From Cellulomonas hominis (GTDB taxonomy: Bacteria; Actinomycetota; Actinomycetes; Actinomycetales; Cellulomonadaceae): a DNA stretch of 64,000 bases. Positions within the stretch are counted from its first letter, which is position 1; each line of letters starts with the position of its first letter. The stretch lies in NCBI RefSeq assembly GCF_014201095.1, contig NZ_JACHDN010000001.1, positions 2,232,001-2,296,000 of the forward strand, written 5' to 3'. Both the position numbers and the translations under genes were made by a program. This document shows, piece after piece, positions 1 to 64,000 of this stretch. The notes below the pieces were generated by a model. That model did not search any database. It saw only the letters and a list, made by a program, of their open reading frames with translations, and had not been told where the DNA came from.

Positions 1-731
1 ACGTCGCGTACGGGCCGCTGGGCCCGCGCCCCGCGCTCGCGGTCTCCGAGGACACGGCCACCTGGCGGCGCCTCGGCCCGATCCGGTTCGGGTACCGGCC
101 CGAGCTCAGCACCGACCTCAACCTGTTCCCGAACAAGGACATCGTGTTCTTCCCCGAGCTCGTGCCCGGCCCCGACGGCCGGCCCGCGCTCGCGCTGCTG
201 CACCGCCCGATGTGGGACCTGGACTGGCTGCGCCCGGGCGAGGGCGCCCCCACGCCGGCCGGGATCGACGACGACCGGCCCTCGATGTGGATCGGCTTCG
301 TGGACCTCGAGGCCGTGCGTCGGGACCTGTCGGCGCTGACGCACGTCGAGCACGCCTCGATGCTCGCGGCGCCCGTCATGCCCTTCGAGGAGTCCAAGAT
401 CGGCGGCGGCCCCGCGCCGCTGCGGGTGCCGGAGGGCTGGCTGGTGCTGCACCACGGCGTGACCGGTGCCGACGTCAAGGGCTTCGAGCTCGCGTACGGC
501 GCGCGGTACACCGCCGGGGCGATGCTCCTGGACCCCGCCGACCCGCGCCGGGTCCTCGCGCGGACCCCCGAGCCGCTGCTCGTCCCGGAGACGGACGCCG
601 AGCTCGAGGGCACGCTCGGCAACGTCGTCTTCCCGACGGCCGTCGAGCGGATCGGCGACCGCTGGTTCGTGTTCTACGGCATGGCGGACTCCCGGATCGG
701 CGTCGCCGAGCTGGTACGGGACGAGGGCTGA
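1..731 (+). CDS. GH130-family glycosidase/phosphorylase, 3' part
   Basis: The frame is open from the window edge, so the start lies outside; a GTG at 144 is internal. Visible residues fit GH130 (beta-mannoside phosphorylases and related beta-1,2- or beta-1,4-mannosidases): NKDIVFFPE near the left edge, then HHGV, a GAMLLD..DP segment, GNVVFP and FYGMADSRIGVAEL near the end, all typical of the five-bladed propeller. No signal peptide can be judged. The stop is one base before the GTG of manA, so the two are very likely co-transcribed. Mannose released as free sugar or mannose-1-phosphate would then reach mannose-6-phosphate isomerase. The exact linkage cut cannot be told. Confidence 0.82.
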   Translation, partial: VAYGPLGPRPALAVSEDTATWRRLGPIRFGYRPELSTDLNLFPNKDIVFFPELVPGPDGRPALALLHRPMWDLDWLRPGEGAPTPAGIDDDRPSMWIGFVDLEAVRRDLSALTHVEHASMLAAPVMPFEESKIGGGPAPLRVPEGWLVLHHGVTGADVKGFELAYGARYTAGAMLLDPADPRRVLARTPEPLLVPETDAELEGTLGNVVFPTAVERIGDRWFVFYGMADSRIGVAELVRDEG

Positions 732-732
732 C

Positions 733-1905
733 GTGTACCGGCTCGACAACCCGGTCCGCCGCTACGCGTGGGGCTCGACGACGCTGGTCCAGCAGCTGCG
801 CGCGCAGCCGCTGGACGGCCGCCCGGTGGCGGAGGTGTGGATCGGTGCGCACCCCGACGACCCCTCGGTCGCGGACGGCACCGGGCGCCGCGTCCCGCTG
901 GACGCGCTGATCGCCGACCGGCCCGAGACGATGCTCGGGCGGCGGGTGCTCGAGGTCGCCGGCCCGCGCCTGCCGTACCTGACGAAGATCCTCGCGGCCG
1001 CGCACCCGCTGTCGGTGCAGGTGCACCCGGACGCGGCCCAGGCCGAGGCCGGGTACGCCGAGCAGGAGCGGCGCGGGGTGCCGCGGGACGACCCGGCGCG
1101 GACGTACCGGGACCGCTCGCACAAGCCGGAGGTCGTCTACGCGCTGACCCCGTTCGAGCTGCTCAGCGGGCTGCGGGAGCCCGAGCAGGCGGCGAAGCTG
1201 GTCGCCGAGCTCGACGTGCCCGCGCTGGACCCGCTGGTCGCCCTCCTGCGGGGCGACGCCGCGGGACCCCCGCACCGCGCCGCGTTCGGGTGGCTGCTCG
1301 GTCAGCGCGCCGCCGACGCCCCGTGGGTCCGGGAGGTCGCCGCCGTCGCCCGGCAGGCCGCGGGTTCCCGCCCGGAGCTCGACGTCGTCCGCGGCCTGGC
1401 GGCGCGGTTCCCCGGGGACCCGGCCCTGCTCGCGCCGCTGCTGCTCAACTACGAGCGGCTCGAGCCGGGGCAGGCGATCTACACCGCGCCCGGCACGCTG
1501 CACGCCTACCTCGGCGGGATGGCGGTCGAGGTGATGGCCGCGTCGGACAACGTGCTGCGCGCCGGCCTCACCGGCAAGCACGTGGACGTCGACGAGGTGC
1601 TGGCCGTGACCGACTTCAGCCCCCGCCTGACCGGCTTCCTCCGCCCGGTGCGCGTGGCCCCCGGGGTCGTGGACCTCGTGCCGCCGGTCCCGGACTTCGT
1701 GCTGCGGGTCGTCACCGCCCGGGCGGGCGACGACCTCGCGGGGCCTGCCGACGGGCCGCGGGTCGTGGTCTGCGTCGAGGGCGAGGTGCGGGTCGCGGCG
1801 GCCGACGCCGTGCGGCTGCAGCCCGGCGAGGCGGTGTTCGTGCCGGACGCCGACGGGCCCCTGACGATCTCCGGCCACGGCACCGCGGTGGTCGCCGCCG
1901 CCTGA
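733..1905 (+). CDS. manA: mannose-6-phosphate isomerase, class I
   Basis: A 390-residue type I phosphomannose isomerase, a zinc enzyme interconverting mannose-6-phosphate and fructose-6-phosphate in the cytoplasm. Zinc ligands are visible: Gln and His in LSVQVHPD (about residues 93-99), Glu in HKPEVVYAL (about 130) and His in APGTLHAYLGG (about 256). The N-terminus YRLDNPVRRYAWGS is typical. The GTG at 733 is chosen because it puts this N-terminus first and sits one base after the preceding stop; a longer open frame upstream overlaps GH130 and lacks family similarity. It links the mannoside gene upstream to glycolysis. Confidence 0.95.
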   Translation: MYRLDNPVRRYAWGSTTLVQQLRAQPLDGRPVAEVWIGAHPDDPSVADGTGRRVPLDALIADRPETMLGRRVLEVAGPRLPYLTKILAAAHPLSVQVHPDAAQAEAGYAEQERRGVPRDDPARTYRDRSHKPEVVYALTPFELLSGLREPEQAAKLVAELDVPALDPLVALLRGDAAGPPHRAAFGWLLGQRAADAPWVREVAAVARQAAGSRPELDVVRGLAARFPGDPALLAPLLLNYERLEPGQAIYTAPGTLHAYLGGMAVEVMAASDNVLRAGLTGKHVDVDEVLAVTDFSPRLTGFLRPVRVAPGVVDLVPPVPDFVLRVVTARAGDDLAGPADGPRVVVCVEGEVRVAAADAVRLQPGEAVFVPDADGPLTISGHGTAVVAAA

Positions 1906-1997
1906 GCCTCCTCCCGCGGCCGCTCCCTGGCGCCCGCCACCACCGCCCGGTGCGGCCACGCACCGCGCGTCTCGACAGATCAGCGAAGGAGCTGGAC

Positions 1998-4900
1998 GTG
2001 AGACACCTCAGAGCAGTGATCGCCCTCGCGCTCGCCCTCGTGCTGGGCGGCGCCGGCCTGGCGGGCGCCCCGCGCGCGGCGGCGACGCCGGCCGAGGACG
2101 TGGGCACGATCATCAGCCGGCTGCAGGAGTACTACCTGGGCCAGGGCGACGAGATCATCATCGCGAACGGCATCTACCTGGCCCGCACCTCCGAGGCGCG
2201 CGACTACGCGGCCACCCTGCGCGCGGACGGGTCCTGGGCGGACGTCGACTACGCCGACCGCACCAGCTCCGCGAACGGCCGCACCTGGTCGGCGTACATC
2301 GCGCTGTACCGGATGCTCGCGATGGCGCACGCCTACCGCGACCCGGCGGCCGACGGGTTCGAGGACCCGGCGCTCGTCACCGCGGTCGGGCGGGCGCTGG
2401 CCTACTGGGACGTCGCCGACCCCGGCAACACGAACTGGTGGGAGACCGAGATCGGCGAGTCCATGGCGATGGGCCGGATCTCGATCTTCCTCGGGGACGT
2501 CCTCGACCCCGCCGCCCTCGACGTCGCGCTGGAGCACAACACCGGCAGGCTCGACCCGGTCGGCGCGAACGGCGCGTGGCGGACCACCAACTACCTGTTC
2601 GAGGCCGTCGCGACGCACGACCTGGCGAAGATCACCGCCGGCTTCGACACCATGGTGCAGACCGTGGCGGTGGACCACTCCGGCACGGTCCAGGAGGCGG
2701 TCCAGCCGGACGCGAGCTTCTGGGCGCACGGGGCGCAGCTGTACAGCGAGGGCTACGGCATGGCCCTGTTCACCAACGTCGCCCTCTGGGCGGACGTCGC
2801 CCGTGGCACCGACCTCGCGTTCAGCCGGCAGCACCTGGACACGATCGCGTTCTACATCATCTCGGGCACGCGCTGGATGATCCGCGGCGAGATCGGGCTG
2901 CTGTACCTGAACTACCGGCAGCCCAAGACGATCGGCGGGGTCACCAGCCACGCGTCCGAGTTCATCGAGCCGTTGACCCGGATGGTGCGCACCGACCCGC
3001 TGTACGCCACCGCGTACCGCGCGGTCCTCGACGGCATCCAGGGGAAGACCCGCACCAACGGCGTGACGGGCAACCGGTACTTCTGGCGGTCGGAGCTCTC
3101 CTCGCACCTGCGGGACGACTACGGGATCATCACCCGCCTCAACTCCAGCCGCACGGTCGGCAGCGAGTACCGCTCCACGTTCCGCCCCGAGGTCGGCAAC
3201 GAGATCGTGTGGAACTCCGCCGGCGCGACGGCGATCCAGGTCACGAACCGGGAGTACCTGGACCTCGGCCCGGCGTTCGACTGGTTCCACTACCCCGGAG
3301 TGACCGCGCCGTACACCAAGGAGCAGACGCGCGGCTCGACCGGCAACGGCGGCAGCTTCACCGGCGGCGTCTCCGACGGCACCTACGGGGCGAGCGTCTA
3401 CACCCTGGACCGGGCCGCGACGAAGGGGCAGAAGAGCTACTTCACCTTCGACGACGAGATGGTCGCGCTCGGCACCGGCATCTCCTCGACCTCGGCCGCC
3501 GCCGTGCACACCACGGTGAACCAGGTCGTCGCGAAGCCGAACGCCTCGGTGAACGGCGCTGCGGTGGCGCCCGGCACCGACGACGCCGCCGTCGACGGCC
3601 CCGCGTGGGCGTACAACGACGAGGTCGGGTACGTGTTCCCGGCCGGGCAGCGGGTGCTGGTGTCGAACACGGCGCAGACGGGCAGCTGGATCGGCGAGGA
3701 CCCGGTGACGGTGGACGCCTTCACGCTGCACGTCGACCACGGCGTGCAGCCGCAGGACGCGGGCTACGAGTACATCGTGCTGCCCGCGGCCACGCCCGCC
3801 GAGGTCGAGGCGTACGCGGCCGCCCCGGCGGTCGAGGTGCTGCGCAACGACGGGGCCGTCCAGGCCGTGCGGCACGCGGGCCTGCAGCGCACGATGGCGA
3901 CGTTCTCCCGGGCCGGCTCGCTGGACCTGGGCGACGGCCGGAGCCTGGCGGTCGACCAGGCGAGCCTGGTGATCCTCGACGAGTCGGGCGACGTCCCGGT
4001 CGTCAGCGTCGCGAACCCCGGCCAGCCGGGCATCGTCGTGCGGGTGTCCCTGACCGGCCCGGACGGGGCCGCGCACGGCGTGTTCGCCCTCGGCTCCGGC
4101 GCCACGCTGGGCAAGACGGTCACCGCGGCGCTCGCGGTGAGCGACGGCGGGTCCTCCCCGTCCAGCGCGAGCAGCGCGCGGGCCGGGCACGGGGCCGCGC
4201 TGGCCGGGGACGGGGACGCGGGCACCGCCTGGCGCTCGGCCGCGGGCGGCACGCAGTGGCTGACCCGGCAGCTCGCGCACGGCTCGTTCGTCACCGGCGC
4301 GACGGTGACCTGGGGCGAGGACGCCGCGACCCGGTTCCTGCTGCAGACCTCGGCGGACGGCGTCACGTGGACCGACCAGCGGTTCACGCAGGACGGCACC
4401 GGCGGGACGACCCGGATCGACATCGCCCCGACGGCGGCCGGCTTCGTCCGGCTGCTGCTCCTCGACGGCGACGGGGACGGCTACGCGGTGCGGGAGCTCG
4501 AGGTCGACGCGAGCGTCAACCTGGCGCTCGGCGGGGCGGTCTCCGTCTCGGGCACCTCGAGCGGCGCCGCCGGCAGCATCACCGACGGCAACATGGCGAC
4601 GCGCTGGAGCGGCAACCTGTCCGACGGCGCCTGGGCGCAGGTGGACCTGGGGTCGGTGCAGCCCGTCGGGACGGTCCGGCTCTGGTGGGAGGCCTCGTAC
4701 GCCCGCCAGTACCGGATCCAGGTCTCGGACGACGGGTCCGCCTGGCGGGACGCCTACGCCACGTCGGGCGCCGGGAGCGACGGCGGGGTCGACGTCGTGG
4801 CCCTCGACGAGCAGGCGCGGTACGTCCGGATGCAGACCGTCCAGCGCAGCACCACCCAGTACGGGGTGTCGATCTGGGAGCTCGAGGTGTTCGGCGACGA

Positions 4901-6488
4901 CGCGATCGCGTCCGCGCCGAGCGTGCCCGCGGGGCGCGAGAACCTCGCGCTGGGCCGGGAGGTCACCGCGGACTCGCAGTACAACGCCACCCTGCCGCCG
5001 GCCAACGCCGTCGACGGGAACCCCACGACGCGCTGGGCGTCGCTGCGCCAGGACGCGCCGTACACCACCGAGCGCTGGCTCCAGGTCGACCTCGGCAGCC
5101 CGCGGACGATCAACCAGGTCGTGCTGACCTGGGAGACGGCCACCTCGAACGACTTCCGCGTCGAGGGGTCGGCGGACGGGCAGACGTGGCAGCTGCTCGC
5201 CCGGGTCCAGAAGACCTCCGCCGAGCTGAAGAACACGGTCGACTTCGCGGACACCGAGGTCCGGCACGTCCGGGTCGCCGGCCTGCCGGTGACGAAGTAC
5301 GGGATGTCGCTGTTCGAGCTCGAGGTCTACGGCGGCTACAAGCTGGCGTGCACCGCCACGGGCACCGCCCTGCCGCGCGACGGCTCGGGCGTCCTGACGG
5401 CGACCATCGCGCCGCACGAGGCGGACGACGTCGTCCGGGCGTCGTCCCTGGACCCGGCGGTCGCCGCCGTGACGGGGGCGCCGCGCGTCGCCGCCGACGG
5501 GAGCATCGGGGTCGACCTGGCCACCGGCTCGTCCGGCTCGACGTCGGTGCTGATCAGCCACGACAAGGGCGACGAACTCGTGTGGTGCCCCGTCAGCATC
5601 GCGGTCGCCACGCAGGACCTGCAGGACCTCGTGGCCCGGGCGGACGGCCTGGAGAGCGAGCGCTACACGCCCGCCAGCTGGGCGCCGCTGCTGCCCGCGC
5701 TGGAGGCCGCCAAGGCCCTGCTGGCGTCCGCCGGTGCGACGCAGGCCGAGGTCGACGCGGCCGCGGCGGCGCTCGCCTCGGCGCTCGACGGGCTCGCGGA
5801 GATCCCGCCCGCGGACACGACGGCTCCCGTGGTGTCGGCCACGGTCGAGGGGCGGGTCGTCACGGTCGTGGCGACGGACGAGGGCGGCTCGGGCGTCGCC
5901 TCGGTCGAGTACCGCCTCGGGTCGTCGGGCGCGTGGACCGCCTACGCCGAGCCGGTCGCCGTCCCGGGGACCGACGCGGTGACCGTGGAGGTCCGCGCGA
6001 CCGACGGGGCCGGCAACGTCTCGGCGGTCGGGTCGGTCCGGGTCGAGGCGGTGCCCCCCGGCGGGACCGCACCGGCGATCGCCGCGTCGGCCGGCACGGT
6101 CCGGCCCGGCGACCGGGTCACGGTGACCCTCACCGGGATGCCCGGGGACGAGGTCGAGGTCGGGATCGCGTCCGTCTACCGGCGGCTCGCCGCGGTCGCG
6201 GTGACGGACGGGTCGGCGACGGCGGAGGTGACGATCCCCGGCGACCTCGCCGCGGGCACGCACCACCTGCAGGCCCGGGGCACCGACGGCGCGCTGCTCG
6301 CGCAGGTGGCCGTCGTGGTCGAGGCCGCGGCCCCCGGGTCCGGCGCCCCGGGCGCCCCCGGCGGCCCCGGCGCGCAGGCCCCCGGGGGCCTGGCGGTGAC
6401 GGGCGGGGCGATCGCCCTGACCGCGGTCCTGGCCCTGGCCCTGCTCGCGCTGGGCGCGGCGCTGACCCGGCGCACACGTCGCGGGTGA
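1998..6488 (+). CDS. surface-anchored polysaccharide lyase family 8 with three F5/8C domains
   Basis: A 1496-residue secreted protein. Start GTG 1998 follows AGGAG at 1987. Order: signal peptide (1-30); PL8 alpha/alpha toroid and beta-sandwich (about 35-715) with NWWETEIG, VGANGAWRTTN, the SEGYGMALF segment carrying the likely catalytic Tyr, and WFHYPG; three F5/8-type C (CBM32-like) domains at about 720-838, 839-970 and 981-1115; a FIVAR-like helical domain (about 1206-1270); an Ig-like repeat (about 1274-1350); a Gly/Pro/Ala linker; LAVTG at 1465; a membrane segment and RRTRRG tail. PL8 enzymes cleave hyaluronan, chondroitin, xanthan or alginate by beta-elimination. The substrate here is unknown. 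LAXTG is the class E sortase signal of high-GC Actinobacteria, so wall anchoring is inferred. Confidence 0.9.
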   Translation: MRHLRAVIALALALVLGGAGLAGAPRAAATPAEDVGTIISRLQEYYLGQGDEIIIANGIYLARTSEARDYAATLRADGSWADVDYADRTSSANGRTWSAYIALYRMLAMAHAYRDPAADGFEDPALVTAVGRALAYWDVADPGNTNWWETEIGESMAMGRISIFLGDVLDPAALDVALEHNTGRLDPVGANGAWRTTNYLFEAVATHDLAKITAGFDTMVQTVAVDHSGTVQEAVQPDASFWAHGAQLYSEGYGMALFTNVALWADVARGTDLAFSRQHLDTIAFYIISGTRWMIRGEIGLLYLNYRQPKTIGGVTSHASEFIEPLTRMVRTDPLYATAYRAVLDGIQGKTRTNGVTGNRYFWRSELSSHLRDDYGIITRLNSSRTVGSEYRSTFRPEVGNEIVWNSAGATAIQVTNREYLDLGPAFDWFHYPGVTAPYTKEQTRGSTGNGGSFTGGVSDGTYGASVYTLDRAATKGQKSYFTFDDEMVALGTGISSTSAAAVHTTVNQVVAKPNASVNGAAVAPGTDDAAVDGPAWAYNDEVGYVFPAGQRVLVSNTAQTGSWIGEDPVTVDAFTLHVDHGVQPQDAGYEYIVLPAATPAEVEAYAAAPAVEVLRNDGAVQAVRHAGLQRTMATFSRAGSLDLGDGRSLAVDQASLVILDESGDVPVVSVANPGQPGIVVRVSLTGPDGAAHGVFALGSGATLGKTVTAALAVSDGGSSPSSASSARAGHGAALAGDGDAGTAWRSAAGGTQWLTRQLAHGSFVTGATVTWGEDAATRFLLQTSADGVTWTDQRFTQDGTGGTTRIDIAPTAAGFVRLLLLDGDGDGYAVRELEVDASVNLALGGAVSVSGTSSGAAGSITDGNMATRWSGNLSDGAWAQVDLGSVQPVGTVRLWWEASYARQYRIQVSDDGSAWRDAYATSGAGSDGGVDVVALDEQARYVRMQTVQRSTTQYGVSIWELEVFGDDAIASAPSVPAGRENLALGREVTADSQYNATLPPANAVDGNPTTRWASLRQDAPYTTERWLQVDLGSPRTINQVVLTWETATSNDFRVEGSADGQTWQLLARVQKTSAELKNTVDFADTEVRHVRVAGLPVTKYGMSLFELEVYGGYKLACTATGTALPRDGSGVLTATIAPHEADDVVRASSLDPAVAAVTGAPRVAADGSIGVDLATGSSGSTSVLISHDKGDELVWCPVSIAVATQDLQDLVARADGLESERYTPASWAPLLPALEAAKALLASAGATQAEVDAAAAALASALDGLAEIPPADTTAPVVSATVEGRVVTVVATDEGGSGVASVEYRLGSSGAWTAYAEPVAVPGTDAVTVEVRATDGAGNVSAVGSVRVEAVPPGGTAPAIAASAGTVRPGDRVTVTLTGMPGDEVEVGIASVYRRLAAVAVTDGSATAEVTIPGDLAAGTHHLQARGTDGALLAQVAVVVEAAAPGSGAPGAPGGPGAQAPGGLAVTGGAIALTAVLALALLALGAALTRRTRRG

Positions 6489-6493
6489 CCCCT

Positions 6494-6546
6494 GACGGCG
6501 GGATCCGACCGCGCGCCGCGCCCCGGCGCCCGCGGATCCCGCCGTC
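6494..6546. terminator. intrinsic-type hairpin after the PL8 gene
   Basis: Perfect 14-bp arms GACGGCGGGATCCG (6494-6507) and CGGATCCCGCCGTC (6533-6546) around a 25-base GC-rich loop, five bases after the PL8 stop. There is no T-run, which is usual for actinobacterial terminators. Confidence 0.6.
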
Positions 6547-6641
6547 CGGTCGCCGGCCCAAGTCCGGACTTGTCCCTCCCGACGCCCCTGCGGTAGGCCT
6601 GCGGGACGGACCGAACGACACCGGACGACAAGGAGCGGCAC

Positions 6642-7511
6642 GTGCGCCACCCCGCCGCCGCGCTCGCGGCCCTCGTGCTGGCGGTGCTCGCGGCCTGCGG
6701 CCCGGGCTCCGGCAGCGACGCGCCGAGCGGCGGGGACGCCGGCGCGCTCCCCGTCGGGTCCTCGGTGCAGCAGGTCGAGGTCGACGGCACGACCCGGACC
6801 TACCGCGCGTACCGCCCGGCCGGGCTCGACGAGCCGGCGCCGCTCGTCCTGTTCTTCCACGGGTACGGCGGCAGCGCGGAGCAGGCGGAGGCGGAGTACG
6901 GCTGGGACGAGGTGGCCGACTCCGAGGGCGTCGTCGTCGCCTACGTGGACGGCGTCGAGAACAGCTTCGACGCCGGGTCGTGCTGCGGTCCGGCGATGGA
7001 GGCGGAGGTCGACGACGTCGCCGCCGCCCTCGCCGTCGTCGAGGACGTCGCGGGGCGCGTGGCGGTCGACCCGGCCCGGCGGTACGCGTCCGGGTTCTCC
7101 AACGGCGGCGCGATGACGTACCGGCTGGCGTGCGAGACGGACGTGTTCGCGGCGTTCGGCCCGGTGGGCGGTGGCGAGCTCGTCGACTGCGACGGTGCCG
7201 CGCCCGCCTCCCTGCTGCACATCCACGGCGCCCGCGACGCGGTGGTGCCCGTCGGCGGCGACCCCGACGGGACCGGCATGGGGCACCCGCCGGTCGAGGA
7301 GACCGTCGCCGGCTGGCGGGACCGGCTCGGGTGCGCGCCGCCCGTCACGACGGACGAGGACCGCGTGGTGACCTCGACCGCCGCGTGCCCCGACGGGCGC
7401 GAGGTGACCCTCGTGGTGGCGGACGTCCTGGAGCACACGTGGCCGACCGGGTCCGCCGGGGTGGACGCGACGACGGTGCTCTGGGAGTTCTTCGCCGCGC
7501 ACCCGCGGTAA
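6642..7511 (+). CDS. lipoprotein esterase, PHB-depolymerase/feruloyl-esterase (LpqC-like) family
   Basis: A 289-residue exported alpha/beta hydrolase. Start GTG 6642 follows AAGGAG at 6630. The lipobox LAAC places the lipidated cysteine at residue 19. The fold motifs are clear: oxyanion region FFHGYGG, nucleophile Ser153 in GFSNGG, acid Asp199 in HGARDAV and His265 in LEHTWP, a complete triad. CC in GSCCGPAM is usual for this family. Members hydrolyse short-chain esters, including acetyl or feruloyl groups on plant polysaccharides, so a role in de-esterifying polymer outside the cell is plausible but unproven. It is isolated from the PL8 gene by a hairpin. Confidence 0.85.
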   Translation: MRHPAAALAALVLAVLAACGPGSGSDAPSGGDAGALPVGSSVQQVEVDGTTRTYRAYRPAGLDEPAPLVLFFHGYGGSAEQAEAEYGWDEVADSEGVVVAYVDGVENSFDAGSCCGPAMEAEVDDVAAALAVVEDVAGRVAVDPARRYASGFSNGGAMTYRLACETDVFAAFGPVGGGELVDCDGAAPASLLHIHGARDAVVPVGGDPDGTGMGHPPVEETVAGWRDRLGCAPPVTTDEDRVVTSTAACPDGREVTLVVADVLEHTWPTGSAGVDATTVLWEFFAAHPR

Positions 7512-7526
7512 CCCCGGACGGCACCG

Positions 7527-7569
7527 CGACACCACGATGGTGTTGACGTGACACCACCGGTGGTGTCAC
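7527..7569. promoter_or_regulatory. double palindromic operator upstream of the RHH gene
   Basis: A 22-bp perfect palindrome at 7548-7569 is built from TGACACCACC (7549-7558) and its complement GGTGGTGTCA (7559-7568). Just upstream lies a second inverted repeat, ACACCA-CGA-TGGTGT (7529-7543), whose left part is CGACACCACG (7527-7536). The two direct copies are 22 bp apart, two helical turns. It ends nine bases before the RHH start, so it should overlap the promoter. This is what a self-repressing ribbon-helix-helix protein would bind. Confidence 0.65.
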
Positions 7570-7578
7570 CATGGCGTC

Positions 7579-8115
7579 ATGGACCTCACGCGCTACGTCG
7601 ACGACCTCCAGCACCGCCTCGCCACCGCGGCCGACGCCGCCGGCGACGACGCCCGGCAGCTGGCGGAGCGGCTGACCGCCCCGCTGGACGCCGCCGTGCG
7701 CCTGGTCCTGCTCGACGCCCTGTCGGTCGCGGCCGGGGAGATCACCGCGGAGCTCGCCCCCGGCTCGGTCGACGTGCGGCTGCGCGGCGGCGAGCCGGAG
7801 TTCGTCGTCGACGCCCCTCGCCCGCCGGTCGCCGACGCCGGCGCGACGGCGCCCACCGCGGCCGCCGCGCCCTCGGCGCCCTCGACCCCCGCCGCGACCG
7901 ACGCGGACGAGGGCACCACCACCCGCACCACCCTGCGCCTGCCCGACCACCTCAAGACGCAGGTCGAGGTCGCCGCCGCGGTCGAGGGCATCTCGGTCAA
8001 CTCCTGGCTCGTCCGCGCGGTGGCCACCGTGCTGGAGCAGAGCACGGGCCGGCCGGCCTCGTCGTCGCGCACGGACCCGAAGGACCTCAACCGCGTCACC
8101 GGCTGGGTGCGCTGA
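7579..8115 (+). CDS. ribbon-helix-helix (HicB/Arc-like) DNA-binding regulator
   Basis: A 178-residue protein. The C-terminal part, TRTTLRLPDHLKTQVEVAAA and then EGISVNSWLVRAVATVLEQ (about residues 113-155), is a ribbon-helix-helix domain like that of HicB-type antitoxins. The N-terminal 75 residues are helical and alanine-rich, joined by a Pro/Ala/Thr linker. No HicA toxin is adjacent; instead it heads an operon with DUF4097 and an ABC exporter, so it is more likely a local repressor than an antitoxin. Copies of its presumed operator half-site recur at 8150, 8161, 9041 and 9824. The start has a poor ribosome site; the ATG at 7579 is the first in frame. Confidence 0.75.
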   Translation: MDLTRYVDDLQHRLATAADAAGDDARQLAERLTAPLDAAVRLVLLDALSVAAGEITAELAPGSVDVRLRGGEPEFVVDAPRPPVADAGATAPTAAAAPSAPSTPAATDADEGTTTRTTLRLPDHLKTQVEVAAAVEGISVNSWLVRAVATVLEQSTGRPASSSRTDPKDLNRVTGWVR

Positions 8116-8149
8116 CCGCACCGCGCCACCCGCGCCGCACCACCGCCCC

Positions 8150-8170
8150 TGACACCACCCCGACACCACG
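8150..8170. promoter_or_regulatory. two tandem operator-like half-sites between RHH and DUF4097 genes
   Basis: TGACACCACC (8150-8159) and CGACACCACG (8161-8170) lie 11 bp apart, one helical turn. They are identical to the two sequence variants in the upstream operator at 7527-7569. Single copies recur at 9041-9050 (its TGA is the stop of the DUF4097 gene) and at 9824-9833 near the end of the ATPase gene. Confidence 0.5.
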
Positions 8171-8200
8171 CACCACACCGCCCACTGCCCTGGAGTCGTC

Positions 8201-9043
8201 ATGCCCACGTACCCCGCACCGCACCCGGTCCCCGTCGTCGTCGACGTGCCGGCCGGCAACCTGCACGTCGTCGCCGGCGAGCGTGACGACGTCGTCGTGA
8301 CCGTCCTGCCGACCGACCCGTCGTCGTCCGGCAGCCGGCGCGCCGCCGAGGACGTCCGCGTCCAGCGGGCCGGCGACGCCGTCACGATCGACTACCCGAG
8401 CTCGTGGAAGCAGTACGTCCTGCCGTTCGCGGCCGGGACCGCGAACATCACCGTCGAGCTGCCCGCCGGCTCCGACCTGCGCGGGAGGACGGGGTCGCTG
8501 CTGACCGAGGGACGCCTCGGCGCGGTCCACGTGGTCCTCACGGCCGGCGACGCCCGCGTGGACGAGGCCGAGCGCGTCGACGTCAAGGCGTCCGCGGGGT
8601 CCGTGGTGGTCCGCCGGGTGACCGGCGCGGTCGCCGTGAAGGCGTCCGCCGGGTCCGTGCGGCTGACCGAGGTCGCCGGGGAGGGCACCGTGCGCGCGGC
8701 GAACGGCACCACCACCGTCGACCTGGTGTCCGGGACGCTGGAGGTGTACGGCGCGCACGCCGAGATCGCCGTAGGCCGGGTCCGCGGCACGCTCACCGCG
8801 AAGGCGGCGCACGCGAGCATCCGGGTCGAGCGCCTCGAGTCCGGCCGCGTCGACCTCACGACGTCGTACGGCTCCATCGAGGTGGGCGTGCCCGAGGGCA
8901 CCGCCGCCTGGCTGGACGTCAGCTCGCAGCACGGCAGCGTCCGCAACCAGCTCACCCCCACCGGCGGTCCCGTCGACGACGAGTCCACCGCGGAGATCCA
9001 CGCCGGCACCGGCTACGGCGACGTCATCGTCCGCCGCCCGTGA
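8201..9043 (+). CDS. DUF4097-family beta-strand repeat protein
   Basis: A 280-residue protein dominated by short beta strands with a repeating pattern ([20 protein letters not shown] then [17 protein letters not shown], and later [20 protein letters not shown]), a right-handed beta-helix-like fold typical of DUF4097. It has no signal peptide or membrane segment, so it should be cytoplasmic or peripheral. TGGAG at 8191 sits in front of ATG 8201. Function is unknown; in Actinobacteria such genes often sit, as here, between an RHH regulator and a DrrAB-type exporter, which suggests a part in an envelope or drug response. Confidence 0.8.
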
Positions 9044-9080
9044 CACCACCAGCACCGCCCGAACCCCGAGGAGGAGCACC

Positions 9081-9848
9081 ATGACCACCGACCTCGCCGT
9101 GGACGTCCGCGGCCTGCGCAAGTCCTACGGCGACCAGCTCGTGCTCGACGGCGTCGACCTCGCCGTCCGGGCGGGCACCGTCACCGCCCTGCTCGGCCCC
9201 AACGGCGCCGGGAAGACCACCACCGTCGGCATCCTGTCCACGCTGCTGCGGCCGGACGGCGGCACCGCCCGCGTCGCCGGGCACGACGTCGTCGCGGAGC
9301 CGCAGGCCGTGCGGACCGCCATCGGCGTCACGGGCCAGATGTCCGCCGTGGACGACCTGCTCACGGGCGCCGAGAACCTGCGGCTGATGGCGTCGCTGCA
9401 CCACCTCGGCCGCCGCGCCGGCCGCGAGCGCGTCGACGCGCTGCTCGACCAGTTCGGCCTGACCGACGCCGCGCGCAAGCCGGTGTCCACCTGGTCCGGC
9501 GGGATGCGCCGCCGGCTCGACCTCGCGATGACCCTCGTGGGCGCCCCGAGCGTCGTGTTCCTCGACGAGCCGACGACGGGTCTCGACCCGCGCAGCCGCC
9601 GCACGCTCTGGGACGAGGTGCGCGCCCTCGTGGCGGCCGGCACCACGATCCTGCTCACCACGCAGTACCTCGAGGAGGCCGACCACCTGGCCGACCGCGT
9701 CGCGGTGCTCGACCGCGGCCGGATCGTCGCGGAGGGCACGCCCGCCGACCTCAAGTCCGCGCACGACGCCGGCTCGCTCGACGACGTCTTCCTCCGCCTG
9801 ACGGAGCCCGGGAACGCCCGGCCCGACACCACGAAGGAGGTGGCCTGA
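9081..9848 (+). CDS. ABC exporter ATPase, DrrA/daunorubicin-resistance type
   Basis: A 255-residue nucleotide-binding subunit. Walker [11 protein letters not shown] (about 34-43), Q-loop, signature [13 protein letters not shown], Walker [14 protein letters not shown] and the H-region replaced by TTQYLEEAD, as in DrrA proteins (Gln where many ATPases have His). The DrrA-like C-terminal tail is short. GAGGAGGAG at 9068 precedes ATG 9081. The stop overlaps the permease start by one base. It would power export of a hydrophobic compound or lipid by the next gene's product; the substrate is unknown. Confidence 0.9.
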
Positions 9849-10684
9849 TGACCACCGTGACCGCCGCCCCGGTCGTCCCCGCCGTCGCGGGCGCGCGCCC
9901 GGTCGCCGACACCCTGACCATGCTGCGCCGCAACCTGCTCCGCGCGGTGCGCTACCCGGGCCTGACCAGCTTCACGGTCGGCATCCCGATCGCGCTGCTC
10001 CTGCTGTTCGTGTTCGTCTTCGGCGGGGCGTTCGGCGCCGGGGTCGCCCCGGGCGTCGCCCCCGGGGCGGACGGCCGCGCGGCGTACCTGGACTACATCA
10101 CCCCGGCGATCCTGCTGTTCGCCGTCGTCGGGGCCGCGCAGAGCGTGGCGATCACCGCAGCGATGGACGCCACCAGCGGGATCATGCCGCGCTTCAAGAC
10201 CATGGCGATCTCGCCCGGGTCGGTGCTCGGCGGGCCGGTGCTCGGCACGACCGTCCAGGGCACCGTCGCGGCGGCCCTCGTGCTCGGCATCGCGATCGCG
10301 CTCGGCTACCGGCCGGACGCCGGCCCGCTCGGCTGGCTCGCGCTGACCGGCCTGATCGCCCTCACCACGGCCGCCTTCAGCTGGCTGTGCGTGGGCATGG
10401 GGCTGAGCGCGAAGTCGGTGGAGACCGCGTCGAACACCCCGATGATCCTCACGGCGCTGCCGTTCCTGGGCAGCGGGTTCGTCCCGGTCGAGACCATGCC
10501 GGCGGCCGTCCGGTGGTTCGCCGAGTACCAGCCGTTCACGCCGATCATCGAGACCGCGCGCGGCCTGCTGTCCGGGACGGCGCTCGACACCGCGACCACG
10601 CTGCTGGCCGTCGGCTGGTGCGTCGTCGTCGGGGTGCTCGGGTACGCCTGGTCGCGCTCGCTGTACCGGCGCGAGCGGCGCTGA
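9848..10684 (+). CDS. ABC-2 type exporter permease (DrrB-like)
   Basis: A 278-residue membrane subunit with six predicted transmembrane segments: GLTSFTVGIPIALLLLFVFV, the ITPAILLFAVVGAAQSVAIT region, VQGTVAAALVLGIAIALG, WLALTGLIALTTAAFSWLCV, MILTALPFLGSGFVP and a final one near residue 250. The ABC-2 signature around FVPVETMP..RWFAEYQPFTPIIE is clear. AAGGAGGTGG lies inside the 3' end of the ATPase gene, ahead of the TGATG overlap, so translation is coupled. It is the last gene of the RHH-DUF4097-ABC unit. Confidence 0.9.
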   Translation: MTTVTAAPVVPAVAGARPVADTLTMLRRNLLRAVRYPGLTSFTVGIPIALLLLFVFVFGGAFGAGVAPGVAPGADGRAAYLDYITPAILLFAVVGAAQSVAITAAMDATSGIMPRFKTMAISPGSVLGGPVLGTTVQGTVAAALVLGIAIALGYRPDAGPLGWLALTGLIALTTAAFSWLCVGMGLSAKSVETASNTPMILTALPFLGSGFVPVETMPAAVRWFAEYQPFTPIIETARGLLSGTALDTATTLLAVGWCVVVGVLGYAWSRSLYRRERR

Positions 10685-10696
10685 GCGGACGGACGA

Positions 10697-10734
10697 CGAC
10701 GGCGGCGGCGCCCCCGCGGGTGCCGCCGCCGTCG
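10697..10734. terminator. bidirectional hairpin terminator
   Basis: Perfect 13-bp arms CGACGGCGGCGGC (10697-10709) and GCCGCCGCCGTCG (10722-10734), 12-base loop, in the 56-bp gap between the converging exporter permease and alcohol dehydrogenase genes. Confidence 0.75.
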
Positions 10735-10740
10735 CGCGCG

Positions 10741-11760
10741 TCAGACCGTCAGCAGCACCTTCGTGGCGCGCCGCTGGTCCATCGCCTCGTAGCCCTTCGC
10801 CGCGTCCTCCAGCGGGAGCGTGAGGTCGAACACCTGGCCCGGGTCGATCTCCCGGTCCCAGATCAGCCGGATCAGCTCCGGCAGGAACCGGCGCACGGGG
10901 GCCGGGCCGCCGTGCAGGTGGATGCCGGCCATGAACATGTCCTCGCCGGGCAGGCTGACGTCGTGCGAGACGCCGACGAACCCGACGTGGCCGCCGGGTC
11001 GCGCCGAGTGGATCGCCTGCATCATCGACTCCTGGGTCCCCACGGCCTCGATGACGCTGTGCGCGCCGAGCCCGCCGGTGAGCGCCTTGATCGCGGCGAC
11101 GCCGGCCTCGCCGCGCTCCTCGACGACGTCGGTCGCGCCGAACCGGCGGGCCAGCGCCTGGCGGTCGGCGTGCCGGGACATGGCGATGATCCGCTCCGCG
11201 CCGAGCTGCTTCGCGGCCAGCACGCCGAGCAGGCCCACCGCGCCGTCGCCCACGACGGCGACCGTCTTGCCCGGGCCGGCCTCGGCGGCGACGGCGGCGA
11301 ACCAGCCGGTGCCCAGCACGTCGGAGGCGGCGAGCAGCGACGGCACCAGGTCGGCATCCGGCTGCCCGGGCGTCGCGACGAGGGTGCCGTCCGCCAGCGG
11401 CACGCGGACCTTCTCGGCCTGCGTGCCGATCGTGCCCATGAGCACCCGGTGCACGCAGTACGCCTGGTAGCCGGACCGGCAGATCTCGCAGGTGTTGTCC
11501 GACGCCCAGAACGAGCCGACGACGAAGTCGCCGACCCGGATCTCGCGCACCGCGTCGCCGACCTGCTCGACGACGCCGACGTACTCGTGGCCCATGAACT
11601 GGTGGTCCACCGGCTCGGCGCCGCGGTACGGCCAGAGGTCCGAGCCGCAGATGCAGGTCGCGGTCAGGCGGACGACCGCGTCGGTCGGCTCGAGGATCGT
11701 CGGGTCCTCGCGGTCCTCGACCCGGACGTCGCCCGGGGCGTGCATGACGACTCCACGCAT
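10741..11760 (-). CDS. zinc-dependent alcohol dehydrogenase (MDR family)
   Basis: A 339-residue medium-chain dehydrogenase. The catalytic zinc site is visible (CICGSDL with Cys, GHEYVG with His-Glu). The Rossmann motif is VVGDGAVGLLGV (about 170-181). The structural zinc lobe reads SDNTCEICRSGYQAYC: only three of the usual four cysteines remain, the first being replaced, so structural zinc may be absent or altered. AAGGAG precedes ATG 11760. It is the third gene of a leftward run with a second dehydrogenase, and lies opposite a MarR regulator. The substrate cannot be named; the family oxidises alcohols or reduces aldehydes with NAD(P). Confidence 0.85.
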   Translation of the reverse strand: MRGVVMHAPGDVRVEDREDPTILEPTDAVVRLTATCICGSDLWPYRGAEPVDHQFMGHEYVGVVEQVGDAVREIRVGDFVVGSFWASDNTCEICRSGYQAYCVHRVLMGTIGTQAEKVRVPLADGTLVATPGQPDADLVPSLLAASDVLGTGWFAAVAAEAGPGKTVAVVGDGAVGLLGVLAAKQLGAERIIAMSRHADRQALARRFGATDVVEERGEAGVAAIKALTGGLGAHSVIEAVGTQESMMQAIHSARPGGHVGFVGVSHDVSLPGEDMFMAGIHLHGGPAPVRRFLPELIRLIWDREIDPGQVFDLTLPLEDAAKGYEAMDQRRATKVLLTV

Positions 11761-11873
11761 GGTGGTGCTCCTTGCTGAGGGAGGTCCGCCGGCGTTCGGG
11801 TCGGCCGGCCCGTCGACGGTAACCACGCGGGGACGGCCGTGTCGCGCCCGGCGGGGGGCCCTGTCAGACCCCC

Positions 11874-12437
11874 TCAGCGGCGGCGCCGGGCGAGGGCCCG
11901 GGCCGCCTGCACCGCGACCACCGCGCCCACGACCCACGGCCCCGCGACGATCACGACGTCGAGCGGCTGGTGCCGCACGTCGACCCGCCCGCGCCGCGAC
12001 GCGATCGGGTGCCGCCGCGGCTCCGACAGGATCCCGGTCTGCGTGACCGGGTTGTCCGGGCGGGTCGTCGCGAACGAGCGCAGGTGCGCGGTCAGCGCGT
12101 CGACGCGGTCGCCGGCGATCAGGAGCAGCCAGTGCGCGGCGCGGCCCTCGCTGAACCGGTCGTACGCGTACCGGCGGATCGCCCCGGCCGGGCCGTGCAG
12201 CGGCTGCGCCGTGCCGAAGACCGGCGTGAGCTGCTCGTGCTCGATCGAGCGCTCGCGGGGCCACGTCTCCTCCTGGCGGTCCGGGAAGTCCCAGTGCGCG
12301 CCCGTAGTCAGGTCGGTGCGCTCGCGGGGGTAGGACGGCCGGTCGGCGGGGTCGAGGTCGGCTCCCCAGCCGGGGATGCGGGCGCGGAGCTGCTCGGGGG
12401 TCTCCGGCAGCGGCGGCTTCTCGGCGCGGTACGGCAT
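11874..12437 (-). CDS. conserved hypothetical protein with C-terminal membrane anchor
   Basis: A 187-residue protein. The first 150 residues are soluble and charged (Pro-rich start MPYRAEKPPLPETPEQLRAR), and about 157-180 form one hydrophobic segment (PLDVVIVAGPWVVGAVVAV) followed by a basic RRRR end, so it is predicted tail-anchored with its body in the cytoplasm. GAGAGGAG precedes ATG 12437, 13 bases after the stop of the larger dehydrogenase, suggesting one transcript. I do not recognise the family. Confidence 0.65.
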   Translation of the reverse strand: MPYRAEKPPLPETPEQLRARIPGWGADLDPADRPSYPRERTDLTTGAHWDFPDRQEETWPRERSIEHEQLTPVFGTAQPLHGPAGAIRRYAYDRFSEGRAAHWLLLIAGDRVDALTAHLRSFATTRPDNPVTQTGILSEPRRHPIASRRGRVDVRHQPLDVVIVAGPWVVGAVVAVQAARALARRRR

Positions 12438-12450
12438 GGTCGGGCTCCTC

Positions 12451-13599
12451 TCAGTCCGCGTCCGGGACGATGACCGGCTTGATGCAGCCGTCGAGCTTCG
12501 CGGACATCAGGTGGTACCCCTCGGCGATGTGCTCCAGCGGGATGCGGTGCGTGACGATGTCCGACGGCGTCAGGTAGCCGTTGCGGATGTGCTCCAGCAG
12601 CCGCGGCCACTGCCGGCTCACGGGGGCCTGGTTCATCCGGAGGGTCAGGCCCTTGTTCATGGCGTCGCCGAACTTCACCGCGGAGAACAGCGGCCCGTAC
12701 GCGCCCATGACCGACACGGTGCCGCCCTTGCGCACGCCGTCGATCGCCCAGTTGAGCGCGACCGGCGAGCCGCCCTGCAGCTTGAGCTTCGCCGCCGTGA
12801 CGTGCTGGATGAGGTTGCCGTCCGCCTCCGCGCCGACGGCCTCGACGACGCGGTCGAAGCCGAGGCCGTCGGTGGTCTTCTTCATCTCCACGACGATGTC
12901 GTCGTAGTGGGTGTAGTTCCGCGTCTCGGCGTACGCGAAGTCGGCCGCCTTCTCGAGCCGGTAGTCGAGCTGGTCGATGACGACGACCCGGCCGGCGCCC
13001 ATCAGCCACGCGGACCGCGCCGCGAACAGGCCGACCGGCCCCGCGCCGAGCACCGCCACGGTGTCGCCCTCGGCGATGTCCGCGAGCTGCGCCCCGAAGT
13101 ACCCGGTGCCGAGCGCGTCGGTCATCATGAGCGCGTCCTCGTCGGCGAGCCAGTCCGGGATCCGCCGCGGGCCGACGTCGGCGAACGGGACGCGCACGTA
13201 CTGCGCCTGGGCGCCGTCGTAGCCGCCGGTGCTGTGCGAGTAGCCGTAGATCCCGCCGATCGCGGTCGCGTTCGGGTTCACGTTGTGGCAGTTGGAGTAC
13301 AGGCCCCGCGCGCAGAAGAAGCAGGTGCCGCAGTAGATGGTGAACGGCACCATGACGCGGTCGCCGACCTGGAGGTTCTGCACCGACGGGCCGACCCGTT
13401 CGACGACGCCGACGAACTCGTGCCCGAACGTGTGCCCGATCCGGGTGTCCGGCATCATCCCGTGGTAGAGATGCAGGTCGGAGCCGCAGATCGCCGCCCG
13501 GACCACCCGCACCACCGCGTCGTTCGGGTGCTCGATCCGCGGCTCGTCCTTCTCCTCGGCACGGACCTTGTACGGGCCGCGGTAGACCATCGCGCGCAT
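12451..13599 (-). CDS. zinc-dependent alcohol/formaldehyde dehydrogenase-like protein
   Basis: A 382-residue medium-chain dehydrogenase of the longer type resembling glutathione-independent formaldehyde dehydrogenases. Catalytic zinc: AICGSDLHLYHG and GHEFVG. Structural zinc is complete: CGTCFFCARGLYSNC. Nucleotide binding is in VLGAGPVGLFAARSA (about 183-197) with Asp after the next strand (VVVIDQLD), pointing to NAD. It is the first gene of a leftward unit and diverges from marR across 100 bp holding a palindrome. Aldehyde detoxification is the likeliest role; substrate unproven. Confidence 0.85.
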   Translation of the reverse strand: MRAMVYRGPYKVRAEEKDEPRIEHPNDAVVRVVRAAICGSDLHLYHGMMPDTRIGHTFGHEFVGVVERVGPSVQNLQVGDRVMVPFTIYCGTCFFCARGLYSNCHNVNPNATAIGGIYGYSHSTGGYDGAQAQYVRVPFADVGPRRIPDWLADEDALMMTDALGTGYFGAQLADIAEGDTVAVLGAGPVGLFAARSAWLMGAGRVVVIDQLDYRLEKAADFAYAETRNYTHYDDIVVEMKKTTDGLGFDRVVEAVGAEADGNLIQHVTAAKLKLQGGSPVALNWAIDGVRKGGTVSVMGAYGPLFSAVKFGDAMNKGLTLRMNQAPVSRQWPRLLEHIRNGYLTPSDIVTHRIPLEHIAEGYHLMSAKLDGCIKPVIVPDAD

Positions 13600-13672
13600 G
13601 GCGTCCCTCCGGTGGGTTCGGCTCCTTCCAGCCTGCGGACCGGATCCCGATACCGCATCTGGGGGCGGACTG

Positions 13673-13692
13673 CTTCAGCGCTGAAGTACCAT
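13673..13692. promoter_or_regulatory. MarR operator and -10 box in the dehydrogenase/marR gap
   Basis: A perfect 14-bp palindrome CTTCAGCGCTGAAG (13673-13686) is followed directly by TACCAT (13687-13692), a good -10 box. Seven bases later comes ATG 13700. The palindrome would fill the spacer of the marR promoter and lies upstream of the divergent dehydrogenase gene, so one MarR dimer could control both directions. Confidence 0.65.
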
Positions 13693-13699
13693 CGGGGCC

Positions 13700-14155
13700 A
13701 TGCCTGACCCGGCGCGCCCGCCGCTGCTGACGGGACCGGAGGACGACTTCATCCGGACGCTCGTGCGCACGTTCGTCGCCCTGCCCCGGGCGCTCGACGC
13801 GGACCTGCGCCGGGACGAGGGGCTGACGAGCAGCGAGTACTTCGTGCTGCTCTACCTGGGCGAGGCCCCCGGCGGCCGGCTCCGGATGGGCGAGCTCGCC
13901 GCCGCGACCGCCCTCAGCCTGAGCGCGACCACCCGCGTCGTCGGCCTGCTCGAGGGGGCGGGCCTGGTCGAGCGCCGGCGGAGCGCGGAGGACGGCCGCG
14001 GCTCGGACGCCGTGCTGACCCCGCGCGGCCGGGAGCGGTTCCTCGCGGCGTGGCCCGCGCACGTGGCGAGCCTGCGCCGGCACGTCTTCGACCGGCTCGA
14101 CGACGTCGAGCTCGAGCACTGCACCGCCGCGCTGCGCCGCATCGCGGACCACTGA
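13700..14155 (+). CDS. MarR-family transcriptional regulator
   Basis: A 151-residue winged-helix protein. Recognition region LRMGELAAATALSLSATTRV (about 54-73) followed by the LVERRRSAEDGRG wing, helical dimer ends on both sides, as in MarR/SlyA proteins. There is no Shine-Dalgarno sequence; the -10 box ends seven bases before the ATG, so the mRNA is probably leaderless. A perfect palindrome sits in its own promoter, suggesting autorepression and control of the divergent dehydrogenase operon. The ligand is unknown. The next gene begins 17 bases after its stop. Confidence 0.88.
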   Translation: MPDPARPPLLTGPEDDFIRTLVRTFVALPRALDADLRRDEGLTSSEYFVLLYLGEAPGGRLRMGELAAATALSLSATTRVVGLLEGAGLVERRRSAEDGRGSDAVLTPRGRERFLAAWPAHVASLRRHVFDRLDDVELEHCTAALRRIADH

Positions 14156-14172
14156 GACAGGACGGCGCGTCG

Positions 14173-15126
14173 ATGACGACCAGCACCCCGGACACCCCCG
14201 GCACCGCCGAGTACGACCGTTTCGGCCCGTGGATCGACCAGGTCCGCACCCCCGAGGACGTTCCCCGCCTGTTCCGCGACCACCCGATGCACCTCGACGG
14301 CACGCGTCTGGTGCTCAAGGTGCCGCGGAACGTGGCCCGCCGGGACGCGACCCCGGACATGGACCTCTACGACCACCTGCTGGTGCTGGACGACCGCGGG
14401 CTCACGGTGCTGTCCCGGCGGGCCGGCGCGGGCGAGGCGGGCTACGACGCGCGGCAGGTGCCGTTCGTCGAGGTGGCCGCGGTGCGGGACGTCGTCAACC
14501 TGCTCGACGGCCGGCTCACCGTGCTGACCCGCGACGGGCGGGACCTCACCGTGGCGTACAACGGCTCCGCGCGGGACGCCGTGCGCGGGCTGGTGGACGG
14601 GCTGCGCGCGGGGGCGACCGCGGCGCGGCCGAGCCCGCGGGGACGGTCGCTCCTGGAGGCCGGGCACGCGCGCGCCGACACCCGCGCCCTCGACCTCGGC
14701 CGGGACGACCTCGCTGTCGCCGGCGACGTCCGCGACGTGACCCGGCACGCCCCGGGGCTGGTGCCGTGGGCCGGGCACGGGCGCCGGCGGGTGACGCCCC
14801 TGCACGGGGGCGTGGCGCAGGGGCTGCTGCACGCGCTCTCCCCGGCGACGCTGCAGGCCGGGGTACTCGCCGGCGACGAGGCAGCGCTGGAGGTGTTCGG
14901 GCGGCACGAGTGGCTGCTGCGTGGCGCCAAGCCCGTGCACTCGGCGTCCCGGACTGTGGTCCCGCTCGGCGGGCTGGACGCGATCGAGGTCGGGCCGCAC
15001 CCCGGGTACGCCGGGGTGGTCGTCGCGCGGCTCGTCGCCGGGTCCGCGCGGGTGGACGTGCTCGTGCCCGAGGCCTCCGCGGCGCACGGGCTGCTCGCCG
15101 CGGCGGCGTCGGGGGCGCGCCGCTAG
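14173..15126 (+). CDS. hypothetical protein, 317 residues
   Basis: No family recognised. It is soluble, rich in Arg, Asp, Val and Ala, with no signal peptide or membrane segment. The first half (about 25-140) alternates strands such as RLVLKVPRNVARR, HLLVLDDRGLTVLSRR and RLTVLTRDGRDLTVAYN, resembling a pleckstrin-like or photosystem-barrel-type sandwich; the second half has helices and a repeated TPLHGGVAQGLLHALSP stretch. ATG 14173 follows the marR stop by 17 bases, so it probably shares the marR promoter. Codon use is like its neighbours. The tail overlaps a short antisense frame by three bases. Confidence 0.7.
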   Translation: MTTSTPDTPGTAEYDRFGPWIDQVRTPEDVPRLFRDHPMHLDGTRLVLKVPRNVARRDATPDMDLYDHLLVLDDRGLTVLSRRAGAGEAGYDARQVPFVEVAAVRDVVNLLDGRLTVLTRDGRDLTVAYNGSARDAVRGLVDGLRAGATAARPSPRGRSLLEAGHARADTRALDLGRDDLAVAGDVRDVTRHAPGLVPWAGHGRRRVTPLHGGVAQGLLHALSPATLQAGVLAGDEAALEVFGRHEWLLRGAKPVHSASRTVVPLGGLDAIEVGPHPGYAGVVVARLVAGSARVDVLVPEASAAHGLLAAAASGARR

Positions 15127-15390
15127 ACCCAGGAGCCCGCCGACGCGGAGTACGCGCCCTGGTACCCGCCGGTGCGCAGCCGGATGAGGTTGCGCTTCAC
15201 GTCGAACGCGAGCATCCGCCACTCCGGCAGCGCGAACCGGCGCAGGACGGCGCCGACGGCCGCGGCGCCTGGGGCGCGCCGGGGGGCGGTGCGACGGCCG
15301 GGGCCGGGGCGCGGGTGCGGGCGGCGCGGGGGGTGTGACGTGGTCGGGGACGAAAGTCCTGGTGTTCGGGTGAGCGCTTGCCGATCCCAT
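15123..15390 (-). pseudogene. possible degraded or frameshifted small gene
   Basis: In the 317-bp gap 15127-15443, the leftward frame ending in TAG at 15123 has strongly gene-like codons over its last 44 residues (LRRFALPEWRMLAFDVKR, then NLIRLRTGGYQGAYS..WV) but no ATG, GTG or TTG in frame before it runs into a Pro/Arg-rich stretch. A different leftward frame starts with ATG at 15390 (MGSASAHPNTRTF) and would join it after a one-base change near a run of six G at 15282-15287. It is therefore either a pseudogene, a sequencing slip, or a gene with an unusual start. Function unknown. Confidence 0.35.
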
Positions 15391-15394
15391 GACG

Positions 15395-15414
15395 GGGCGG
15401 TGCGCGCACCGCCC
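15395..15414. promoter_or_regulatory. 20-bp perfect palindrome upstream of a small gene
   Basis: GGGCGGTGCG followed by its exact complement CGCACCGCCC. It lies 29 bases before the GTG of the gene at 15444, so it could be an operator in that promoter; a GC-rich hairpin is the alternative. Confidence 0.35.
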
Positions 15415-15443
15415 GACCCGACCTGCCCTCCGAAGGGACCCCC

Positions 15444-15746
15444 GTGCTGCGACCGACCCGGATCCTGCTCCGCGACGGCGAGTCCCGCGCCCTGCTGCGC
15501 GCCGTCGACCTGCGGGGCCACACCGTCCGGATCGAGGGCACGTCCTCGAGCCTGCGCGTCGAGGACGTGACGTCCGAGTCGCTGCTCGTGGACGCGCCGA
15601 TGGCCCAGCTCGAGCTCATCGACGGCGAGGCGATCCACTACACCGGGGCGGGGCGGATCCTCGACTCCCGGGAGCTGCGGTACCTGCGGATCACGCTGGA
15701 GTTCGCCGAGCCGGCGACCCGCTCGCTGCCTCGCGCGCCGCGGTAG
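15444..15746 (+). CDS. small hypothetical protein, 100 residues
   Basis: Not recognised. The GTG start is supported by GAAGGGA at 15432. The chain is a run of short strands (TRILLRDGESRALLRAVDLR, HTVRIEGTSSSLRVEDV, AQLELIDGEAIHYTGAGRIL) and looks like a small all-beta protein with no membrane or signal sequence. It stands alone between the gap at 15127-15443 and hairpin repeat copy A, which probably ends its transcript. Confidence 0.6.
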   Translation: MLRPTRILLRDGESRALLRAVDLRGHTVRIEGTSSSLRVEDVTSESLLVDAPMAQLELIDGEAIHYTGAGRILDSRELRYLRITLEFAEPATRSLPRAPR

Positions 15747-15821
15747 GCCGCCGCGGCCGGACCGGCCCGAGCAGGCACGCCCTGCGCGTGGGCGGGGACG
15801 GGGACGGGCTGGGCCCTCCGT

Positions 15822-15875
15822 GAGTGGAGGTCTCCGGCGCGACTCGCCGGGCGTGTCGGGCAGAACCCTCCACTC
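15822..15875. repeat. interspersed nested-hairpin repeat, copy A
   Basis: 54 bp. Outer arms GAGTGGAGG (15822-15830) and CCTCCACTC (15867-15875); core ACTCGCCGGGCGTGT. It lies between the 3' ends of the small gene at 15444 and the leftward GNAT gene, so it could end both transcripts. Five more copies of the family are in this window. Confidence 0.75.
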
Positions 15876-15920
15876 GCGGGACCGGGCCGGACGGCGCAGG
15901 CGGCGCGGACGGCGCCAGGG

Positions 15921-16724
15921 TCAGGGAAGGTGCCAGTACGGGGTCGGGTCGCCCGGGACGAAGCCCAGCGAGCACGCCAGGCGGTACGAGCCGACGTTGC
16001 CCGCGCGGCAGGCCCACACCGGCGTCAGGCCCGCGGCCGTCACCCGCGCGAGCATCGCCGCGGCGGCCGCTCCCGCGAGGCCGAGCCGCCGGTGCGCCGG
16101 GTCGGTCTCGATCCCGAGCTCCAGGTCGCCGCCGTGCCGGAACGACGTGAACGCCATCGCGCCGACGACCCCGTCCTGCTCGACCACCGCCCCGCCGCCG
16201 TTCGCCAGGAACGTCGCGGCGTCCGGCCAGAACCCCGACGGGACCACCGTCCCGGGCCAGTCGAAGTCCGCCGCCGTCGCCGGCCGCGCGTGCCAGCCGT
16301 CCGGCGGGGTGGTGCCGGCCCAGCGCGCCCGGTGCGCCCCGGGGTCGAACGTGAAGTTCACGCGCCCGTGCCGGACCACGACGGTGTCCTCGGCGTCCTC
16401 GGCGTCCTCGGCCTCCTGGGCGCCGTCGGCGACCGCCCCGAGCGCGCCGTCCCAGTCGAGCGCCGCCCACCGCGGGTCGACCTGGAGCCACTCCGGGCCG
16501 CGGCGCCCCGTCCGCAGGTGCGCGACCACCTCGTCGAACGCCCCCGCGACGTCGGGGCCCCACACCAGCGACATGCCGTGCGGGTGCGCCACGTGGAACG
16601 CCCGCGGGTCCTCGGTCCGGTCGGCCCACGCGGTCGCCCCGCCGACGCCGAGCGCGGCCCGGGCGAACCCCACGTTCAGCGGCACCGCGTCCAGCCCCGC
16701 CACCGCCACGTCCTGCAGCCCCAC
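15921..16724 (-). CDS. GNAT-family N-acetyltransferase
   Basis: A 267-residue protein with a GNAT domain in its C-terminal half (about 145-267): ELGIETDPAHRRLGLAGAAA is the acetyl-CoA pyrophosphate loop and VWACRAGNVGSYRLACSLGF the following strand-helix. The N-terminal half may be a degenerate second GNAT lobe. GTG 16724 is chosen because GGGAGGGG lies seven bases upstream. The acceptor substrate is unknown. An EDAEDAED stretch near residue 105 is encoded by tandem 9-bp units at about 16387-16417, which could vary in copy number without shifting the frame. Confidence 0.8.
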   Translation of the reverse strand: MGLQDVAVAGLDAVPLNVGFARAALGVGGATAWADRTEDPRAFHVAHPHGMSLVWGPDVAGAFDEVVAHLRTGRRGPEWLQVDPRWAALDWDGALGAVADGAQEAEDAEDAEDTVVVRHGRVNFTFDPGAHRARWAGTTPPDGWHARPATAADFDWPGTVVPSGFWPDAATFLANGGGAVVEQDGVVGAMAFTSFRHGGDLELGIETDPAHRRLGLAGAAAAAMLARVTAAGLTPVWACRAGNVGSYRLACSLGFVPGDPTPYWHLP

Positions 16725-16846
16725 GCGTGCACCCCTCCCGGTGGATCCGTCCGCCCCCGACGCTCGCACCCGCGACCCCGGGGCGCCAGGTCCACTCCGC
16801 GACAAGTGGCCCCGCCGCCCCGCCCGCTGCCGGGCGGCGCGCGGGG

Positions 16847-18463
16847 TCAGACGCGGAAGGCGGCGATGCGCGTGGCCAGCTCGCGGGTGCTGCCCGCGAC
16901 GTCGTCCATGTCGCCATCGACCCGCGCGAGCACGTCCGCGCTCGTGCCGGCGGTGGCCGCGACCGTCGTGATGCTCCCGGCGATCTCCCCGGCGCCGGCG
17001 GCGGCCTCCGTGACGGCCCGGGACATCTCCGCGGTGGTGGCGGTCTGCTCCTCGACGGCCGACGCGATGGTCATCTGGTAGTCGCTGATCCGGGCGATGA
17101 TCTGCGAGACCTGGTCGATCGCCGCCACGGCGCCGGTCGTGTCGTTCTGGATGGCCTCGACGCGGCGCGCGATGTCCTCGGTCGCACGGGCCGTCTCGGT
17201 GGCGAGCTCCTTGACCTCGCCGGCGACGACGGCGAAGCCCTTGCCGGCCTCCCCGGCGCGCGCGGCCTCGATGGTGGCGTTCAGGGCCAGCAGGTTGGTC
17301 TGCTCGGCGATCGAGGTGATGACCTTGACGACGTTCCCGATCTCCTGCGAGGACGTGCCGAGGCGGGCGACGGTGTCGTTCGTGGCGGTGACCTCGGCGG
17401 TGGCCTGCGCGGCGAACCGGGCGGCCTGCGAGGCGTTCTCGGCGATCTCGCGGATGCTCGCGCCCATCTGCTCGGCGCCGGCGGCGACGGCCTGGACGTT
17501 GCGGGACACCTGGTCGGCGGACGCGGCGGCCGCGCCGACCTGGGCGTTCGTCTCCTGCGCGGCGCGGGCACCCTCGGCGGCGGCGTCCCGCAGCGAGCCG
17601 ACGGTCGCGTCGGTGTGCTCGGCGGTGCGCGACACGTGGCCGACCAGGGTGGCGACGGCGTCGATGGCGGCGTCGAGCGCCTGGCCCGCGCGGGAGATCT
17701 CGCCGCCCCCGGCGAGCCCGGTGCGCGGCGTCAGGTCGCCCTCGGCGAGCGCGGCGGCGACGTCGGAGATGCGGCCGGCAGGGCCGGCGACGTCCCGCGT
17801 GACCTTGCGCGCCGCGTAGGCGGCGAACAGCGCGGCGCCGATGCCGAGGGCGATCAGGGCCGTGCGCCCGCGCTGCTCGGCGGCCCGCTGCTGCTCCTGG
17901 AGTGCCGTGACGCGGTCGCGGGCGGAGGCCTGGATCTCGTCGGCGAGGGTGAGCACCTGGTCGTAGGACTCGCCGGCCGCGCCGTTGTTGATCGAGTCCA
18001 TCGCGGCGGCGTAGTCGGCCGGGTCGCCGGTGCGCAGCAGCGCCACGACGGCGTCGTCGCCCGCGAAGAAGGCGTCCCACGCGGGAGCGAGGCCGTCGAA
18101 CGCCGCCCGCTCGGCCTCGGTCGCCCCGGTGGTGTCCAGGTCGGCGAGCCACTGGCGCACGGTGACCTCCGACGCGAGCAGCCCGGCGCGGTTGTCCGCG
18201 TCGTCCGCCAGCGCAGAGGGCCCCGAGGCGGCGACGTCCGCGACCACCAGCCCCTGCCACCCCGTGGCGTCGGCGATCTGGAACCGGGCCTCCTCGGCCA
18301 GGCGGAGGACGGCGTCGGCCTGCGAGACGCGGTCGGCGTAGGCGCGCTGCACCTGCGCGGTGACCAGACCGAGGGCGATGGCGGCGACGAGGACGGCGAA
18401 CAGCAGGCCGAACACGGCCGACATGCGCGCGCCGATGGACTGCTGGTTCCAGCGGGAGGTCAA
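16847..18463 (-). CDS. methyl-accepting chemotaxis protein
   Basis: A 538-residue chemoreceptor. Membrane segment 1 at about 15-36, an external helical sensor domain to about 190 (four-helix-bundle type), segment 2 at about 195-213 ([18 protein letters not shown]), a HAMP domain, then the coiled-coil signalling domain with the highly conserved hairpin tip [20 protein letters not shown] and [20 protein letters not shown] at 18463 is the start, with GGAG seven bases upstream. It should sense a small molecule outside the cell and control CheA, implying a motile organism; no che genes are nearby. It diverges from the SorC gene at 18619. Confidence 0.93.
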
Positions 18464-18618
18464 CGTGGGCTCCGGGGCGAGGCGAGGGCTGTCGCCCGCC
18501 CCATCGGCAGGCGGGTGGCGTTCCGGAGAGGTCGCCTCGCGCCCGGTCGGAAGCGATACGCTCCGACCTCGGCGTCCCCGCAGCGCCCGCCCAGCCCGCC
18601 ACCGTCGGAGAGGTCGTC

Positions 18619-19614
18619 ATGAGCAAGGTGCCCGGCAGGCCGCGGCGTGCACCCGGGCCGGGGGGTTCCGGCGACCAGACCCGCCTCATGGCGAAGATCG
18701 CGCTGATGTACTACGAGCGCGGCGCCCGGCAGACGGACATCGCCCAGGAGCTGCACGTCTCGCAGTCGAAGGTCTCGCGGCTGCTCGCGCGGGCGGCCGA
18801 GGTGGGCATCGTCCGCACCACGGTCACGGTCCCCGCGGGGGTGCACACGGACCTGGAGGACGCGCTCGAGCGGACGTACGGGCTGCGCGAGGCCGTGGTC
18901 GTGGACGTCTCGGGCGAGGAGTCCGAGATCACCCCGGCGCTCGGGTCCGGCCTGGCCACCTACCTGGAGGCGACGCTCACCGGCGGCGAGGTCGTCGGCA
19001 TCTCGTCCTGGTCGGCGACGCTCCTCTCGGCGGCCGCCGCGATGCGCCGGTCGACGGGCCGCGTCGTGGACCAGGTGATCCAGGTGGTCGGCGGCGTGGG
19101 CGAGGCACGCGTGCAGGTGCAGGCCTCCCGGCTGATCAGCCTGTTCGCGGACGCCACCGGCGCCGACCCCGTGTTCATGCCTGCCCCGGGCCTGCTCGGC
19201 TCGCCGTCGGGCCGGCAGGTGCTGGTGGACGACCCCGCGGTCCGCTCGGTGATGGAGTCGTGGAGCGGGCTGACGACGGCGCTGGTCGGGATCGGGTCGC
19301 TGCAGCCGTCCCCGCTGCTCCGGGAGTCCGGCAACTCGCTGGCCGACCGGGACCAGGAGGAGCTGCGCGCGGCGGGTGCGGTCGGCGACATCTGCCTGCG
19401 CTACTTCGACGCGGGCGGCACCGTCGTGAAGTCGGGGTTCGACGAGCGCGTGGTCGGCATCGGTCCCGAGCAGTTCCGGGCGATCCCGCGGCGCGTCGGC
19501 GTGGCCGGCGGCGAGCGCAAGCACGACGCCATCCTCGGCGCGCTGCGCGGTGGCTGGCTGAACGTGCTGGTCACCGACGTGGACACGGCGTCCCGGCTGG
19601 TCGACGAGGCCTGA
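18619..19614 (+). CDS. SorC/DeoR-type sugar-responsive regulator 1
   Basis: A 331-residue regulator. The N-terminal HTH (ARQTDIAQELHVSQSKVSRL, about 33-55) is followed by the SorC sugar-binding domain (about 70-328) with the GISSWSATLLSA phosphosugar loop, VVGGVGE, GIGSLQPSPLL and GDICLRYFD motifs. It converges on rbsD and is very similar throughout to the regulator at 30060; the two bracket the sugar locus. Effectors of this family are phosphorylated sugars, so a pathway intermediate of this locus is the likely ligand. GATACGCT at about 18562 is a possible -10. Confidence 0.88.
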   Translation: MSKVPGRPRRAPGPGGSGDQTRLMAKIALMYYERGARQTDIAQELHVSQSKVSRLLARAAEVGIVRTTVTVPAGVHTDLEDALERTYGLREAVVVDVSGEESEITPALGSGLATYLEATLTGGEVVGISSWSATLLSAAAAMRRSTGRVVDQVIQVVGGVGEARVQVQASRLISLFADATGADPVFMPAPGLLGSPSGRQVLVDDPAVRSVMESWSGLTTALVGIGSLQPSPLLRESGNSLADRDQEELRAAGAVGDICLRYFDAGGTVVKSGFDERVVGIGPEQFRAIPRRVGVAGGERKHDAILGALRGGWLNVLVTDVDTASRLVDEA

Positions 19615-19619
19615 GGGCG

Positions 19620-19639
19620 CGCGGTCCGGTCAGACCGCG
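19620..19639. terminator. short hairpin at convergent gene ends
   Basis: Arms CGCGGTC (19620-19626) and GACCGCG (19633-19639) with a six-base loop. It spans the 15-bp gap between the SorC stop and the rbsD stop and overlaps the rbsD stop codon. It is short, so termination strength is uncertain. Confidence 0.4.
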
Positions 19640-20022
19640 AACGGCACCCCGCACCGCAGCACCACGTTCGCGTAGGCGGTGTCGTCCCCGGTGCGGATCG
19701 CGAGCCGCACGGACGGCAGCATCGCCTTGAGGTCGGCGTGCGGGATCCGCTCGGCGGGCGCGTCGAGCCGTTCGTCCACCCACCCGGCGGGCGGCCGGCC
19801 CTCGGCGTCCGCGCTGATCCACGCGTGCTCGACGACGATCTCGTCCAGCAGGGCGTCGAGCACGGTGGTGAACGGGGGCGTCCCGAACACGAGCGCGAGG
19901 TCCACGACGGGCACGGTCGGCGGCAGGGGCAGGCCGGCGTCGGCGACGACCACGAGGTCGGTGTGGCCGAGCCGGGCCAGGTGCCCGGACAGCGGGGCGT
20001 TGATGATGCCGCGGCGCTTCAT
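19630..20022 (-). CDS. rbsD: D-ribose pyranase (RbsD/FucU family mutarotase)
   Basis: A 130-residue protein matching RbsD in full length: MKRRGIINAPLSGHLARLGH with the catalytic His20, VVADAGLPLP with Asp28, and the C-terminal Tyr/Asn strand TAYANVVLRCGVPF. The family converts beta-pyranose to beta-furanose sugars for kinases. Its ATG overlaps the ribokinase stop by three bases (TCAT), so the two are coupled. It may serve ribose or another pentose imported by the RbsACB-type system opposite. Confidence 0.93.
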   Translation of the reverse strand: MKRRGIINAPLSGHLARLGHTDLVVVADAGLPLPPTVPVVDLALVFGTPPFTTVLDALLDEIVVEHAWISADAEGRPPAGWVDERLDAPAERIPHADLKAMLPSVRLAIRTGDDTAYANVVLRCGVPFAV

Positions 20023-20912
20023 GGCAGGGGGTCGTCCTTCCCGGGGTAGGAGTCCTGCGCGCCGAGGCGCAGGACGGAGGCGGCCGCGACGCGGGTGGCG
20101 TGCGCGGCGGCCTGGGTCAGGGGGTGGCCGGCGGCGAGCCCCGCGGCCAGGGCGCCGGCGAACGCGTCGCCCGCGCCGGTGGAGTCCCGCGGCGTGACGG
20201 GCCGGGCGGGCAGCGACCAGGACGCGCCGTCGGCGTACCCGGTGACGCCCGCCGCGCCGAGCGTCACGACGACCGACGCGGCGCCGAGGCCGGCGAGCTC
20301 CGCGGCGGCGTCCTCGGGCCGGGCGACGTCGTGCCCGAGCAGCACCGCGGCCTCGTGCTCGTTGACGACCAGCGGGTCTGCCAGCGCGATCGTCGCGCGG
20401 GGGAGGGCGGTCGCGGGCGCCACGTTGAGCTGCACCCGCACCCCGTGGGCGTGCGCGATCTCGGCGGCGCGGACCACCGACCCGAGCGGGATCTCGGCCT
20501 GCAGCACGCACACCCGCGCTCCCGCGATCACCGCCTCGGCGCCGTCCACCACCGCCGGCGTCACCGCGGCGTTCGCGCCCGGCACCACGACGATGGTGTT
20601 CTCCGCGTCGTCGGCCAGCGTGACGACCGCGAGCCCGGTGGGCCCGTCGACGGCCAGCACGTGCGCGAGGTCGACGCCCGCGCCCCGCAGCCCGGACAGC
20701 GCGACCGGCGCCTGCGGGTCGGACCCGACGGCGCCCACCATCGCGACGGACGCGCCGAGCCGCGCGGCGGCGACGGCCTGGTTCGCGCCCTTGCCCCCGG
20801 GCAGGGTCACGGCCCCGGTGCCGAGCAGCGTCTCCCCGGGGTGCGGGTGCCGCTCGACCTGGAGCACCAGGTCCGCGTTGATGGAGCCGACGACGACGAT
20901 GTCGGTGCCCAT
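20019..20912 (-). CDS. rbsK: ribokinase (PfkB family)
   Basis: A 297-residue PfkB kinase that phosphorylates ribose at O5. Signature 1 GGKGANQAVAAARLGA (about 40-55) and signature 2 DSTGAGDAFAGALAAGLA (about 239-256) with catalytic Asp245 in GAGD, plus the early substrate motif GSINADLVLQVERHPHPGET. AAGGGG at about 20917 precedes ATG 20912. It diverges from the FGGY kinase gene over 85 bp and is followed by rbsD in a two-gene unit. Confidence 0.92.
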   Translation of the reverse strand: MGTDIVVVGSINADLVLQVERHPHPGETLLGTGAVTLPGGKGANQAVAAARLGASVAMVGAVGSDPQAPVALSGLRGAGVDLAHVLAVDGPTGLAVVTLADDAENTIVVVPGANAAVTPAVVDGAEAVIAGARVCVLQAEIPLGSVVRAAEIAHAHGVRVQLNVAPATALPRATIALADPLVVNEHEAAVLLGHDVARPEDAAAELAGLGAASVVVTLGAAGVTGYADGASWSLPARPVTPRDSTGAGDAFAGALAAGLAAGHPLTQAAAHATRVAAASVLRLGAQDSYPGKDDPLP

Positions 20913-20944
20913 ATGTCCCCTTCGACACGATCAGGTCACGGTGG

Positions 20945-20974
20945 TTGACAGCGCCCGGCGCGTCTCCCTACCGT
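20945..20974 (+). promoter_or_regulatory. sigma-70-type promoter of the sugar kinase/importer operon
   Basis: TTGACA (20945-20950), 18-bp spacer, TACCGT (20969-20974), 24 bases before ATG 20998. A CATTC...GAATG inverted repeat (20985-20989/20996-21000) lies at the expected transcript start and reaches the start codon; it could be an operator for a SorC regulator. Confidence 0.65.
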
Positions 20975-20997
20975 GAGCGTACTTCATTCAGAGCGGA

Positions 20998-22512
20998 ATG
21001 GATATGCACGTGACTCGTTCAGCGCACGGCCCCGTGCCGTCGGCCCCGCCGGCGGTGCTGGCGCTCGACCAGGGCACCACCAACGCGAAGGCGTTGCTGG
21101 TGGACTGTGCCACGGGTGCCGTCCTCGCGGCGGGATCCCGGCCGGTCGGCATCGCGTTCCCGCGCCCTTCCTGGGTGGAGCAGGACGCCGCGCAGCTCCG
21201 GGACGCCACCCTCGCGGCCGCGGCCGAGTGCCTCGCCGCGCGCCCCGACGTCCCGGTCGCGGGCATCTCGATCTCCAGCCAGCGCGAGTCCGTCGTGTGC
21301 TGGGACCGGCGCACCGGCGCCCCGCTCGGGCCGGTGCTCGGCTGGCAGGACGCCCGGAGCGCCGGCTGGTGCGCGCGCCTCGGGCAGGACCGTCCGGACG
21401 CGGCCGCGCTGGTCCGCGAGCGCACCGGCCTCTCGCTCGACCCCATGTACTCCGCGCCGAAGATGCGCGCCGCCCTGGACGCGGCCGTCGCGGCGGGCGC
21501 GGCGCCCGGTGACGTCGCGCTCGGCACCGTCGACGCCTGGCTCGTCGCCTCGCTCACGGGCGAGCACCTGACCGAGCTCGGCAACGCGTCCCGCACACTG
21601 CTGCTCGACCTCGACACCTGCGCCTGGGACCCCGAGCTGCTGGACCTGTTCGGCGTCCCGGCCGGCGCCCTGCCCGCACCGCGCGGCTCGGACGCCGGCT
21701 TCGGCCGCACCCGGGCCGGCGGCCCGCTGCCCGCGGGCGTGCCGGTCGTGGCCGTCCTCGCCGACTCGCACGCCGCGATGCTCCAGCAGGGCTGCACCGT
21801 CCCCGGGACCGGCAAGGCGACGTTCGGCACCGGCTCGTCGGTGATGTCCCCGACCGCCACGCACAAGGGCGCCCCGGCCGGCATCACCACGACGCTCGCC
21901 TGGCACGTCGGCGGCGTCCCGACCTACGCCCGCGAGGGCAACATCGTCGCCTCCGGGTCCGCCCTGGACTGGATGGCCGCGACGCTCGGCGCGGGGGAGG
22001 GCACCGCGGGCGGCGCCTTCCTGTCCGAGCTCGCGGCCACCGTCCCGGACGCCGGCGGCGTCGCGTTCGTCCCGGCGTTCTCCGGCCTCGGGGCCCCGTA
22101 CTGGGACCGCGCCGCCACCGGCGTGCTGACCGGGGTCACGGCGGGCACCACGCGGGCGCACCTCGCCCGCGCCGCGATCGAGGCGGTGGCGCACCAGGTC
22201 GCCGACGTCGTGGACGCGGTCGAGGCGGACGGCCAGGCCCGGATCGAGGTGCTGCGCGCCGACGGCGGCGCCACCCGGTCCGCCCTGCTCATGCAGACGC
22301 AGGCCGACCTCGCCGGTCGCCCGGTCCAGGTCGGCGACGCGCCCGAGGCGTCGGCCCTCGGTGCCGCCACCCTCGCCCGCCGCACCCTCGGCCACCCGGC
22401 CGACCCGGCGGGCGTCCAGCAGACCTACCAGCCGGGGCCGGTCGACCCCGGGCCGGCCCGCCGCTCCTGGGCGCGGGCCGTCGCACGGTCGCGGGGGCAC
22501 GCGACCGACTGA
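20998..22512 (+). CDS. FGGY-family carbohydrate kinase
   Basis: A 504-residue sugar kinase. FGGY signs: phosphate loop LALDQGTTNAKALLVD (about 17-32), SQRES at about 98-102, GTGSSVMSP, FSGLGAPYWDRAATG and the adenosine-binding LRADGGATRSALLMQ (about 420-434). It resembles the glycerol/xylulo/apulose kinase branch. It heads a five-gene operon with DUF2291 and an RbsACB importer. Together with the split transketolase and isomerase at 27-30 kb it could be an apulose kinase; xylulose, erythrulose or ribulose are alternatives. ATG at 20998 or the nearby in-frame ATG at 21004 could be used. Confidence 0.88.
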   Translation: MDMHVTRSAHGPVPSAPPAVLALDQGTTNAKALLVDCATGAVLAAGSRPVGIAFPRPSWVEQDAAQLRDATLAAAAECLAARPDVPVAGISISSQRESVVCWDRRTGAPLGPVLGWQDARSAGWCARLGQDRPDAAALVRERTGLSLDPMYSAPKMRAALDAAVAAGAAPGDVALGTVDAWLVASLTGEHLTELGNASRTLLLDLDTCAWDPELLDLFGVPAGALPAPRGSDAGFGRTRAGGPLPAGVPVVAVLADSHAAMLQQGCTVPGTGKATFGTGSSVMSPTATHKGAPAGITTTLAWHVGGVPTYAREGNIVASGSALDWMAATLGAGEGTAGGAFLSELAATVPDAGGVAFVPAFSGLGAPYWDRAATGVLTGVTAGTTRAHLARAAIEAVAHQVADVVDAVEADGQARIEVLRADGGATRSALLMQTQADLAGRPVQVGDAPEASALGAATLARRTLGHPADPAGVQQTYQPGPVDPGPARRSWARAVARSRGHATD

Positions 22513-22545
22513 CGCACCGGGTCACCACCAGCTCGAAGGAGAGTC

Positions 22546-23208
22546 ATGGTCAAGGCAAGATCGACGCGGCCCCTGTGGCGGCGTCCCGCGGTCATCGGGA
22601 CGGTCGTCGCGGTCGGGGTCGTCGCCGCCGCGCTGGCGAGCACGACGTTCGTCCCCGCGGGCTCCGTGGCCCAGCCGGCGGACACGGCGGTCGAGTACGC
22701 CGACCTGAACTACGAGTCCGTCGTCGTCCCGACCCTCGAGGAGAACGCGCAGCCGCTCGACGAGCTCGTGACGGCGATCGTCGCGGACGAGGACGCCGCG
22801 GGCGAGGAGTTCGGCAGCCGCGAGGACGAGGGCAAGCCCTGGAGCTTCGCCACCGAGGTCACCGGCGTGGTCGGCGAGGGCGCGTTCGGCGAGGTCGGCC
22901 TGACCGTCGAGGGCCTGCCGGAGGGCATCACCGCCGGCGTCGCCGTCCCGCCGTTCGGCTCGAACACGGCGATCCGCGACGCCGGCACCGACCTGACGTT
23001 CGGCGACTTCACCAACCAGACCGAGTTCCAGACGGTGGCGATCGAGCTGAACAACGACGCCGTCGAGTCCGTGTACGGCGACCTGGACCCCGCGACGCTC
23101 GCCGGCAGGACGGTGCACGTCACCGGCGCGTTCACCTGGGTGTCCCGGACCGGCGGCGAGGTCGACCACGTGACGGTGGTCCCCGTGACGATCGAGGTCG
23201 AGCCGTGA
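22546..23208 (+). CDS. DUF2291-family exported protein
   Basis: A 220-residue protein with one N-terminal hydrophobic segment (about 15-33) after a basic start, then a soluble domain with WSFATEVTGVVGEG, VAVPPFGSNTAIRDAG and FGDFTNQTEFQ. This is DUF2291, a predicted periplasmic or membrane-tethered protein found next to RbsACB-type sugar importers. There is no lipobox cysteine, so here it is membrane-tethered. GAAGGAGAG precedes ATG 22546. The last bases overlap the ATPase start (GTGA). Its role, perhaps assisting the importer, is unproven. Confidence 0.8.
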   Translation: MVKARSTRPLWRRPAVIGTVVAVGVVAAALASTTFVPAGSVAQPADTAVEYADLNYESVVVPTLEENAQPLDELVTAIVADEDAAGEEFGSREDEGKPWSFATEVTGVVGEGAFGEVGLTVEGLPEGITAGVAVPPFGSNTAIRDAGTDLTFGDFTNQTEFQTVAIELNNDAVESVYGDLDPATLAGRTVHVTGAFTWVSRTGGEVDHVTVVPVTIEVEP

Positions 23209-24817
23209 CCGAGGCGCCGGCGCTCCCGGACGTCGTGCTGCGGGCCACGGGCGTCGCGAAGGTCTACGGCGGCACGCACGCGCTGCGCGGCGTCGACTTC
23301 GAGGTCCGGCGCGGCCACGTCACCGCGCTGCTCGGCGAGAACGGCGCGGGCAAGTCCACGCTGATGAAGATCCTGGCGGGCGTCGAGAAGCCCACCACCG
23401 GGACCATCGAGCTGGACGGCGCACCCGTGGAGTTCGCCTCCCCGGCGGACGCCGTGGCGCACGGGGTCGCGATCATCCACCAGGAGCTGAACCTCTGCCC
23501 CAACCTGTCGATCTCGGACAACATCTTCATCGGCCGGGAGCGGGTCAAGGGCGCGTTCGTCGACTTCCCCGCGCAGCGGGCGGCGGCCCGGGAGCTGCTC
23601 GAGCACCTCGAGGAGCCGCTGGACCCGACCACCCTCGTCGGCGACCTGCGCCTCGGCCAGCAGCAGCTCGTGGAGATCGCCCGGGCGCTGGCGGAGGACA
23701 CCCGGGTGCTCATCATCGACGAGCCGACGTCCGCGCTGTCCGCGGCCGAGGTCCACGTGCTGTTCCGGGTGATCCGGGAGCTCACGGCGCGCGGGGTGTC
23801 GATCATCTACATCTCGCACCACCTGGACGAGTGCCTGGAGATCGCGGACACCGCGGTCGTGCTGCGCGACGGCGCCCTGGTCGCCCAGGCGCCGATGGCG
23901 GACGTCGACCTCGGCTGGATCGTCTCGCAGATGGTCGGCCGCGAGGAGGGCGCCCTGTTCGCCCCGATGGCCCACGACCCGGGCGCCCCGCTGCTCGAGA
24001 TCGACGACCTCATCGTGTCGGACCCCGACGCCCCGGAGCGGCTGGCCGTGCGCGGCGTGAGCCTCACGGTGCACGCGGGCGAGGTCGTCGGCGTCTACGG
24101 GCTGATGGGCGCCGGCCGCACCGAGCTGCTCGAGGCGCTCGCCGGGCGCAACCCGGTGCTCGGCGGCCGGGTGACGCTCGACGGCGAGGACCTCACGCAC
24201 GCGACCGTCGGCGACCGGATCGACGCCGGCCTGGTGCTGGTGCCCGAGGACCGGCAGCGCGACGGGCTGGTCCAGGCGCTGAGCGTCGGCCGGAACATGG
24301 CGCTCGCGGCGGTCGACCGGTTCGTGCGCGGGCCGTTCGTGCGCGGCCGGGACGAGCGGGGCGCGGTCGAGGACGTGTCCCGGCTGGTCCGCGTGAAGAC
24401 CGCCGGCCAGGACGCCCCGATCGGCTCCCTGTCGGGCGGCAACCAGCAGAAGGTCGTCATCGGCCGGGCGCTGATGACGAAGCCGAAGCTGCTCGTGCTC
24501 GACGAGCCCACCCGCGGCATCGACGTCGGCGCGAAGGCGGACATCTTCGCGCTGATGGCCGACGAGGCCCGCAAGGGCATCGGCGTGCTGTTCGCGACCA
24601 GCGAGGTCGGGGAGGTGCTGCACGCCTGCGACCGGATCCTCGTCATGGCCCGCGGCCGCATCGCCGCCGAGCTCGACCCCCGCACGACCGACCGGGAGCA
24701 GCTCATGGCCGCGTCCGACGTGACCGTGCCCGACGACGCAGCGGGCGCGACAGCCCGCACCGACCCCGACGCGCCGACCCTGCCCGAGGCGCCCACGACC
24801 ACGACCGAGGACGAGTG

Positions 24818-24818
<1 letters not shown>
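23205..24818 (+). CDS. sugar ABC importer ATPase (RbsA-type, two nucleotide-binding domains)
   Basis: A 537-residue fused double ATPase of the CUT2 importer class. Domain 1: Walker A GENGAGKSTL (about 44-53), signature region LRLGQQQLVEIARAL, Walker B VLIIDEPTSAL. Domain 2: degenerate Walker A GLMGAGRTEL (about 300), LSGGNQQKVVIGRAL, VLDEPTRGIDVGAK. Such asymmetry is normal for RbsA. GTG 23205 overlaps the DUF2291 stop and the TGA overlaps the permease ATG, so the genes are translationally coupled. Confidence 0.93.
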
Positions 24819-26975
<2,157 letters not shown>

Positions 26976-26985
26976 CCCGAGCGGC

Positions 26986-27019
26986 GCGGCCGGGAGGTGC
27001 CCCCGCTCCTCCCGGCCGC
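26986..27019. terminator. hairpin terminator after the importer operon
   Basis: Perfect 12-bp arms GCGGCCGGGAGG (26986-26997) and CCTCCCGGCCGC (27008-27019), ten-base loop, beginning 11 bases after the binding-protein stop. The next operon starts at 27114. Confidence 0.7.
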
Positions 27020-27113
27020 CCCGCCCCGGCCCCACCGCCCCACCCCGCGCCCCTGGTGCCCGGCCGAGCGTCTGTGGCACTATGGATGCATCGTTGATCG
27101 GAGATGAATAGAT

Positions 27114-28103
27114 ATGTCGAGTTCGCTTCCCGAGTTCGGCGCCGGCCTGTGGCACTTCGCCTCGTACGTCGACCGCTACGCCACCGACGGGTACGCCCCG
27201 CCGGTGACGACGCTGGAGCAGATCGAGCGCGCGGGGTCGGTGGGCGACCTGTCCTACGTGGACGTGCCGTACCCGTTCACCGAGGGCGTCACCGTCGAGG
27301 ACGTCAAGGCCGCGCTCGAGGCCCAGGGCCTCCAGGCCATCGGGGTCACCCCCGAGATCTACATGCGCAAGTACGCCAAGGGCGCGTTCACGAACCCCGA
27401 CGCCGCCGTGCGCGCGGACCTGCTGGCCTTCCTCGACGAGGCCGCCGACGTCGTGCGGGCCCTGGGCGCGAAGTACCTCAAGGTGTGGCCCGGCCAGGAC
27501 GGCTGGGACTACCCGTTCCAGGTCTCGCACGCCCAGCAGTGGGAGCTGGCGGTCTCGGGGATGCGCGAGCTCGCGCAGGCCAACCCCGACGTGAAGATGG
27601 TCATCGAGTACAAGCCGCGCGAGCCGCGCCAGAAGATGTTCTGGGACTCCGCCGCGAAGACCGCCCTGGGCATCAAGGCCATGGGCGTGGACAACGTCGG
27701 CGTGCTGCTCGACTTCGGGCACGCGCTGTTCGGCGGGGAGTCGCCGGCCGCGGCCGCCCAGCTCCTGATCGACCACGGCCTGCTGTGGGCCATGGACGTC
27801 AACGACAACCTCCGGGGCTGGGACGACGACATGGTCGTCGGCACCGTCCACCCCGTCGAGGTCTTCGAGTTCTTCTACACGCTCAAGGTCAACAACTGGC
27901 AGGGCGTGTGGCAGCTGGACCAGTTCCCGTTCCGGGAGGACACCGTCGAGGCCGCCAGGCTCTCGATCCGGTTCCTCAAGGCGATCCACCGGGCGCTGGA
28001 CGAGCTGGACATCGACGCCCTGCGCGCGGCGCAGGAGCGGCAGGACGCGATGGGCGCGCAGAAGCTCGTCCAGGACGTCCTGTTCAGCAGCATGAGGAGC
28101 TGA
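27114..28103 (+). CDS. TIM-barrel sugar isomerase/epimerase (AP-endonuclease 2 superfamily)
   Basis: A 329-residue cytoplasmic xylose-isomerase-like barrel. Probable metal ligands: Glu in [11 protein letters not shown], Asp and His in [12 protein letters not shown], Asp in [23 protein letters not shown] carries a likely substrate Lys and Trp. GGAG lies ten bases before ATG 27114. It leads an operon with both transketolase halves and a SorC gene. In the D-apiose pathway the isomerase (D-apiose to D-apulose) comes from this superfamily, which makes it a candidate. Other keto-aldose isomerase or 3-epimerase activities cannot be excluded. Confidence 0.8.
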
Positions 28104-28105
28104 GC

Positions 28106-29017
28106 ATGACCGTGGAAGAAGACCTGGTGCCGGAGGTCGGCGCCGTGCCCACCGAGACGCTGCGCGTCTTCGGCCGGACCGCCCCCGGCGCGTCCCGCGA
28201 GGAGGTCGTCGCGCACCTGAGCGCCGCCGCCCGCGCCGTGCGGGCCCGGGACATCCAGATGGTCCGGGCCGCGGGGCTGGGGCACATCGGCGGCGAGTTC
28301 TCCGTCATCGACGTGCTGGTGACGCTGTACCTGCACGCGATGGACGTCTCGCCCGACCGGCTGGACGACCCCGACCGGGACCGGTTCATCCTGTCGAAGG
28401 GCCACGCGGCTGCGGCGCTCTACACGACGCTCGCGACCGCCGGGTTCCTGCCGCCGGAGCAGCTCGGCACGTTCATGCAGCCGCTCTCGCAGCTCAACGG
28501 GCACCCGGCGCGGACCAAGATCGACGCGGTCGAGGCGTCCACCGGCCCGCTCGGGCACGGCCTGCCGATCGCGGTCGGCACGGCGTTCGCCGGCAAGCTC
28601 GACGGCTCCGACCGGCGCACCTTCGTGGTCGTCGGCGACGGCGAGCTGCAGGAGGGCTCCAACTGGGAGGCCCTCATGACGGCCGGCAACCACCGCCTCG
28701 AGCACCTGTGCGTGATCGTCGACCGGAACCGCCTGCAGCAGGGCGCCAAGGTCGAGGACACCAACGACCTGGAGCCGCTGGCGGACAAGCTGCGCGCGTT
28801 CGGCCTCGAGGTCGTCGAGGTCGACGGGCACGACCACGGCGCGCTGGTGGACGTGTTCGCCGCCGTGCCGGCCGCGTCCGGCAAGCCGACGGCCGTGATC
28901 GCGCACACCCACAAGGGCCACCCGATCTCGTTCATGTCCGACAACGTCGCCTGGCACCACAAGGTCCCCTCGCAGGACCAGGTGGCGCAGGCCCTCTCCG
29001 AGCTGGAGGAGCAGTGA
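28106..29017 (+). CDS. transketolase, N-terminal (thiamine-diphosphate-binding) subunit
   Basis: A 303-residue half-transketolase. The thiamine diphosphate motif GDGELQEGSNWEALMTAGNH (about 178-197) is intact, with LGHIGGEFSVIDVL and RFILSKGHAAAALY earlier and STGPLGHGLPIAVG. ATG 28106 is two bases after the isomerase stop, with GAGGAG overlapping it. The next gene supplies the pyrimidine-binding and C-terminal domains, so an alpha2beta2 enzyme is expected. Split transketolases occur in dedicated sugar pathways (for example apulose-4-phosphate transketolase AptAB), separate from the housekeeping single-chain enzyme. Confidence 0.92.
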   Translation: MTVEEDLVPEVGAVPTETLRVFGRTAPGASREEVVAHLSAAARAVRARDIQMVRAAGLGHIGGEFSVIDVLVTLYLHAMDVSPDRLDDPDRDRFILSKGHAAAALYTTLATAGFLPPEQLGTFMQPLSQLNGHPARTKIDAVEASTGPLGHGLPIAVGTAFAGKLDGSDRRTFVVVGDGELQEGSNWEALMTAGNHRLEHLCVIVDRNRLQQGAKVEDTNDLEPLADKLRAFGLEVVEVDGHDHGALVDVFAAVPAASGKPTAVIAHTHKGHPISFMSDNVAWHHKVPSQDQVAQALSELEEQ

Positions 29018-29961
29018 CCGCCACGACGGAGCAGGTGCCCCTGCACGACTGCCGCGACGCCTGGGTCGAGACCCTGGTCGAGCTCGCCGAGGGCGACGAC
29101 CGCATCGTCGCCGTCGTCAACGACTCGGTCGGGTCCAGCAAGCTCGCCCCGTTCCAGCAGCGGTTCGGCGACCGGCTGATCAACGTCGGCATCGCCGAGC
29201 AGGACATGGTGGGCGTCGGCGCGGGCCTGGCGAACGGCGGCAAGATCCCGTTCGTCTCCGCGGCGGCGTGCTTCCTCACCGCGCGGGCCATGGAGCAGAT
29301 CAAGGTCGACGCGGCCTACTCCCAGCACCACGTGGTCCTCGTCGGGCAGAGCCCCGGCATGGCCTACGGCGAGCTCGGCCCGACGCACCACTCGATCGAG
29401 GACCTCGCCTGGCTGCGCACCATCCCGGGACTGACGGTGATCGTGCCGGCCGACCCCGAGGAGACCCGGCAGGCGCTGCGCTGGGCCGCGGGCCACGACG
29501 GCCCGGTGTTCGTGCGGGTGTCCCGGATGGGCGTGCCGGACGTGAACCCGCCCGGGTACCGGTTCGTGCCGGGCCGCGCCACGACGCTGCGCCAGGGCGC
29601 GGACGTGACGATCGCCGCCACCGGGACGGTCGTGTCCCGGGCGCTCGAGGCCGCCGAGGTGCTCGCGGCCGAGGGCGTCGACGCCCGCGTGCTGGCCGTG
29701 CCGACCATCAAGCCGCTCGACGAGGAGGCGCTGGTCGCCGCCGCACGCGAGACGGCCGGCATCGTCACCGTCGAGGAGGCCCTGGTCAGCGGGCTGGGCG
29801 GCGCGGTCGCCGAGCTGCTGGCCCGCCGGTCGCCCGCCCGGATGCGGATGGTCGGGGTCGACGACGCGTTCGCGCCGACGGGCTCGGTGGAGTGGCTGCT
29901 CGACCACTTCGGGATCAGCGCGGCCGGCGTCGCCGCGGCGGCGCGCGAGCTGCTGGGCTGA
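29014..29961 (+). CDS. transketolase, C-terminal (pyrimidine-binding) subunit
   Basis: A 315-residue partner of the preceding subunit. The pyrimidine-binding domain shows RLINVGIAEQDMVGVGAGLA with the catalytic Glu that activates thiamine diphosphate, and the phosphate/substrate segment GPTHHSIEDLAWLRTIPGLT. The transketolase C-terminal domain follows (GADVTIAATGTVVSRALEAA..). GTG 29014 overlaps the TGA of the N-terminal subunit (GTGA), a coupled pair. With the isomerase and kinase it would turn a four- or five-carbon ketose phosphate into triose and pentose phosphates. Confidence 0.92.
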   Translation: MTATTEQVPLHDCRDAWVETLVELAEGDDRIVAVVNDSVGSSKLAPFQQRFGDRLINVGIAEQDMVGVGAGLANGGKIPFVSAAACFLTARAMEQIKVDAAYSQHHVVLVGQSPGMAYGELGPTHHSIEDLAWLRTIPGLTVIVPADPEETRQALRWAAGHDGPVFVRVSRMGVPDVNPPGYRFVPGRATTLRQGADVTIAATGTVVSRALEAAEVLAAEGVDARVLAVPTIKPLDEEALVAAARETAGIVTVEEALVSGLGGAVAELLARRSPARMRMVGVDDAFAPTGSVEWLLDHFGISAAGVAAAARELLG

Positions 29962-29976
29962 CCCCGGCGCGGCGGA

Positions 29977-30005
29977 CCGGCGCCACCCCGCGCGGGCGGC
30001 GCCGG
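29977..30005. terminator. weak hairpin between transketolase and SorC genes
   Basis: Arms CCGGCGCC (29977-29984) and GGCGCCGG (29998-30005), 13-base loop. It may give partial termination so that the regulator is made at a lower level. Confidence 0.35.
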
Positions 30006-30059
30006 CCCCGCCGACCCGTCAGGCGGACGCGCGACGACGCGCGGGGAGGGGGACGTCGG

Positions 30060-31046
30060 GTGGCGCAGGCTCCGGCGGTCGTGCGGGCCGGTGCGGACGG
30101 CCGGCTGCGGCTGGCGACCAAGGTCGCGCGGATGTACCACGAGGGCGCGATGACCCAGGCGGAGATCGCGCAGCGGCTGCACGTCTCGCAGTCCCGCATC
30201 TCCCGGCTGCTCACCTACGCCGCCCGGGTCGGGGTCGTGCGGACCACCGTCCTGCCGCCGCAGGGCGTGTACCCCGAGCTCGAGGACGCGCTCCAGCAGG
30301 CCTACGGGCTCGGGGAGGCCGTGGTCGTGGACGTCGGCGGCGACGTCGCCGAGGTCACCCCGGCGCTCGGCGCGGCTGCGGGCGCGTACCTCGAGGCGAC
30401 GCTCACCGGCGGGGACACCGTCGGGATCTCGTCCTGGTCCGCCTCCCTGCTCGCGGCCGTCGAGTCGATGCGGCCGTTCCGCGAGCCGGTGGTCGACACG
30501 GTCGTGCAGATCGTCGGCGGCGTCGGCGACCCCGGCGTGCAGGTCCAGGCCACGCGTCTGGTCGGGTCGTTCGCCGCGCTGACCGGCGCGAGGCCCGTGT
30601 TCATGCCGACGCCCGGCCTGCTCGGCAGCGCCGAGGCCCGCGCCGCGCTGTTCGCCGACACCACCGTCGCCGGGGTGGTCGACCTCTGGCCGCGCGTGAC
30701 CCTGGCCCTCGTCGGCATCGGCTCGCTCGACCCGTCCCCGCTGCTCGCCCGGTCCGGCAACGCGATGTCCGCCGCGGACCGGCGGCGGCTGCTCGACGCC
30801 GGGGCGGTCGGGGACATCTGCCTGCGGTTCTTCGACGCCGCCGGGCGGCCGGTCCCCGCCGACCTCGACGCCCGGGTGATGGGCGTGGACGCGGCGGCGC
30901 TGCGGGCGATCCCGCGCCGGCTGGCCGTGGCGGGCGGGCACGAGAAGCACGCGGCGATCCGGGCGGCCCTGCGCGGCGGGTGGCTGACGGTCCTGGTCAC
31001 GGACGTCGAGACGGCGACGTCCCTGGTCCAGCACCGCGCCCCCTGA
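30060..31046 (+). CDS. SorC/DeoR-type sugar-responsive regulator 2
   Basis: A 328-residue paralogue of the regulator at 18619, similar along its whole length: HTH AMTQAEIAQRLHVSQSRISR (about 29-49), then the sugar-binding domain with GISSWSASLLAAVE, VQIVGGVGDPGVQVQATRL, FMPTPGLLG and GDICLRFFDAAG. GTG 30060 follows GGGAGGGGGA. It lies 98 bases after the transketolase gene, in the same orientation. The pair probably arose by duplication and divided control of the two operons of the locus; which controls which is not visible. Confidence 0.87.
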   Translation: MAQAPAVVRAGADGRLRLATKVARMYHEGAMTQAEIAQRLHVSQSRISRLLTYAARVGVVRTTVLPPQGVYPELEDALQQAYGLGEAVVVDVGGDVAEVTPALGAAAGAYLEATLTGGDTVGISSWSASLLAAVESMRPFREPVVDTVVQIVGGVGDPGVQVQATRLVGSFAALTGARPVFMPTPGLLGSAEARAALFADTTVAGVVDLWPRVTLALVGIGSLDPSPLLARSGNAMSAADRRRLLDAGAVGDICLRFFDAAGRPVPADLDARVMGVDAAALRAIPRRLAVAGGHEKHAAIRAALRGGWLTVLVTDVETATSLVQHRAP

Positions 31047-31102
31047 CCCCGCCCGCGGGGGGTGTGGTGCCCGGGGTGCGGGCGGCGCTAGCGTCACGTC
31101 GC

Positions 31103-31504
31103 ATGGTGATCTTCCTGATCCGCGTGGCCATCTTCCTCGGCTCGGCCGCCCTCGGGCTGTGGGTGACCTCGCTGCTCGTGGAGGACGTGCACCTCAGCAC
31201 CAGCGGCTTCCTGCTCGCGGTCGCGGTCTTCACCGTGGCGCAGGCGGTCCTCACGCCGTTCATCGCGTCGATGGCCCGCAAGTACGCCAGCGCGTTCCTC
31301 GGCGGGGTGGGGCTGGTCTCCACGTTCGTCGCGCTGCTCGTGGCGTCGGCGGTGTCCGGCGGCATCGAGATCACCGGCGGGGTCGCGACGTGGATCGCGG
31401 CGGTCGTCCTCGTGTGGCTGATCACGGCGCTCGCGACGTGGCTGCTGCCGATGGCGTTCCTGCGCAAGCGGCTGCAGCAGCGGAACGGCGCGACGCCGGC
31501 CTGA
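31103..31504 (+). CDS. small four-helix membrane protein (phage-holin-family-like)
   Basis: A 133-residue integral membrane protein with four predicted segments: VIFLIRVAIFLGSAALGLWV, FLLAVAVFTVAQAVLTPFIA, FLGGVGLVSTFVALLVASAV and VATWIAAVVLVWLITALATW, ending in a basic RKRLQQR tail. The layout resembles the phage holin family 4/superfamily IV proteins that are common non-phage genes in Actinobacteria. TAGCGT (31089-31094) lies eight bases before ATG 31103 and there is no ribosome site, so it is probably leaderless. Function unknown. Confidence 0.7.
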   Translation: MVIFLIRVAIFLGSAALGLWVTSLLVEDVHLSTSGFLLAVAVFTVAQAVLTPFIASMARKYASAFLGGVGLVSTFVALLVASAVSGGIEITGGVATWIAAVVLVWLITALATWLLPMAFLRKRLQQRNGATPA

Positions 31505-31516
31505 CCCCGGCCCGGC

Positions 31517-32077
31517 TCAGGCCGCCGGGTCGAGCGCCAGCCCGTGCAGCCCCGCCGCCGCCCCGGTGCCGGCGAGCGCCCGGACCACGTCCTCCTCCGC
31601 GGGGCAGCGGTCGAGGTCCGGGCACGCCAGCACCACGAGGGCCGGCAGCAGCGCGGCCAGCGGGAGGCCGCCGAGCGTCCCCGACCGCACGGACTCGCCG
31701 ACGGCGGTGGCGAGGTCCCGGCCCAGTGCCCCGGCGACCGCCGCCGGCAGCGCGACGTGCCGGTGCAGGTACTCGGCGATGTCGTCGGCCGCGAGCCGCA
31801 CCAGGCCCGCGGTGCCGCAGGACCGGGCACAGGTCCCCAGCGCCGAGCACAGCCAGTGGTCGCCCTGTTCCGCCCGCTCGGCCCGGGTCGCGTCCACCAG
31901 GTGCGCCGCGAGCAGGTCGTAGCCGTGCCCGGGCTCGAGCAGGGCCGCCAGCGCCGCACGGGTCGAGCCGTCCGCGTCGGCCGCCACGCGGGAGTTGTAC
32001 CGGGCCAGGGCGCCGTGCGAGCGGTGCCGGGTGCCGCCTCCGGCCCGGACCGTGCGATGGGGGAGCGCGTCAGTCAC
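31517..32077 (-). CDS. hypothetical protein, 186 residues, Cys-containing helical domain
   Basis: Not recognised. It is mostly alpha-helical and acidic. One segment, HWLCSALGTCARSCG (about 77-91), has three cysteines that could bind metal, and the C-terminal half is hydrophobic helices (LGGLPLAALLPALVVLACPD) without clear membrane topology. The GTG start at 32077 has no strong ribosome site. Its 3' end is 12 bases from the end of the membrane-protein gene, so the two converge. Codon use is normal for the window. Confidence 0.6.
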   Translation of the reverse strand: MTDALPHRTVRAGGGTRHRSHGALARYNSRVAADADGSTRAALAALLEPGHGYDLLAAHLVDATRAERAEQGDHWLCSALGTCARSCGTAGLVRLAADDIAEYLHRHVALPAAVAGALGRDLATAVGESVRSGTLGGLPLAALLPALVVLACPDLDRCPAEEDVVRALAGTGAAAGLHGLALDPAA

Positions 32078-32213
32078 GCGGAGCAGCGTCCACCCGCGGC
32101 CGGGGCGGGCGCCAATCGCCGTCCGGCGGTCGAGACGGGCAGACCCCCGCGCGCCCGGCGACCCGCGGGCCTAGCGTGGGAGGCTCACGCAGCGTCGCGA
32201 CGAGGGGGTCGTC

Positions 32214-32444
32214 ATGTCCAGCAGCGAGACCGGGTCGGTCACCGGAACGGCCGACAAGGACTACAACCTGATCTGGTTCGCGGAGGCGTGCCTGAGCAAC
32301 GTCCTGCGCCTGGAGACGTACATCCAGGACGCGGACCGCGCGGGCGACTCCGAGCTCGCGGACTTCTTCCGCCGGGCCCAGGCGGAGAGCCGCAAGGGCG
32401 CCGAGCAGTCCAAGGCGATGCTCGCCCGCCGGCTGAACGGCTGA
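32214..32444 (+). CDS. small conserved helical protein, 76 residues
   Basis: An acidic, helical protein: KDYNLIWFAEACLSNVLRLE, then YIQDADRAGDSELADFFRRA and QAESRKGAEQSKAMLARRL. The pattern resembles small ferritin-like or stress-associated helical-hairpin proteins, but no metal-binding pair is evident, so I leave the function open. GAGGGGG precedes ATG 32214. TAGCGT at about 32173 may be its -10 box. A strong two-way hairpin separates it from the next small stress-type gene. Confidence 0.65.
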   Translation: MSSSETGSVTGTADKDYNLIWFAEACLSNVLRLETYIQDADRAGDSELADFFRRAQAESRKGAEQSKAMLARRLNG

Positions 32445-32450
32445 CGCGGA

Positions 32451-32491
32451 CGCCGACGGCCCGCCCGCACGACCCGGGCGGGCCGTCGGCG
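32451..32491. terminator. strong bidirectional hairpin terminator
   Basis: Perfect 17-bp arms at 32451-32467 (CGCCGACGGCCCGCCCG) and 32475-32491, seven-base loop, filling the gap between two converging small genes. It is the longest perfect stem of this kind in the window. Confidence 0.8.
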
Positions 32492-32498
32492 CGCCGGG

Positions 32499-32642
32499 CT
32501 ACTCGCCGATCTTCTCGTCGGCGGTCTTCTCGGCCTTGTCGATCTGGTCGGCGCCCTTGCCGCCGGCCTTCTGCTCCGCGGCGTCGCCGGCCTTCTCGAT
32601 GCCCGCGTCGCTGGCCTTCTCCTTCATGTCGTCCAGGCCCAT
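32499..32642 (-). CDS. small MT0933/Rv0909-like antitoxin-family or CsbD-like protein
   Basis: A 47-residue, highly charged, probably disordered or helical protein: MGLDDMKEKASDAGIEKAGD, then EQKAGGKGADQIDKAEKTAD. The Lys/Asp/Glu/Ala repeats and the GLDD start match the MT0933-like antitoxin family (Rv0909 of M. tuberculosis) and, less well, CsbD stress proteins. GAGGAGG precedes ATG 32642. No Rv0910-like toxin lies beside it, so an antitoxin function is doubtful; such orphan genes are usually annotated from similarity only. Confidence 0.65.
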   Translation of the reverse strand: MGLDDMKEKASDAGIEKAGDAAEQKAGGKGADQIDKAEKTADEKIGE

Positions 32643-32739
32643 GGTGGCCTCCTCGTCGACACCGGACGGGGCCGCTGCCTGCCCCCGCCGCCCAGTCTCC
32701 GACCGCCCGGCGCGGCCCGCCACTCCCGCCGGGCGGGGC

Positions 32740-33474
32740 TCAGAGCGCGCTGCTCAGCTCGTACCGGTCGCCGCGGTACGCCGAGACCGTGTACTCGACC
32801 AGCCGCCCGCGCCAGGTGGACGTCCGCACCAGGTGCAGCACCGCCGACCCGGCCGCGAGGTCGAGGTGCCCGGCGTCGTCGGGGTCCACGAGCCGCGCGG
32901 TGATGGACTGCCGCCCGCCGTCGAACACGATGCTGTACCGGTCCGCCAGCACCGAGTACAGCGACCGGTTCGTCAGGTCGACGTGCTCGAGCCCGGGCAC
33001 GACGTCGGCGTTGAGGTGCACCCGCTCGATGGCGACCGGCTGGTTGTCGGCGGTGCGCAGCCGGACGATCCGCAGCACGGGGTGCCCGCGCGGGACGTCG
33101 AGGTTGCTGCTCAGCCAGTCGTCGGCGTGGACGACCCCGCTGTCGAGCGTGCGCGCCCCGGAGGTGTAGCCGCGCTGCTGCATGTCGTTGGTGAACGACG
33201 TGAGCTGGATGGGCAGCCGGATGGTCGGCTCGTTGACGAACGACCCGCGGCCGGGCACCCGCTTGATCCGGCCCTCGGCGACGAGCTCGGACAGGGCGCG
33301 GCGGGCGGTCATCCGGGAGACGTCCAGGCCGTCGGCGAGCTCGCGCTCGGAGGGCACCGGGTCGCCGGGCGCGAGGCGCCGGTCGATGTGGTCGACGAGC
33401 ACGGCCTTGAGCCACGCGTACTTCGCCACCGACGGCGGCGGCGACCCCACGACGTCGCGGGTCAGAGCGGTCAC
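32740..33474 (-). CDS. GntR/HutC-family regulator (DasR-like)
   Basis: A 244-residue repressor. The N-terminal winged helix has PVPSERELADGLDVSRMTAR (about 41-60) and VAEGRIKRVPGRGSFV; the C-terminal UTRA effector domain (about 90-240) has LTSFTNDMQQRG, VLRIVRLRTADNQPVAIERV and the final VEYTVSAYRGDRYEL. It is close in layout to DasR/NagR regulators that bind phosphorylated amino sugars. It lies downstream of a PTS operon whose promoter carries a DasR-type operator at 36514, the likely target. GAAGGA precedes GTG 33474. A hairpin isolates it from the SIS gene. Confidence 0.88.
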   Translation of the reverse strand: MTALTRDVVGSPPPSVAKYAWLKAVLVDHIDRRLAPGDPVPSERELADGLDVSRMTARRALSELVAEGRIKRVPGRGSFVNEPTIRLPIQLTSFTNDMQQRGYTSGARTLDSGVVHADDWLSSNLDVPRGHPVLRIVRLRTADNQPVAIERVHLNADVVPGLEHVDLTNRSLYSVLADRYSIVFDGGRQSITARLVDPDDAGHLDLAAGSAVLHLVRTSTWRGRLVEYTVSAYRGDRYELSSAL

Positions 33475-33490
33475 GGCTGTCCTTCCGGTG

Positions 33491-33520
33491 CACCGGCCGG
33501 CGGTGTCCCGCCGGCCGGTG
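33491..33520. terminator. hairpin between SIS and GntR genes
   Basis: Perfect 13-bp arms CACCGGCCGGCGG (33491-33503) and CCGCCGGCCGGTG (33508-33520), four-base loop TGTC. It should end the leftward PTS-SIS transcript before the GntR gene. Confidence 0.75.
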
Positions 33521-33552
33521 CCATTGTGCAGTGCCCCCGGGTCCCGGCGGGC

Positions 33553-34269
33553 TCAGATCGCGGGCACCAGCCGGCGGTAGTGCGCCTGGAGCCGCTCGTT
33601 GTGGTCGGCGGGCGCGGTGGTGTTGGCGCTGCGCCACGTCGGGAGGTCGGGTGCGGCGTCGAGCGCGGCGACCAGGACGAGGTTCCAGCACAGCGCGTTG
33701 GTGACCGACGACAGGGGTGCGGACACCGGGTGGGCGGCGGGCCAGGTGACGTCGCCGGGCGGCACCAGGGTGTCCAGCACGACGTCCGCCAGGTCGGCGA
33801 GCCGGACGCCGGCCCGCAGGGGGGCCGCGGCGGACGCCGGACGCGACGTCACCGCGATCACGCGGGCGCCGGCTTCGAGCGCGTGCTCCGCGATCTCGAC
33901 CGGGTACGGGTTGATGCCGGAGCTCGAGAACACCACGACCGCGTCCCCGGCCCGGATCCCCGCCTCCCGCGCGACGCCGGCGCCGAGGCCGGACCGCCGC
34001 TCGGCCTCCGTGGACCGGGCGGCGCCGTTCAGCGGCAGCACGTCGGGGTGCCACAGCGGGTTGACGAACGGCAGGCCGCCGGCCCGGAAGAACATCTCCA
34101 GCACCCCGGCGAGCGAGTGCCCGGCGCCGGCGGCGTGCAGCACGCGGCCGGCGCGGGCGACGTCCACGACGATCCCGGCCGCCTCCCGCACGGCCGCCGC
34201 GTTGGCGGCGGTGACGCGCTCGAGGTGCCGCGCGACGAGCGTCCCGTAGGCGGCGACGGCGTCAGACAC
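33553..34269 (-). CDS. SIS-domain phosphosugar-binding protein
   Basis: A 238-residue protein of the SIS fold used by phosphosugar isomerases, deacetylases and etherases. VLHAAGAGHSLAGVLEMFFR (about 43-62) and VVVFSSSGINPYPVEIAEHA (about 110-129; the Ser-rich loop binds sugar phosphate) are diagnostic. It resembles the UPF0309/YckJ branch. The start overlaps the end of the EIIA gene by eight bases, so it is co-translated with the PTS. It probably acts on the phosphosugar delivered by that PTS; a GlcNAc-, MurNAc- or hexosamine-type substrate would fit the DasR-like regulator, but this is inference. Confidence 0.82.
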   Translation of the reverse strand: MSDAVAAYGTLVARHLERVTAANAAAVREAAGIVVDVARAGRVLHAAGAGHSLAGVLEMFFRAGGLPFVNPLWHPDVLPLNGAARSTEAERRSGLGAGVAREAGIRAGDAVVVFSSSGINPYPVEIAEHALEAGARVIAVTSRPASAAAPLRAGVRLADLADVVLDTLVPPGDVTWPAAHPVSAPLSSVTNALCWNLVLVAALDAAPDLPTWRSANTTAPADHNERLQAHYRRLVPAI

Positions 34270-34729
34270 CGGACACCGCCTCCGCCAGGAGTCCCCCGAG
34301 CCGCTCGGGGGACTCCGCGGCCCGCAGCGCGTCGGCCAGCCCGCCGGCCAGCGCCCCGGCGAGCGCCCGGAGCATGTCCAGGTGCGCGCCCGGGTCGACG
34401 GTCGCGAACGCGAACACGAGGTCGACCGGGTCGTTCGCCGGGTGGCCGAACGCGACGGGCTCGCCGAGGCGGACGACGGACACGCCCACGCCGGTGGCGC
34501 CCTCCTCGGGCCGCGCGTGCGCCAGGGCCAGCCCGGGCGCGAGCACGATGTACGGGCCGCGCTCGCGGACCGAGGCGATGCAGGCCGCGACGTACTCCGG
34601 GCCGGCGACGCCGAGGTCGACGAGCAGGTCGCCCGCCGCCTGGACCCCGGCCGCCCAGTCGGCGACGGACGCGACGCTCCGGGCGGCGGTGCGGGCGGTG
34701 CCGGCGCCGCGGGCGCTGCTCACAGCCAT
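34262..34729 (-). CDS. PTS EIIA component (fructose/mannitol/ascorbate-type domain)
   Basis: A 155-residue EIIA. The phosphorylatable His lies in YIVLAPGLALAHARPEEGA (about 88-106), preceded by VAACIASVRERGPYI, as in PTS_EIIA type 2 domains. After GVGVSVVRLGEPVAFGHPAN comes VDLVFAFATVDPGAHLDML, the usual ending. The ATG at 34729 overlaps the EIIB stop by ten bases. It passes phosphate from HPr to the EIIB encoded just upstream. Confidence 0.88.
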   Translation of the reverse strand: MAVSSARGAGTARTAARSVASVADWAAGVQAAGDLLVDLGVAGPEYVAACIASVRERGPYIVLAPGLALAHARPEEGATGVGVSVVRLGEPVAFGHPANDPVDLVFAFATVDPGAHLDMLRALAGALAGGLADALRAAESPERLGGLLAEAVSGV

Positions 34730-35022
34730 CCCGCCTCCTCCAGCGCCGGGCGCAGCCTCGCCTCGAGGGCCGCGTCGTCGATGAAGTCGTCGACCACCAC
34801 GTTGACCGTGGCGACGCCCTCGAGGTCGTGCATGTGCATGCCCTGCCCGACGAGGACGTCGGGGGTCTGCGACTTCGCGGTGGACAGGTCGGTGTTGTCG
34901 ACCCGGGCGGGGATGCCGAGGCGGGTGAACACCGTCTCGCAGGTCATCCGCAGGATCAGGCTGGTGCCCATGCCCAGGCCGCACACGGCCAGGACGTTCA
35001 GCGGGTTCGGGCGCTCGGTCAC
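34720..35022 (-). CDS. PTS EIIB component (UlaB/SgaB-type)
   Basis: A 100-residue EIIB. The phosphocysteine loop is VLAVCGLGMGTSLILR (about 9-24), characteristic of lactose/ascorbate-type EIIB. GTG 35022 has AAGGAG upstream. The stop overlaps the EIIA start and the gene follows EIIC by 26 bases. It hands phosphate from EIIA to the sugar in the EIIC channel. Confidence 0.88.
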   Translation of the reverse strand: MTERPNPLNVLAVCGLGMGTSLILRMTCETVFTRLGIPARVDNTDLSTAKSQTPDVLVGQGMHMHDLEGVATVNVVVDDFIDDAALEARLRPALEEAGWL

Positions 35023-35048
35023 GGTGGTGCTCCTTCGCGGGGTCGGGG

Positions 35049-36482
35049 TCAGGGGGCGACGAGGTCGTCGGCGGCGGGCCGCTCGGCGGCGGCACGGCGC
35101 TCGGCGCGGGCGGACCGGCGGCCCAGGGCCACCAGGGTGCCGACCGAGACGGCCAGCACGGCACCGGCGACCACCCAGATCGCGGCGGCGCCGATCGGCT
35201 CGAGCACCGAGCCGAGGGCGACGAGGACCGCGGAGACGGCGTACCAGTCGGGGTCGGCGAGGGTGGCGAGCTCCGGGGCGGTGCCGGAGAACACGCCCCA
35301 GAAGACCCACTGCCCGAACGCGAGGATCACGCCGTTCAGCACGCCGCCGAACACCGCGCCCCGCCAGCCGGCGACCGCGTTGCCGAACACGCCGCCGGCG
35401 CCGCCGCCGAAGAACAGCATGATCATCGGCGGCACCAGCACGAACCAGCCCGCGGCGGCGAACACGCCGAGCAGCACCAGGAACGTCGCCGTCGAGGCGA
35501 GGAAGCCGACCATGACCGCGGTGGTGGCCTTCGGGAAGATCACCGGGATGTCGAGGGCGGGCTTGGAGCCCGGCAGCAGCTTGTCGGAGATGCCCTTGAA
35601 CGACGGGACGATCTCGGCCAGGAACATCCGCACGCCGAACAGCAGGATCGCGATGCCGCCCGCGAACCGCAGCGCCTGCATGACGCCCCACGCGAACGGC
35701 GCGAGGTCCTCGCCCGCGACGGCCGCGACGGTCTCCGGGTCGGCGAACGCGAGCGCGACCAGCATGATGACGCCGACGATCAGCGCCGTGGCGACGTTCA
35801 TGTCCTTGAGGAACGCGATGCCCCGCGGCATCTTCAGCTTCTCGGTGTCGTGCTTGACGGGGTCGCCCAGCTTGAGCGCCCTGGCGCCGTAGCCGGTGGC
35901 CAGCGCGAGCGTCGAGGTGGTGTGCGCGAGCCCGAACTGGTCGTGGCCCATGACGCGTCGCATGAGCGGCGCGATCCACAGCGGCTGCAGCGTGAAGTAG
36001 CAGGCCACGATGACCGAGCCGGCGCCGACGAGCGTCCACCGGTCCACGTCGCCGAACGCCTCGACCAGGCAGGCCGCGACGACGATGCTCATCCAGAGCA
36101 TGAGGTGGCCGGTCAGGTAGACGTACTGCGCGGACCGGAACACGCGGACCATCACGAGGTGCAGCGCGAAGCCGCCCGCGATGATCAGCGGCGCGGCGGC
36201 CCCCGGCCCGGCGAGGAAGTCGTCGAGCGTCGTCGTGGCGGCGGGCGCGTCGACGCCGACGGCGCTGGACACGATCGCCTGGAACGACGCCAGGCCGCCG
36301 ACGAACACGTCGATGCCGATCGTCATGATGACGACGCCGATCGCCGCGCGAAGCGTGCCGCCGATGACGTCCTCGACGGGCTTGCGCTGCAGCAGCAGGC
36401 CGAGGAGCGCGATCAGGCCGATGAGGATCGGCACCTGGCTGAGCAGGTTGTCGGCGATCCCCTGGAGGATGTCCTGCACCAT
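35049..36482 (-). CDS. PTS EIIC component, UlaA/SgaT ascorbate-type family
   Basis: A 477-residue integral membrane transporter with about ten to eleven segments. Family marks: LLQRKPVEDVIGGTLRAAIG near residue 30, GHDQFGLAHTTSTLALATGY in the middle, GVRMFLAEIVPSFKGISDKL, and MIMLFFGGGAGGVFGNAVAG in the C-terminal half. UlaA-type transporters take up ascorbate, but actinobacterial relatives with SIS partners probably carry other sugars. AAAGGA precedes ATG 36482. It is the first gene of the leftward EIIC-EIIB-EIIA-SIS operon, with a GntR-type operator about 32 bases upstream. Confidence 0.9.
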   Translation of the reverse strand: MVQDILQGIADNLLSQVPILIGLIALLGLLLQRKPVEDVIGGTLRAAIGVVIMTIGIDVFVGGLASFQAIVSSAVGVDAPAATTTLDDFLAGPGAAAPLIIAGGFALHLVMVRVFRSAQYVYLTGHLMLWMSIVVAACLVEAFGDVDRWTLVGAGSVIVACYFTLQPLWIAPLMRRVMGHDQFGLAHTTSTLALATGYGARALKLGDPVKHDTEKLKMPRGIAFLKDMNVATALIVGVIMLVALAFADPETVAAVAGEDLAPFAWGVMQALRFAGGIAILLFGVRMFLAEIVPSFKGISDKLLPGSKPALDIPVIFPKATTAVMVGFLASTATFLVLLGVFAAAGWFVLVPPMIMLFFGGGAGGVFGNAVAGWRGAVFGGVLNGVILAFGQWVFWGVFSGTAPELATLADPDWYAVSAVLVALGSVLEPIGAAAIWVVAGAVLAVSVGTLVALGRRSARAERRAAAERPAADDLVAP

Positions 36483-36513
36483 CGCGGGGTCCTTTCGGAA
36501 GAGGGTGGTCGAG

Positions 36514-36526
36514 ACTGGTATAGACC
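36514..36526. promoter_or_regulatory. DasR-type (dre-like) GntR operator at the PTS promoter
   Basis: ACTGGTATAGACC, close to the known dre consensus ACTGGTCTAGACC (one mismatch). It lies 32 bases upstream of the EIIC start, overlapping the likely -10 region (TATACC on the minus strand), where binding would block transcription. The GntR gene at the end of the cluster is the obvious binder. Confidence 0.7.
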
Positions 36527-36674
36527 GGACCGTACCGGCTGGGGTGCGGGGGCGGCAAGGGTGCAGGGGAGCGGGGTGCGCCGGAGGGCGCGCGGCGTCG
36601 GGTGCCGCGGCGGACACCGGCCCGCGGACGGGCGTCCGACGGCTCCGGTGCGGGGAGGCGGGAGGGCGCCGGGG

Positions 36675-37700
36675 TCAGTCCACCCGCGGCCCGGTCGACC
36701 CGCGCGGCACCAGCCGGCACGGCACGACGTCGGTCCCGGGCCTGACCTGGCCGTCGATCGCGTCGAACAGCAGCGCCGCCGCACGGCGCCCGAGCTCCTC
36801 GAGGTTCATGTCCACCGAGGTGAGGTGCGGCCGGGCGTTGAGGGCGAGGATCTCCCAGTTGTCGTGCCCGGTCACCGCGACGTCCTCGGGGACCCGGCGG
36901 CCGGACTCGCGGAGCTGGTCGAGCACCCCGCGGGCGATCTGGTCGCTGCCGCAGACGATCGCGTCGACGTCCGGGTGCTGCGCGAGCACGAGCGCCGTCG
37001 CCGCGCGGCCCCACTCCTCGCTCCACGAGCCGTACAGCGGCTCGCCGGTGAGGCCGACGCCCGCGCCGTCGAGGACGGCGCGCACCCCGGCGACCCGGTC
37101 GTGCGCGGCCCCGTAGGTCGCGTCGCCGGTGACCACCGCGATGCGGCTCCGCCCGCAGGCGATGAGGTGCTCGGCCACCACCCGGCCGCCGAGCACGTTG
37201 TCGGAGACCACCGACATGTCCGCGGGGTCCTCCGACGGGGCGTACGCGTACACCACGGGGACGGGGAGCGGCCCGAGCGACGGCCGCGGGTCGGGCCGGG
37301 CGCCCACGATCATCAGGCCGTCCACGCGCCGGCCGAGCAGCGCCTGCACGTGGTACTGCTCGCGCAGGGCGTCGCCGCGGGCGTCGCACAGCAGCACCGA
37401 CACCTTGCCGGTGCCGGCGGCGTCCTCCGCGCCCATCAGCGTCGGGATGGAGAACCGGCCCTCGAGGTCGTGCGTGACCAGCCCGATCGCCCCGGACCGC
37501 CCGCTCAGCAGGTTGCGGGCGAGCACGTTGGGGGAGAAGTTCAGCTGCTCGGCCGCCGAAATCACTCTTTCGCGGGTTTCGGCCTTCACCTGGTGCCGGC
37601 CGTTGAGCGACTTGGAGGCGGTGGCGACGGACACCCCGGCCAGCCGGGCGACGTCCGACAGCGTGGGCGGGCGCCGTGGGGTCCCGGATGCGGTCGCCAT
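36675..37700 (-). CDS. LacI-family repressor of the arabinofuranoside module
   Basis: A 341-residue repressor. HTH and hinge: TLSDVARLAGVSVATASKSL (about 13-32), then LNFSPNVLARNLLSG. The effector domain is a periplasmic-binding type 1 fold with IGLVTHDLEG, VDAIVCGSDQIARGVLD and VPEDVAVTGHDNWEILALNA. It diverges from the binding-protein gene at 37921 and a CCGAAA/TTTCGG operator lies in the gap. GGGAGG precedes ATG 37700. A short stretch of rare codons (GAA, AGA, ATT) at 37556-37582 repeats the operator half-sites inside the gene. The likely ligand is an arabinose or arabino-oligosaccharide. Confidence 0.9.
   Translation of the reverse strand: MATASGTPRRPPTLSDVARLAGVSVATASKSLNGRHQVKAETRERVISAAEQLNFSPNVLARNLLSGRSGAIGLVTHDLEGRFSIPTLMGAEDAAGTGKVSVLLCDARGDALREQYHVQALLGRRVDGLMIVGARPDPRPSLGPLPVPVVYAYAPSEDPADMSVVSDNVLGGRVVAEHLIACGRSRIAVVTGDATYGAAHDRVAGVRAVLDGAGVGLTGEPLYGSWSEEWGRAATALVLAQHPDVDAIVCGSDQIARGVLDQLRESGRRVPEDVAVTGHDNWEILALNARPHLTSVDMNLEELGRRAAALLFDAIDGQVRPGTDVVPCRLVPRGSTGPRVD
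37556..37582. promoter_or_regulatory. possible intragenic operator inside the lacI-type gene
   Basis: CCGAAA (37556-37561) and TTTCGG (37577-37582) flank an AT-rich 15-bp spacer, in a region that reads KAETRERVISAA and uses AGA and ATT codons that are very rare around it. The half-sites equal those of the promoter operator at 37828-37843 about 250 bp away. Confidence 0.4.
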
Positions 37701-37795
37701 GCCCACCTCCCGGGGATCTGCCGAAGGTCCCGCCCGGATCGGGTGAACCTGTCCTCTGACCGCGATCGTACACACCTCCTCTTTCAGCGGGAGTC

Positions 37796-37843
37796 TTGAC
37801 GGACGGCGAAACCTGCGGCTACGTTCACCGAAAAGGGTTTCGG
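37796..37843 (+). promoter_or_regulatory. promoter with LacI-type operator ahead of the sugar-binding protein gene
   Basis: TTGACG (37796-37801), 18-bp spacer, TACGTT (37820-37825), followed at once by CCGAAA-AGGG-TTTCGG (37828-37843), an operator over the expected transcription start. The leader to ATG 37921 is long enough for a ribosome site (GAGGGAGAG). The arrangement fits repression by the divergent LacI protein. Confidence 0.75.
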
Positions 37844-37920
37844 CAGAACCCCGGATCGACTGTGCCGCGTCCACCCGGGACGCGCACGACTTCGACGGCG
37901 AAGTTCCGAGGGAGAGCACG

Positions 37921-39246
37921 ATGAGCAACCGCATGTTCCGATCGCGCGGGTTCCGCCCGGTGGCCGCGCTGGCCGTGGCCGGCCTCGCGCTGACGGGGTT
38001 GGCCGCCTGCGGGTCCGGGTCCGACGGCGACGGCGCCGCGGCCGAGGAGCTCGAGTCCGCCGGCCCCGACGGCGTGGACGACGGCACGACCCTGACGATG
38101 TGGACCCGCGCCCCGCTGGAGCGCCAGGCCACCACCCTGGTCGAGGCGTACAACGCGTCGCACGAGAACCAGGTCGAGCTGGAGATCATCCCGAACGACG
38201 ACATGGAGGGGAAGGTCGGCGGGGCGGCGACGAACGACGAGCTGCCCGACCTCCTGGCCGGCGACGTCGTCCGGCTGCCCTACTGGGTGTCGAACGGGCT
38301 GTTCACCGACCTGACCGAGCAGATCGACGGCCTGGACTTCAAGGACGACATCACGCGCGGCCACCTGGACGCCGGCACCGACCAGGACGGCAACCTGCAC
38401 ACGCTGCCGTTCGTCGAGGACATCTCCGTGCTGGTCTGGAACAAGGACCTGTACCGGGAGGCGGGCCTCGACCCCGAGGCGGGCCCGACGAACCTGGCCG
38501 AGTTCCAGGAGCAGGCCGAGGCGGTCCAGGCGCTGAACAAGCCCGGCGTCTCCGGCACGTACTACGGCGGCAACTGCGGCGGCTGCGGCGTCTTCACCTG
38601 GTTCCCGACGATGTGGGCGTCCGGCGACGAGGTCCTGTCGGCCGACGGCACGACCGCCGAGGTGAACTCCGACTCGGCCAAGGCGCTCTACCAGATGTAC
38701 TACGAGCTGAACCAGGCCGGCGCGGTCGGCGCGGGCTCCAAGGAGGAGACCGGCGCCACGTGGACGGCGCCCTTCTCCAACGGCCAGGTCGGCGTCATGC
38801 AGTACCCGAACACCGCGGTGTACGCGGCGCAGGAGGCCGGCATCGACGTCGGCGTCACCGCGATCCCCGGCGTGGACGGCGGCGGGTCGACGTTCCTCGG
38901 CGGCGACGCGCTCGGCATCTCCAAGGACTCCGAGAACGTCGCGCAGGCCTGGAACTTCCTCGCCTGGATGATGTCGGAGGACACGCAGCTCGAGGTCATC
39001 GCGAAGAACGGCGAGGTCCCCGGCCGCAACTCCCTGCTGGACAACGAGTACGCCCAGCAGAACCCGATCGCGCTCGAGATGAACATGATCGCCGAGTCCG
39101 GCCGCACGCCGGTCGCGGAGTTCTTCTCCGAGGCGTTCAACGCCTCCGGCAGCCCGTGGGTCACCCTCATGCGGAACGCGACGTTCGACGGGACCGACAC
39201 GGTCGACGCCGACAACGACGCCATCACCGAGGTGCTGTCCCAGTGA
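37921..39246 (+). CDS. ABC importer sugar-binding lipoprotein (CUT1)
   Basis: A 441-residue extracytoplasmic solute-binding protein, family 1. Lipobox LAAC with lipidated Cys30. Motifs: LTMWTRAPLERQATTLVEAY at the start, DLLAGDVVRLPYWVSNGLF, LPFVEDISVLVWNKDLYREA (the usual lobe crossover) and GGGSTFLGGDALGISKDSEN, then FLAWMMSEDTQLE. It should bind an oligosaccharide and deliver it to the two permeases that follow. No ATPase gene is present; CUT1 systems of Actinobacteria commonly share a distant MsmK-type ATPase. Confidence 0.92.
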   Translation: MSNRMFRSRGFRPVAALAVAGLALTGLAACGSGSDGDGAAAEELESAGPDGVDDGTTLTMWTRAPLERQATTLVEAYNASHENQVELEIIPNDDMEGKVGGAATNDELPDLLAGDVVRLPYWVSNGLFTDLTEQIDGLDFKDDITRGHLDAGTDQDGNLHTLPFVEDISVLVWNKDLYREAGLDPEAGPTNLAEFQEQAEAVQALNKPGVSGTYYGGNCGGCGVFTWFPTMWASGDEVLSADGTTAEVNSDSAKALYQMYYELNQAGAVGAGSKEETGATWTAPFSNGQVGVMQYPNTAVYAAQEAGIDVGVTAIPGVDGGGSTFLGGDALGISKDSENVAQAWNFLAWMMSEDTQLEVIAKNGEVPGRNSLLDNEYAQQNPIALEMNMIAESGRTPVAEFFSEAFNASGSPWVTLMRNATFDGTDTVDADNDAITEVLSQ

Positions 39247-40196
39247 CCCTCGCCACCCCGGGCCGGGTGGGGCGCGTCGCCGATACGCCCCCGGGGAGCA
39301 CCGCGCGCCGCCGGTCGGTGCGGTCGCGCGGTGCCCTCCAGGGCTGGCTGTACGCCAGCCCGACGGCCGTCCTCGTGCTCGTGCTGTTCGTGGTCCCGCT
39401 GGTGCTCGTGGTCGTGATGTCCGGCTCCGACTGGTCGCTGCTCGGCGGCAACCAGGGCACGAACTTCCCGGAGAACTTCTCCGAGGTCGTCGCGCACCGG
39501 ATGTTCTGGCCGTCCGTGTGGTTCACGCTGAAGTACACGGTCATCGCCACGGTGCTGCTCATCGCGCTCGGCCTGGGGCTGGCACTCCTCGTGCAGGAGA
39601 GCACCCGGTGGCGCGGGTTCCTGCGGACGGCGTTCCTGCTGCCGACCGCGCTGGGCCTCGCGTCCGCCTCGCTGCTGTTCTACGCGCTGTACTCGCCGCA
39701 GGTCGGGCCGGTCTCCGGGTGGTTGGAGCGGCTCGGCCTCGGGAGCGGGCAGGTGAACGTCCTCGGGTCCGCCGAGGGTGCCCTGTGGGGGACGGTGTTC
39801 CTCATCGTCTGGCGGTTCGCCGGGTTCTACATGCTGCTGCTGCTCGTCGGGCTGCAGGGCATCCCGCACGAGGTCTACGAGGCGGCGCGCATCGACGGCG
39901 CGAGGACGATGCAGGTGTTCCGGCGGATCACGCTGCCGCTGCTCAAGCCGTCGCTCGCACTGTCCACGATCATGTGCGTCACCGGCTCGATCCTGGCCTT
40001 CGACCAGTTCTACATCCTCACCAAGGGCGGCCCGGACGGCTCGACGATGACCGTCGTCCAGCTGATCTACAACCTCGCGTTCGAGTCGAAGCGCGACCTC
40101 GGCATGGCCGCCGCGCTGTCGGTGATCGTGCTGCTGGCCCTGGTGGTCGTCAACGTCGTCCAGCTCAAGGCGCTGCGGCGCTCGCCCGAGGAGTGA
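39243..40196 (+). CDS. ABC importer permease 1 (MalF-type)
   Basis: A 317-residue permease with six predicted segments after a basic N-terminal tail. The EAA loop that touches the ATPase reads EVYEAARIDGARTMQVFRRI (about 216-235). GTG 39243 overlaps the TGA of the binding-protein gene (GTGA). The partner permease starts six bases after its stop. Confidence 0.9.
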   Translation: MTLATPGRVGRVADTPPGSTARRRSVRSRGALQGWLYASPTAVLVLVLFVVPLVLVVVMSGSDWSLLGGNQGTNFPENFSEVVAHRMFWPSVWFTLKYTVIATVLLIALGLGLALLVQESTRWRGFLRTAFLLPTALGLASASLLFYALYSPQVGPVSGWLERLGLGSGQVNVLGSAEGALWGTVFLIVWRFAGFYMLLLLVGLQGIPHEVYEAARIDGARTMQVFRRITLPLLKPSLALSTIMCVTGSILAFDQFYILTKGGPDGSTMTVVQLIYNLAFESKRDLGMAAALSVIVLLALVVVNVVQLKALRRSPEE

Positions 40197-40201
40197 GAAC
40201 C

Positions 40202-41026
40202 GTGTCCGGCATCACCCGCGTCCTCGGGCGCACCCCGTTCTACGTGCTGACCGGCGGGCTGGCGATCCTGTTCCTGTACCCGCTGATCTGGACGTCCATC
40301 TCGTCCGTGTCCCCGCAGCCCGGCTCCGCCCAGGTCGACGGGTTCGGCTTCGGCAACTACGCCACGCTCGCGTCCTACCAGGCCGGCGTGGCGACCTACC
40401 TGGGCAACTCGCTCGGCATCACGGCGACCGCGGTGATCGTGACGCTCGTGGTGGCGACGCTCGGCGGGTACGCGTTCGCGCGGTTCCGGTTCCCGGGCAA
40501 GGACGCGCTGTTCCTGCTCGTGCTCTCGATCCTCATGGTCCCGTACGCGACCCTGCTGATCCCGCTCGTCATCTGGCTCAAGGACCTGGGCCTGTCCAAC
40601 ACCCTCGTCGGTGTCGGCCTGGTGCTGGCGGTGTTCCAGCTGCCGTTCGCGATGTTCATGATGCGCATCTCGTTCGAGGCCGTCCCCAAGGAGCTCGAGG
40701 AGGCCGCCCTCGTCGACGGCTGCGGATCGTTCGGCGCCCTGCGCCGCGTGCTGCTGCCGGCCGTCAAGCCGGGCCTCATCACCATCGGGCTGTTCGCGTT
40801 CCTCGCCGCGTGGAACGACTTCATGGTGCCCCTGTACCTCGTGGGCGGCGACAACCAGCCGCTGCCCCTCGCGCTGGTGAACATGCGCCAGCAGGTGATG
40901 GGGGTCATCGACTACGGCGCCACCCAGGCGGGTGTCGTCGTCCTCACCATCCCGTGCGTCGTGCTGTTCCTCGTGCTGCAGCGGCACTACGTCAACGGGT
41001 TCATGTCGGGAGCGCTGAAGGGATGA
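40202..41026 (+). CDS. ABC importer permease 2 (MalG-type)
   Basis: A 274-residue permease with six predicted segments. The EAA loop is ELEEAALVDGCGSFGALRRV (about 165-184); YPLIWTSISS and the ending FLVLQRHYVNGFMSGALKG are typical of MalG. The stop overlaps the ATG of the GH127 gene (ATGA), a direct sign that transport and hydrolysis are one unit. Confidence 0.9.
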   Translation: MSGITRVLGRTPFYVLTGGLAILFLYPLIWTSISSVSPQPGSAQVDGFGFGNYATLASYQAGVATYLGNSLGITATAVIVTLVVATLGGYAFARFRFPGKDALFLLVLSILMVPYATLLIPLVIWLKDLGLSNTLVGVGLVLAVFQLPFAMFMMRISFEAVPKELEEAALVDGCGSFGALRRVLLPAVKPGLITIGLFAFLAAWNDFMVPLYLVGGDNQPLPLALVNMRQQVMGVIDYGATQAGVVVLTIPCVVLFLVLQRHYVNGFMSGALKG

Positions 41027-42966
41027 CCAGCCCCGTGAACCACCGCACCACCACCACCGTCGTCGCCCCCGTCCTGCCGTCCACGGGCGCCCTGCGCCCG
41101 CTCGGGCTGGAGGAGGTCACGCTCACCGGCGGCTTCTGGGCCGACCGCCAGCGCGTCAACGCCGCCGCGACCATCCCGCACTGCGACCACTGGGAGACCC
41201 GGGTCGGCTGGATCGGGAACTTCGAGCGCGCGCTCGACGGCACCCTGGTCGAGCACCGCACCGGGCGGGAGTTCGCGGACTCCGACGTCTACAAGATGAT
41301 CGAGGCCATGGCGTGGGAGGTCGGGCGCACCGGCGACCCCGCCCTGGAGGCCCGGATCGGCGAGCTCGCCGCGCTGATCGGGCGTGTGCAGGAGCCGGAC
41401 GGGTACCTCAACACGCAGTTCGGCCGGCCGGGCCAGGCGCCGCGGTACTCCGACTTGGAGTGGGGCCACGAGCTGTACTGCTACGGCCACCTGATCCAGG
41501 CCGCCGTGGCGCGGCTGCGCACCGGGCACGACGACGAGCTCGTGGCCGTCGCCCGCCGGGCCGCCGACCACGTGTGCGCGGAGTTCGGGCCGGACGGCCG
41601 CGACGGCGTCTGCGGCCACCCGGAGATCGAGGTCGCGCTCGCGGAGCTCGCCCGGGCGACCGGCGAGCGCCGGTACCTGGACCAGGCGGCGCTGTTCGTC
41701 GAGCGCCGGGGCCGCGGCACGCTCGCGCCCATCGAGTTCGGGCGGGAGTACTACCAGGACGACGAGCCCGTCCGGTCGGCGACCGTGCTGCGCGGGCACG
41801 CGGTCCGAGCGCTGTACCTCGCGGCCGGGGCCCTCGACGTGGCGGTCGAGACCGGGGACGACGAGCTGCTCGAGGCCGTGCGGGCGCAGTACGCCCGGAC
41901 GCTCGCGAGCCGCACCTACCTGACCGGCGGCATGGGCTCGCACCACCAGGACGAGGCCTTCGGCGACGACTACGAGCTCCCGCCGGACCGGGCCTACTGC
42001 GAGACCTGCGCCGGCGTCGCGTCGGTCATGGTGTCCTGGCGGCTGCTGCTCGCGACGGGTGACGCGTCCTGGGGCGACGTCGTCGAGCGCACCCTGTACA
42101 ACGTGGTGGCGACCTCGCCGCGGGCCGACGGGAAGGCGTTCTTCTACACGAACCCGCTGCAGAAGCGCGTGCCCGGGGAGGCCGCCTCGGACGACGAGGT
42201 GAGCGCCCGCGCGCTGTCCCGGCTGCGCGCCCCGTGGTTCGAGGTGTCCTGCTGCCCGACCAACGTCGCCCGCACGCTCGCGGCGCTCGGCGGCTACGTC
42301 GCCGCGGTCTCCGACGACACGCTGCACCTGCTGCAGCACGCGTCCGCGCGGATCGCCACCCGGCTGGGCGACGGGCGGGCCGTCGGGGTCGAGGTCGTCA
42401 CCGGGTACCCGGTGGACGGGGAGGTCGTCGTCCGGGTGACCGAGGCGCCCGAGGGTCCGTGGACGCTCGCGCTGCGGGTGCCGGCGTGGGCGGCGGGGGA
42501 CGCGCTGGTCGACGGGGCGCCGGCCGAGGTGGTCGACGGGGTCGTGCGCGTGCAGCGGGAGCTCGCCGCCGGCGACGAGGTGCGGCTCGTGCTGCCGGTC
42601 GCGCCGCGGGTCACCGTGCCCGACGGGCGGATCGACGCGGTGCGCGGGTGCGTGGCCGTCGAGCGCGGGCCGGTCGTGCTCTGCGCCGAGTCCGTGGACC
42701 TGCCCGGCGGTGCGGCCGTCGACACCCTGCGCGTGGACGCCGGGGCGTCGGCCGTCGCGGACGGGGACGGCGCCCGGGTGCGGGCGCGGCTCGTGCCGGC
42801 GGACGAGGGCGGGGCTGCGGACGGGGCCGGGGCCGGGGCCGGGTGGCCGTACGGCGCGCCGGGGACCGGGGGCGCGGGGGAGGCCGTCGACGTGCGGCTC
42901 GTGCCGTACCACTCCTGGGCCAACCGCGGCCCGAGCACCATGCGGGTCTGGCTGCCCACCGCCTGA
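41023..42966 (+). CDS. GH127 beta-L-arabinofuranosidase (DUF1680)
   Basis: A 647-residue intracellular enzyme with no signal peptide. An (alpha/alpha)6 barrel fills about 25-430 and beta-sandwich domains follow. The zinc-cysteine active site of the characterised Bifidobacterium enzyme HypBA1 is conserved: AYCETCAG gives Glu327 and Cys329, and SCCPTN gives Cys410 (nucleophile by analogy) and Cys411. WGHELYCYGHLIQAA and TGGMGSHHQDEAFG are also family marks. GH127 releases L-arabinose from beta-L-arabinofuranosides such as the sugar chains of plant hydroxyproline-rich glycoproteins. The final 60 residues hold a Gly/Ala-rich insert. With the importer it forms an uptake-and-cleavage operon. Confidence 0.9.
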   Translation: MTSPVNHRTTTTVVAPVLPSTGALRPLGLEEVTLTGGFWADRQRVNAAATIPHCDHWETRVGWIGNFERALDGTLVEHRTGREFADSDVYKMIEAMAWEVGRTGDPALEARIGELAALIGRVQEPDGYLNTQFGRPGQAPRYSDLEWGHELYCYGHLIQAAVARLRTGHDDELVAVARRAADHVCAEFGPDGRDGVCGHPEIEVALAELARATGERRYLDQAALFVERRGRGTLAPIEFGREYYQDDEPVRSATVLRGHAVRALYLAAGALDVAVETGDDELLEAVRAQYARTLASRTYLTGGMGSHHQDEAFGDDYELPPDRAYCETCAGVASVMVSWRLLLATGDASWGDVVERTLYNVVATSPRADGKAFFYTNPLQKRVPGEAASDDEVSARALSRLRAPWFEVSCCPTNVARTLAALGGYVAAVSDDTLHLLQHASARIATRLGDGRAVGVEVVTGYPVDGEVVVRVTEAPEGPWTLALRVPAWAAGDALVDGAPAEVVDGVVRVQRELAAGDEVRLVLPVAPRVTVPDGRIDAVRGCVAVERGPVVLCAESVDLPGGAAVDTLRVDAGASAVADGDGARVRARLVPADEGGAADGAGAGAGWPYGAPGTGGAGEAVDVRLVPYHSWANRGPSTMRVWLPTA

Positions 42967-42979
42967 CCCGCCCCGGACC

Positions 42980-43020
42980 GGACGCCGTCCCGCACGCTGC
43001 CGACGCGCGGGGCGGCGTCC
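42980..43020. terminator. hairpin after the GH127 gene
   Basis: Arms GGACGCCGTCCC (42980-42991) and GGGGCGGCGTCC (43009-43020) pair over 12 bp with one G-T, 14 bases after the stop. It opens the 372-bp gap 42967-43338, which also holds a 29-bp direct repeat and two hairpin repeats but no gene that I can support. Confidence 0.55.
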
Positions 43021-43025
43021 TTGCG

Positions 43026-43089
43026 CGCCCCGGGCGCCCGCGCCGGCGGCGAGGGGCGGGCGCCCCGGGCGCCCGCGTCGGCGGCGAGG
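43026..43089. repeat. 29-bp direct repeat, two copies 35 bp apart
   Basis: 43026-43054 and 43061-43089 are identical except one C/T difference; they begin CGCCCCGGGCGCCCGCG and end CGGCGGCGAGG. Non-coding. The second copy runs into hairpin repeat copy B. Confidence 0.7.
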
Positions 43090-43152
43090 TCGAGGGTTTC
43101 GCGCGACACGCCGCGCCGACACGCCGGAGCGATCGTCGAACCCTCGACCTCG
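43085..43152. repeat. interspersed nested-hairpin repeat, divergent copy B
   Basis: Outer arms CGAGGTCGAGGGTT (43085-43098) and AACCCTCGACCTCG (43139-43152), 14 bp perfect. The inside holds two ACACGCC cores instead of one and is longer (68 bp overall). It is the most divergent member of the family and lies 82 bp from copy C. Confidence 0.6.
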
Positions 43153-43234
43153 CGGGTCAGGCGCCCCGCCGGCCGCCGGGCGTCCGCGCCCGCGCCGGCG
43201 GCCGGGCCGGAGCGCATGCGCGGCCCGAGACGCC

Positions 43235-43288
43235 GAGTGGAGAGTTCCGCACGGACACGCCGGGCGTGTCGGGCAGAACTCTCCACTC
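43235..43288. repeat. interspersed nested-hairpin repeat, copy C
   Basis: 54 bp. Perfect 13-bp outer arms GAGTGGAGAGTTC (43235-43247) and GAACTCTCCACTC (43276-43288), and a perfect inner stem GACACGCC/GGCGTGTC (43254-43261/43263-43270). It lies between the converging GH127 and MMPL genes. Confidence 0.78.
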
Positions 43289-43338
43289 ACGGGGGCGGGC
43301 CGGGGCGTGCAGCCCCGGCCCGCGGGGGTCGCGCGGGG

Positions 43339-45945
43339 TCAGGCGCGGTCCGGCTCGCGCTCCGCCTCGCCCGCCGGGGCGCCCGGGGCGGGCTCGCTCG
43401 GGACCGTGCGGTGCGTCGGGTGCGGGTGGCTGCGCTCGAGCGAGGCGCCCTCCACGTCGACGTCCGGCAGGATCCGGTCGAGCCACTTCGGGATCCACCA
43501 GGCCCACGTCCCGGCCAGGTGCATGACGGCCGGGATCAGCAGCATCCGGACGACGAACGCGTCGAGCAGCACCCCGAACGCGAGGCCGAACCCGAGCGGC
43601 CGGATGATCGAGGACTCCGCGAAGATGAAGCCCGCGAACACCGAGGTCATGATGATCGCCGCCGCGGTGACCACGACCCGCCCGGCGTGCACGCCACGGC
43701 GCACCGCGACCCGCGGGTCGACCCCGTGGGCGTACGCCTCGCGCATGCCGGACACCAGGAAGAGCTGGTAGTCCATCGCGAGCCCGAACAGGATGCCGGT
43801 GACGATGATCGGCAGGAAGCTCAGCACGGGTGCGGGGTCGTGCACCCCGAACACCGACCCGAGCCAGCCCCACTGGTAGATCGCCACGACGCCGCCGAAC
43901 GCCGCGAACAGCGACAGGACGAACCCGAGGGTGGCGGTCACCGGCACGAAGATCGACCGGAACACGATGATGAGGATGATCAGCGACAGCCCCACCACGA
44001 TCGCCAGGTAGCCCGGCAGGACGTTCGCGAGCTTCTCGGAGACGTCGATCTGCGCGCTCGTGGTGCCGGCGACGCCGAGCCGCACGTCGCCGTCGAGCGG
44101 GGAGGAGTCGCGCAGGTCGCGCACGAGCTGCTCGGTGCTCTCGGAGTCCGGGCCCTCGGCGGGCACGACCTGGAACGCGAGGACGGTGCGGGCCTCGTTC
44201 GACCCGATGGGGGCGACGGCGACCACGTCGTCGTTCGCGGCGAGCGCCTGGCCGATGCGGACCTGCTCGCCGACCAGCTCGTCCTCGGACACCGCGGACG
44301 GCAGGTCCGTGACCACCAGCAGCGGGCCGTTGACGCCGGCGCCGAACTTCTCCGCGGTGATCGTGTACGCCTGGTACTGCGTGGAGTCCTCCGCCTCGGC
44401 GGCGCCGCCCGGCAGGCCGAGGCGCATCGACAGGGCGGGGATCGCGACGACGAGCAGCGCGACCAGCCCGACCACGAGGGTCAGCACCGCGCGGGACGTC
44501 CGCATCGGGGTGGACGGGACGGGCTCCGGCTCCTCGTGGCCGACCGTCGCGCGCTGCTTCTTGGGCAGCACCTTGAGGCCGATGCGGGACAGCAGCGCCG
44601 GGGTCAGCGTGATCGCCATGAGGATGGCGATGAGGATGCACAGCGCGCCGACGGTGCCCATGAGGCCGAGGAACGGGATGCCGGTGACGTTGAGGGCGAG
44701 CAGCGCGACGAGCACGGTGGCGCCGGCGAACACGACCGCGTTGCCCGCGGTGCCGTTGGCCAGGCCGATCGACTCCTCCATCTCGACGCCGTCGCGCAGC
44801 TGGCGGCGGTGCCGGTTGAGGATGAACAGCGAGTAGTCGATGCCGACCGCGAGGCCGAGCATGATGCCGAGCACCGGGGTGACGGACAGCATCTCGACGG
44901 CCCCGGACATGGCGAGCGCGGCGGTCGCGCCGATGCCGACGCCGACCAGGGCGGACAGGATCGGCAGCCCGGCGGCGACGACCGAGCCGAGCATGACCAG
45001 CAGGACGATGCCGGCGACGACGACGCCGACGACCTCGCCCGGGCCGAGCACGGACGGGACGGCCTGGGTCAGGTCGCTGGAGAACTCGACGTGCGCGCCG
45101 GCGAGGTCGGCGTCCGCGAGGGCGTCCTCGACGGCCTCCTTCGTCTCCGGGGCGACCTCGAACTGGCCGGCGTCGAACGCGATGGTGCCGACGGCGGCGG
45201 AGGCGTCCTCGGACACGAGGCGGATCTCGCTGGAGAGGTCGAGCAGGGCGGCGCCGTCCTCGAGCTGCTGGGTCTGGGCGTCGATCTGCGCCTGCCCGTC
45301 GGTGATCGTCTGCTGCTGCGCCTCGAGCTCCGCGCGGCCGGCGTCGAGCTGTGCCTGCTGCGCGTCGATCTGCGCCTGGCCGGCCTGGAGCTGCGGCTCG
45401 ACGGCGGCGAGCACGCCGGCGGCCTCGGCCTGCGCGCGCTGGGCGTCGAGCTGGGCCTGCGCGGCGTCGATCTGCTGCTGCCCGGCGTCGACCTGCGCGG
45501 TCGCGGCGTCCAGCTGCTGCTGCCCGGCGTCGAGCTGGGCCTGGGCGTCGGCGATCTGGGTGCGCCCGGACTCGAGCTGCGCGGCCTGCTCGGTGAGCTG
45601 CGCGGTGGTGGCGAACGGGTCGGTGACGCCCTTGACGCCGTCGATCTCCGTCAGGTCGGCGAGCGCGGTGCTGATCGCGGCCTGCTGCTCGCTGGTGAAC
45701 GCCTTGTCCCCGCCGGTGTGGAACACGACCGTGCCGGAGCCGCCGCTCGCCGCGGCGAACTCCTCCTGCAGGTGCTCGGTGACCTTCTCGGTCTCCGTGC
45801 CGGGGATGGTGACGGCGGACGTGAGGGTGCCGCCGAACGCGAAGTACGCGCCGACGGACAGGGCCAGCACGAGCGCCCAGGCCGTGACGACGGCCCAGGC
45901 GCGGCGGGCCGAGAAGCGCCCGATTCGGTAGAGGAGTCCTGCCAT
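43339..45945 (-). CDS. MMPL-family RND transporter
   Basis: An 868-residue exporter with twelve predicted membrane segments in two halves. Features: segment 1 at about 15-35, a large external loop, then VLGIMLGLAVGIDYSLFILN (about 354-373) with the Asp of the proton relay and, in the second half, GILFGLAMDYQLFLVSGMRE. The first loop (about 115-230) is a Gln/Ala/Asp coiled coil of degenerate QAQLDAGQQQ units, encoded by a repetitive stretch at about 45260-45560. MMPL proteins export lipids, siderophores or drugs. It is downstream of and probably controlled by the TetR gene 41 bases away. Confidence 0.9.
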   Translation of the reverse strand: MAGLLYRIGRFSARRAWAVVTAWALVLALSVGAYFAFGGTLTSAVTIPGTETEKVTEHLQEEFAAASGGSGTVVFHTGGDKAFTSEQQAAISTALADLTEIDGVKGVTDPFATTAQLTEQAAQLESGRTQIADAQAQLDAGQQQLDAATAQVDAGQQQIDAAQAQLDAQRAQAEAAGVLAAVEPQLQAGQAQIDAQQAQLDAGRAELEAQQQTITDGQAQIDAQTQQLEDGAALLDLSSEIRLVSEDASAAVGTIAFDAGQFEVAPETKEAVEDALADADLAGAHVEFSSDLTQAVPSVLGPGEVVGVVVAGIVLLVMLGSVVAAGLPILSALVGVGIGATAALAMSGAVEMLSVTPVLGIMLGLAVGIDYSLFILNRHRRQLRDGVEMEESIGLANGTAGNAVVFAGATVLVALLALNVTGIPFLGLMGTVGALCILIAILMAITLTPALLSRIGLKVLPKKQRATVGHEEPEPVPSTPMRTSRAVLTLVVGLVALLVVAIPALSMRLGLPGGAAEAEDSTQYQAYTITAEKFGAGVNGPLLVVTDLPSAVSEDELVGEQVRIGQALAANDDVVAVAPIGSNEARTVLAFQVVPAEGPDSESTEQLVRDLRDSSPLDGDVRLGVAGTTSAQIDVSEKLANVLPGYLAIVVGLSLIILIIVFRSIFVPVTATLGFVLSLFAAFGGVVAIYQWGWLGSVFGVHDPAPVLSFLPIIVTGILFGLAMDYQLFLVSGMREAYAHGVDPRVAVRRGVHAGRVVVTAAAIIMTSVFAGFIFAESSIIRPLGFGLAFGVLLDAFVVRMLLIPAVMHLAGTWAWWIPKWLDRILPDVDVEGASLERSHPHPTHRTVPSEPAPGAPAGEAEREPDRA

Positions 45946-45986
45946 GGTCCCTGTTCTCTCGCTGCGGTGGGTGGGAGTGCGGGGCG

Positions 45987-46631
45987 TCAGTGCTCCGGCA
46001 TGTACCCGGCTCGGACGCTGTGGATGAGCCGGTCGACGAGGGCGTCCCATGCCGCGCGGGCGTCGGGCGCGGCGGGGTCGGTGGTCTGGCACCAGTGCAT
46101 GGCGATGACCGCCACGCCGTGCACCAGGGACGAGACGAGCAGCCGCACGTCCAGCGGCTCGGCCCGGGGGTAGCGGCGGACGAGCTCGGCGGACAGGTGG
46201 TCCGCGACCCGCGCGAACGCCTCCTGCGCGAGCATCATCGCGCGGGGGTCCTCGCCCTCCGCGAGCGGCCCGAGCGCCCCGGCCAGGTAGGTGATGGCGT
46301 CGGGGAGGTCCGCGCCGCGCAGGGTCTGCGCGAGCTCGTCGAACATCGCGGCGCGGCTGCCGTCGCCGACCGGGGTGCGGCTGGCGGCCTCCTGCACGTC
46401 GGCGATCACCTGCCCGAGCCGCTCGGTGCAGACGGTCAGCACGACGTCCTCGAGCGACCCGAAGTGGTTGAAGACGGTGCGGCGCGCGACGTCGGCCCGC
46501 TCGGCGAGCTCGTCGACGCCGAACGTCGGGGCGCCCCGCTCGACGAGCAGCGCGTCGGCCGCGTCGAGGATCGCGCGGCGGGAGCGGGCCTTGAGCACCG
46601 CGCGCCGGTCGGTCGTGGGTCCGTCGGTCAC
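45987..46631 (-). CDS. TetR-family regulator of the MMPL exporter
   Basis: A 214-residue repressor. The N-terminal HTH is GVDELAERADVARRTVFNHF (about 38-57), preceded by RRAILDAADALLVERG; the C-terminal ligand domain is helical and variable. GTG 46631 is chosen because a -10 box ends seven bases upstream, so the mRNA would be leaderless; a TTG 54 bases further upstream would fall inside the operator. A 13-bp palindrome TGCACTCAGTGCA covers the -35/spacer, fitting autorepression. It shares a leftward transcript with the exporter. Confidence 0.87.
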   Translation of the reverse strand: MTDGPTTDRRAVLKARSRRAILDAADALLVERGAPTFGVDELAERADVARRTVFNHFGSLEDVVLTVCTERLGQVIADVQEAASRTPVGDGSRAAMFDELAQTLRGADLPDAITYLAGALGPLAEGEDPRAMMLAQEAFARVADHLSAELVRRYPRAEPLDVRLLVSSLVHGVAVIAMHWCQTTDPAAPDARAAWDALVDRLIHSVRAGYMPEH

Positions 46632-46638
46632 GCGGAGG

Positions 46639-46668
46639 ACCGTAAGCACCTGGATGCACTCAGTGCAA
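46639..46668 (-). promoter_or_regulatory. tetR promoter with palindromic operator
   Basis: Minus strand: -35 TTGCAC (46668-46663), 18-bp spacer, -10 TACGGT (46644-46639). The perfect palindrome TGCACT-C-AGTGCA (46655-46667) overlaps the -35, and further TGCAC/GTGCA half-sites lie at 46671-46685. The GTG start is seven bases after the -10. Confidence 0.65.
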
Positions 46669-46700
46669 CCGTGCACGGGGTGCAACCGGGCGAGTGTGTC

Positions 46701-47354
46701 TCAGGTCACGAGGCCGGCGCGGTGCGCGAGTGCGGCCGCCTCGAGCCGCGTCCGGCAGCCGAGCTTGGCCAGGACCCGGCTGACGTGGGTCTTCGCCGTG
46801 GTCTCGGAGACGGTCAGCGCCTCGGCGACCTGCTGGTTCGACCGGCCCTCACCGAGGAGGACGAGCACCTCGCGCTCGCGGGCGGTGAGCAGGTCCAGCC
46901 CGGGGACGTCCGCGACGGCCGGGGCGGGGGCGGCCGGCGCGGTCACGCTCGCCAGCACCCGCCGGGTCACCTCCGGCGCCAGGATGCCGTCGCCCGCCGC
47001 GACCCGGCGCACCGCGTCCACGAGCTCCGCCGCCCCGACCGACTTGAGCAGGAACCCGACCGCCCCGGCCCGCAGCACCCCGAACAGGTACTCGTCCAGG
47101 TCGAACGTCGTCAGGGCGACGACCTGCGCCAGCCCCTCGCCGACGATCCGCCGCGTCGCCTCGATGCCGTCGGTCCCCGGCATCCGGATGTCCATCAGCA
47201 CGACGTCCGGCCGCAGCGCCCGCGCGTTCGTCACGGCTGCGTCGCCGTCCGCGGCCTCCCCGACGACCGTGATGCCGTCCGCCTGCTCGAGCATGAGCCG
47301 CAGCCCGGCGCGGATCGCCCCGTGGTCGTCCGCCAGCAGCACCCGCACCGTCAT
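46701..47354 (-). CDS. LuxR/NarL-type response regulator
   Basis: A 217-residue two-component regulator. Receiver domain (1-120) with acidic pocket Asp9-Asp10, phosphoacceptor Asp55 in VVLMDIRMPG and Lys in FLLKSVGA; C-terminal LuxR HTH (about 150-215) with LTAREREVLVLLGEGRSNQQ and VSETTAKTHVSRVLAKLG. Its ATG overlaps the kinase stop by four bases. Its targets are unknown; the membrane-protein gene at 48685, divergent from the kinase, is a candidate. Confidence 0.92.
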   Translation of the reverse strand: MTVRVLLADDHGAIRAGLRLMLEQADGITVVGEAADGDAAVTNARALRPDVVLMDIRMPGTDGIEATRRIVGEGLAQVVALTTFDLDEYLFGVLRAGAVGFLLKSVGAAELVDAVRRVAAGDGILAPEVTRRVLASVTAPAAPAPAVADVPGLDLLTAREREVLVLLGEGRSNQQVAEALTVSETTAKTHVSRVLAKLGCRTRLEAAALAHRAGLVT

Positions 47355-48574
47355 CGCGCACCCTCCTGCTCCAGCGGCAGCACCGCGTGCACCCGCCAGC
47401 GGCCGTCCTGCGGGCCCGCGGCGAAGCGCCCGCCGAGCGACCGGGCGCGCTCGGCCATCGAGACCAGGCCGGTGGCGGAGCCGAGGGCCGGGGCGGGACC
47501 CGCCGCGCGCCGGTCCCCGGTCGGCAGGGCGCTCAGCACCTCGACCTCGACCCCGCCCTCGCCGGCCGCCACCCGCACGTCCACCCGTCCGCCGGCCGTC
47601 CCGTGGGCGGCGGCGTTGGTCAGCGCCTCGCGGGCGATCCGGTACGCGGCGTGGTCGACGACGGCGGGCAGCGCGGGGGCGTCGGCGGACACCCGCACGT
47701 CCAGCCCGTGCGCGCGGGCGGTCGCCACGAGGTCGTCCAGCCGGTCCAGCCCGGCCGCGGCGGTGGCGCCGGTCGCCTCCTCGGCCGCCCCGCGCAGCAC
47801 GAGGATCATCGACCGCATCTCCGCGAGCGACGCCACGGACTCCGCCCGGACCGCCGTGAGCGCGGCGCGGTCCCGGCCGGCGTCGGGCGGGGCGGACAGG
47901 GCCGCCTCGGCGTGGATCGCGATGGCGGACAGCCGGCTCGCCACCACGTCGTGCAGGTCCCGCGCCATCGAGGCCCGCTCCTCCCGGACGGCGGCGGCCC
48001 GGTCCAGGTCCGCGATGCGTGCCGCGTCGGCGGCGTGCGCCCGCGTGAGGTCGGCCCGCTGGGCCTCCGACGTCGCGAGCTCCGTCCGGCTCCGCACGTC
48101 GGAGCCCCACCACAGCGGCGTCACCAGCACCGCGACGGCCTGGAGCGCCGCCGCCAGCCCGTCACGCAGGCCGCCGCCGAGCACCCACACCGTGACGGGT
48201 GCCGCGGCGGTCAGCGTGCCGACCACCGCGTGCAGCCCGCGCCGCCCGCGCGGCCGCAGGTGCACCTCCGCCGTGTACAGCGCGTCGACCAGGACCAGCA
48301 GCAGCCCGAGGCTGCCCCCGATCGCGAGCCCCGCCACGCAGGTGGTCGCCGCCACGAGCAGCACCACGACCGGGTGCCGCCGCTTGGCGGTCAGCGCGCC
48401 GCACGCCACGAGCAGCAGGCCCGCGTGCAGCCACCACGCGGCGGCGCCCGTCACCGGGGCGCCCGTCACCGACAGGCCCACGCCGTGCAGCAGCAGCCCG
48501 ACCGCGAGGTAGGCGACCGCGACGCCGCGGTCGTCGAGGCGGGGGAGCCGGGGCAGCCGGGGCATGGTGCCCAT
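47351..48574 (-). CDS. sensor histidine kinase (HisKA_3, DesK/NarL-partner type)
   Basis: A 407-residue kinase. Five to six N-terminal membrane segments (about 16-160) without a large external loop, suggesting that it senses the membrane itself. The dimerisation helix has the phosphoacceptor in ASMARDLHDVVASRLSAIAI (about 205-224). The ATPase domain has AYRIAREALTNAAAHG as the N box and ATGLVSMAERARSLGG as the G box. It forms an overlapping gene pair with the response regulator. Confidence 0.9.
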   Translation of the reverse strand: MGTMPRLPRLPRLDDRGVAVAYLAVGLLLHGVGLSVTGAPVTGAAAWWLHAGLLLVACGALTAKRRHPVVVLLVAATTCVAGLAIGGSLGLLLVLVDALYTAEVHLRPRGRRGLHAVVGTLTAAAPVTVWVLGGGLRDGLAAALQAVAVLVTPLWWGSDVRSRTELATSEAQRADLTRAHAADAARIADLDRAAAVREERASMARDLHDVVASRLSAIAIHAEAALSAPPDAGRDRAALTAVRAESVASLAEMRSMILVLRGAAEEATGATAAAGLDRLDDLVATARAHGLDVRVSADAPALPAVVDHAAYRIAREALTNAAAHGTAGGRVDVRVAAGEGGVEVEVLSALPTGDRRAAGPAPALGSATGLVSMAERARSLGGRFAAGPQDGRWRVHAVLPLEQEGAR

Positions 48575-48684
48575 CCCAGCACGCGGCGGCGACCGGCCGG
48601 GTCCTCCGAACGGACGACCGGGGCGCGCAGGATCGTACGGACGGCCGACGACCGGGGGTGCGCAGCCCGGCGACGCTGCCGGGC

Positions 48685-49314
48685 ATGGACCTGCTCGAGA
48701 CCATCCGCGCGAACCCCGTCGCCGCCCTCGTCCTCGCCTGCGAGGTGGCGTTCTGGGTGTTCCTCGCCGCCGCCGTCGTCACCCGGTACGCCTTCCGGAT
48801 GCGGCGCACCTCCACCGTGCTGCTGCTCTGCGAGCCGCTGCTGGAGGTGATCCTGCTGGTGGCGACGGTCGGCGACCTGCTGCGTGGCTCCGAGGCGACC
48901 TGGACGCACGGCCTCGCGGCGCTCTACCTCGGCTTCACCGTCGCGTTCGGCAAGCGGACCGTGCGCGCCGTGGACGCCTGGGTCGCGCACCGGTTCTTCC
49001 ACGGGCCCGAGCCGGTGCGGCCGCCGAAGCACGGGCCCGTGCGTCTGCGGTACGAGTGGGCGCTGTGGCTGCGGGCGCTGCTCGCGTGGGCCGTGGCGTG
49101 GGCGGTGCTCGGGGTGCTGCTGCTCGTCGCGCAGGGGTCGGGCGAGGCGGCGGCGCAGCAGCAGGAGGTGCTGCTCGGCTGGGGCGCGCGGGCGACCCTG
49201 GTGCTGGTCGGGTGGCTGGTGTTCGGGCCGGTGTGGGAGCTGTTCACCCCGCGCCGGGCGGGGGAGGACGCGCCGGCCGTGGGCGCCGGGCCCGCGCGGT
49301 CAGACGGGCGCTGA
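48685..49314 (+). CDS. hypothetical membrane protein, 209 residues
   Basis: Not recognised. Five predicted segments: PVAALVLACEVAFWVFLAAA (about 11-30), STVLLLCEPLLEVILLVATV, GLAALYLGFTVAFGKRTVRA, LLAWAVAWAVLGVLLLVAQG and VLVGWLVFGPVWELFTPRR. Start ATG 48685 lies 110 bases from the divergent kinase start. The gap carries a near-repeat, ACGACCGGGGCGCGCAG and ACGACCGGGGGTGCGCAG, about 34 bp apart, a possible regulator site. It overlaps the next leftward gene tail-to-tail by 15 bases. Confidence 0.65.
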   Translation: MDLLETIRANPVAALVLACEVAFWVFLAAAVVTRYAFRMRRTSTVLLLCEPLLEVILLVATVGDLLRGSEATWTHGLAALYLGFTVAFGKRTVRAVDAWVAHRFFHGPEPVRPPKHGPVRLRYEWALWLRALLAWAVAWAVLGVLLLVAQGSGEAAAQQQEVLLGWGARATLVLVGWLVFGPVWELFTPRRAGEDAPAVGAGPARSDGR

Positions 49315-49869
49315 CGCGACGGGCGGGCCGACCCGCCGCCGCGTGACCCGGGTGCCCAGCAGCAGCGCCGCGGCGAGCACCGGCCACCCCCAGGGCACGG
49401 AGGTGTGCGGTACGTAGCCGGGCGGCGACCCGATGCTCGCCAGCGCCAGCTCGGCGCCGAACCGCTGGAGGAGCGGCTGCGCGACGGCCAGGACGACGCT
49501 CGTGGCGGCCGCGGCGGTGAGGTACGGGCCCGGCGCGACGAGGCGCCCCGACGCCCGCCGGTCGGTGTGCCGGGCGTGCAGGGCGAGCAGCGCGACGAAC
49601 GCCGCTGTCAGCAGCAGGCCGCCCCACAGCCCGATCCGGGCCAGCGACGCCTCGGGACGGGTGAGGTCGAGGACCCACACGCGGGCGAGCGGCAGCGCCA
49701 GGTGCTCGACCTCGGTGTCCGGCAGGGGCGGGTACGCGGCGTCGGTCAGCGTGACCAGGGGCTGCGCGTCGCGCCGGGTGAGGCCGTTCACCGCGTAGAC
49801 CAGGCCGATCACGGCGTACGCCGCGGCGGCCAGCCAGAGCAGCACCTCGCCGGTGCCCGTGCGTCGCAT
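49300..49869 (-). CDS. hypothetical four-segment membrane protein, 189 residues
   Basis: Predicted segments at about 8-28 (VLLWLAAAAYAVIGLVYAVN), 77-97 (IGLWGGLLLTAAFVALLALH), 115-135 and 160-176, with a loop after the first holding YPPLPDTEVEHLALPLARVW. No family recognised beyond a loose likeness to DUF2975-type proteins. It follows the nitrilase gene by 41 bases and may be the last gene of the nitrite-reductase transcript. Confidence 0.6.
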   Translation of the reverse strand: MRRTGTGEVLLWLAAAAYAVIGLVYAVNGLTRRDAQPLVTLTDAAYPPLPDTEVEHLALPLARVWVLDLTRPEASLARIGLWGGLLLTAAFVALLALHARHTDRRASGRLVAPGPYLTAAAATSVVLAVAQPLLQRFGAELALASIGSPPGYVPHTSVPWGWPVLAAALLLGTRVTRRRVGPPVASAPV

Positions 49870-49910
49870 GGGCGCCACCGTAGCGACGCGGCGGGTGCCA
49901 CGGGGCCCGT

Positions 49911-50645
49911 TCAGCGGGGCAGCACGTCCGCCGCCACCGCCGTCCCGGTCCCGTCGACCCCGGTGCGCCGCAGCCCGTCCGCGCCCCACGTCCCGCTCAG
50001 CCCGCACGACGTCCAGGAGCCGTCCACCGCGACGCCGCCGAGGTTCGCGAGCAGGGTCGGCAGCCCGTGCCGGGCGGCGGTCCCCGCGAGGTGGGTGTCG
50101 ACCCGCGGCTCCTCGCCCGTCGCGTACAGCGCGGACACCGCGTACAGGTCCGCACCGGCGGCCGCCGCGGCGGCGGCGTGCGGCGGGTTCGCGGCGTCGA
50201 AGCACACCGCCAGCGCGACCCGCCAGCCGTCGACGTCCACGGTCGTCACCGCGTCCCCGGGCGCGAAGTGCTCCACCTCGCGGCCGTGCAGGTGCACCTT
50301 GGCGGCGACGGTGCACGAGCCGTCCGGCCCGAGCACCAGGGACGCGAGCCGCGGCGTGCCGTCCGCGTCGCGCCACGGCCCGCCGACGACCAGCGTCGCG
50401 CCGGCGTCCCGGGCGAGGTCGCGCAACGGGTCCAGCCGGGGGTCGGCGGCCGAGGTCCACACGGCGGGGTCGTCGAGCTGGGCGAGGTCGTAGCCGACCA
50501 GCGACATCTCCGGCAGGACGACCAGCCGGGCGTCGGCGTCGAGGGCCGGGGGGACGGCGGCGGCCGTGGCGGCCACGTTCGCGGCGACGTCCCGGGGGAC
50601 GGGCGTGTACTGGACGGCGGCGACGGGCAGCGGGTGCAGGCTCAC
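49911..50645 (-). CDS. carbon-nitrogen hydrolase (nitrilase superfamily)
   Basis: A 244-residue amidase-type enzyme. The Glu-Lys-Cys triad is complete: Glu46 in LPEMS, Lys116 in AAKVHLHG and Cys148 in AVCFDAANP (the usual second Glu region is weak). The substrate cannot be read from sequence; members hydrolyse omega-amides, carbamoyl groups or damaged glutathione. GTG 50645 is 25 bases after the nitrite reductase stop, so it is probably co-transcribed, though a functional link is not obvious. Confidence 0.82.
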   Translation of the reverse strand: MSLHPLPVAAVQYTPVPRDVAANVAATAAAVPPALDADARLVVLPEMSLVGYDLAQLDDPAVWTSAADPRLDPLRDLARDAGATLVVGGPWRDADGTPRLASLVLGPDGSCTVAAKVHLHGREVEHFAPGDAVTTVDVDGWRVALAVCFDAANPPHAAAAAAAGADLYAVSALYATGEEPRVDTHLAGTAARHGLPTLLANLGGVAVDGSWTSCGLSGTWGADGLRRTGVDGTGTAVAADVLPR

Positions 50646-50670
50646 GGACCGCCACCGTAGCGCGACCGGC

Positions 50671-53301
50671 TCACGGCTCGACCGCGAACCGCCCCTGCGC
50701 CCCGCGCTCCGCGTCGCCCATGATGTGCGACACGAACGGGTACGTCCCCGCCTCCGGGAACGTCAGCTCGACGAACCCGCCCTCGGCCGGCTGCAGGGCC
50801 AGCGTCTGCGCCCCGCCCGTGCCGGTCGACCCGCCGTCCCGCAGCACCCAGTCGCCCTCCCGGTACAGGGTGTCGAACTGGCCGCCGACCACGTGGAACG
50901 ACGACGGCAGGTTCGGCCCGGCGTCCAGCACCCAGACGCGCACCCGCTCGCCGACCCGGGCGGCGAGCGGCCGGTCGCGGTACTGGAACGCGTAGCCGTT
51001 GAACGTCACGGCGTCCGGCTGCTGCGCGGTCAGCTTCGCCTCGTCCGCCGTGCCGCCCTGCGCGCCCAGGTAGAGCTCGGACTGGACGACGACGTACTCG
51101 CGGTCCACCTCCGGCAGCCCGGGCGGGTCGATGACGACGGCGCCGAACATCCCGTTCGCGATGTGCAGGCTCATCGGCATCGTCGAGCAGTGGTACATCC
51201 AGATGCCCGACCGCTCGGCCGTGAACGTGTAGGTCAGCGTCTCGCCGGGGGCGATGGTGCGCATGACGTCGTCCGGGGCGAGCGCGCCGGCGTGGAAGTC
51301 GATCGAGTGCCCGAGGGTGCCGTCGTTGACCAGCGTGATGACGAAGGTGTCGCCGACCCGGCCGTGCAGCACCGGCCCGGGCGCGGTGCCGCCGAACGTC
51401 CACGCCGTGCGGGTGATCCCCGGGGCGACCTCCTGCTCGGTCTCGGTGACCTCCAGGGTGACGTGGTGCGTGGTGCCGTCGCCGACCGGGGGCAGCGCGG
51501 CGTCCCGGGCCTCGAAGGCGTCGTCGGGCTCGGCCAGGGGGTCGAGGACGGGCGACGGGCCGGTGGCGTCGTCGGTCATGTGGTGCTCGTGCCCGCCGGT
51601 TGCCCCGTCGGTCGCGGCGGCGTCGTCCGGTGCCGCCTGCGCGGTCGTCCCGCCGGTGACGACGACGTCGAGCGTCATCCCCATCAGCCGGTGGCCCGCG
51701 ACGGAGCACCAGCCCTCGAGGTCCGCCCCCACGACGCCGACGTCCACGGTCGCGGTGGCGCCCGGCGCGAGCCGGCCGCTGGTCGCGCCGCCGTCCAGCA
51801 CCAGGTCGTGCACCGCGACGTCGGTGTTGGTGACCTCGATGACGAGCCGGTCGCCGGCGGGCACCTCGATGCGGTCGGGGACGAACCGCATGTCCTGCGC
51901 CTCGACCTCGACCGTCGTGGTGCGGCCGGTGGCGGCGGCCGCCGTCCCTGATCCCGCGACCGCGCCGGTCAGGCCCGCGGCGTCGGGGTCGGCGGCGACG
52001 CCGAGCGCGACGACGAGCAGCAGCGCTCCGACGCCGGCCGTCGCGGCGCCGTGCCGCCGGGCGCGGACCACGCCGGGGTGGTCGGAGCCGGGCGCGGGCT
52101 CCGGCGCGGCCGCGGGGTCGCGGCGGCTGACCCGCACGGCCCGCACGGCGAGCACGAGGAACCACACGGCCACGGCGAGCCCGAGCATCGACGTCACGAC
52201 GCGGACCACGCTGGGCGTCGCGGTGACGAACAGCAGCAGCGCCCCGTTGAGCAGCACGCAGCGCAGGATCCCGGCGCGGTCGAGCTCCGCGGCGGTGCGC
52301 TTCGCGACGGCGGGCCCGCCGCCGAGCACGACCGGCAGCAGCGCCGACAGCGCGCCGCCGAGCACCTGCGCGGCGAAGCCGACGACGAACGCGGGGACCA
52401 GACCGGTCAGCCGGGGGACGGCCGCGGCCCAGGAGCCCGCCGTCACCACGACGACGGCGAACGCCACCGTGGCCCCGGCCCACCACGCGACCGCGGCGGC
52501 GAGGCTCCACGCCCCGAACGTCCGCGGGGTGGCGACCCGGGCCTGGGCGACCAGCACGCGAGCCACGAGGGCGGTCCCGACCAGGGCGACGGCCGCGCCC
52601 ACGGCGACGAGCCACCGCAGGTCGAGCGCCGCGGCGAGGGCGATCAGCACCGGGCCCGCGGTGAGCGGCCCCAGCGACCGGCGGGCGTCCCGCTCGGCGG
52701 GGGCGTCGATCCGGGTGTGCAGGACGGTCGGCCACAGCACGGCCAGCGTCCCGGCGACGGTGACGGCCACCCAGCCGAGCAGCGTCAGCGCCACGTGCGC
52801 GACGTACCAGCGCGCGTACTCCTGCGGGCCGGGCTCCAGGCGGGCCATGACGACGCCGCACACCACGCCGGGCACCAGCAGCAGCGCGGCCACGACGTAG
52901 GACCGCGCGAGGTACGCGAACCGGGCGGGCAGGGCGCCCCGGCGCTGCCGGACGATGCCGACGGCCTGGGACATCGCGGCGCCCGCGACGGCCGCGCCGC
53001 CCGCGACGACCAGGGGCGTGCTCGGCATCGCGATGCCGCCGACCACCAGCAGCGTCCCGGCGGTGTGCACCGCGAGGCGCAGCGTCAGGGCGCGGGGCGG
53101 GGCGGGGCGGCGGATCAGGGTGTCCGCGAAGTGCTGGCTCCAGATGAGGATCGCGGTGCTCACGCCGCCGAGCAGCAGCAGGTGCACCATGAGCCAGCCC
53201 GACTCGGGGACGAACCGGTGCAGCGCGGCGACGACGGCCGCCGCGGCCAGCCACGCGAGCACGAGCAGGTTCGCGCGCAGGTGCCGGTCGGCGCGCCTCA
53301 C
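50671..53301 (-). CDS. nirK: membrane-fused copper nitrite reductase (NirK) with extra cupredoxin domain
   Basis: An 876-residue fusion. Residues 1-420 are a membrane domain with about eleven to twelve segments and conserved His residues, NnrS-like. Residues about 457-560 are a cupredoxin with a type 1 copper set (VHDL, Cys532 in GWCSVAGHRLMGM). Residues about 605-876 are NirK: His665 and His670 in HSIDFHAG with Asp668 between them (catalytic Asp98 in Alcaligenes NirK), His704-Cys705 in MYHCSTMPMSLH, His803 in SFHVVGG (counterpart of catalytic His255) and His859 near the end. Type 1 and type 2 copper ligands all appear present. It reduces nitrite to NO outside the membrane. The GTG overlaps the stop of the upstream gene (GTGA). 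Confidence 0.85.
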   Translation of the reverse strand: MRRADRHLRANLLVLAWLAAAAVVAALHRFVPESGWLMVHLLLLGGVSTAILIWSQHFADTLIRRPAPPRALTLRLAVHTAGTLLVVGGIAMPSTPLVVAGGAAVAGAAMSQAVGIVRQRRGALPARFAYLARSYVVAALLLVPGVVCGVVMARLEPGPQEYARWYVAHVALTLLGWVAVTVAGTLAVLWPTVLHTRIDAPAERDARRSLGPLTAGPVLIALAAALDLRWLVAVGAAVALVGTALVARVLVAQARVATPRTFGAWSLAAAVAWWAGATVAFAVVVVTAGSWAAAVPRLTGLVPAFVVGFAAQVLGGALSALLPVVLGGGPAVAKRTAAELDRAGILRCVLLNGALLLFVTATPSVVRVVTSMLGLAVAVWFLVLAVRAVRVSRRDPAAAPEPAPGSDHPGVVRARRHGAATAGVGALLLVVALGVAADPDAAGLTGAVAGSGTAAAATGRTTTVEVEAQDMRFVPDRIEVPAGDRLVIEVTNTDVAVHDLVLDGGATSGRLAPGATATVDVGVVGADLEGWCSVAGHRLMGMTLDVVVTGGTTAQAAPDDAAATDGATGGHEHHMTDDATGPSPVLDPLAEPDDAFEARDAALPPVGDGTTHHVTLEVTETEQEVAPGITRTAWTFGGTAPGPVLHGRVGDTFVITLVNDGTLGHSIDFHAGALAPDDVMRTIAPGETLTYTFTAERSGIWMYHCSTMPMSLHIANGMFGAVVIDPPGLPEVDREYVVVQSELYLGAQGGTADEAKLTAQQPDAVTFNGYAFQYRDRPLAARVGERVRVWVLDAGPNLPSSFHVVGGQFDTLYREGDWVLRDGGSTGTGGAQTLALQPAEGGFVELTFPEAGTYPFVSHIMGDAERGAQGRFAVEP

Positions 53302-54542
53302 CGCGCACCCCCGCCCAGGGTCATGACGGGCCCCGCCCCCGCAGGGTGGACGGTTCGAGCGGACTCGCCGGCGGCGTGTCGGTCCGAACCGTCCACTTCG
53401 TGGGGGGCATCGGGGGCCGCGGGGGCATCGGGGGTCGGCGGGGTGCGGGTGGTGCGGGGGCGGCGTGGGCCGGCGATCGCGGAGCCCGCGGCCAGCACGA
53501 CGAACAGCAGCAGCGCGACGATGTTCCCCACGCCCCCGACCTGCACGGCCAGGTCCACCCCGCGGGCGTCCCCGACGAGCACCCGCAGCAGCAGCGTCGC
53601 GTGCAGCAGCGCCAGCGGGACGTACATCACCGGGCGGTAGGGCAGGGGCCGGCGGATCACGGCCGGGAGGATGACCGGCGCGTGCGCCATGATCATCGAC
53701 AGCACGAAGCCGAGGAACACCGCGTGCAGCACGGCGTCGTAGCCGCGCCCGGACAGCACCGGCCCGGACACCAGCCACACCGCGCCGGCCACGGCCAGCC
53801 ACGCGTAGCCGCCGAGCATCGCGCACGCCATGAACCGCGGCAGCCCGGTGCCGCGCACGGTGCGCCGGGCGACGTCGTGCCGGGCGAGGACGGCCACCAG
53901 CGCGAGCAGCACGGCCCCGAGCGCGGTCCACCCGGCGTCGGGCCACAGCAGCGCGACCGTGCCCGCCGCGGCCCAGGCGAGGGCGAGCACCCCGACGGCG
54001 TCCTCGACGCGCGGGGACGGGTTCCCGACCCGGAGCAGCTCGAGACGCTCGCCCGCGACGGTGAGCACGAGGAACCCGGCCAGCGTCGGGATCAGGTGCG
54101 GGACCGGCACGCCGGCCAGCCAGAGCAGCGCCGACGCGAGGCCGAGCAGCGCGCCCATCGCCTGCACGGCCACCGCGACCGCCGGCTGCCGCCGCCACAC
54201 CACCCCGTACACGCCGAGCAGCACGGCGGTGCCGCCGACGAACGCCACCTGCCCGGCCCACAGGGGCAGCGGGCTGAGCAGCGCGAGACCGCCGAGGCCG
54301 AGCAGCGCGGGCGCCGCGAGCAGCGCCGGTCGCCGGACGGCCACCGCGCGCTCGAGCGCGACGAGCGTGCCGACGAAGCCGAGCACCATGAGCGGCCCGT
54401 GCACGTCGGACCAGCGGTCGCTCGCGACGGGGGCGCCGAGCCCGAGGCGCAGCAGGGCCGCGTCCAGACCGGCCAGCAGCGCGAGGCCGCCGGGGACCAG
54501 GAGGACGACGTGACGTGGGACAGGGGTCCCGGGGTTTTCCAC
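53298..54542 (-). CDS. NnrS-like polytopic membrane protein of the nitrite reductase operon
   Basis: A 414-residue protein with about twelve predicted membrane segments, ending in a disordered Pro/Arg tail. Motifs such as DVHGPLMVLGFVGTLVALER and HAVFLGFVLSMIMAHAPVIL resemble NnrS heme-copper membrane proteins linked to nitric oxide stress. The GTG 54542 lies six bases after TACCGT, so translation is probably leaderless. The last 30 codons contain a copy of the window's hairpin repeat (copy D) and yet the GTGA coupling to nirK is kept. Function by analogy: protection from or handling of NO. Confidence 0.72.
   Translation of the reverse strand: MENPGTPVPRHVVLLVPGGLALLAGLDAALLRLGLGAPVASDRWSDVHGPLMVLGFVGTLVALERAVAVRRPALLAAPALLGLGGLALLSPLPLWAGQVAFVGGTAVLLGVYGVVWRRQPAVAVAVQAMGALLGLASALLWLAGVPVPHLIPTLAGFLVLTVAGERLELLRVGNPSPRVEDAVGVLALAWAAAGTVALLWPDAGWTALGAVLLALVAVLARHDVARRTVRGTGLPRFMACAMLGGYAWLAVAGAVWLVSGPVLSGRGYDAVLHAVFLGFVLSMIMAHAPVILPAVIRRPLPYRPVMYVPLALLHATLLLRVLVGDARGVDLAVQVGGVGNIVALLLFVVLAAGSAIAGPRRPRTTRTPPTPDAPAAPDAPHEVDGSDRHAAGESARTVHPAGAGPVMTLGGGAR
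53346..53396. repeat. interspersed nested-hairpin repeat, copy D, inside a coding sequence
   Basis: Outer arms GTGGACGGTTCG (53346-53357) and CGAACCGTCCAC (53385-53396), perfect 12 bp; core ACTCGCCGGCGGCGTGT. It is read through in frame as VDGSDRHAAGESARTVH in the tail of the NnrS-like protein, about 45 bases before its stop, and between it and nirK in the message. Confidence 0.78.
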
Positions 54543-54644
54543 GGGCTAACGGTATTTAATCGGCAGGGTGCGGCGGCAGGGACCTCGGTCCCGGCCGCCC
54601 GCCGCCCAGCGCTCGACGACCCGCGACCCCGGGAGGAGGCCGGC

Positions 54645-55376
54645 ATGACCCCGAGCGACGTCCCGCCGCCCCCTGCCGCCCCGCGCCGCCCCGCGACCGC
54701 CCGCTCCGGCCCCGCCAGCAGCCGGCTCGACCTGCTGCACCTGCTCCGCGAGGACGGGACGGCGACGGTCGCGGCGCTCGCGGACCGCACCGGCCTGCAC
54801 GAGAACACCGTCCGCACCCACCTGGACCGCCTGGTCGAGGCCGGCGCGGCGCTGCGCGAGCCCGAGGTCCGCACGGTCCGCGGCCGGCCCCGCATGGTCT
54901 ACCGGGCCGTCGTGGACCCCGACGGCACCGCGGCCGACCCGGGGCCGGCGCGGCGGCTGGACGAGGCCGCGGCCCGGTCCGGCCTGACCCGGCTGCTGCT
55001 CGACGCGTACGGCGCGGCCGAGCCCGACGTCGCCGGGGCCGCCGTCGCCGCGGGGGAGCGGATGCTCGCGACCTTGCCGGGTGCGCCGGAGCCCGCCGCT
55101 GCCCCGCGCGGCCAGGACGCGCAGCGCCGGGCGCTCGACGGGCACCTCGACCGCCTCGGCTTCGATCCCGTGCCGGACGCCGACGGCGCGACGGTCCGGC
55201 TGTGGCGCTGCCCGTTCCTCGACCTCGCCCGCGCCCGCCCTGAGGTGGTGTGCGGCGTGCACCTGGGCCTCGCGCGCGCGGTGCTCGACCGGGTCGGCGG
55301 CCCCGTCCGCGCGGACCGGCTCGTGCCGTTCGCCGGCCCGCACCACTGCGACCTGCACCTGTCCGCGGCGACCTGA
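54645..55376 (+). CDS. winged-helix regulator with C-terminal cysteines (SufR-like, COG2345 type)
   Basis: A 243-residue regulator. The N-terminal winged helix has DGTATVAALADRTGLHENTV and RTHLDRLVEAGAALREPEVR (about 37-80). The C-terminal domain has Cys189 in WRCPFLDLAR, Cys203 and His206 in VVCGVHLGL, and Cys235 in HHCDLHL, a C-X13-C-X2-H-X28-C set that could hold an iron-sulfur cluster. It diverges from the nitrite-reductase operon and is followed by DUF2249, so sensing of NO or nitrite through the cluster is a reasonable inference. GGGAGGAGG precedes ATG 54645. Confidence 0.8.
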   Translation: MTPSDVPPPPAAPRRPATARSGPASSRLDLLHLLREDGTATVAALADRTGLHENTVRTHLDRLVEAGAALREPEVRTVRGRPRMVYRAVVDPDGTAADPGPARRLDEAAARSGLTRLLLDAYGAAEPDVAGAAVAAGERMLATLPGAPEPAAAPRGQDAQRRALDGHLDRLGFDPVPDADGATVRLWRCPFLDLARARPEVVCGVHLGLARAVLDRVGGPVRADRLVPFAGPHHCDLHLSAAT

Positions 55377-55431
55377 CCGCGGCGCCCGACCCCCGCGCCG
55401 TCCGGTGCGGGTCCCCCCGAAGGAGAACCCC

Positions 55432-55734
55432 ATGACCGAGCCCGTGCAGATCCTCCCGCAGGCCCCCGAGCCCGCCGGCCACACCTGCGGCTGCGGCGGC
55501 CACGACGACGCGGACCCGGTGCTGGACGTCCGCGCGATCCCGCACGCCATCCGGCACGCCACGGTGTTCGGCGCGTTCGAGGCCATCCCGGCCGGCGGCT
55601 CGCTGGTGATCGTGGCGCCGCACCTGCCGGCGCCCCTGCTGGCCCAGCTCGCCGACCGTGCCCCGATCGACACCGAGGTCCTGGTCGACGGCCCCGACGC
55701 CTGGCACGTCCGCATCACCCGCCGCGCGTCCTGA
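55432..55734 (+). CDS. DUF2249 protein (TusA-like fold)
   Basis: A 100-residue protein. A His/Cys-rich N-terminus (GHTCGCGGHDDADPVLDVRA) precedes the DUF2249 domain: LDVRAIPHAIRHATVFGAFE, LVIVAPHLPAPLLAQLADR and the final VLVDGPDAWHVRITRR. DUF2249 genes are frequent beside nitrite reductase, NnrS and hemerythrin genes; the CGCGGH stretch may bind metal. AAGGAGA precedes ATG 55432. It shares the direction of the regulator 55 bases upstream. Confidence 0.82.
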   Translation: MTEPVQILPQAPEPAGHTCGCGGHDDADPVLDVRAIPHAIRHATVFGAFEAIPAGGSLVIVAPHLPAPLLAQLADRAPIDTEVLVDGPDAWHVRITRRAS

Positions 55735-55774
55735 CGCGCCCGCCCCCTGCCCCCGACCCCCCGACCCTCCCGCC

Positions 55775-55829
55775 GAGTGGAAGGTTCGAGCGGACTCGCC
55801 GACGGCGTGTTCGTCCGAACCTTCCACTC
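55775..55829. repeat. interspersed nested-hairpin repeat, copy E
   Basis: 55 bp. Perfect 14-bp arms GAGTGGAAGGTTCG (55775-55788) and CGAACCTTCCACTC (55816-55829); core ACTCGCCGACGGCGTGT. Between the converging DUF2249 and GH2 genes. Confidence 0.8.
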
Positions 55830-55870
55830 CGCGGGGGTGGGGTGGGGTGGGGGGTGGGGATGGGGCCCGG

Positions 55871-57676
55871 TCAGCCGGCGAAGATGCGGCGGAGGGTGGC
55901 CGCCGGGAGCTTGGGCTTGCGGTCGGCCGTGCAGAGGCCGTTGGTCTCCAGGCCCGTGTCGGTGAGCTGGGTGTAGCAGTAGCCGCTCAGGGCCGTCGAC
56001 GCCCGGACCGCGCCCAGGAGGTCCGTGAGGCGGGCCTCGAGATCCTCCGGGGTGCGGGCCTCCGAGTAGCCCCAGGAGCCCTCGGGGGCGCCGGGGGCGA
56101 AGGACACCCCGCCGAATTCGGACAGCAGCACCGGGATCGTCCCCGGCTCCGGCGCCGGCCCGCCGACCCACATCCGCCGCCCGGCCGGCCCGACGCCGTC
56201 GAGCGTGCGGGCGACCGCCGCCGCGTCCCCGTACCGCTCGCGCAGCACCGCGCCGGTGTCGGCGTAGTCGTGCACGGTGAGCAGGTCGGACGCGGTGTGC
56301 TCCCAGCCGTCGTTCGAGATGACGGGCCGGGTGGGGTCGAGCGCCCGGGTCAGGTCGGTGAGCGCCCGGCTGTACGCCTGCTGCGCGGGGTCGTGCGCGA
56401 TGTGCTGCACGCCCCAGGACTCGTTGAACGGCACCCACGCGATGACGCTCGGGTGCGAGACGTCCCGGCGGACCACGTCGAGCCAGTCGCGGGTGAGCTG
56501 GGCGACCGCCTCGTCCGAGAACCGGTACGCCCCGGCGGTCTCGGACCACACGGCGAGGCCCAGCACGTCGCACCAGTACAGGTACCGCGGGTCCTCGACC
56601 TTCTGGTGGATCCGCACGGTGTTGAAGCCGAGGTCGAGCGCGAGCTGCACCTCGTCCCGGAGCGCCTCGGGGCTGGGCGGCGTGAGGTGCGAGTCCGGCC
56701 AGTAGCCCTGCTCCAGCACCGCGCGCACCGCGAACGGCCGGTCGTTGAGCAGCAGGGTGTCGCCCTCGACGGCCACGGAGCGCAGGCCGCAGTAGGAGTC
56801 CACCCGGTCGAGCGCGGCCCCGCCGGCGTCGACGAGGGTCACCTCGGCGTCCAGCAGCACGGGGGAGTCCGGCGACCACAGCAGCCGCTCGTAGGCCTGG
56901 CCGTTGTGCTGGGCCGGCAGCGGGACGACGACGTCGGCGACCGACCCGGTGACCGGCACCTCGGCCGCGCCGAGCTCCGCGCCGCCGTGCGTCAGCCGCA
57001 CCCGCACCCGCACGCCGGCCGGGGCCGCCGCCCGCAGCCGGACCTGCACCGCCATCCGGGCGCCGGGCACGTCGGCCCGCCAGGCGAGGGAGTCCACGGC
57101 GACGGCGGGCACCTGCTCCAGCCAGACGGTGCGCCAGATGCCCGAGGTGCGGTGGTACCAGATGGCGTGCTGCTCGGGCTGCCAGTCCTGCTTGCCGCGC
57201 GGCTGCTCGACGTCGGTGCGGTCGTCGGTCGCGCGGACCACCACGACGTGCCCGTCGGCGGGCAGGGCGGGGTCGAGCAGGTCGGTGACGTCCACCGCGA
57301 ACGGGGTCTGGCCGCCCTCGTGCCGCGCGGCGTGCTGGCCGTCCACCCACACGTCCGACTCGTGGTCGACCGCGCCGAGGTGCAGCAGCAGCCGGTCGCC
57401 GCCGAGGCCGTCCGGCAGCGTCAGCCCGCGCCGGTACCAGAGCGCCGCGTGGTCGCCGTGGTCGGCGACGCCCGAGGCCACCGACTCCGGCGGGAACGGG
57501 ACGAGGACCTCGCGGTCGAACCGCGCCGCGGCGTCCGGGGCGTGCCACCGCTCGCGCAGCCCGGCGTCGGCGTCGTCGAACGCGAACGCCCAGGTGCCGT
57601 CGAGCGACCACCAGCGGTCGGGGCGGACGAGCTGCGGTCGGGGGTGCGCCCCGCGGGGTGCTGACGTCGTCGTCAT
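55871..57676 (-). CDS. GH2-family glycosidase (beta-galactosidase/glucuronidase type)
   Basis: A 601-residue intracellular enzyme without a signal peptide. Sugar-binding jelly roll (about 20-190: WWSLDGTWAFAFDD, HLGAVDHESDVWVDG), immunoglobulin-like domain, then the TIM barrel with acid/base Glu419 in PFNESWG and nucleophile Glu520 in LLSEFGG. Shorter than E. coli LacZ (about 1020), similar to the compact GH2 type. GAAGGA precedes ATG 57676. A TTGCCACGTTGCAA operator lies 67 bases upstream, so it belongs to the regulon of the adjacent LacI protein. It likely cleaves a beta-linked sugar taken up by the importer at 58.9-62 kb. Confidence 0.85.
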   Translation of the reverse strand: MTTTSAPRGAHPRPQLVRPDRWWSLDGTWAFAFDDADAGLRERWHAPDAAARFDREVLVPFPPESVASGVADHGDHAALWYRRGLTLPDGLGGDRLLLHLGAVDHESDVWVDGQHAARHEGGQTPFAVDVTDLLDPALPADGHVVVVRATDDRTDVEQPRGKQDWQPEQHAIWYHRTSGIWRTVWLEQVPAVAVDSLAWRADVPGARMAVQVRLRAAAPAGVRVRVRLTHGGAELGAAEVPVTGSVADVVVPLPAQHNGQAYERLLWSPDSPVLLDAEVTLVDAGGAALDRVDSYCGLRSVAVEGDTLLLNDRPFAVRAVLEQGYWPDSHLTPPSPEALRDEVQLALDLGFNTVRIHQKVEDPRYLYWCDVLGLAVWSETAGAYRFSDEAVAQLTRDWLDVVRRDVSHPSVIAWVPFNESWGVQHIAHDPAQQAYSRALTDLTRALDPTRPVISNDGWEHTASDLLTVHDYADTGAVLRERYGDAAAVARTLDGVGPAGRRMWVGGPAPEPGTIPVLLSEFGGVSFAPGAPEGSWGYSEARTPEDLEARLTDLLGAVRASTALSGYCYTQLTDTGLETNGLCTADRKPKLPAATLRRIFAG

Positions 57677-57742
57677 GGCGGTCCTTCGTGTCGCGGTCGT
57701 TCGGTCGGTTCGCCCGGGGACGCGCCCGGGCCCGTCCCCATG

Positions 57743-57757
57743 TTGCCACGTTGCAAA
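57743..57757. promoter_or_regulatory. LacI-type operator O3 upstream of the GH2 gene
   Basis: TTGCCACGTTGCAAA, the same near-palindrome as O1 and O2 at 58810-58854. It lies between the end of the LacI gene and the GH2 start, so GH2 has its own regulated promoter. Confidence 0.75.
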
Positions 57758-57765
57758 GCCCGTCG

Positions 57766-58791
57766 TCACGCCGGGCCGGTCGACTCCCGGAGCACGAGCT
57801 CGTGCGGGACCGTCACGTCCTGCGCCGGCCCGACGCCGTCGGCCCGCCGCTCCACGCGCGCCACGAGGCGCCCGACGGCCACCCGCGCGATGGCGTCCCG
57901 GTCGGGCCGGACGCTGCTCAGCGAGGGCGTCGTGTACCGGACCTCCTCGACGTCGTCGAACCCCATGACCGCCACGTCCCCGGGCACCCGCACCCCGCGG
58001 GTCAGGCAGGCCCGGAGCGCCCCGATCGCCAGCATGTCGTTGAAGCAGAACACCGCGTCCGGCCGCAGGTCGCCGTCGAGCATCGCGGACATCGCGGCGA
58101 AGCCCGACGCCCGGTCGTAGGCCTCGACGTACCGCAGCAGGTGCGGGTGCGCGGGCAGCCCGGCCTCGGCCAGCGCGAGCATGAAGCCCTCGGCGCGCTG
58201 CCGCCCGGTGTGCGCCTCGGTCTGCAGGCCGATCGCCGCGATCCGCCGCCGCCCGGTCCCGATCAGGTGCTCCGCCGCCGCCCGCGCCGCGGCGACGTTG
58301 TCGATGTGCACGTGGTCGAACGCCGTGTCGACGGTCCGCTCGCCGAGCAGCACGACGGGCCGGGTCGCGTCGGCGTCGAGCAGGTCCCGGGCGGTCAGGG
58401 CCAGCGGGCTCAGCACGAGGCCGTCGAACATCGCGCCGCGCGGGCCCTGCAGCAGCAGCTCGCGCTCCCGGTCCGGGTCGCCGTCGGTCTGGTCGACCAC
58501 GACGGTGAAGCCGGCGCCGGTGGCCTCGCGCACCACGGCGCGGGCGAGCTCGGCGAAGTACGGCTGGTCGAGCGCGGGCACGACCAGGCCGAGGAGCCCG
58601 GTCCGGCCGGTCCGCAGCGAGCGGGCGGCGGCGTTGGCCCGGTAGCCGAGCGCGTCGATCACCGCCTGCACCTGCTCGCGCGTCCGCGGCGCGACGTGCT
58701 CGTACCCGTTCACCACGTTGGACACCGTCCGCGGCGACACGCCCGCGACCCGGGCCACCTCCTGCAGCGTCACCGCACCCCTGCGCGTCAT
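57766..58791 (-). CDS. LacI-family repressor of the GH2/GH1 module
   Basis: A 341-residue repressor. HTH and hinge: TLQEVARVAGVSPRTVSNVV (about 8-27), then LGYRANAAARSLRTG. The effector domain has LVVPALDQPYFAELARAVVR, RRRIAAIGLQ, AVFCFNDMLAIGALRACLTR and MGFDDVEEVRYTTPSLSSVR. ATG 58791 is chosen: TAGTCT (58804-58799, minus strand) lies seven bases upstream and no ribosome site exists, so it is probably leaderless. O1, over its own promoter, implies autorepression; O2 and O3 extend control to the importer and GH2. Confidence 0.9.
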   Translation of the reverse strand: MTRRGAVTLQEVARVAGVSPRTVSNVVNGYEHVAPRTREQVQAVIDALGYRANAAARSLRTGRTGLLGLVVPALDQPYFAELARAVVREATGAGFTVVVDQTDGDPDRERELLLQGPRGAMFDGLVLSPLALTARDLLDADATRPVVLLGERTVDTAFDHVHIDNVAAARAAAEHLIGTGRRRIAAIGLQTEAHTGRQRAEGFMLALAEAGLPAHPHLLRYVEAYDRASGFAAMSAMLDGDLRPDAVFCFNDMLAIGALRACLTRGVRVPGDVAVMGFDDVEEVRYTTPSLSSVRPDRDAIARVAVGRLVARVERRADGVGPAQDVTVPHELVLRESTGPA

Positions 58792-58809
58792 GCCGCGAAG
58801 ACTAGCCGG

Positions 58810-58854
58810 TTTGCCACGTGGCAAAGGTGCGCGCTAGGTTTTGCCACGTTGCAA
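58810..58854 (+). promoter_or_regulatory. importer promoter with two LacI operators (O1, O2)
   Basis: O1 TTTGCCACGTGGCAAA (58810-58825) is a perfect 16-bp palindrome; O2 TTGCCACGTTGCAA (58841-58854) differs at one base. Between them runs a promoter: -35 TTGCCA (58811-58816, inside O1), 18-bp spacer, -10 TAGGTT (58835-58840). O2 covers the transcription start, so the repressor would clamp both ends. Centres are about 30 bp apart, three helical turns. Confidence 0.8.
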
Positions 58855-58855
58855 T

Positions 58856-58878
58856 GCCGTGGCAAGCGGAGCCACGGC
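58856..58878 (+). promoter_or_regulatory. short leader hairpin
   Basis: Arms GCCGTGGC (58856-58863) and GCCACGGC (58871-58878), seven-base loop, in the 5' leader of the binding-protein mRNA, ending 13 bases before the GAGGAGG ribosome site. It may stabilise the message. Confidence 0.35.
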
Positions 58879-58903
58879 GGCTCGGGACCGCGAGGAGGCG
58901 GAC

Positions 58904-60220
58904 ATGCCGGACATGCACCGACGACGGACCACCAGGCGGGGGATCGCGCTGGCCGCGGGGCTCGCCCTGACGCTGGCGGCCTGCGCCGGCCAGGGCTCGG
59001 CCGGGGACGACGAGGGCTCCACCGGGGGCGACGGCCCCACGAAGCTCGTGCTCTGGCACGGCATGACCGGCCCGGACGGGCCGGCCGTGCAGCAGATCAT
59101 CGACGACTTCAACGCCTCGCAGGACGAGGTCGTCGTCGAGCCGAACGTCATGCCCTGGGACGTGCTGTACCAGAAGGTGCTCACCTCGCTGTCGTCCGAC
59201 GACGGCCCCCAGGTGGTCGCCATGAGCGCGTCGAACGTGCCGCAGTACGCGTCCAAGGGCGCGCTCGCGCCGCTCGACGACTTCTACGCCGACACCTACA
59301 TGGACACGTCGGTGCTGCCGGACGCGGCCACGGACGCGGCGATCTTCGACGGGACGAACTACGGCGTCCCGCTGAACATCGCGCCGATGATGCTCTACTG
59401 GAACAAGGACCTGTTCAGCGCCGCGGGCCTCGACCCCGAGCAGCCGCCGGCCACCTGGGACGAGTTCGCGTCCATGGCCGAGAAGCTCACGGTCGACGAG
59501 AACGGCGACGGCAAGCCCGAGCAGTACGCCGCGGCGTTCGCCGACCACACGACGGTGCCGATCTGGCAGATGCTGCTCTGGGGGACCGGCGGCGGGGTGG
59601 TCTCGGACGACGCGACCACCGCGATCGTGAACTCCCCGGAGAGCCTCGAGGCGCTGGAGTTCTGGGTCGAGCAGGTCCGCGACAAGCAGGCGTCGCCGAT
59701 CGGCCTGTCCGGCGCGGACGCCGACAAGCTGTTCCAGACCGGCAAGGCCGCGATGGAGATCGTCGGCCCGTGGATGACCACCGGCTTCGACGAGGCGGGC
59801 CTGAACTACGGCCTCGCCGCACCGCCCGCCGGCCCCGACGCGCAGGTCACGCTGGGCGACGTGGTGACGTTCACGGTGAACGCCAAGGCTGACGCGGCGC
59901 AGCAGGACGCCGCCAAGACGTTCTTCGCCTACTGGAACTCCGTGGAGTCCCAGCAGACCTGGGCCGACGGCTCCGGCTTCCCGCCCACGCGCACCGACAT
60001 CCCGGCCGAGGACCTGCAGAACCCGTACTCCGCGGTGTTCGGCGACCCGGAGCTGCTCGGCAGCGCCAAGGTCTACCTCGCGGGCGTGCCGAACTCGGGC
60101 ACCATCACGGACTCGATCTTCTACCCGGCGCTGCAGCGCGTGCTCAACGGCGACGGCGACCTGACCGAGGTGTTCACGCAGGCGAACGCGGACATCCAGG
60201 CCGCGATCGACAAGGGCTGA
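58904..60220 (+). CDS. ABC importer sugar-binding lipoprotein (CUT1)
   Basis: A 438-residue solute-binding protein, family 1. Lipobox LAAC with lipidated Cys27. Motifs: LVLWHGMTGPDGPAVQQIID, NVMPWDVLYQKVLTSLSSDD, YGVPLNIAPMMLYWNKDLF at the lobe crossover and TGKAAMEIVGPWMTTGF. ATG 58904 is chosen since GAGGAGG lies at 58892; an ATG at 58841 would sit in operator O2 and give a non-signal N-terminus. It delivers a beta-linked oligosaccharide (inferred from the GH2 and GH1 partners) to the permeases. Confidence 0.92.
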   Translation: MPDMHRRRTTRRGIALAAGLALTLAACAGQGSAGDDEGSTGGDGPTKLVLWHGMTGPDGPAVQQIIDDFNASQDEVVVEPNVMPWDVLYQKVLTSLSSDDGPQVVAMSASNVPQYASKGALAPLDDFYADTYMDTSVLPDAATDAAIFDGTNYGVPLNIAPMMLYWNKDLFSAAGLDPEQPPATWDEFASMAEKLTVDENGDGKPEQYAAAFADHTTVPIWQMLLWGTGGGVVSDDATTAIVNSPESLEALEFWVEQVRDKQASPIGLSGADADKLFQTGKAAMEIVGPWMTTGFDEAGLNYGLAAPPAGPDAQVTLGDVVTFTVNAKADAAQQDAAKTFFAYWNSVESQQTWADGSGFPPTRTDIPAEDLQNPYSAVFGDPELLGSAKVYLAGVPNSGTITDSIFYPALQRVLNGDGDLTEVFTQANADIQAAIDKG

Positions 60221-60224
60221 CGTC

Positions 60225-61160
60225 ATGGCCGCAGCCGCACCCCCGGTGCGTCGTCCCCCCGCCCGCGCCGTGACCCGGCGCGGGCGGGGGGCCCGCCGCC
60301 GCGAGCGGACGGCCTGGCTGTTCCTCGCGCCCAGCCTGCTGACCATCGCGGTGTTCATGCTCTGGCCGATGATCCAGTCGGCCTACCTGTCCTTCATGGA
60401 CTACAACCGCATCCAGCCCGCGCAGTGGGTCGGCCTGGACAACTACCGCGAGCTGCTGACGGACCCGGCCGTGCACAACGCGCTGGGCAACACGCTCGTC
60501 TACGCGGTGGTGGTCACGCCCCTGACCGTCGGCCTGGCGCTCGCGCTGGCGCTGCTGCTCAACCGGGCGATCTTCGCCCGGGGGCTCATCCGGACCGCGG
60601 TCTTCCTGCCGTTCATCGTCTCGCTGGCGATCGTCGCGATCGCGTGGGCGTTCCTGCTCGACCCGAACATCGGCCTGATCTCGCACTGGCTGGACGGGCT
60701 CGGCATCGTGTCCACGCAGGGCTGGCTGTCCGACCCGGAGCTCGCGATGCCGGCCGTCATGGTCGTCGGCATCTGGAAGACCGTCGGGTTCTACATGGTC
60801 ATGTACCTGGCCGGTCTCCAGTCGATCCCGACCGAGCTCTACGAGGCGGCCTCGCTCGACGGCGCCGGCCCGTGGACCCGCTTCCGGAACGTGACCTGGC
60901 CGCTGCTGTCCAACCAGACGATGCTCATCTCGATCATGGCGGCCATCGCGACCCTGCAGGCCTTCGACCAGATCTACGTGATGACGCACGGCGGCCCCTA
61001 CTTCCAGACGGAGACGCTCGTCATGCTCGTGTACCGCGTCGGCTTCGAGGAGCTGCGCCTCGGCTACGGCTCCGCGATCTCGTGGGTGCTGCTGCTCGGG
61101 GTCTTCATCCTCTCGATGCTCCAGTTCGGCTACTTCCGCAAGCGGGCGGTGACGTACTGA
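60225..61160 (+). CDS. ABC importer permease 1 (MalF/UgpA-type)
   Basis: A 311-residue permease with six predicted segments after an Arg/Pro-rich tail. AWLFLAPSLLTIAVFMLWPM opens the core, and the EAA loop is ELYEAASLDGAGPWTRFRNV (about 205-224). It starts four bases after the binding-protein stop and its own stop overlaps the next ATG. Confidence 0.9.
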   Translation: MAAAAPPVRRPPARAVTRRGRGARRRERTAWLFLAPSLLTIAVFMLWPMIQSAYLSFMDYNRIQPAQWVGLDNYRELLTDPAVHNALGNTLVYAVVVTPLTVGLALALALLLNRAIFARGLIRTAVFLPFIVSLAIVAIAWAFLLDPNIGLISHWLDGLGIVSTQGWLSDPELAMPAVMVVGIWKTVGFYMVMYLAGLQSIPTELYEAASLDGAGPWTRFRNVTWPLLSNQTMLISIMAAIATLQAFDQIYVMTHGGPYFQTETLVMLVYRVGFEELRLGYGSAISWVLLLGVFILSMLQFGYFRKRAVTY

Positions 61161-62062
61161 TGGCCGGGGACACGCTGCTCGCGCCCGGCGCGGGCCGGCT
61201 CGCGGGCGAGGACGCCCCGCCGCCCGTGCGGCACGACGTGCGGCGGCTCGACCGGCTGTGGCGCTGGCTGACCGGCCTGTCCGGGCTGGTCATCGCCGCC
61301 GCGATGCTGCTGCCGATCGTGTGGATGGTGCTCACGGCGTTCAAGCCGGAGTCCGACATCGTCGCCTACCCGCCGACCCTCTGGCCGCGGGAGCTCACCC
61401 TCGAGCACTTCGGCGACATCTGGTCCCAGATCCCGTTCGCGAAGCTGTACGGCAACACCATCGTGTTCGCCGGGGCGGTCACCGTGTTCTCGCTGCTGTT
61501 CGACGCGATGGCCGCCTACGCGCTGGCCCGGCTGGACTTCCGCGGCAAGAACGTGGTGTTCGTGCTGGTGCTCGTGCTCCTGATGCTGCCGTACCAGGTC
61601 ACCCTCATCCCGCTGTACGACACCCTCGCGGCGGTCGGCCTGGCCGGGACCCTGCCGGGCATGATCGTGCCCCGGCTGACCAACGCGTTCGGCATCTTCT
61701 TCCTGCGGCAGTTCTTCCTGTCGCTGCCGCGGGACCTGGAGGAGGCCGCCCGCATCGACGGGGCGTCCGAGGCCCGGATCTTCGTGCAGGTCATCGCGCC
61801 GCTCGCGAAGCCCGCGCTGCTGACGCTCGGCCTGTTCCACTTCCAGTACAACTGGAACGACCTGCTCTGGCCGCTGATCATGGCGGACAACCTGGAGTCC
61901 GCGACCCTGCCCGCCGGCCTGGCGATGTTCATGGGGCAGCACGTCGTGGAGTACGGCCTGCTCATGGCCGGGTCCGTGCTGGCGCTGCTGCCGGTCGTCG
62001 TCTTCTTCCTGCTCATCCAGCGGTCCTTCGTCGCGGGCATCGCGACGACCGGCATGAAGTGA
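61160..62062 (+). CDS. ABC importer permease 2 (MalG/UgpE-type)
   Basis: A 300-residue permease with six segments. FKPESDIVAYPPTLWPRELT after segment 1, the EAA loop DLEEAARIDGASEARIFVQV and the end LLIQRSFVAGIATTGMK are typical. ATG 61160 overlaps the preceding TGA. The glycosidase gene follows after seven bases. The ATPase is missing here too. Confidence 0.9.
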   Translation: MAGDTLLAPGAGRLAGEDAPPPVRHDVRRLDRLWRWLTGLSGLVIAAAMLLPIVWMVLTAFKPESDIVAYPPTLWPRELTLEHFGDIWSQIPFAKLYGNTIVFAGAVTVFSLLFDAMAAYALARLDFRGKNVVFVLVLVLLMLPYQVTLIPLYDTLAAVGLAGTLPGMIVPRLTNAFGIFFLRQFFLSLPRDLEEAARIDGASEARIFVQVIAPLAKPALLTLGLFHFQYNWNDLLWPLIMADNLESATLPAGLAMFMGQHVVEYGLLMAGSVLALLPVVVFFLLIQRSFVAGIATTGMK

Positions 62063-62069
62063 GGTCTGC

Positions 62070-63293
62070 GTGACTGACACGTCCTGGCACACCGACGGGC
62101 GCCTGCACCACGGCGTCGGCATCGAGGACACGTTCATCCCCTCCGAGCGCGTGGGGCAGCGCAAGCTCGACGAGTACGAGCTGACGCAGCACTACCACCT
62201 GTGGCGCGAGGACCTGCGCCTCGCGGCGGAGTCCGGCGCCACGCTCATCCGCTGGGGCTCGCCCTGGTACCTGGTCGAGCCCGAGGAGGGCCGGTTCGAC
62301 TTCCGCTGGCTCGACGAGGTGATGGCCGAGATGCAGCGGCTCGGGCTGCACTGCGTCCTCGACGTCATGCACTACGGCACGCCGCTGTGGCTGGCGAACG
62401 CGTTCCTCGACCCGCGGTACCCGGAGCTCGTCGCCCGGTACGCCGCTGCCGTCGCGCAGCGGTACCCCGGGGTCGTCGACGACGTCACCCCGCTGAACGA
62501 GCCGATGGTCAACGCGGTGTGGTGCGGGCGCGACGGCCGGTGGCCGCCGTACCTCACCGGCGAGGACGGCCTCGTGGCCGTGCTGATCCCGCTCGCGCGG
62601 GGCATGGTCGCCACCCAGCGGGCCGTCGCCGCCGTGCGGCCCGACGCGCGGTTCGTGCACGTGGACGCCGGGTTCCTCTGGGAGGGCCACGGGCCCGCCG
62701 GCATGTCCGTCGCCGAGGGGGAGGCGTGGCGGTTCCTCGCGCTCGACCTCGTCACCGGGCGGATCGGGCCGGAGCACGCGCTGCACGGGTACCTCGTGCG
62801 GCACGGCGCCCGGGAGGAGGACCTCGACGCCCTGCGCCGGGACGCGGTCGTGCCCGACGTCGTCGGGGTGAACTACTACCCGGAGTTCACCACCCAGGCG
62901 GTCACCGCCGACGGTGCGGAGTCGCCGGTCGAGGCCGGCACCGCCGGGCTGGTCGAGCTGCTCGGGGCGTACCACGAGCGGTACGGCCTGCCGCTGGCGA
63001 TCACCGAGACCTCGCGGGCCACCCGGGACGTCGCGGCGAAGGCGCAGTGGGTGGACGACCTGCTCGACACCGTGGACAAGGTCCGCGCCGACGGGGTGCC
63101 GGTCACCGCGGTGTTCTGGTTCCCGCTGCTCGACCTCATGGACTGGTCGTACCGGGACGGCACCGCGCCCGCGGACGAGTACCTGATGCCGTTCGGGCTG
63201 GTGGACCTGGTCCGCGGCGCGGACAACGTCCTGGCGCGCGTCCCGAACGCGGCCTACGACCGCTGGCGCACCCGCATCGCGTCGGCGGGCTGA
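62070..63293 (+). CDS. GH1-like beta-glycosidase
   Basis: A 407-residue clan GH-A barrel, without signal peptide. Acid/base Glu144 in DVTPLNEPMV, nucleophile Glu313 in LAITETSRAT, and GVNYYPEFTT match family 1 or a closely related group (the usual ENG nucleophile motif is TETS, so an outlying branch is likely). Start GTG 62070. It is last in the importer operon and should hydrolyse the imported sugar together with GH2. Beta-glucosidase or beta-galactosidase activity cannot be told apart. Confidence 0.78.
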   Translation: MTDTSWHTDGRLHHGVGIEDTFIPSERVGQRKLDEYELTQHYHLWREDLRLAAESGATLIRWGSPWYLVEPEEGRFDFRWLDEVMAEMQRLGLHCVLDVMHYGTPLWLANAFLDPRYPELVARYAAAVAQRYPGVVDDVTPLNEPMVNAVWCGRDGRWPPYLTGEDGLVAVLIPLARGMVATQRAVAAVRPDARFVHVDAGFLWEGHGPAGMSVAEGEAWRFLALDLVTGRIGPEHALHGYLVRHGAREEDLDALRRDAVVPDVVGVNYYPEFTTQAVTADGAESPVEAGTAGLVELLGAYHERYGLPLAITETSRATRDVAAKAQWVDDLLDTVDKVRADGVPVTAVFWFPLLDLMDWSYRDGTAPADEYLMPFGLVDLVRGADNVLARVPNAAYDRWRTRIASAG

Positions 63294-63321
63294 CCGGGGG
63301 GCCACCACCCGACCCCACCCC

Positions 63322-63384
63322 CGCAGAGTGGAAGGTTCGAGCGGACTCGCCCACGGCGTGTCCGTCCGGACCTTCCACTCTGCG
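63322..63384. repeat. interspersed nested-hairpin repeat, copy F
   Basis: Perfect 15-bp arms CGCAGAGTGGAAGGT (63322-63336) and ACCTTCCACTCTGCG (63370-63384); core ACTCGCCCACGGCGTGT. The family's common part is 63326-63380 (55 bp). It lies between the converging GH1-like and MFS genes. Confidence 0.8.
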
Positions 63385-63403
63385 CGGGCGTCCGGCCCGG
63401 GGG

Positions 63404-64000
63404 TCAGGCCTGGGGGACCGCCCCCGCGGGGGTGGGGGCCTCGGCGGGGGTGCGGCGGGGCGGGGCGAAGAAGGCCACGACCACCGCGCCGACCACGGCC
63501 ACCGCCGCCGGGAGCAGCAGGGACTGGCCCATCGCCGAGGCGAACCCGTGCTTGACCGCGTCCGGCAGCGCGCCGGCCGCCTCCGCCGCGCCGGTGGAGC
63601 CGGCCGCACCGGCGCCGAGCTCCGCGACGAGCCGGGCCTGGATCAGCGCGGCGATCGCCGCCGACCCCAGCACGGACCCGATCTGCCGCGTCGTGTTGAA
63701 CACGCCCGAGCCCGCGCCGGCCTGCTGCCGCGGCAGGTTCCGGGTGGCGACCGAGGAGATCGGCGACCACAGGCACGCGCTCGCGACGCCGAGCAGGGCG
63801 CTCGGCAGCAGGAGCCGGGCCCACCGGTCGGGGTCCGGGGTCAGCCACAGCGCGAACCAGACCAGCGCGACGGCCTGGAGCAGCATGCCGGCCAGGGCGA
63901 TGTTCCGCGGGTTGGTCGTGTCGACGCGGCGGCCGATCACGGGCGACAGCACGAGGGTCATCACCGCCATCGGCGCGAGCATGAGCGCGGACCGCGTCGG
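63404..64000 (-). CDS. MFS transporter (DHA2-type drug/proton antiporter), C-terminal part
   Basis: The leftward gene enters from the right edge, so its start is outside; 199 codons are visible and an ATG at 63982 is internal. It shows membrane segments MLAPMAVMTLVLSPVIGRRV, MLLQAVALVWFALWLTPDPD, LLPSALLGVASACLWSPISS, then NLPRQQAGAGSGVFNTTRQI, the conserved motif of 14-segment DHA2 exporters, and a last segment LLLPAAVAVVGAVVVAFFAP. It would export a toxic compound; the substrate is unknown. Hairpin copy F follows its stop. Confidence 0.85.
   Translation of the reverse strand, partial: PTRSALMLAPMAVMTLVLSPVIGRRVDTTNPRNIALAGMLLQAVALVWFALWLTPDPDRWARLLLPSALLGVASACLWSPISSVATRNLPRQQAGAGSGVFNTTRQIGSVLGSAAIAALIQARLVAELGAGAAGSTGAAEAAGALPDAVKHGFASAMGQSLLLPAAVAVVGAVVVAFFAPPRRTPAEAPTPAGAVPQA

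Follow-up and report, generated by a model that had tools for sequence, protein, structure and literature searches.

Twelve named genes lie as open frames at 18619-31046 of the window, the whole stretch of 64,000 nucleotides. The gene set named in the first-pass annotation (an FGGY kinase, DUF2291, RbsACB, a TIM barrel, a split transketolase, rbsDK and two SorC regulators) was confirmed in all twelve members. A SorC-family regulator of 331 aa (SorC1, 18619..19614, plus strand; PF04198, 191.5 bits) lies at one end of the locus, and a second one of 328 aa (SorC2, 30060..31046, plus strand; PF04198, 190.5 bits) lies at the other. The minus strand carries rbsD, encoding a D-ribose pyranase (19630..20022; NF008761, 116.9 bits, above the cut-off of 93), and rbsK, encoding a ribokinase-type PfkB kinase (20019..20912; TIGR02152, 277 bits, below the cut-off of 299.65). 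The remaining genes are on the plus strand. The FGGY kinase of 504 aa, a probable D-apulose kinase AplK (20998..22512; PF00370/PF02782), is followed by DUF2291, a lipoprotein-type importer accessory (22546..23208; PF10054, 126 bits). A CUT2 importer is encoded by the genes for an RbsA-type ATPase (23205..24818), whose top NCBIfam matches are xylose, arabinose and ribose ATPases at 481-510 bits, each below its cut-off, an RbsC-type permease (24818..25933; NF007067, 285 bits, below the cut-off of 398) and an RbsB-type binding protein, probably an apiose/ribose binder (25971..26975). The last enzymes are a TIM barrel of 329 aa (27114..28103), assigned as the D-apiose isomerase ApsI by its similarity to 3ktc and to the Pectobacterium cluster isomerase, and the predicted N half (AptA, 28106..29017; PF00456) and C half (AptB, 29014..29961; PF02779/PF02780) of an apulose-4-phosphate transketolase.

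The order rbsK - kinase - DUF2291 - rbsACB - isomerase - tktNC is kept in six other actinobacterial loci (L008, L012, L013, L015, L022 and L053; L113 covers the stretch of L012, and the two count as one), so the grouping is beyond chance. None of the twelve genes encodes an apiose dehydrogenase, lactonase, RuBisCO-like protein or transcarboxylase, the enzymes of the oxidative apionate routes. The chemoreceptor gene adjoining SorC1 (16847-18463, PF00015) was rejected as part of the system. Its relatives occur in 2 of 83 isomerase loci, a set made up of the best 80 of 339 by isomerase similarity plus 3 plasmid loci, and the C. hominis contig L008 has no chemoreceptor gene at the matching place.

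Among 20 profile-scanned ORFs outside the locus, three encode carbohydrate-degrading enzymes: PL8 (768-6488), GH127 (40810-42966) and a GH2-type protein (55871-57769), all separated from the locus by other genes. Some members of GH127 and GH2 attack pectic side chains, but PL8, GH127 and GH2 are not diagnostic of pectin, and the Apiosidase profile PF13204 has no match in the genome. The polysaccharide-degrading neighbours to which the first-pass annotation pointed are a weak ecological argument for apiose use.

Isomerase, kinase and transketolase

Against PDB chains, the TIM barrel matches 3ktc, presumably a Pectobacterium protein, at 538 bits, while the next chain, the best xylose isomerase, reaches 58 bits. 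It shares 70% identity with the isomerase of the apiose-type cluster of P. carotovorum DSM 30168 (L052), as expected of the ApsI-type TIM barrel of the non-oxidative D-apiose pathway. Flanks of up to 10 kb contain the kinase together with both transketolase halves at 57 of the 83 isomerase loci. In a search of 117 other relatives, only 3 had the isomerase at E<=1e-60.

The FGGY kinase of the pathway is also represented. In the Pectobacterium genome, the window kinase matches best the one encoded in the apiose-type cluster (46%, 359 bits), followed by a GlpK-like kinase (37%, 298 bits). In the kinase tree, the cluster kinases do not form one clade apart from GlpK; grouping them is compatible with the data (p-AU 0.434), without being decisive. 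The start codon of aplK may truly be a few codons downstream of 20998. The transketolase consists of two adjacent subunits, whose genes overlap by 4 bases, and the N half shows a GDG...N motif, which we take to be the ThDP motif.

The first-pass annotation had proposed apiose as the substrate and had named clustering of the enzymes with families for other sugars as the outcome that would speak against it. No such clustering was seen: the isomerase lies well away from the xylose and rhamnose isomerases, and the kinase best matches that of the Pectobacterium cluster. The comparators were cluster proteins of P. carotovorum DSM 30168 and E. coli SE15 and PDB chains, in place of named characterised AptA, AptB and ApsI. 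The isomerase identity and a module shared with E. coli SE15 support the apiose assignment.

The assignment rests on the isomerase because the sugar cannot be told from the kinase, transporter and transketolase module by itself. Other loci join this module to different front enzymes: a FucI/AraA-like isomerase takes that place in Sodalis and Rahnella, and Caballeronia, Rhizobium T136 and E. coli SE15 have SDR dehydrogenases. A generic SorC-AplK-AptAB module could serve another branched or unusual ketose, such as one made from a polyol or an L-sugar, and its front enzyme would decide which. For the window this is very unlikely, since its front enzyme is of the ApsI type found in Pectobacterium. 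Escherichia clusters with SDRs are also reported to support growth on D-apiose (PMC13001218).

Catabolism of erythritol, threitol or another C4 polyol was also considered. Pathways of this kind can include an FGGY kinase and a TIM-barrel isomerase, and a zinc-type alcohol dehydrogenase gene (PF08240/PF00107) lies on the minus strand at 12451-13599, about 5 kb before SorC1. The earlier statement that no polyol dehydrogenase is present is accurate for the twelve genes of the locus but has to be qualified by this gene. Its relatives are found in only 2 of the 83 similarity-selected isomerase loci, the locus itself has no dehydrogenase, and the isomerase matches the enzyme of an apiose cluster. 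A C4 polyol route is hardly credible here.

Importer, ribose genes and the proposed route

The RbsB-type protein is 60% identical to RHE_PF00037 of Rhizobium etli (4ry0), titled a ribose transporter binding protein. The entry 5ibq, which we take to be the apiose complex of RHE_PF00037, is absent among the 50 matches listed. Eleven pocket-type residues, chosen after E. coli RbsB, are kept in 29-30 of 30 aligned binding-protein rows, the window included. An alignment-based model of the protein was good (pLDDT 87.8), and a single-sequence fold was too poor for use (45.7). None of the 14 other binding-protein matches in the genome exceeds 29% identity. The locus importer was dismissed as the sole ribose importer of the genome, in which CUT2-type permeases have 12 further matches; some of these are fragments, but several other such permeases are present.

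RbsD, RbsK and RbsACB form a full ribose set, in which RbsD scores above its NCBIfam cut-off and RbsK, RbsA, RbsB and RbsC score below theirs. This set, together with the ribose relatives of the binding protein, ATPase and permease, would suit a locus for ribose or another pentose such as ribulose or xylulose, with the TIM barrel as a pentose isomerase of another specificity. However, RbsDK suffice for ribose use, and an isomerase, an FGGY kinase and a dedicated transketolase are not needed. The isomerase is also remote from xylose isomerases; in the similarity-selected set of 83 loci, it stands beside a split transketolase in 59, 8 of which have rbsK. We regard a pentose locus as very unlikely. 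A divergent rbsK adjoins the operon in six other actinobacterial loci and rbsD in five, and the recurrence of rbsK suggests that ribose and apiose share uptake.

Import and catabolism of D-apiose in a Cellulomonas-like actinobacterium is the reading that we hold with high confidence, for the full scheme. RbsB-RbsC-RbsA with DUF2291 would import D-apiose, ApsI would convert it to D-apulose, and AplK would phosphorylate this to apulose 4-phosphate. AptA and AptB would act as a two-subunit ThDP transketolase. In the apulose-4-phosphate transketolase reaction, glyceraldehyde 3-phosphate receives the C1-C2 unit, and the products, xylulose 5-phosphate and DHAP, would enter central metabolism. With RbsD and RbsK, this importer probably handles ribose as well. 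Apiose is a sugar of the plant cell wall and of flavonoids, and the locus allows a direct prediction of a growth phenotype for Cellulomonas-type actinobacteria.

SorC regulators and candidate operators

SorC1 is 59% identical to SorC2 and 86% identical to the C. hominis copy at the same place. In addition to the PF04198 domain, both match the DeoR model NF053881 at 189-205 bits, below the cut-off of 420. The SorC tree gives no order of age for the two window copies.

A putative promoter of the kinase operon lies at 20945..20974 on the plus strand (TTGACA at 20945-20950, TACCGT at 20969-20974), and TTGACA is also seen by eye in the matching regions of six related loci. Candidate operator 1 (20985..21008, plus strand) contains CATTC-N6-GAATG at 20985-21000 and a TGAAT-N4-ATTCA-like site with 2 mismatches at 20995-21008. 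It is kept in place across related loci, and exact CATTC-N6-GAATG occurs only here in the 4.49-Mb genome, with two other places at 1 mismatch. Candidate operator 2 (27098..27118, plus strand) overlaps the isomerase start codon and has a TGAAT-N4-ATTCA-like site with 3 mismatches at 27105-27118. The word TC-N6-GAAT-NN-ATAT has two matches in the genome, candidate operator 2 and 20988; it was derived from these actinobacterial sites, so both matches arise by construction and the informative result is its absence elsewhere.

In 82 loci of the similarity-selected isomerase set, TGAAT-N4-ATTCA has 64 copies, 59 of them within 300 bp upstream of locus genes, and seven control palindromes have 0-2 copies each. 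It recurs in all seven further SorC loci. A perfect site is also present within 400 bp upstream of 18 of the 24 isomerase genes of this set that have neither transketolase half nearby. At up to 1 mismatch, 21 of the 82 loci have no upstream copy, including the near relatives of the window L008, L012, L013 and L022. Whether a locus has its own SorC gene does not predict a perfect copy: one is present in 28 of 49 SorC loci of this first set (the other 21 have none) and in 19 of 33 loci lacking SorC; at up to 1 mismatch, the figures are 38 of 49 and 23 of 33. A large part of the 33 loci without SorC consists of unlinked isomerase genes.

By its recurrence near related gene sets of distant bacteria, TGAAT-N4-ATTCA is a candidate SorC operator. 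In the proposed scheme, sites of this type would let one or both SorC proteins repress a promoter ahead of aplK and another ahead of apsI. By analogy with B. subtilis DeoR, a sugar phosphate, perhaps apulose 4-phosphate, would lift the repression. More tentatively, and at slightly less than even odds in our judgement, a SorC regulon with this one operator word may extend across phyla and control an exchangeable ketose module of importer, FGGY kinase and split transketolase, whose front-end enzyme (ApsI, a FucI/AraA-like isomerase or SDRs) is swapped per sugar. In Cellulomonas-type actinobacteria, the module would be combined with rbsDK as one ribose-plus-apiose uptake unit, in the window under the control of two related SorC regulators. 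The operator word, if right, is a sequence handle for apiose genes outside clusters.

Comparison with known systems

The cluster of E. coli SE15 (ST131) resembles the window in having SorC, DUF2291, RbsABC, an FGGY kinase and a split transketolase. Identities between the two are 43% for the FGGY kinase, 45% for each of AptA and AptB, 38% for the binding protein and 37.5-39% for SorC. A perfect TGAAT-N4-ATTCA lies between SorC and aptA in SE15. A DNA search of E. coli genomes (11-base words) with the isomerase-transketolase stretch gave no match, as expected since protein identity is only 45%. SE15 differs in having two SDR oxidoreductases instead of ApsI. PMC13001218 uses the gene names apsI, aplK, aptA and aptB and states that E. 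coli ST131 strains with the apiose cluster grow on D-apiose; SE15 itself is not named there as grown.

B. subtilis DeoR also belongs to the SorC family, and its operator is a TTGAA...TTCAA palindrome with a further repeat (PMC11229326). It differs in its regulon and its effector, deoxyribose 5-phosphate; the candidate operator of the window has a four-base spacer.

The P. carotovorum DSM 30168 cluster has the same enzyme set, the same importer type and a SorC regulator, in addition to the similar isomerase. Carter et al. 2018 (Nat Chem Biol 14:696) reportedly defined the enzymes of the non-oxidative D-apiose pathway in Pectobacterium carotovorum. The window differs from this pathway in its order, rbsDK<-->aplK-DUF2291-rbsACB-apsI-aptAB, in its two SorC genes and in the attached rbsDK. 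Sequence comparison supports the view that the locus represents this already described apiose route, here in an actinobacterium and beside genes for ribose use.

Enzymes of the locus

The gene set claimed for 18619-31046 in the first-pass annotation is confirmed, with all twelve named genes found as open frames in the window, which is part of a complete 4.49-Mb genome. Judged from sequence, the predicted isomerase (27114-28103) is the element that decides the assignment of this locus to apiose. It matches PDB 3ktc, deposited under the title 'Xylose isomerase', with 538 bits over residues 4-327, against 58 bits for the highest-scoring chain of a true xylose isomerase. The clustering with erythrulose-, ribulose- or xylulose-specific families that had been named as evidence against apiose did not occur. 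The 3ktc protein is presumably from Pectobacterium atrosepticum. The homologue in P. carotovorum DSM 30168 (locus L052) is 70% identical, and its neighbours encode a binding protein, an ATPase, a permease, both transketolase halves, an FGGY kinase, and SorC. Among the best 80 of 339 relatives, the closest named one by isomerase is Cellulomonas hominis (92%), a species placed in Micrococcales, Actinomycetota.

In the Pectobacterium genome, the window kinase finds the cluster kinase first (46%, 359 bits) and a GlpK-like kinase next (37%, 298 bits). In a tree of 38 kinases hand-picked from 67 available rows, the window kinase groups with two Cellulomonas cluster kinases (support 100/99), and a GlpK-like pair splits off on a long branch. 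A single clade of all cluster kinases is not proven by these 38 rows (p-AU 0.434). The split transketolase halves share 45% identity with those of E. coli SE15, and the next match to the N half in the window's genome is 37% identical over residues 43-257.

Conservation and variation of the module

A contig scan confirmed 339 isomerase relatives, of which the best 80 were kept and combined with three plasmid loci. Since these 83 loci were picked by isomerase similarity and include related species and loci that end at contig ends, the counts are not independent events: the transketolase halves TktN and TktC are found in 59 loci each, an FGGY kinase in 58, a binding protein in 42, and the kinase plus both halves together in 57. 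Among loci with a named phylum, this last combination is seen in 40 of 42 from Actinomycetota and 14 of 37 from Pseudomonadota. Both halves are missing from the fetched flanks of 24 of the 83 loci, 14 of which are from Pantoea. A search of 117 other relatives at E<=1e-60 detected the isomerase in 3, and 2 of these 3 are in the same genus. The trait is therefore unevenly distributed, by gain or loss.

The front-end enzyme varies between modules. On the Sodalis and Rahnella plasmids, an isomerase annotated as FucI/AraA-like takes the place of the D-apiose isomerase ApsI (L143:9710-11128 and L144:9713-11131), and the rest, consisting of SorC, importer, kinase, and split transketolase, matches. 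Caballeronia, Rhizobium T136, and E. coli SE15 carry genes annotated as SDR dehydrogenases in the same module. Two of these occupy the isomerase's position in the SE15 cluster (L149:4042-5657), where their role is a hypothesis in the accessible part of PMC13001218. The Erwinia plasmid locus L142 contains SorC and both transketolase halves only. Because of this variation, the sugar is not readable from the kinase and transketolase alone. The earlier apiose assignment is supported, and it holds because an ApsI-type isomerase is present.

A candidate SorC operator

The word TC-N6-GAAT-NN-ATAT, read off actinobacterial sites including the window's own, has exactly two copies in the genome, at window positions 20988 and 27098, upstream of the kinase and isomerase genes; its reversed control has zero matches in the genome. 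Across 82 loci it occurs 58 times, and two control words occur 1 and 0 times. The palindrome TGAAT-N4-ATTCA, a candidate SorC operator, has 64 copies in the same 82 loci (1.56 Mb). Of the 64, 59 lie no more than 300 bp upstream of a gene belonging to the locus, spread over 47 loci, and seven control palindromes give 0-2 copies each, none upstream. Enterobacterales sites 5' of isomerase, binding-protein, or transketolase genes frequently read TGAATATATATTCA. The window sites are degenerate: the one at 20995-21008 differs from TGAAT-N4-ATTCA at 2 positions, and the one at 27105-27118 at 3. An upstream copy with at most one mismatch is absent from 21 of the 82 loci. The presence of a perfect copy does not clearly depend on SorC being encoded in the same locus: such copies are found in 28 of the 49 loci that have a SorC gene and in 19 of the 33 that lack one.

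A second set comprised 7 of the 25 matches listed by a search with 715 records in total, plus the complete SE15 cluster, which had in part been scanned for the palindrome with the first set. Perfect copies are present in all seven of its SorC loci (L142, L143, L144, L146, L147, L148, and L149); L147 and L148 are unannotated, and their SorC was located by tblastn. The DeoR/GlpR-regulated L145 has zero perfect copies and one 1-mismatch copy, inside the range that the control palindromes give when one mismatch is allowed, 0-2 per locus. In the first set, the DeoR/GlpR locus L007 from Rhizobium has no copy and, contrary to the pattern, the SorC locus L006 has none within one mismatch.

In 18 of the 24 loci whose fetched flanks contain neither transketolase half, a perfect palindrome lies no more than 400 bp upstream of the ApsI-type isomerase gene. 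These 24 lone genes (e.g., in L026, L030, L034, and L039) are mostly from Pantoea and its relatives and probably belong to an apiose regulon without being linked to its other genes.

SorC1 and SorC2 of the window are 59% identical. In a tree of 38 rows, with 16 near-duplicate loci excluded, both fall among the SorC proteins of apiose loci from actinobacteria, at modest support (83/88). A third SorC gene of the genome is separated by about 3 kb from an FGGY gene resembling glycerol kinase (G000:C1:2519425-2524727).

Neighbouring genes and known systems

The polysaccharide-degrading neighbours noted earlier are borne out insofar as carbohydrate-degrading genes occur among the 20 ORFs scanned, but they are not diagnostic of pectin. 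They include a large polysaccharide lyase of family PL8 (768-6488), which contains three F5/8 type C stretches, and a GH127 beta-L-arabinofuranosidase (40810-42966); the Rhizobium apiose-type locus L007 has a GH127 gene nearby as well. The Pfam family 'Apiosidase' (PF13204) has no match in the genome, and the control search was positive in 2 of 14 genomes. A zinc-type alcohol dehydrogenase gene (PF08240/PF00107; 12451-13599) is located about 5 kb before the locus, and a methyl-accepting chemotaxis protein gene (16847-18463) is divergent from SorC1. Relatives of each are found in 2 of the 83 isomerase loci.

A literature search, thin on subscription papers and without the founding paper, did not turn up any account of an apiose locus in actinobacteria or of a TGAAT-N4-ATTCA operator; with that coverage, absence says little about the published record. 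The B. subtilis DeoR operator, as presented in PMC11229326, is similar to the candidate operator in its TTGAA...TTCAA palindrome and further repeat. According to PMC13001218, whose query is SE15 (ST131), P. carotovorum WPP14 is the strain for which the non-oxidative pathway was described; the genes are named apsI, aplK, aptA, and aptB. The same source reports growth on D-apiose of cluster-bearing P. carotovorum, E. fergusonii, and E. coli STc131 and STc14 strains and predicts the pathway in 98 genera. Our results support the view that the window's locus is a well-conserved, new actinobacterial member of this already known non-oxidative D-apiose pathway.
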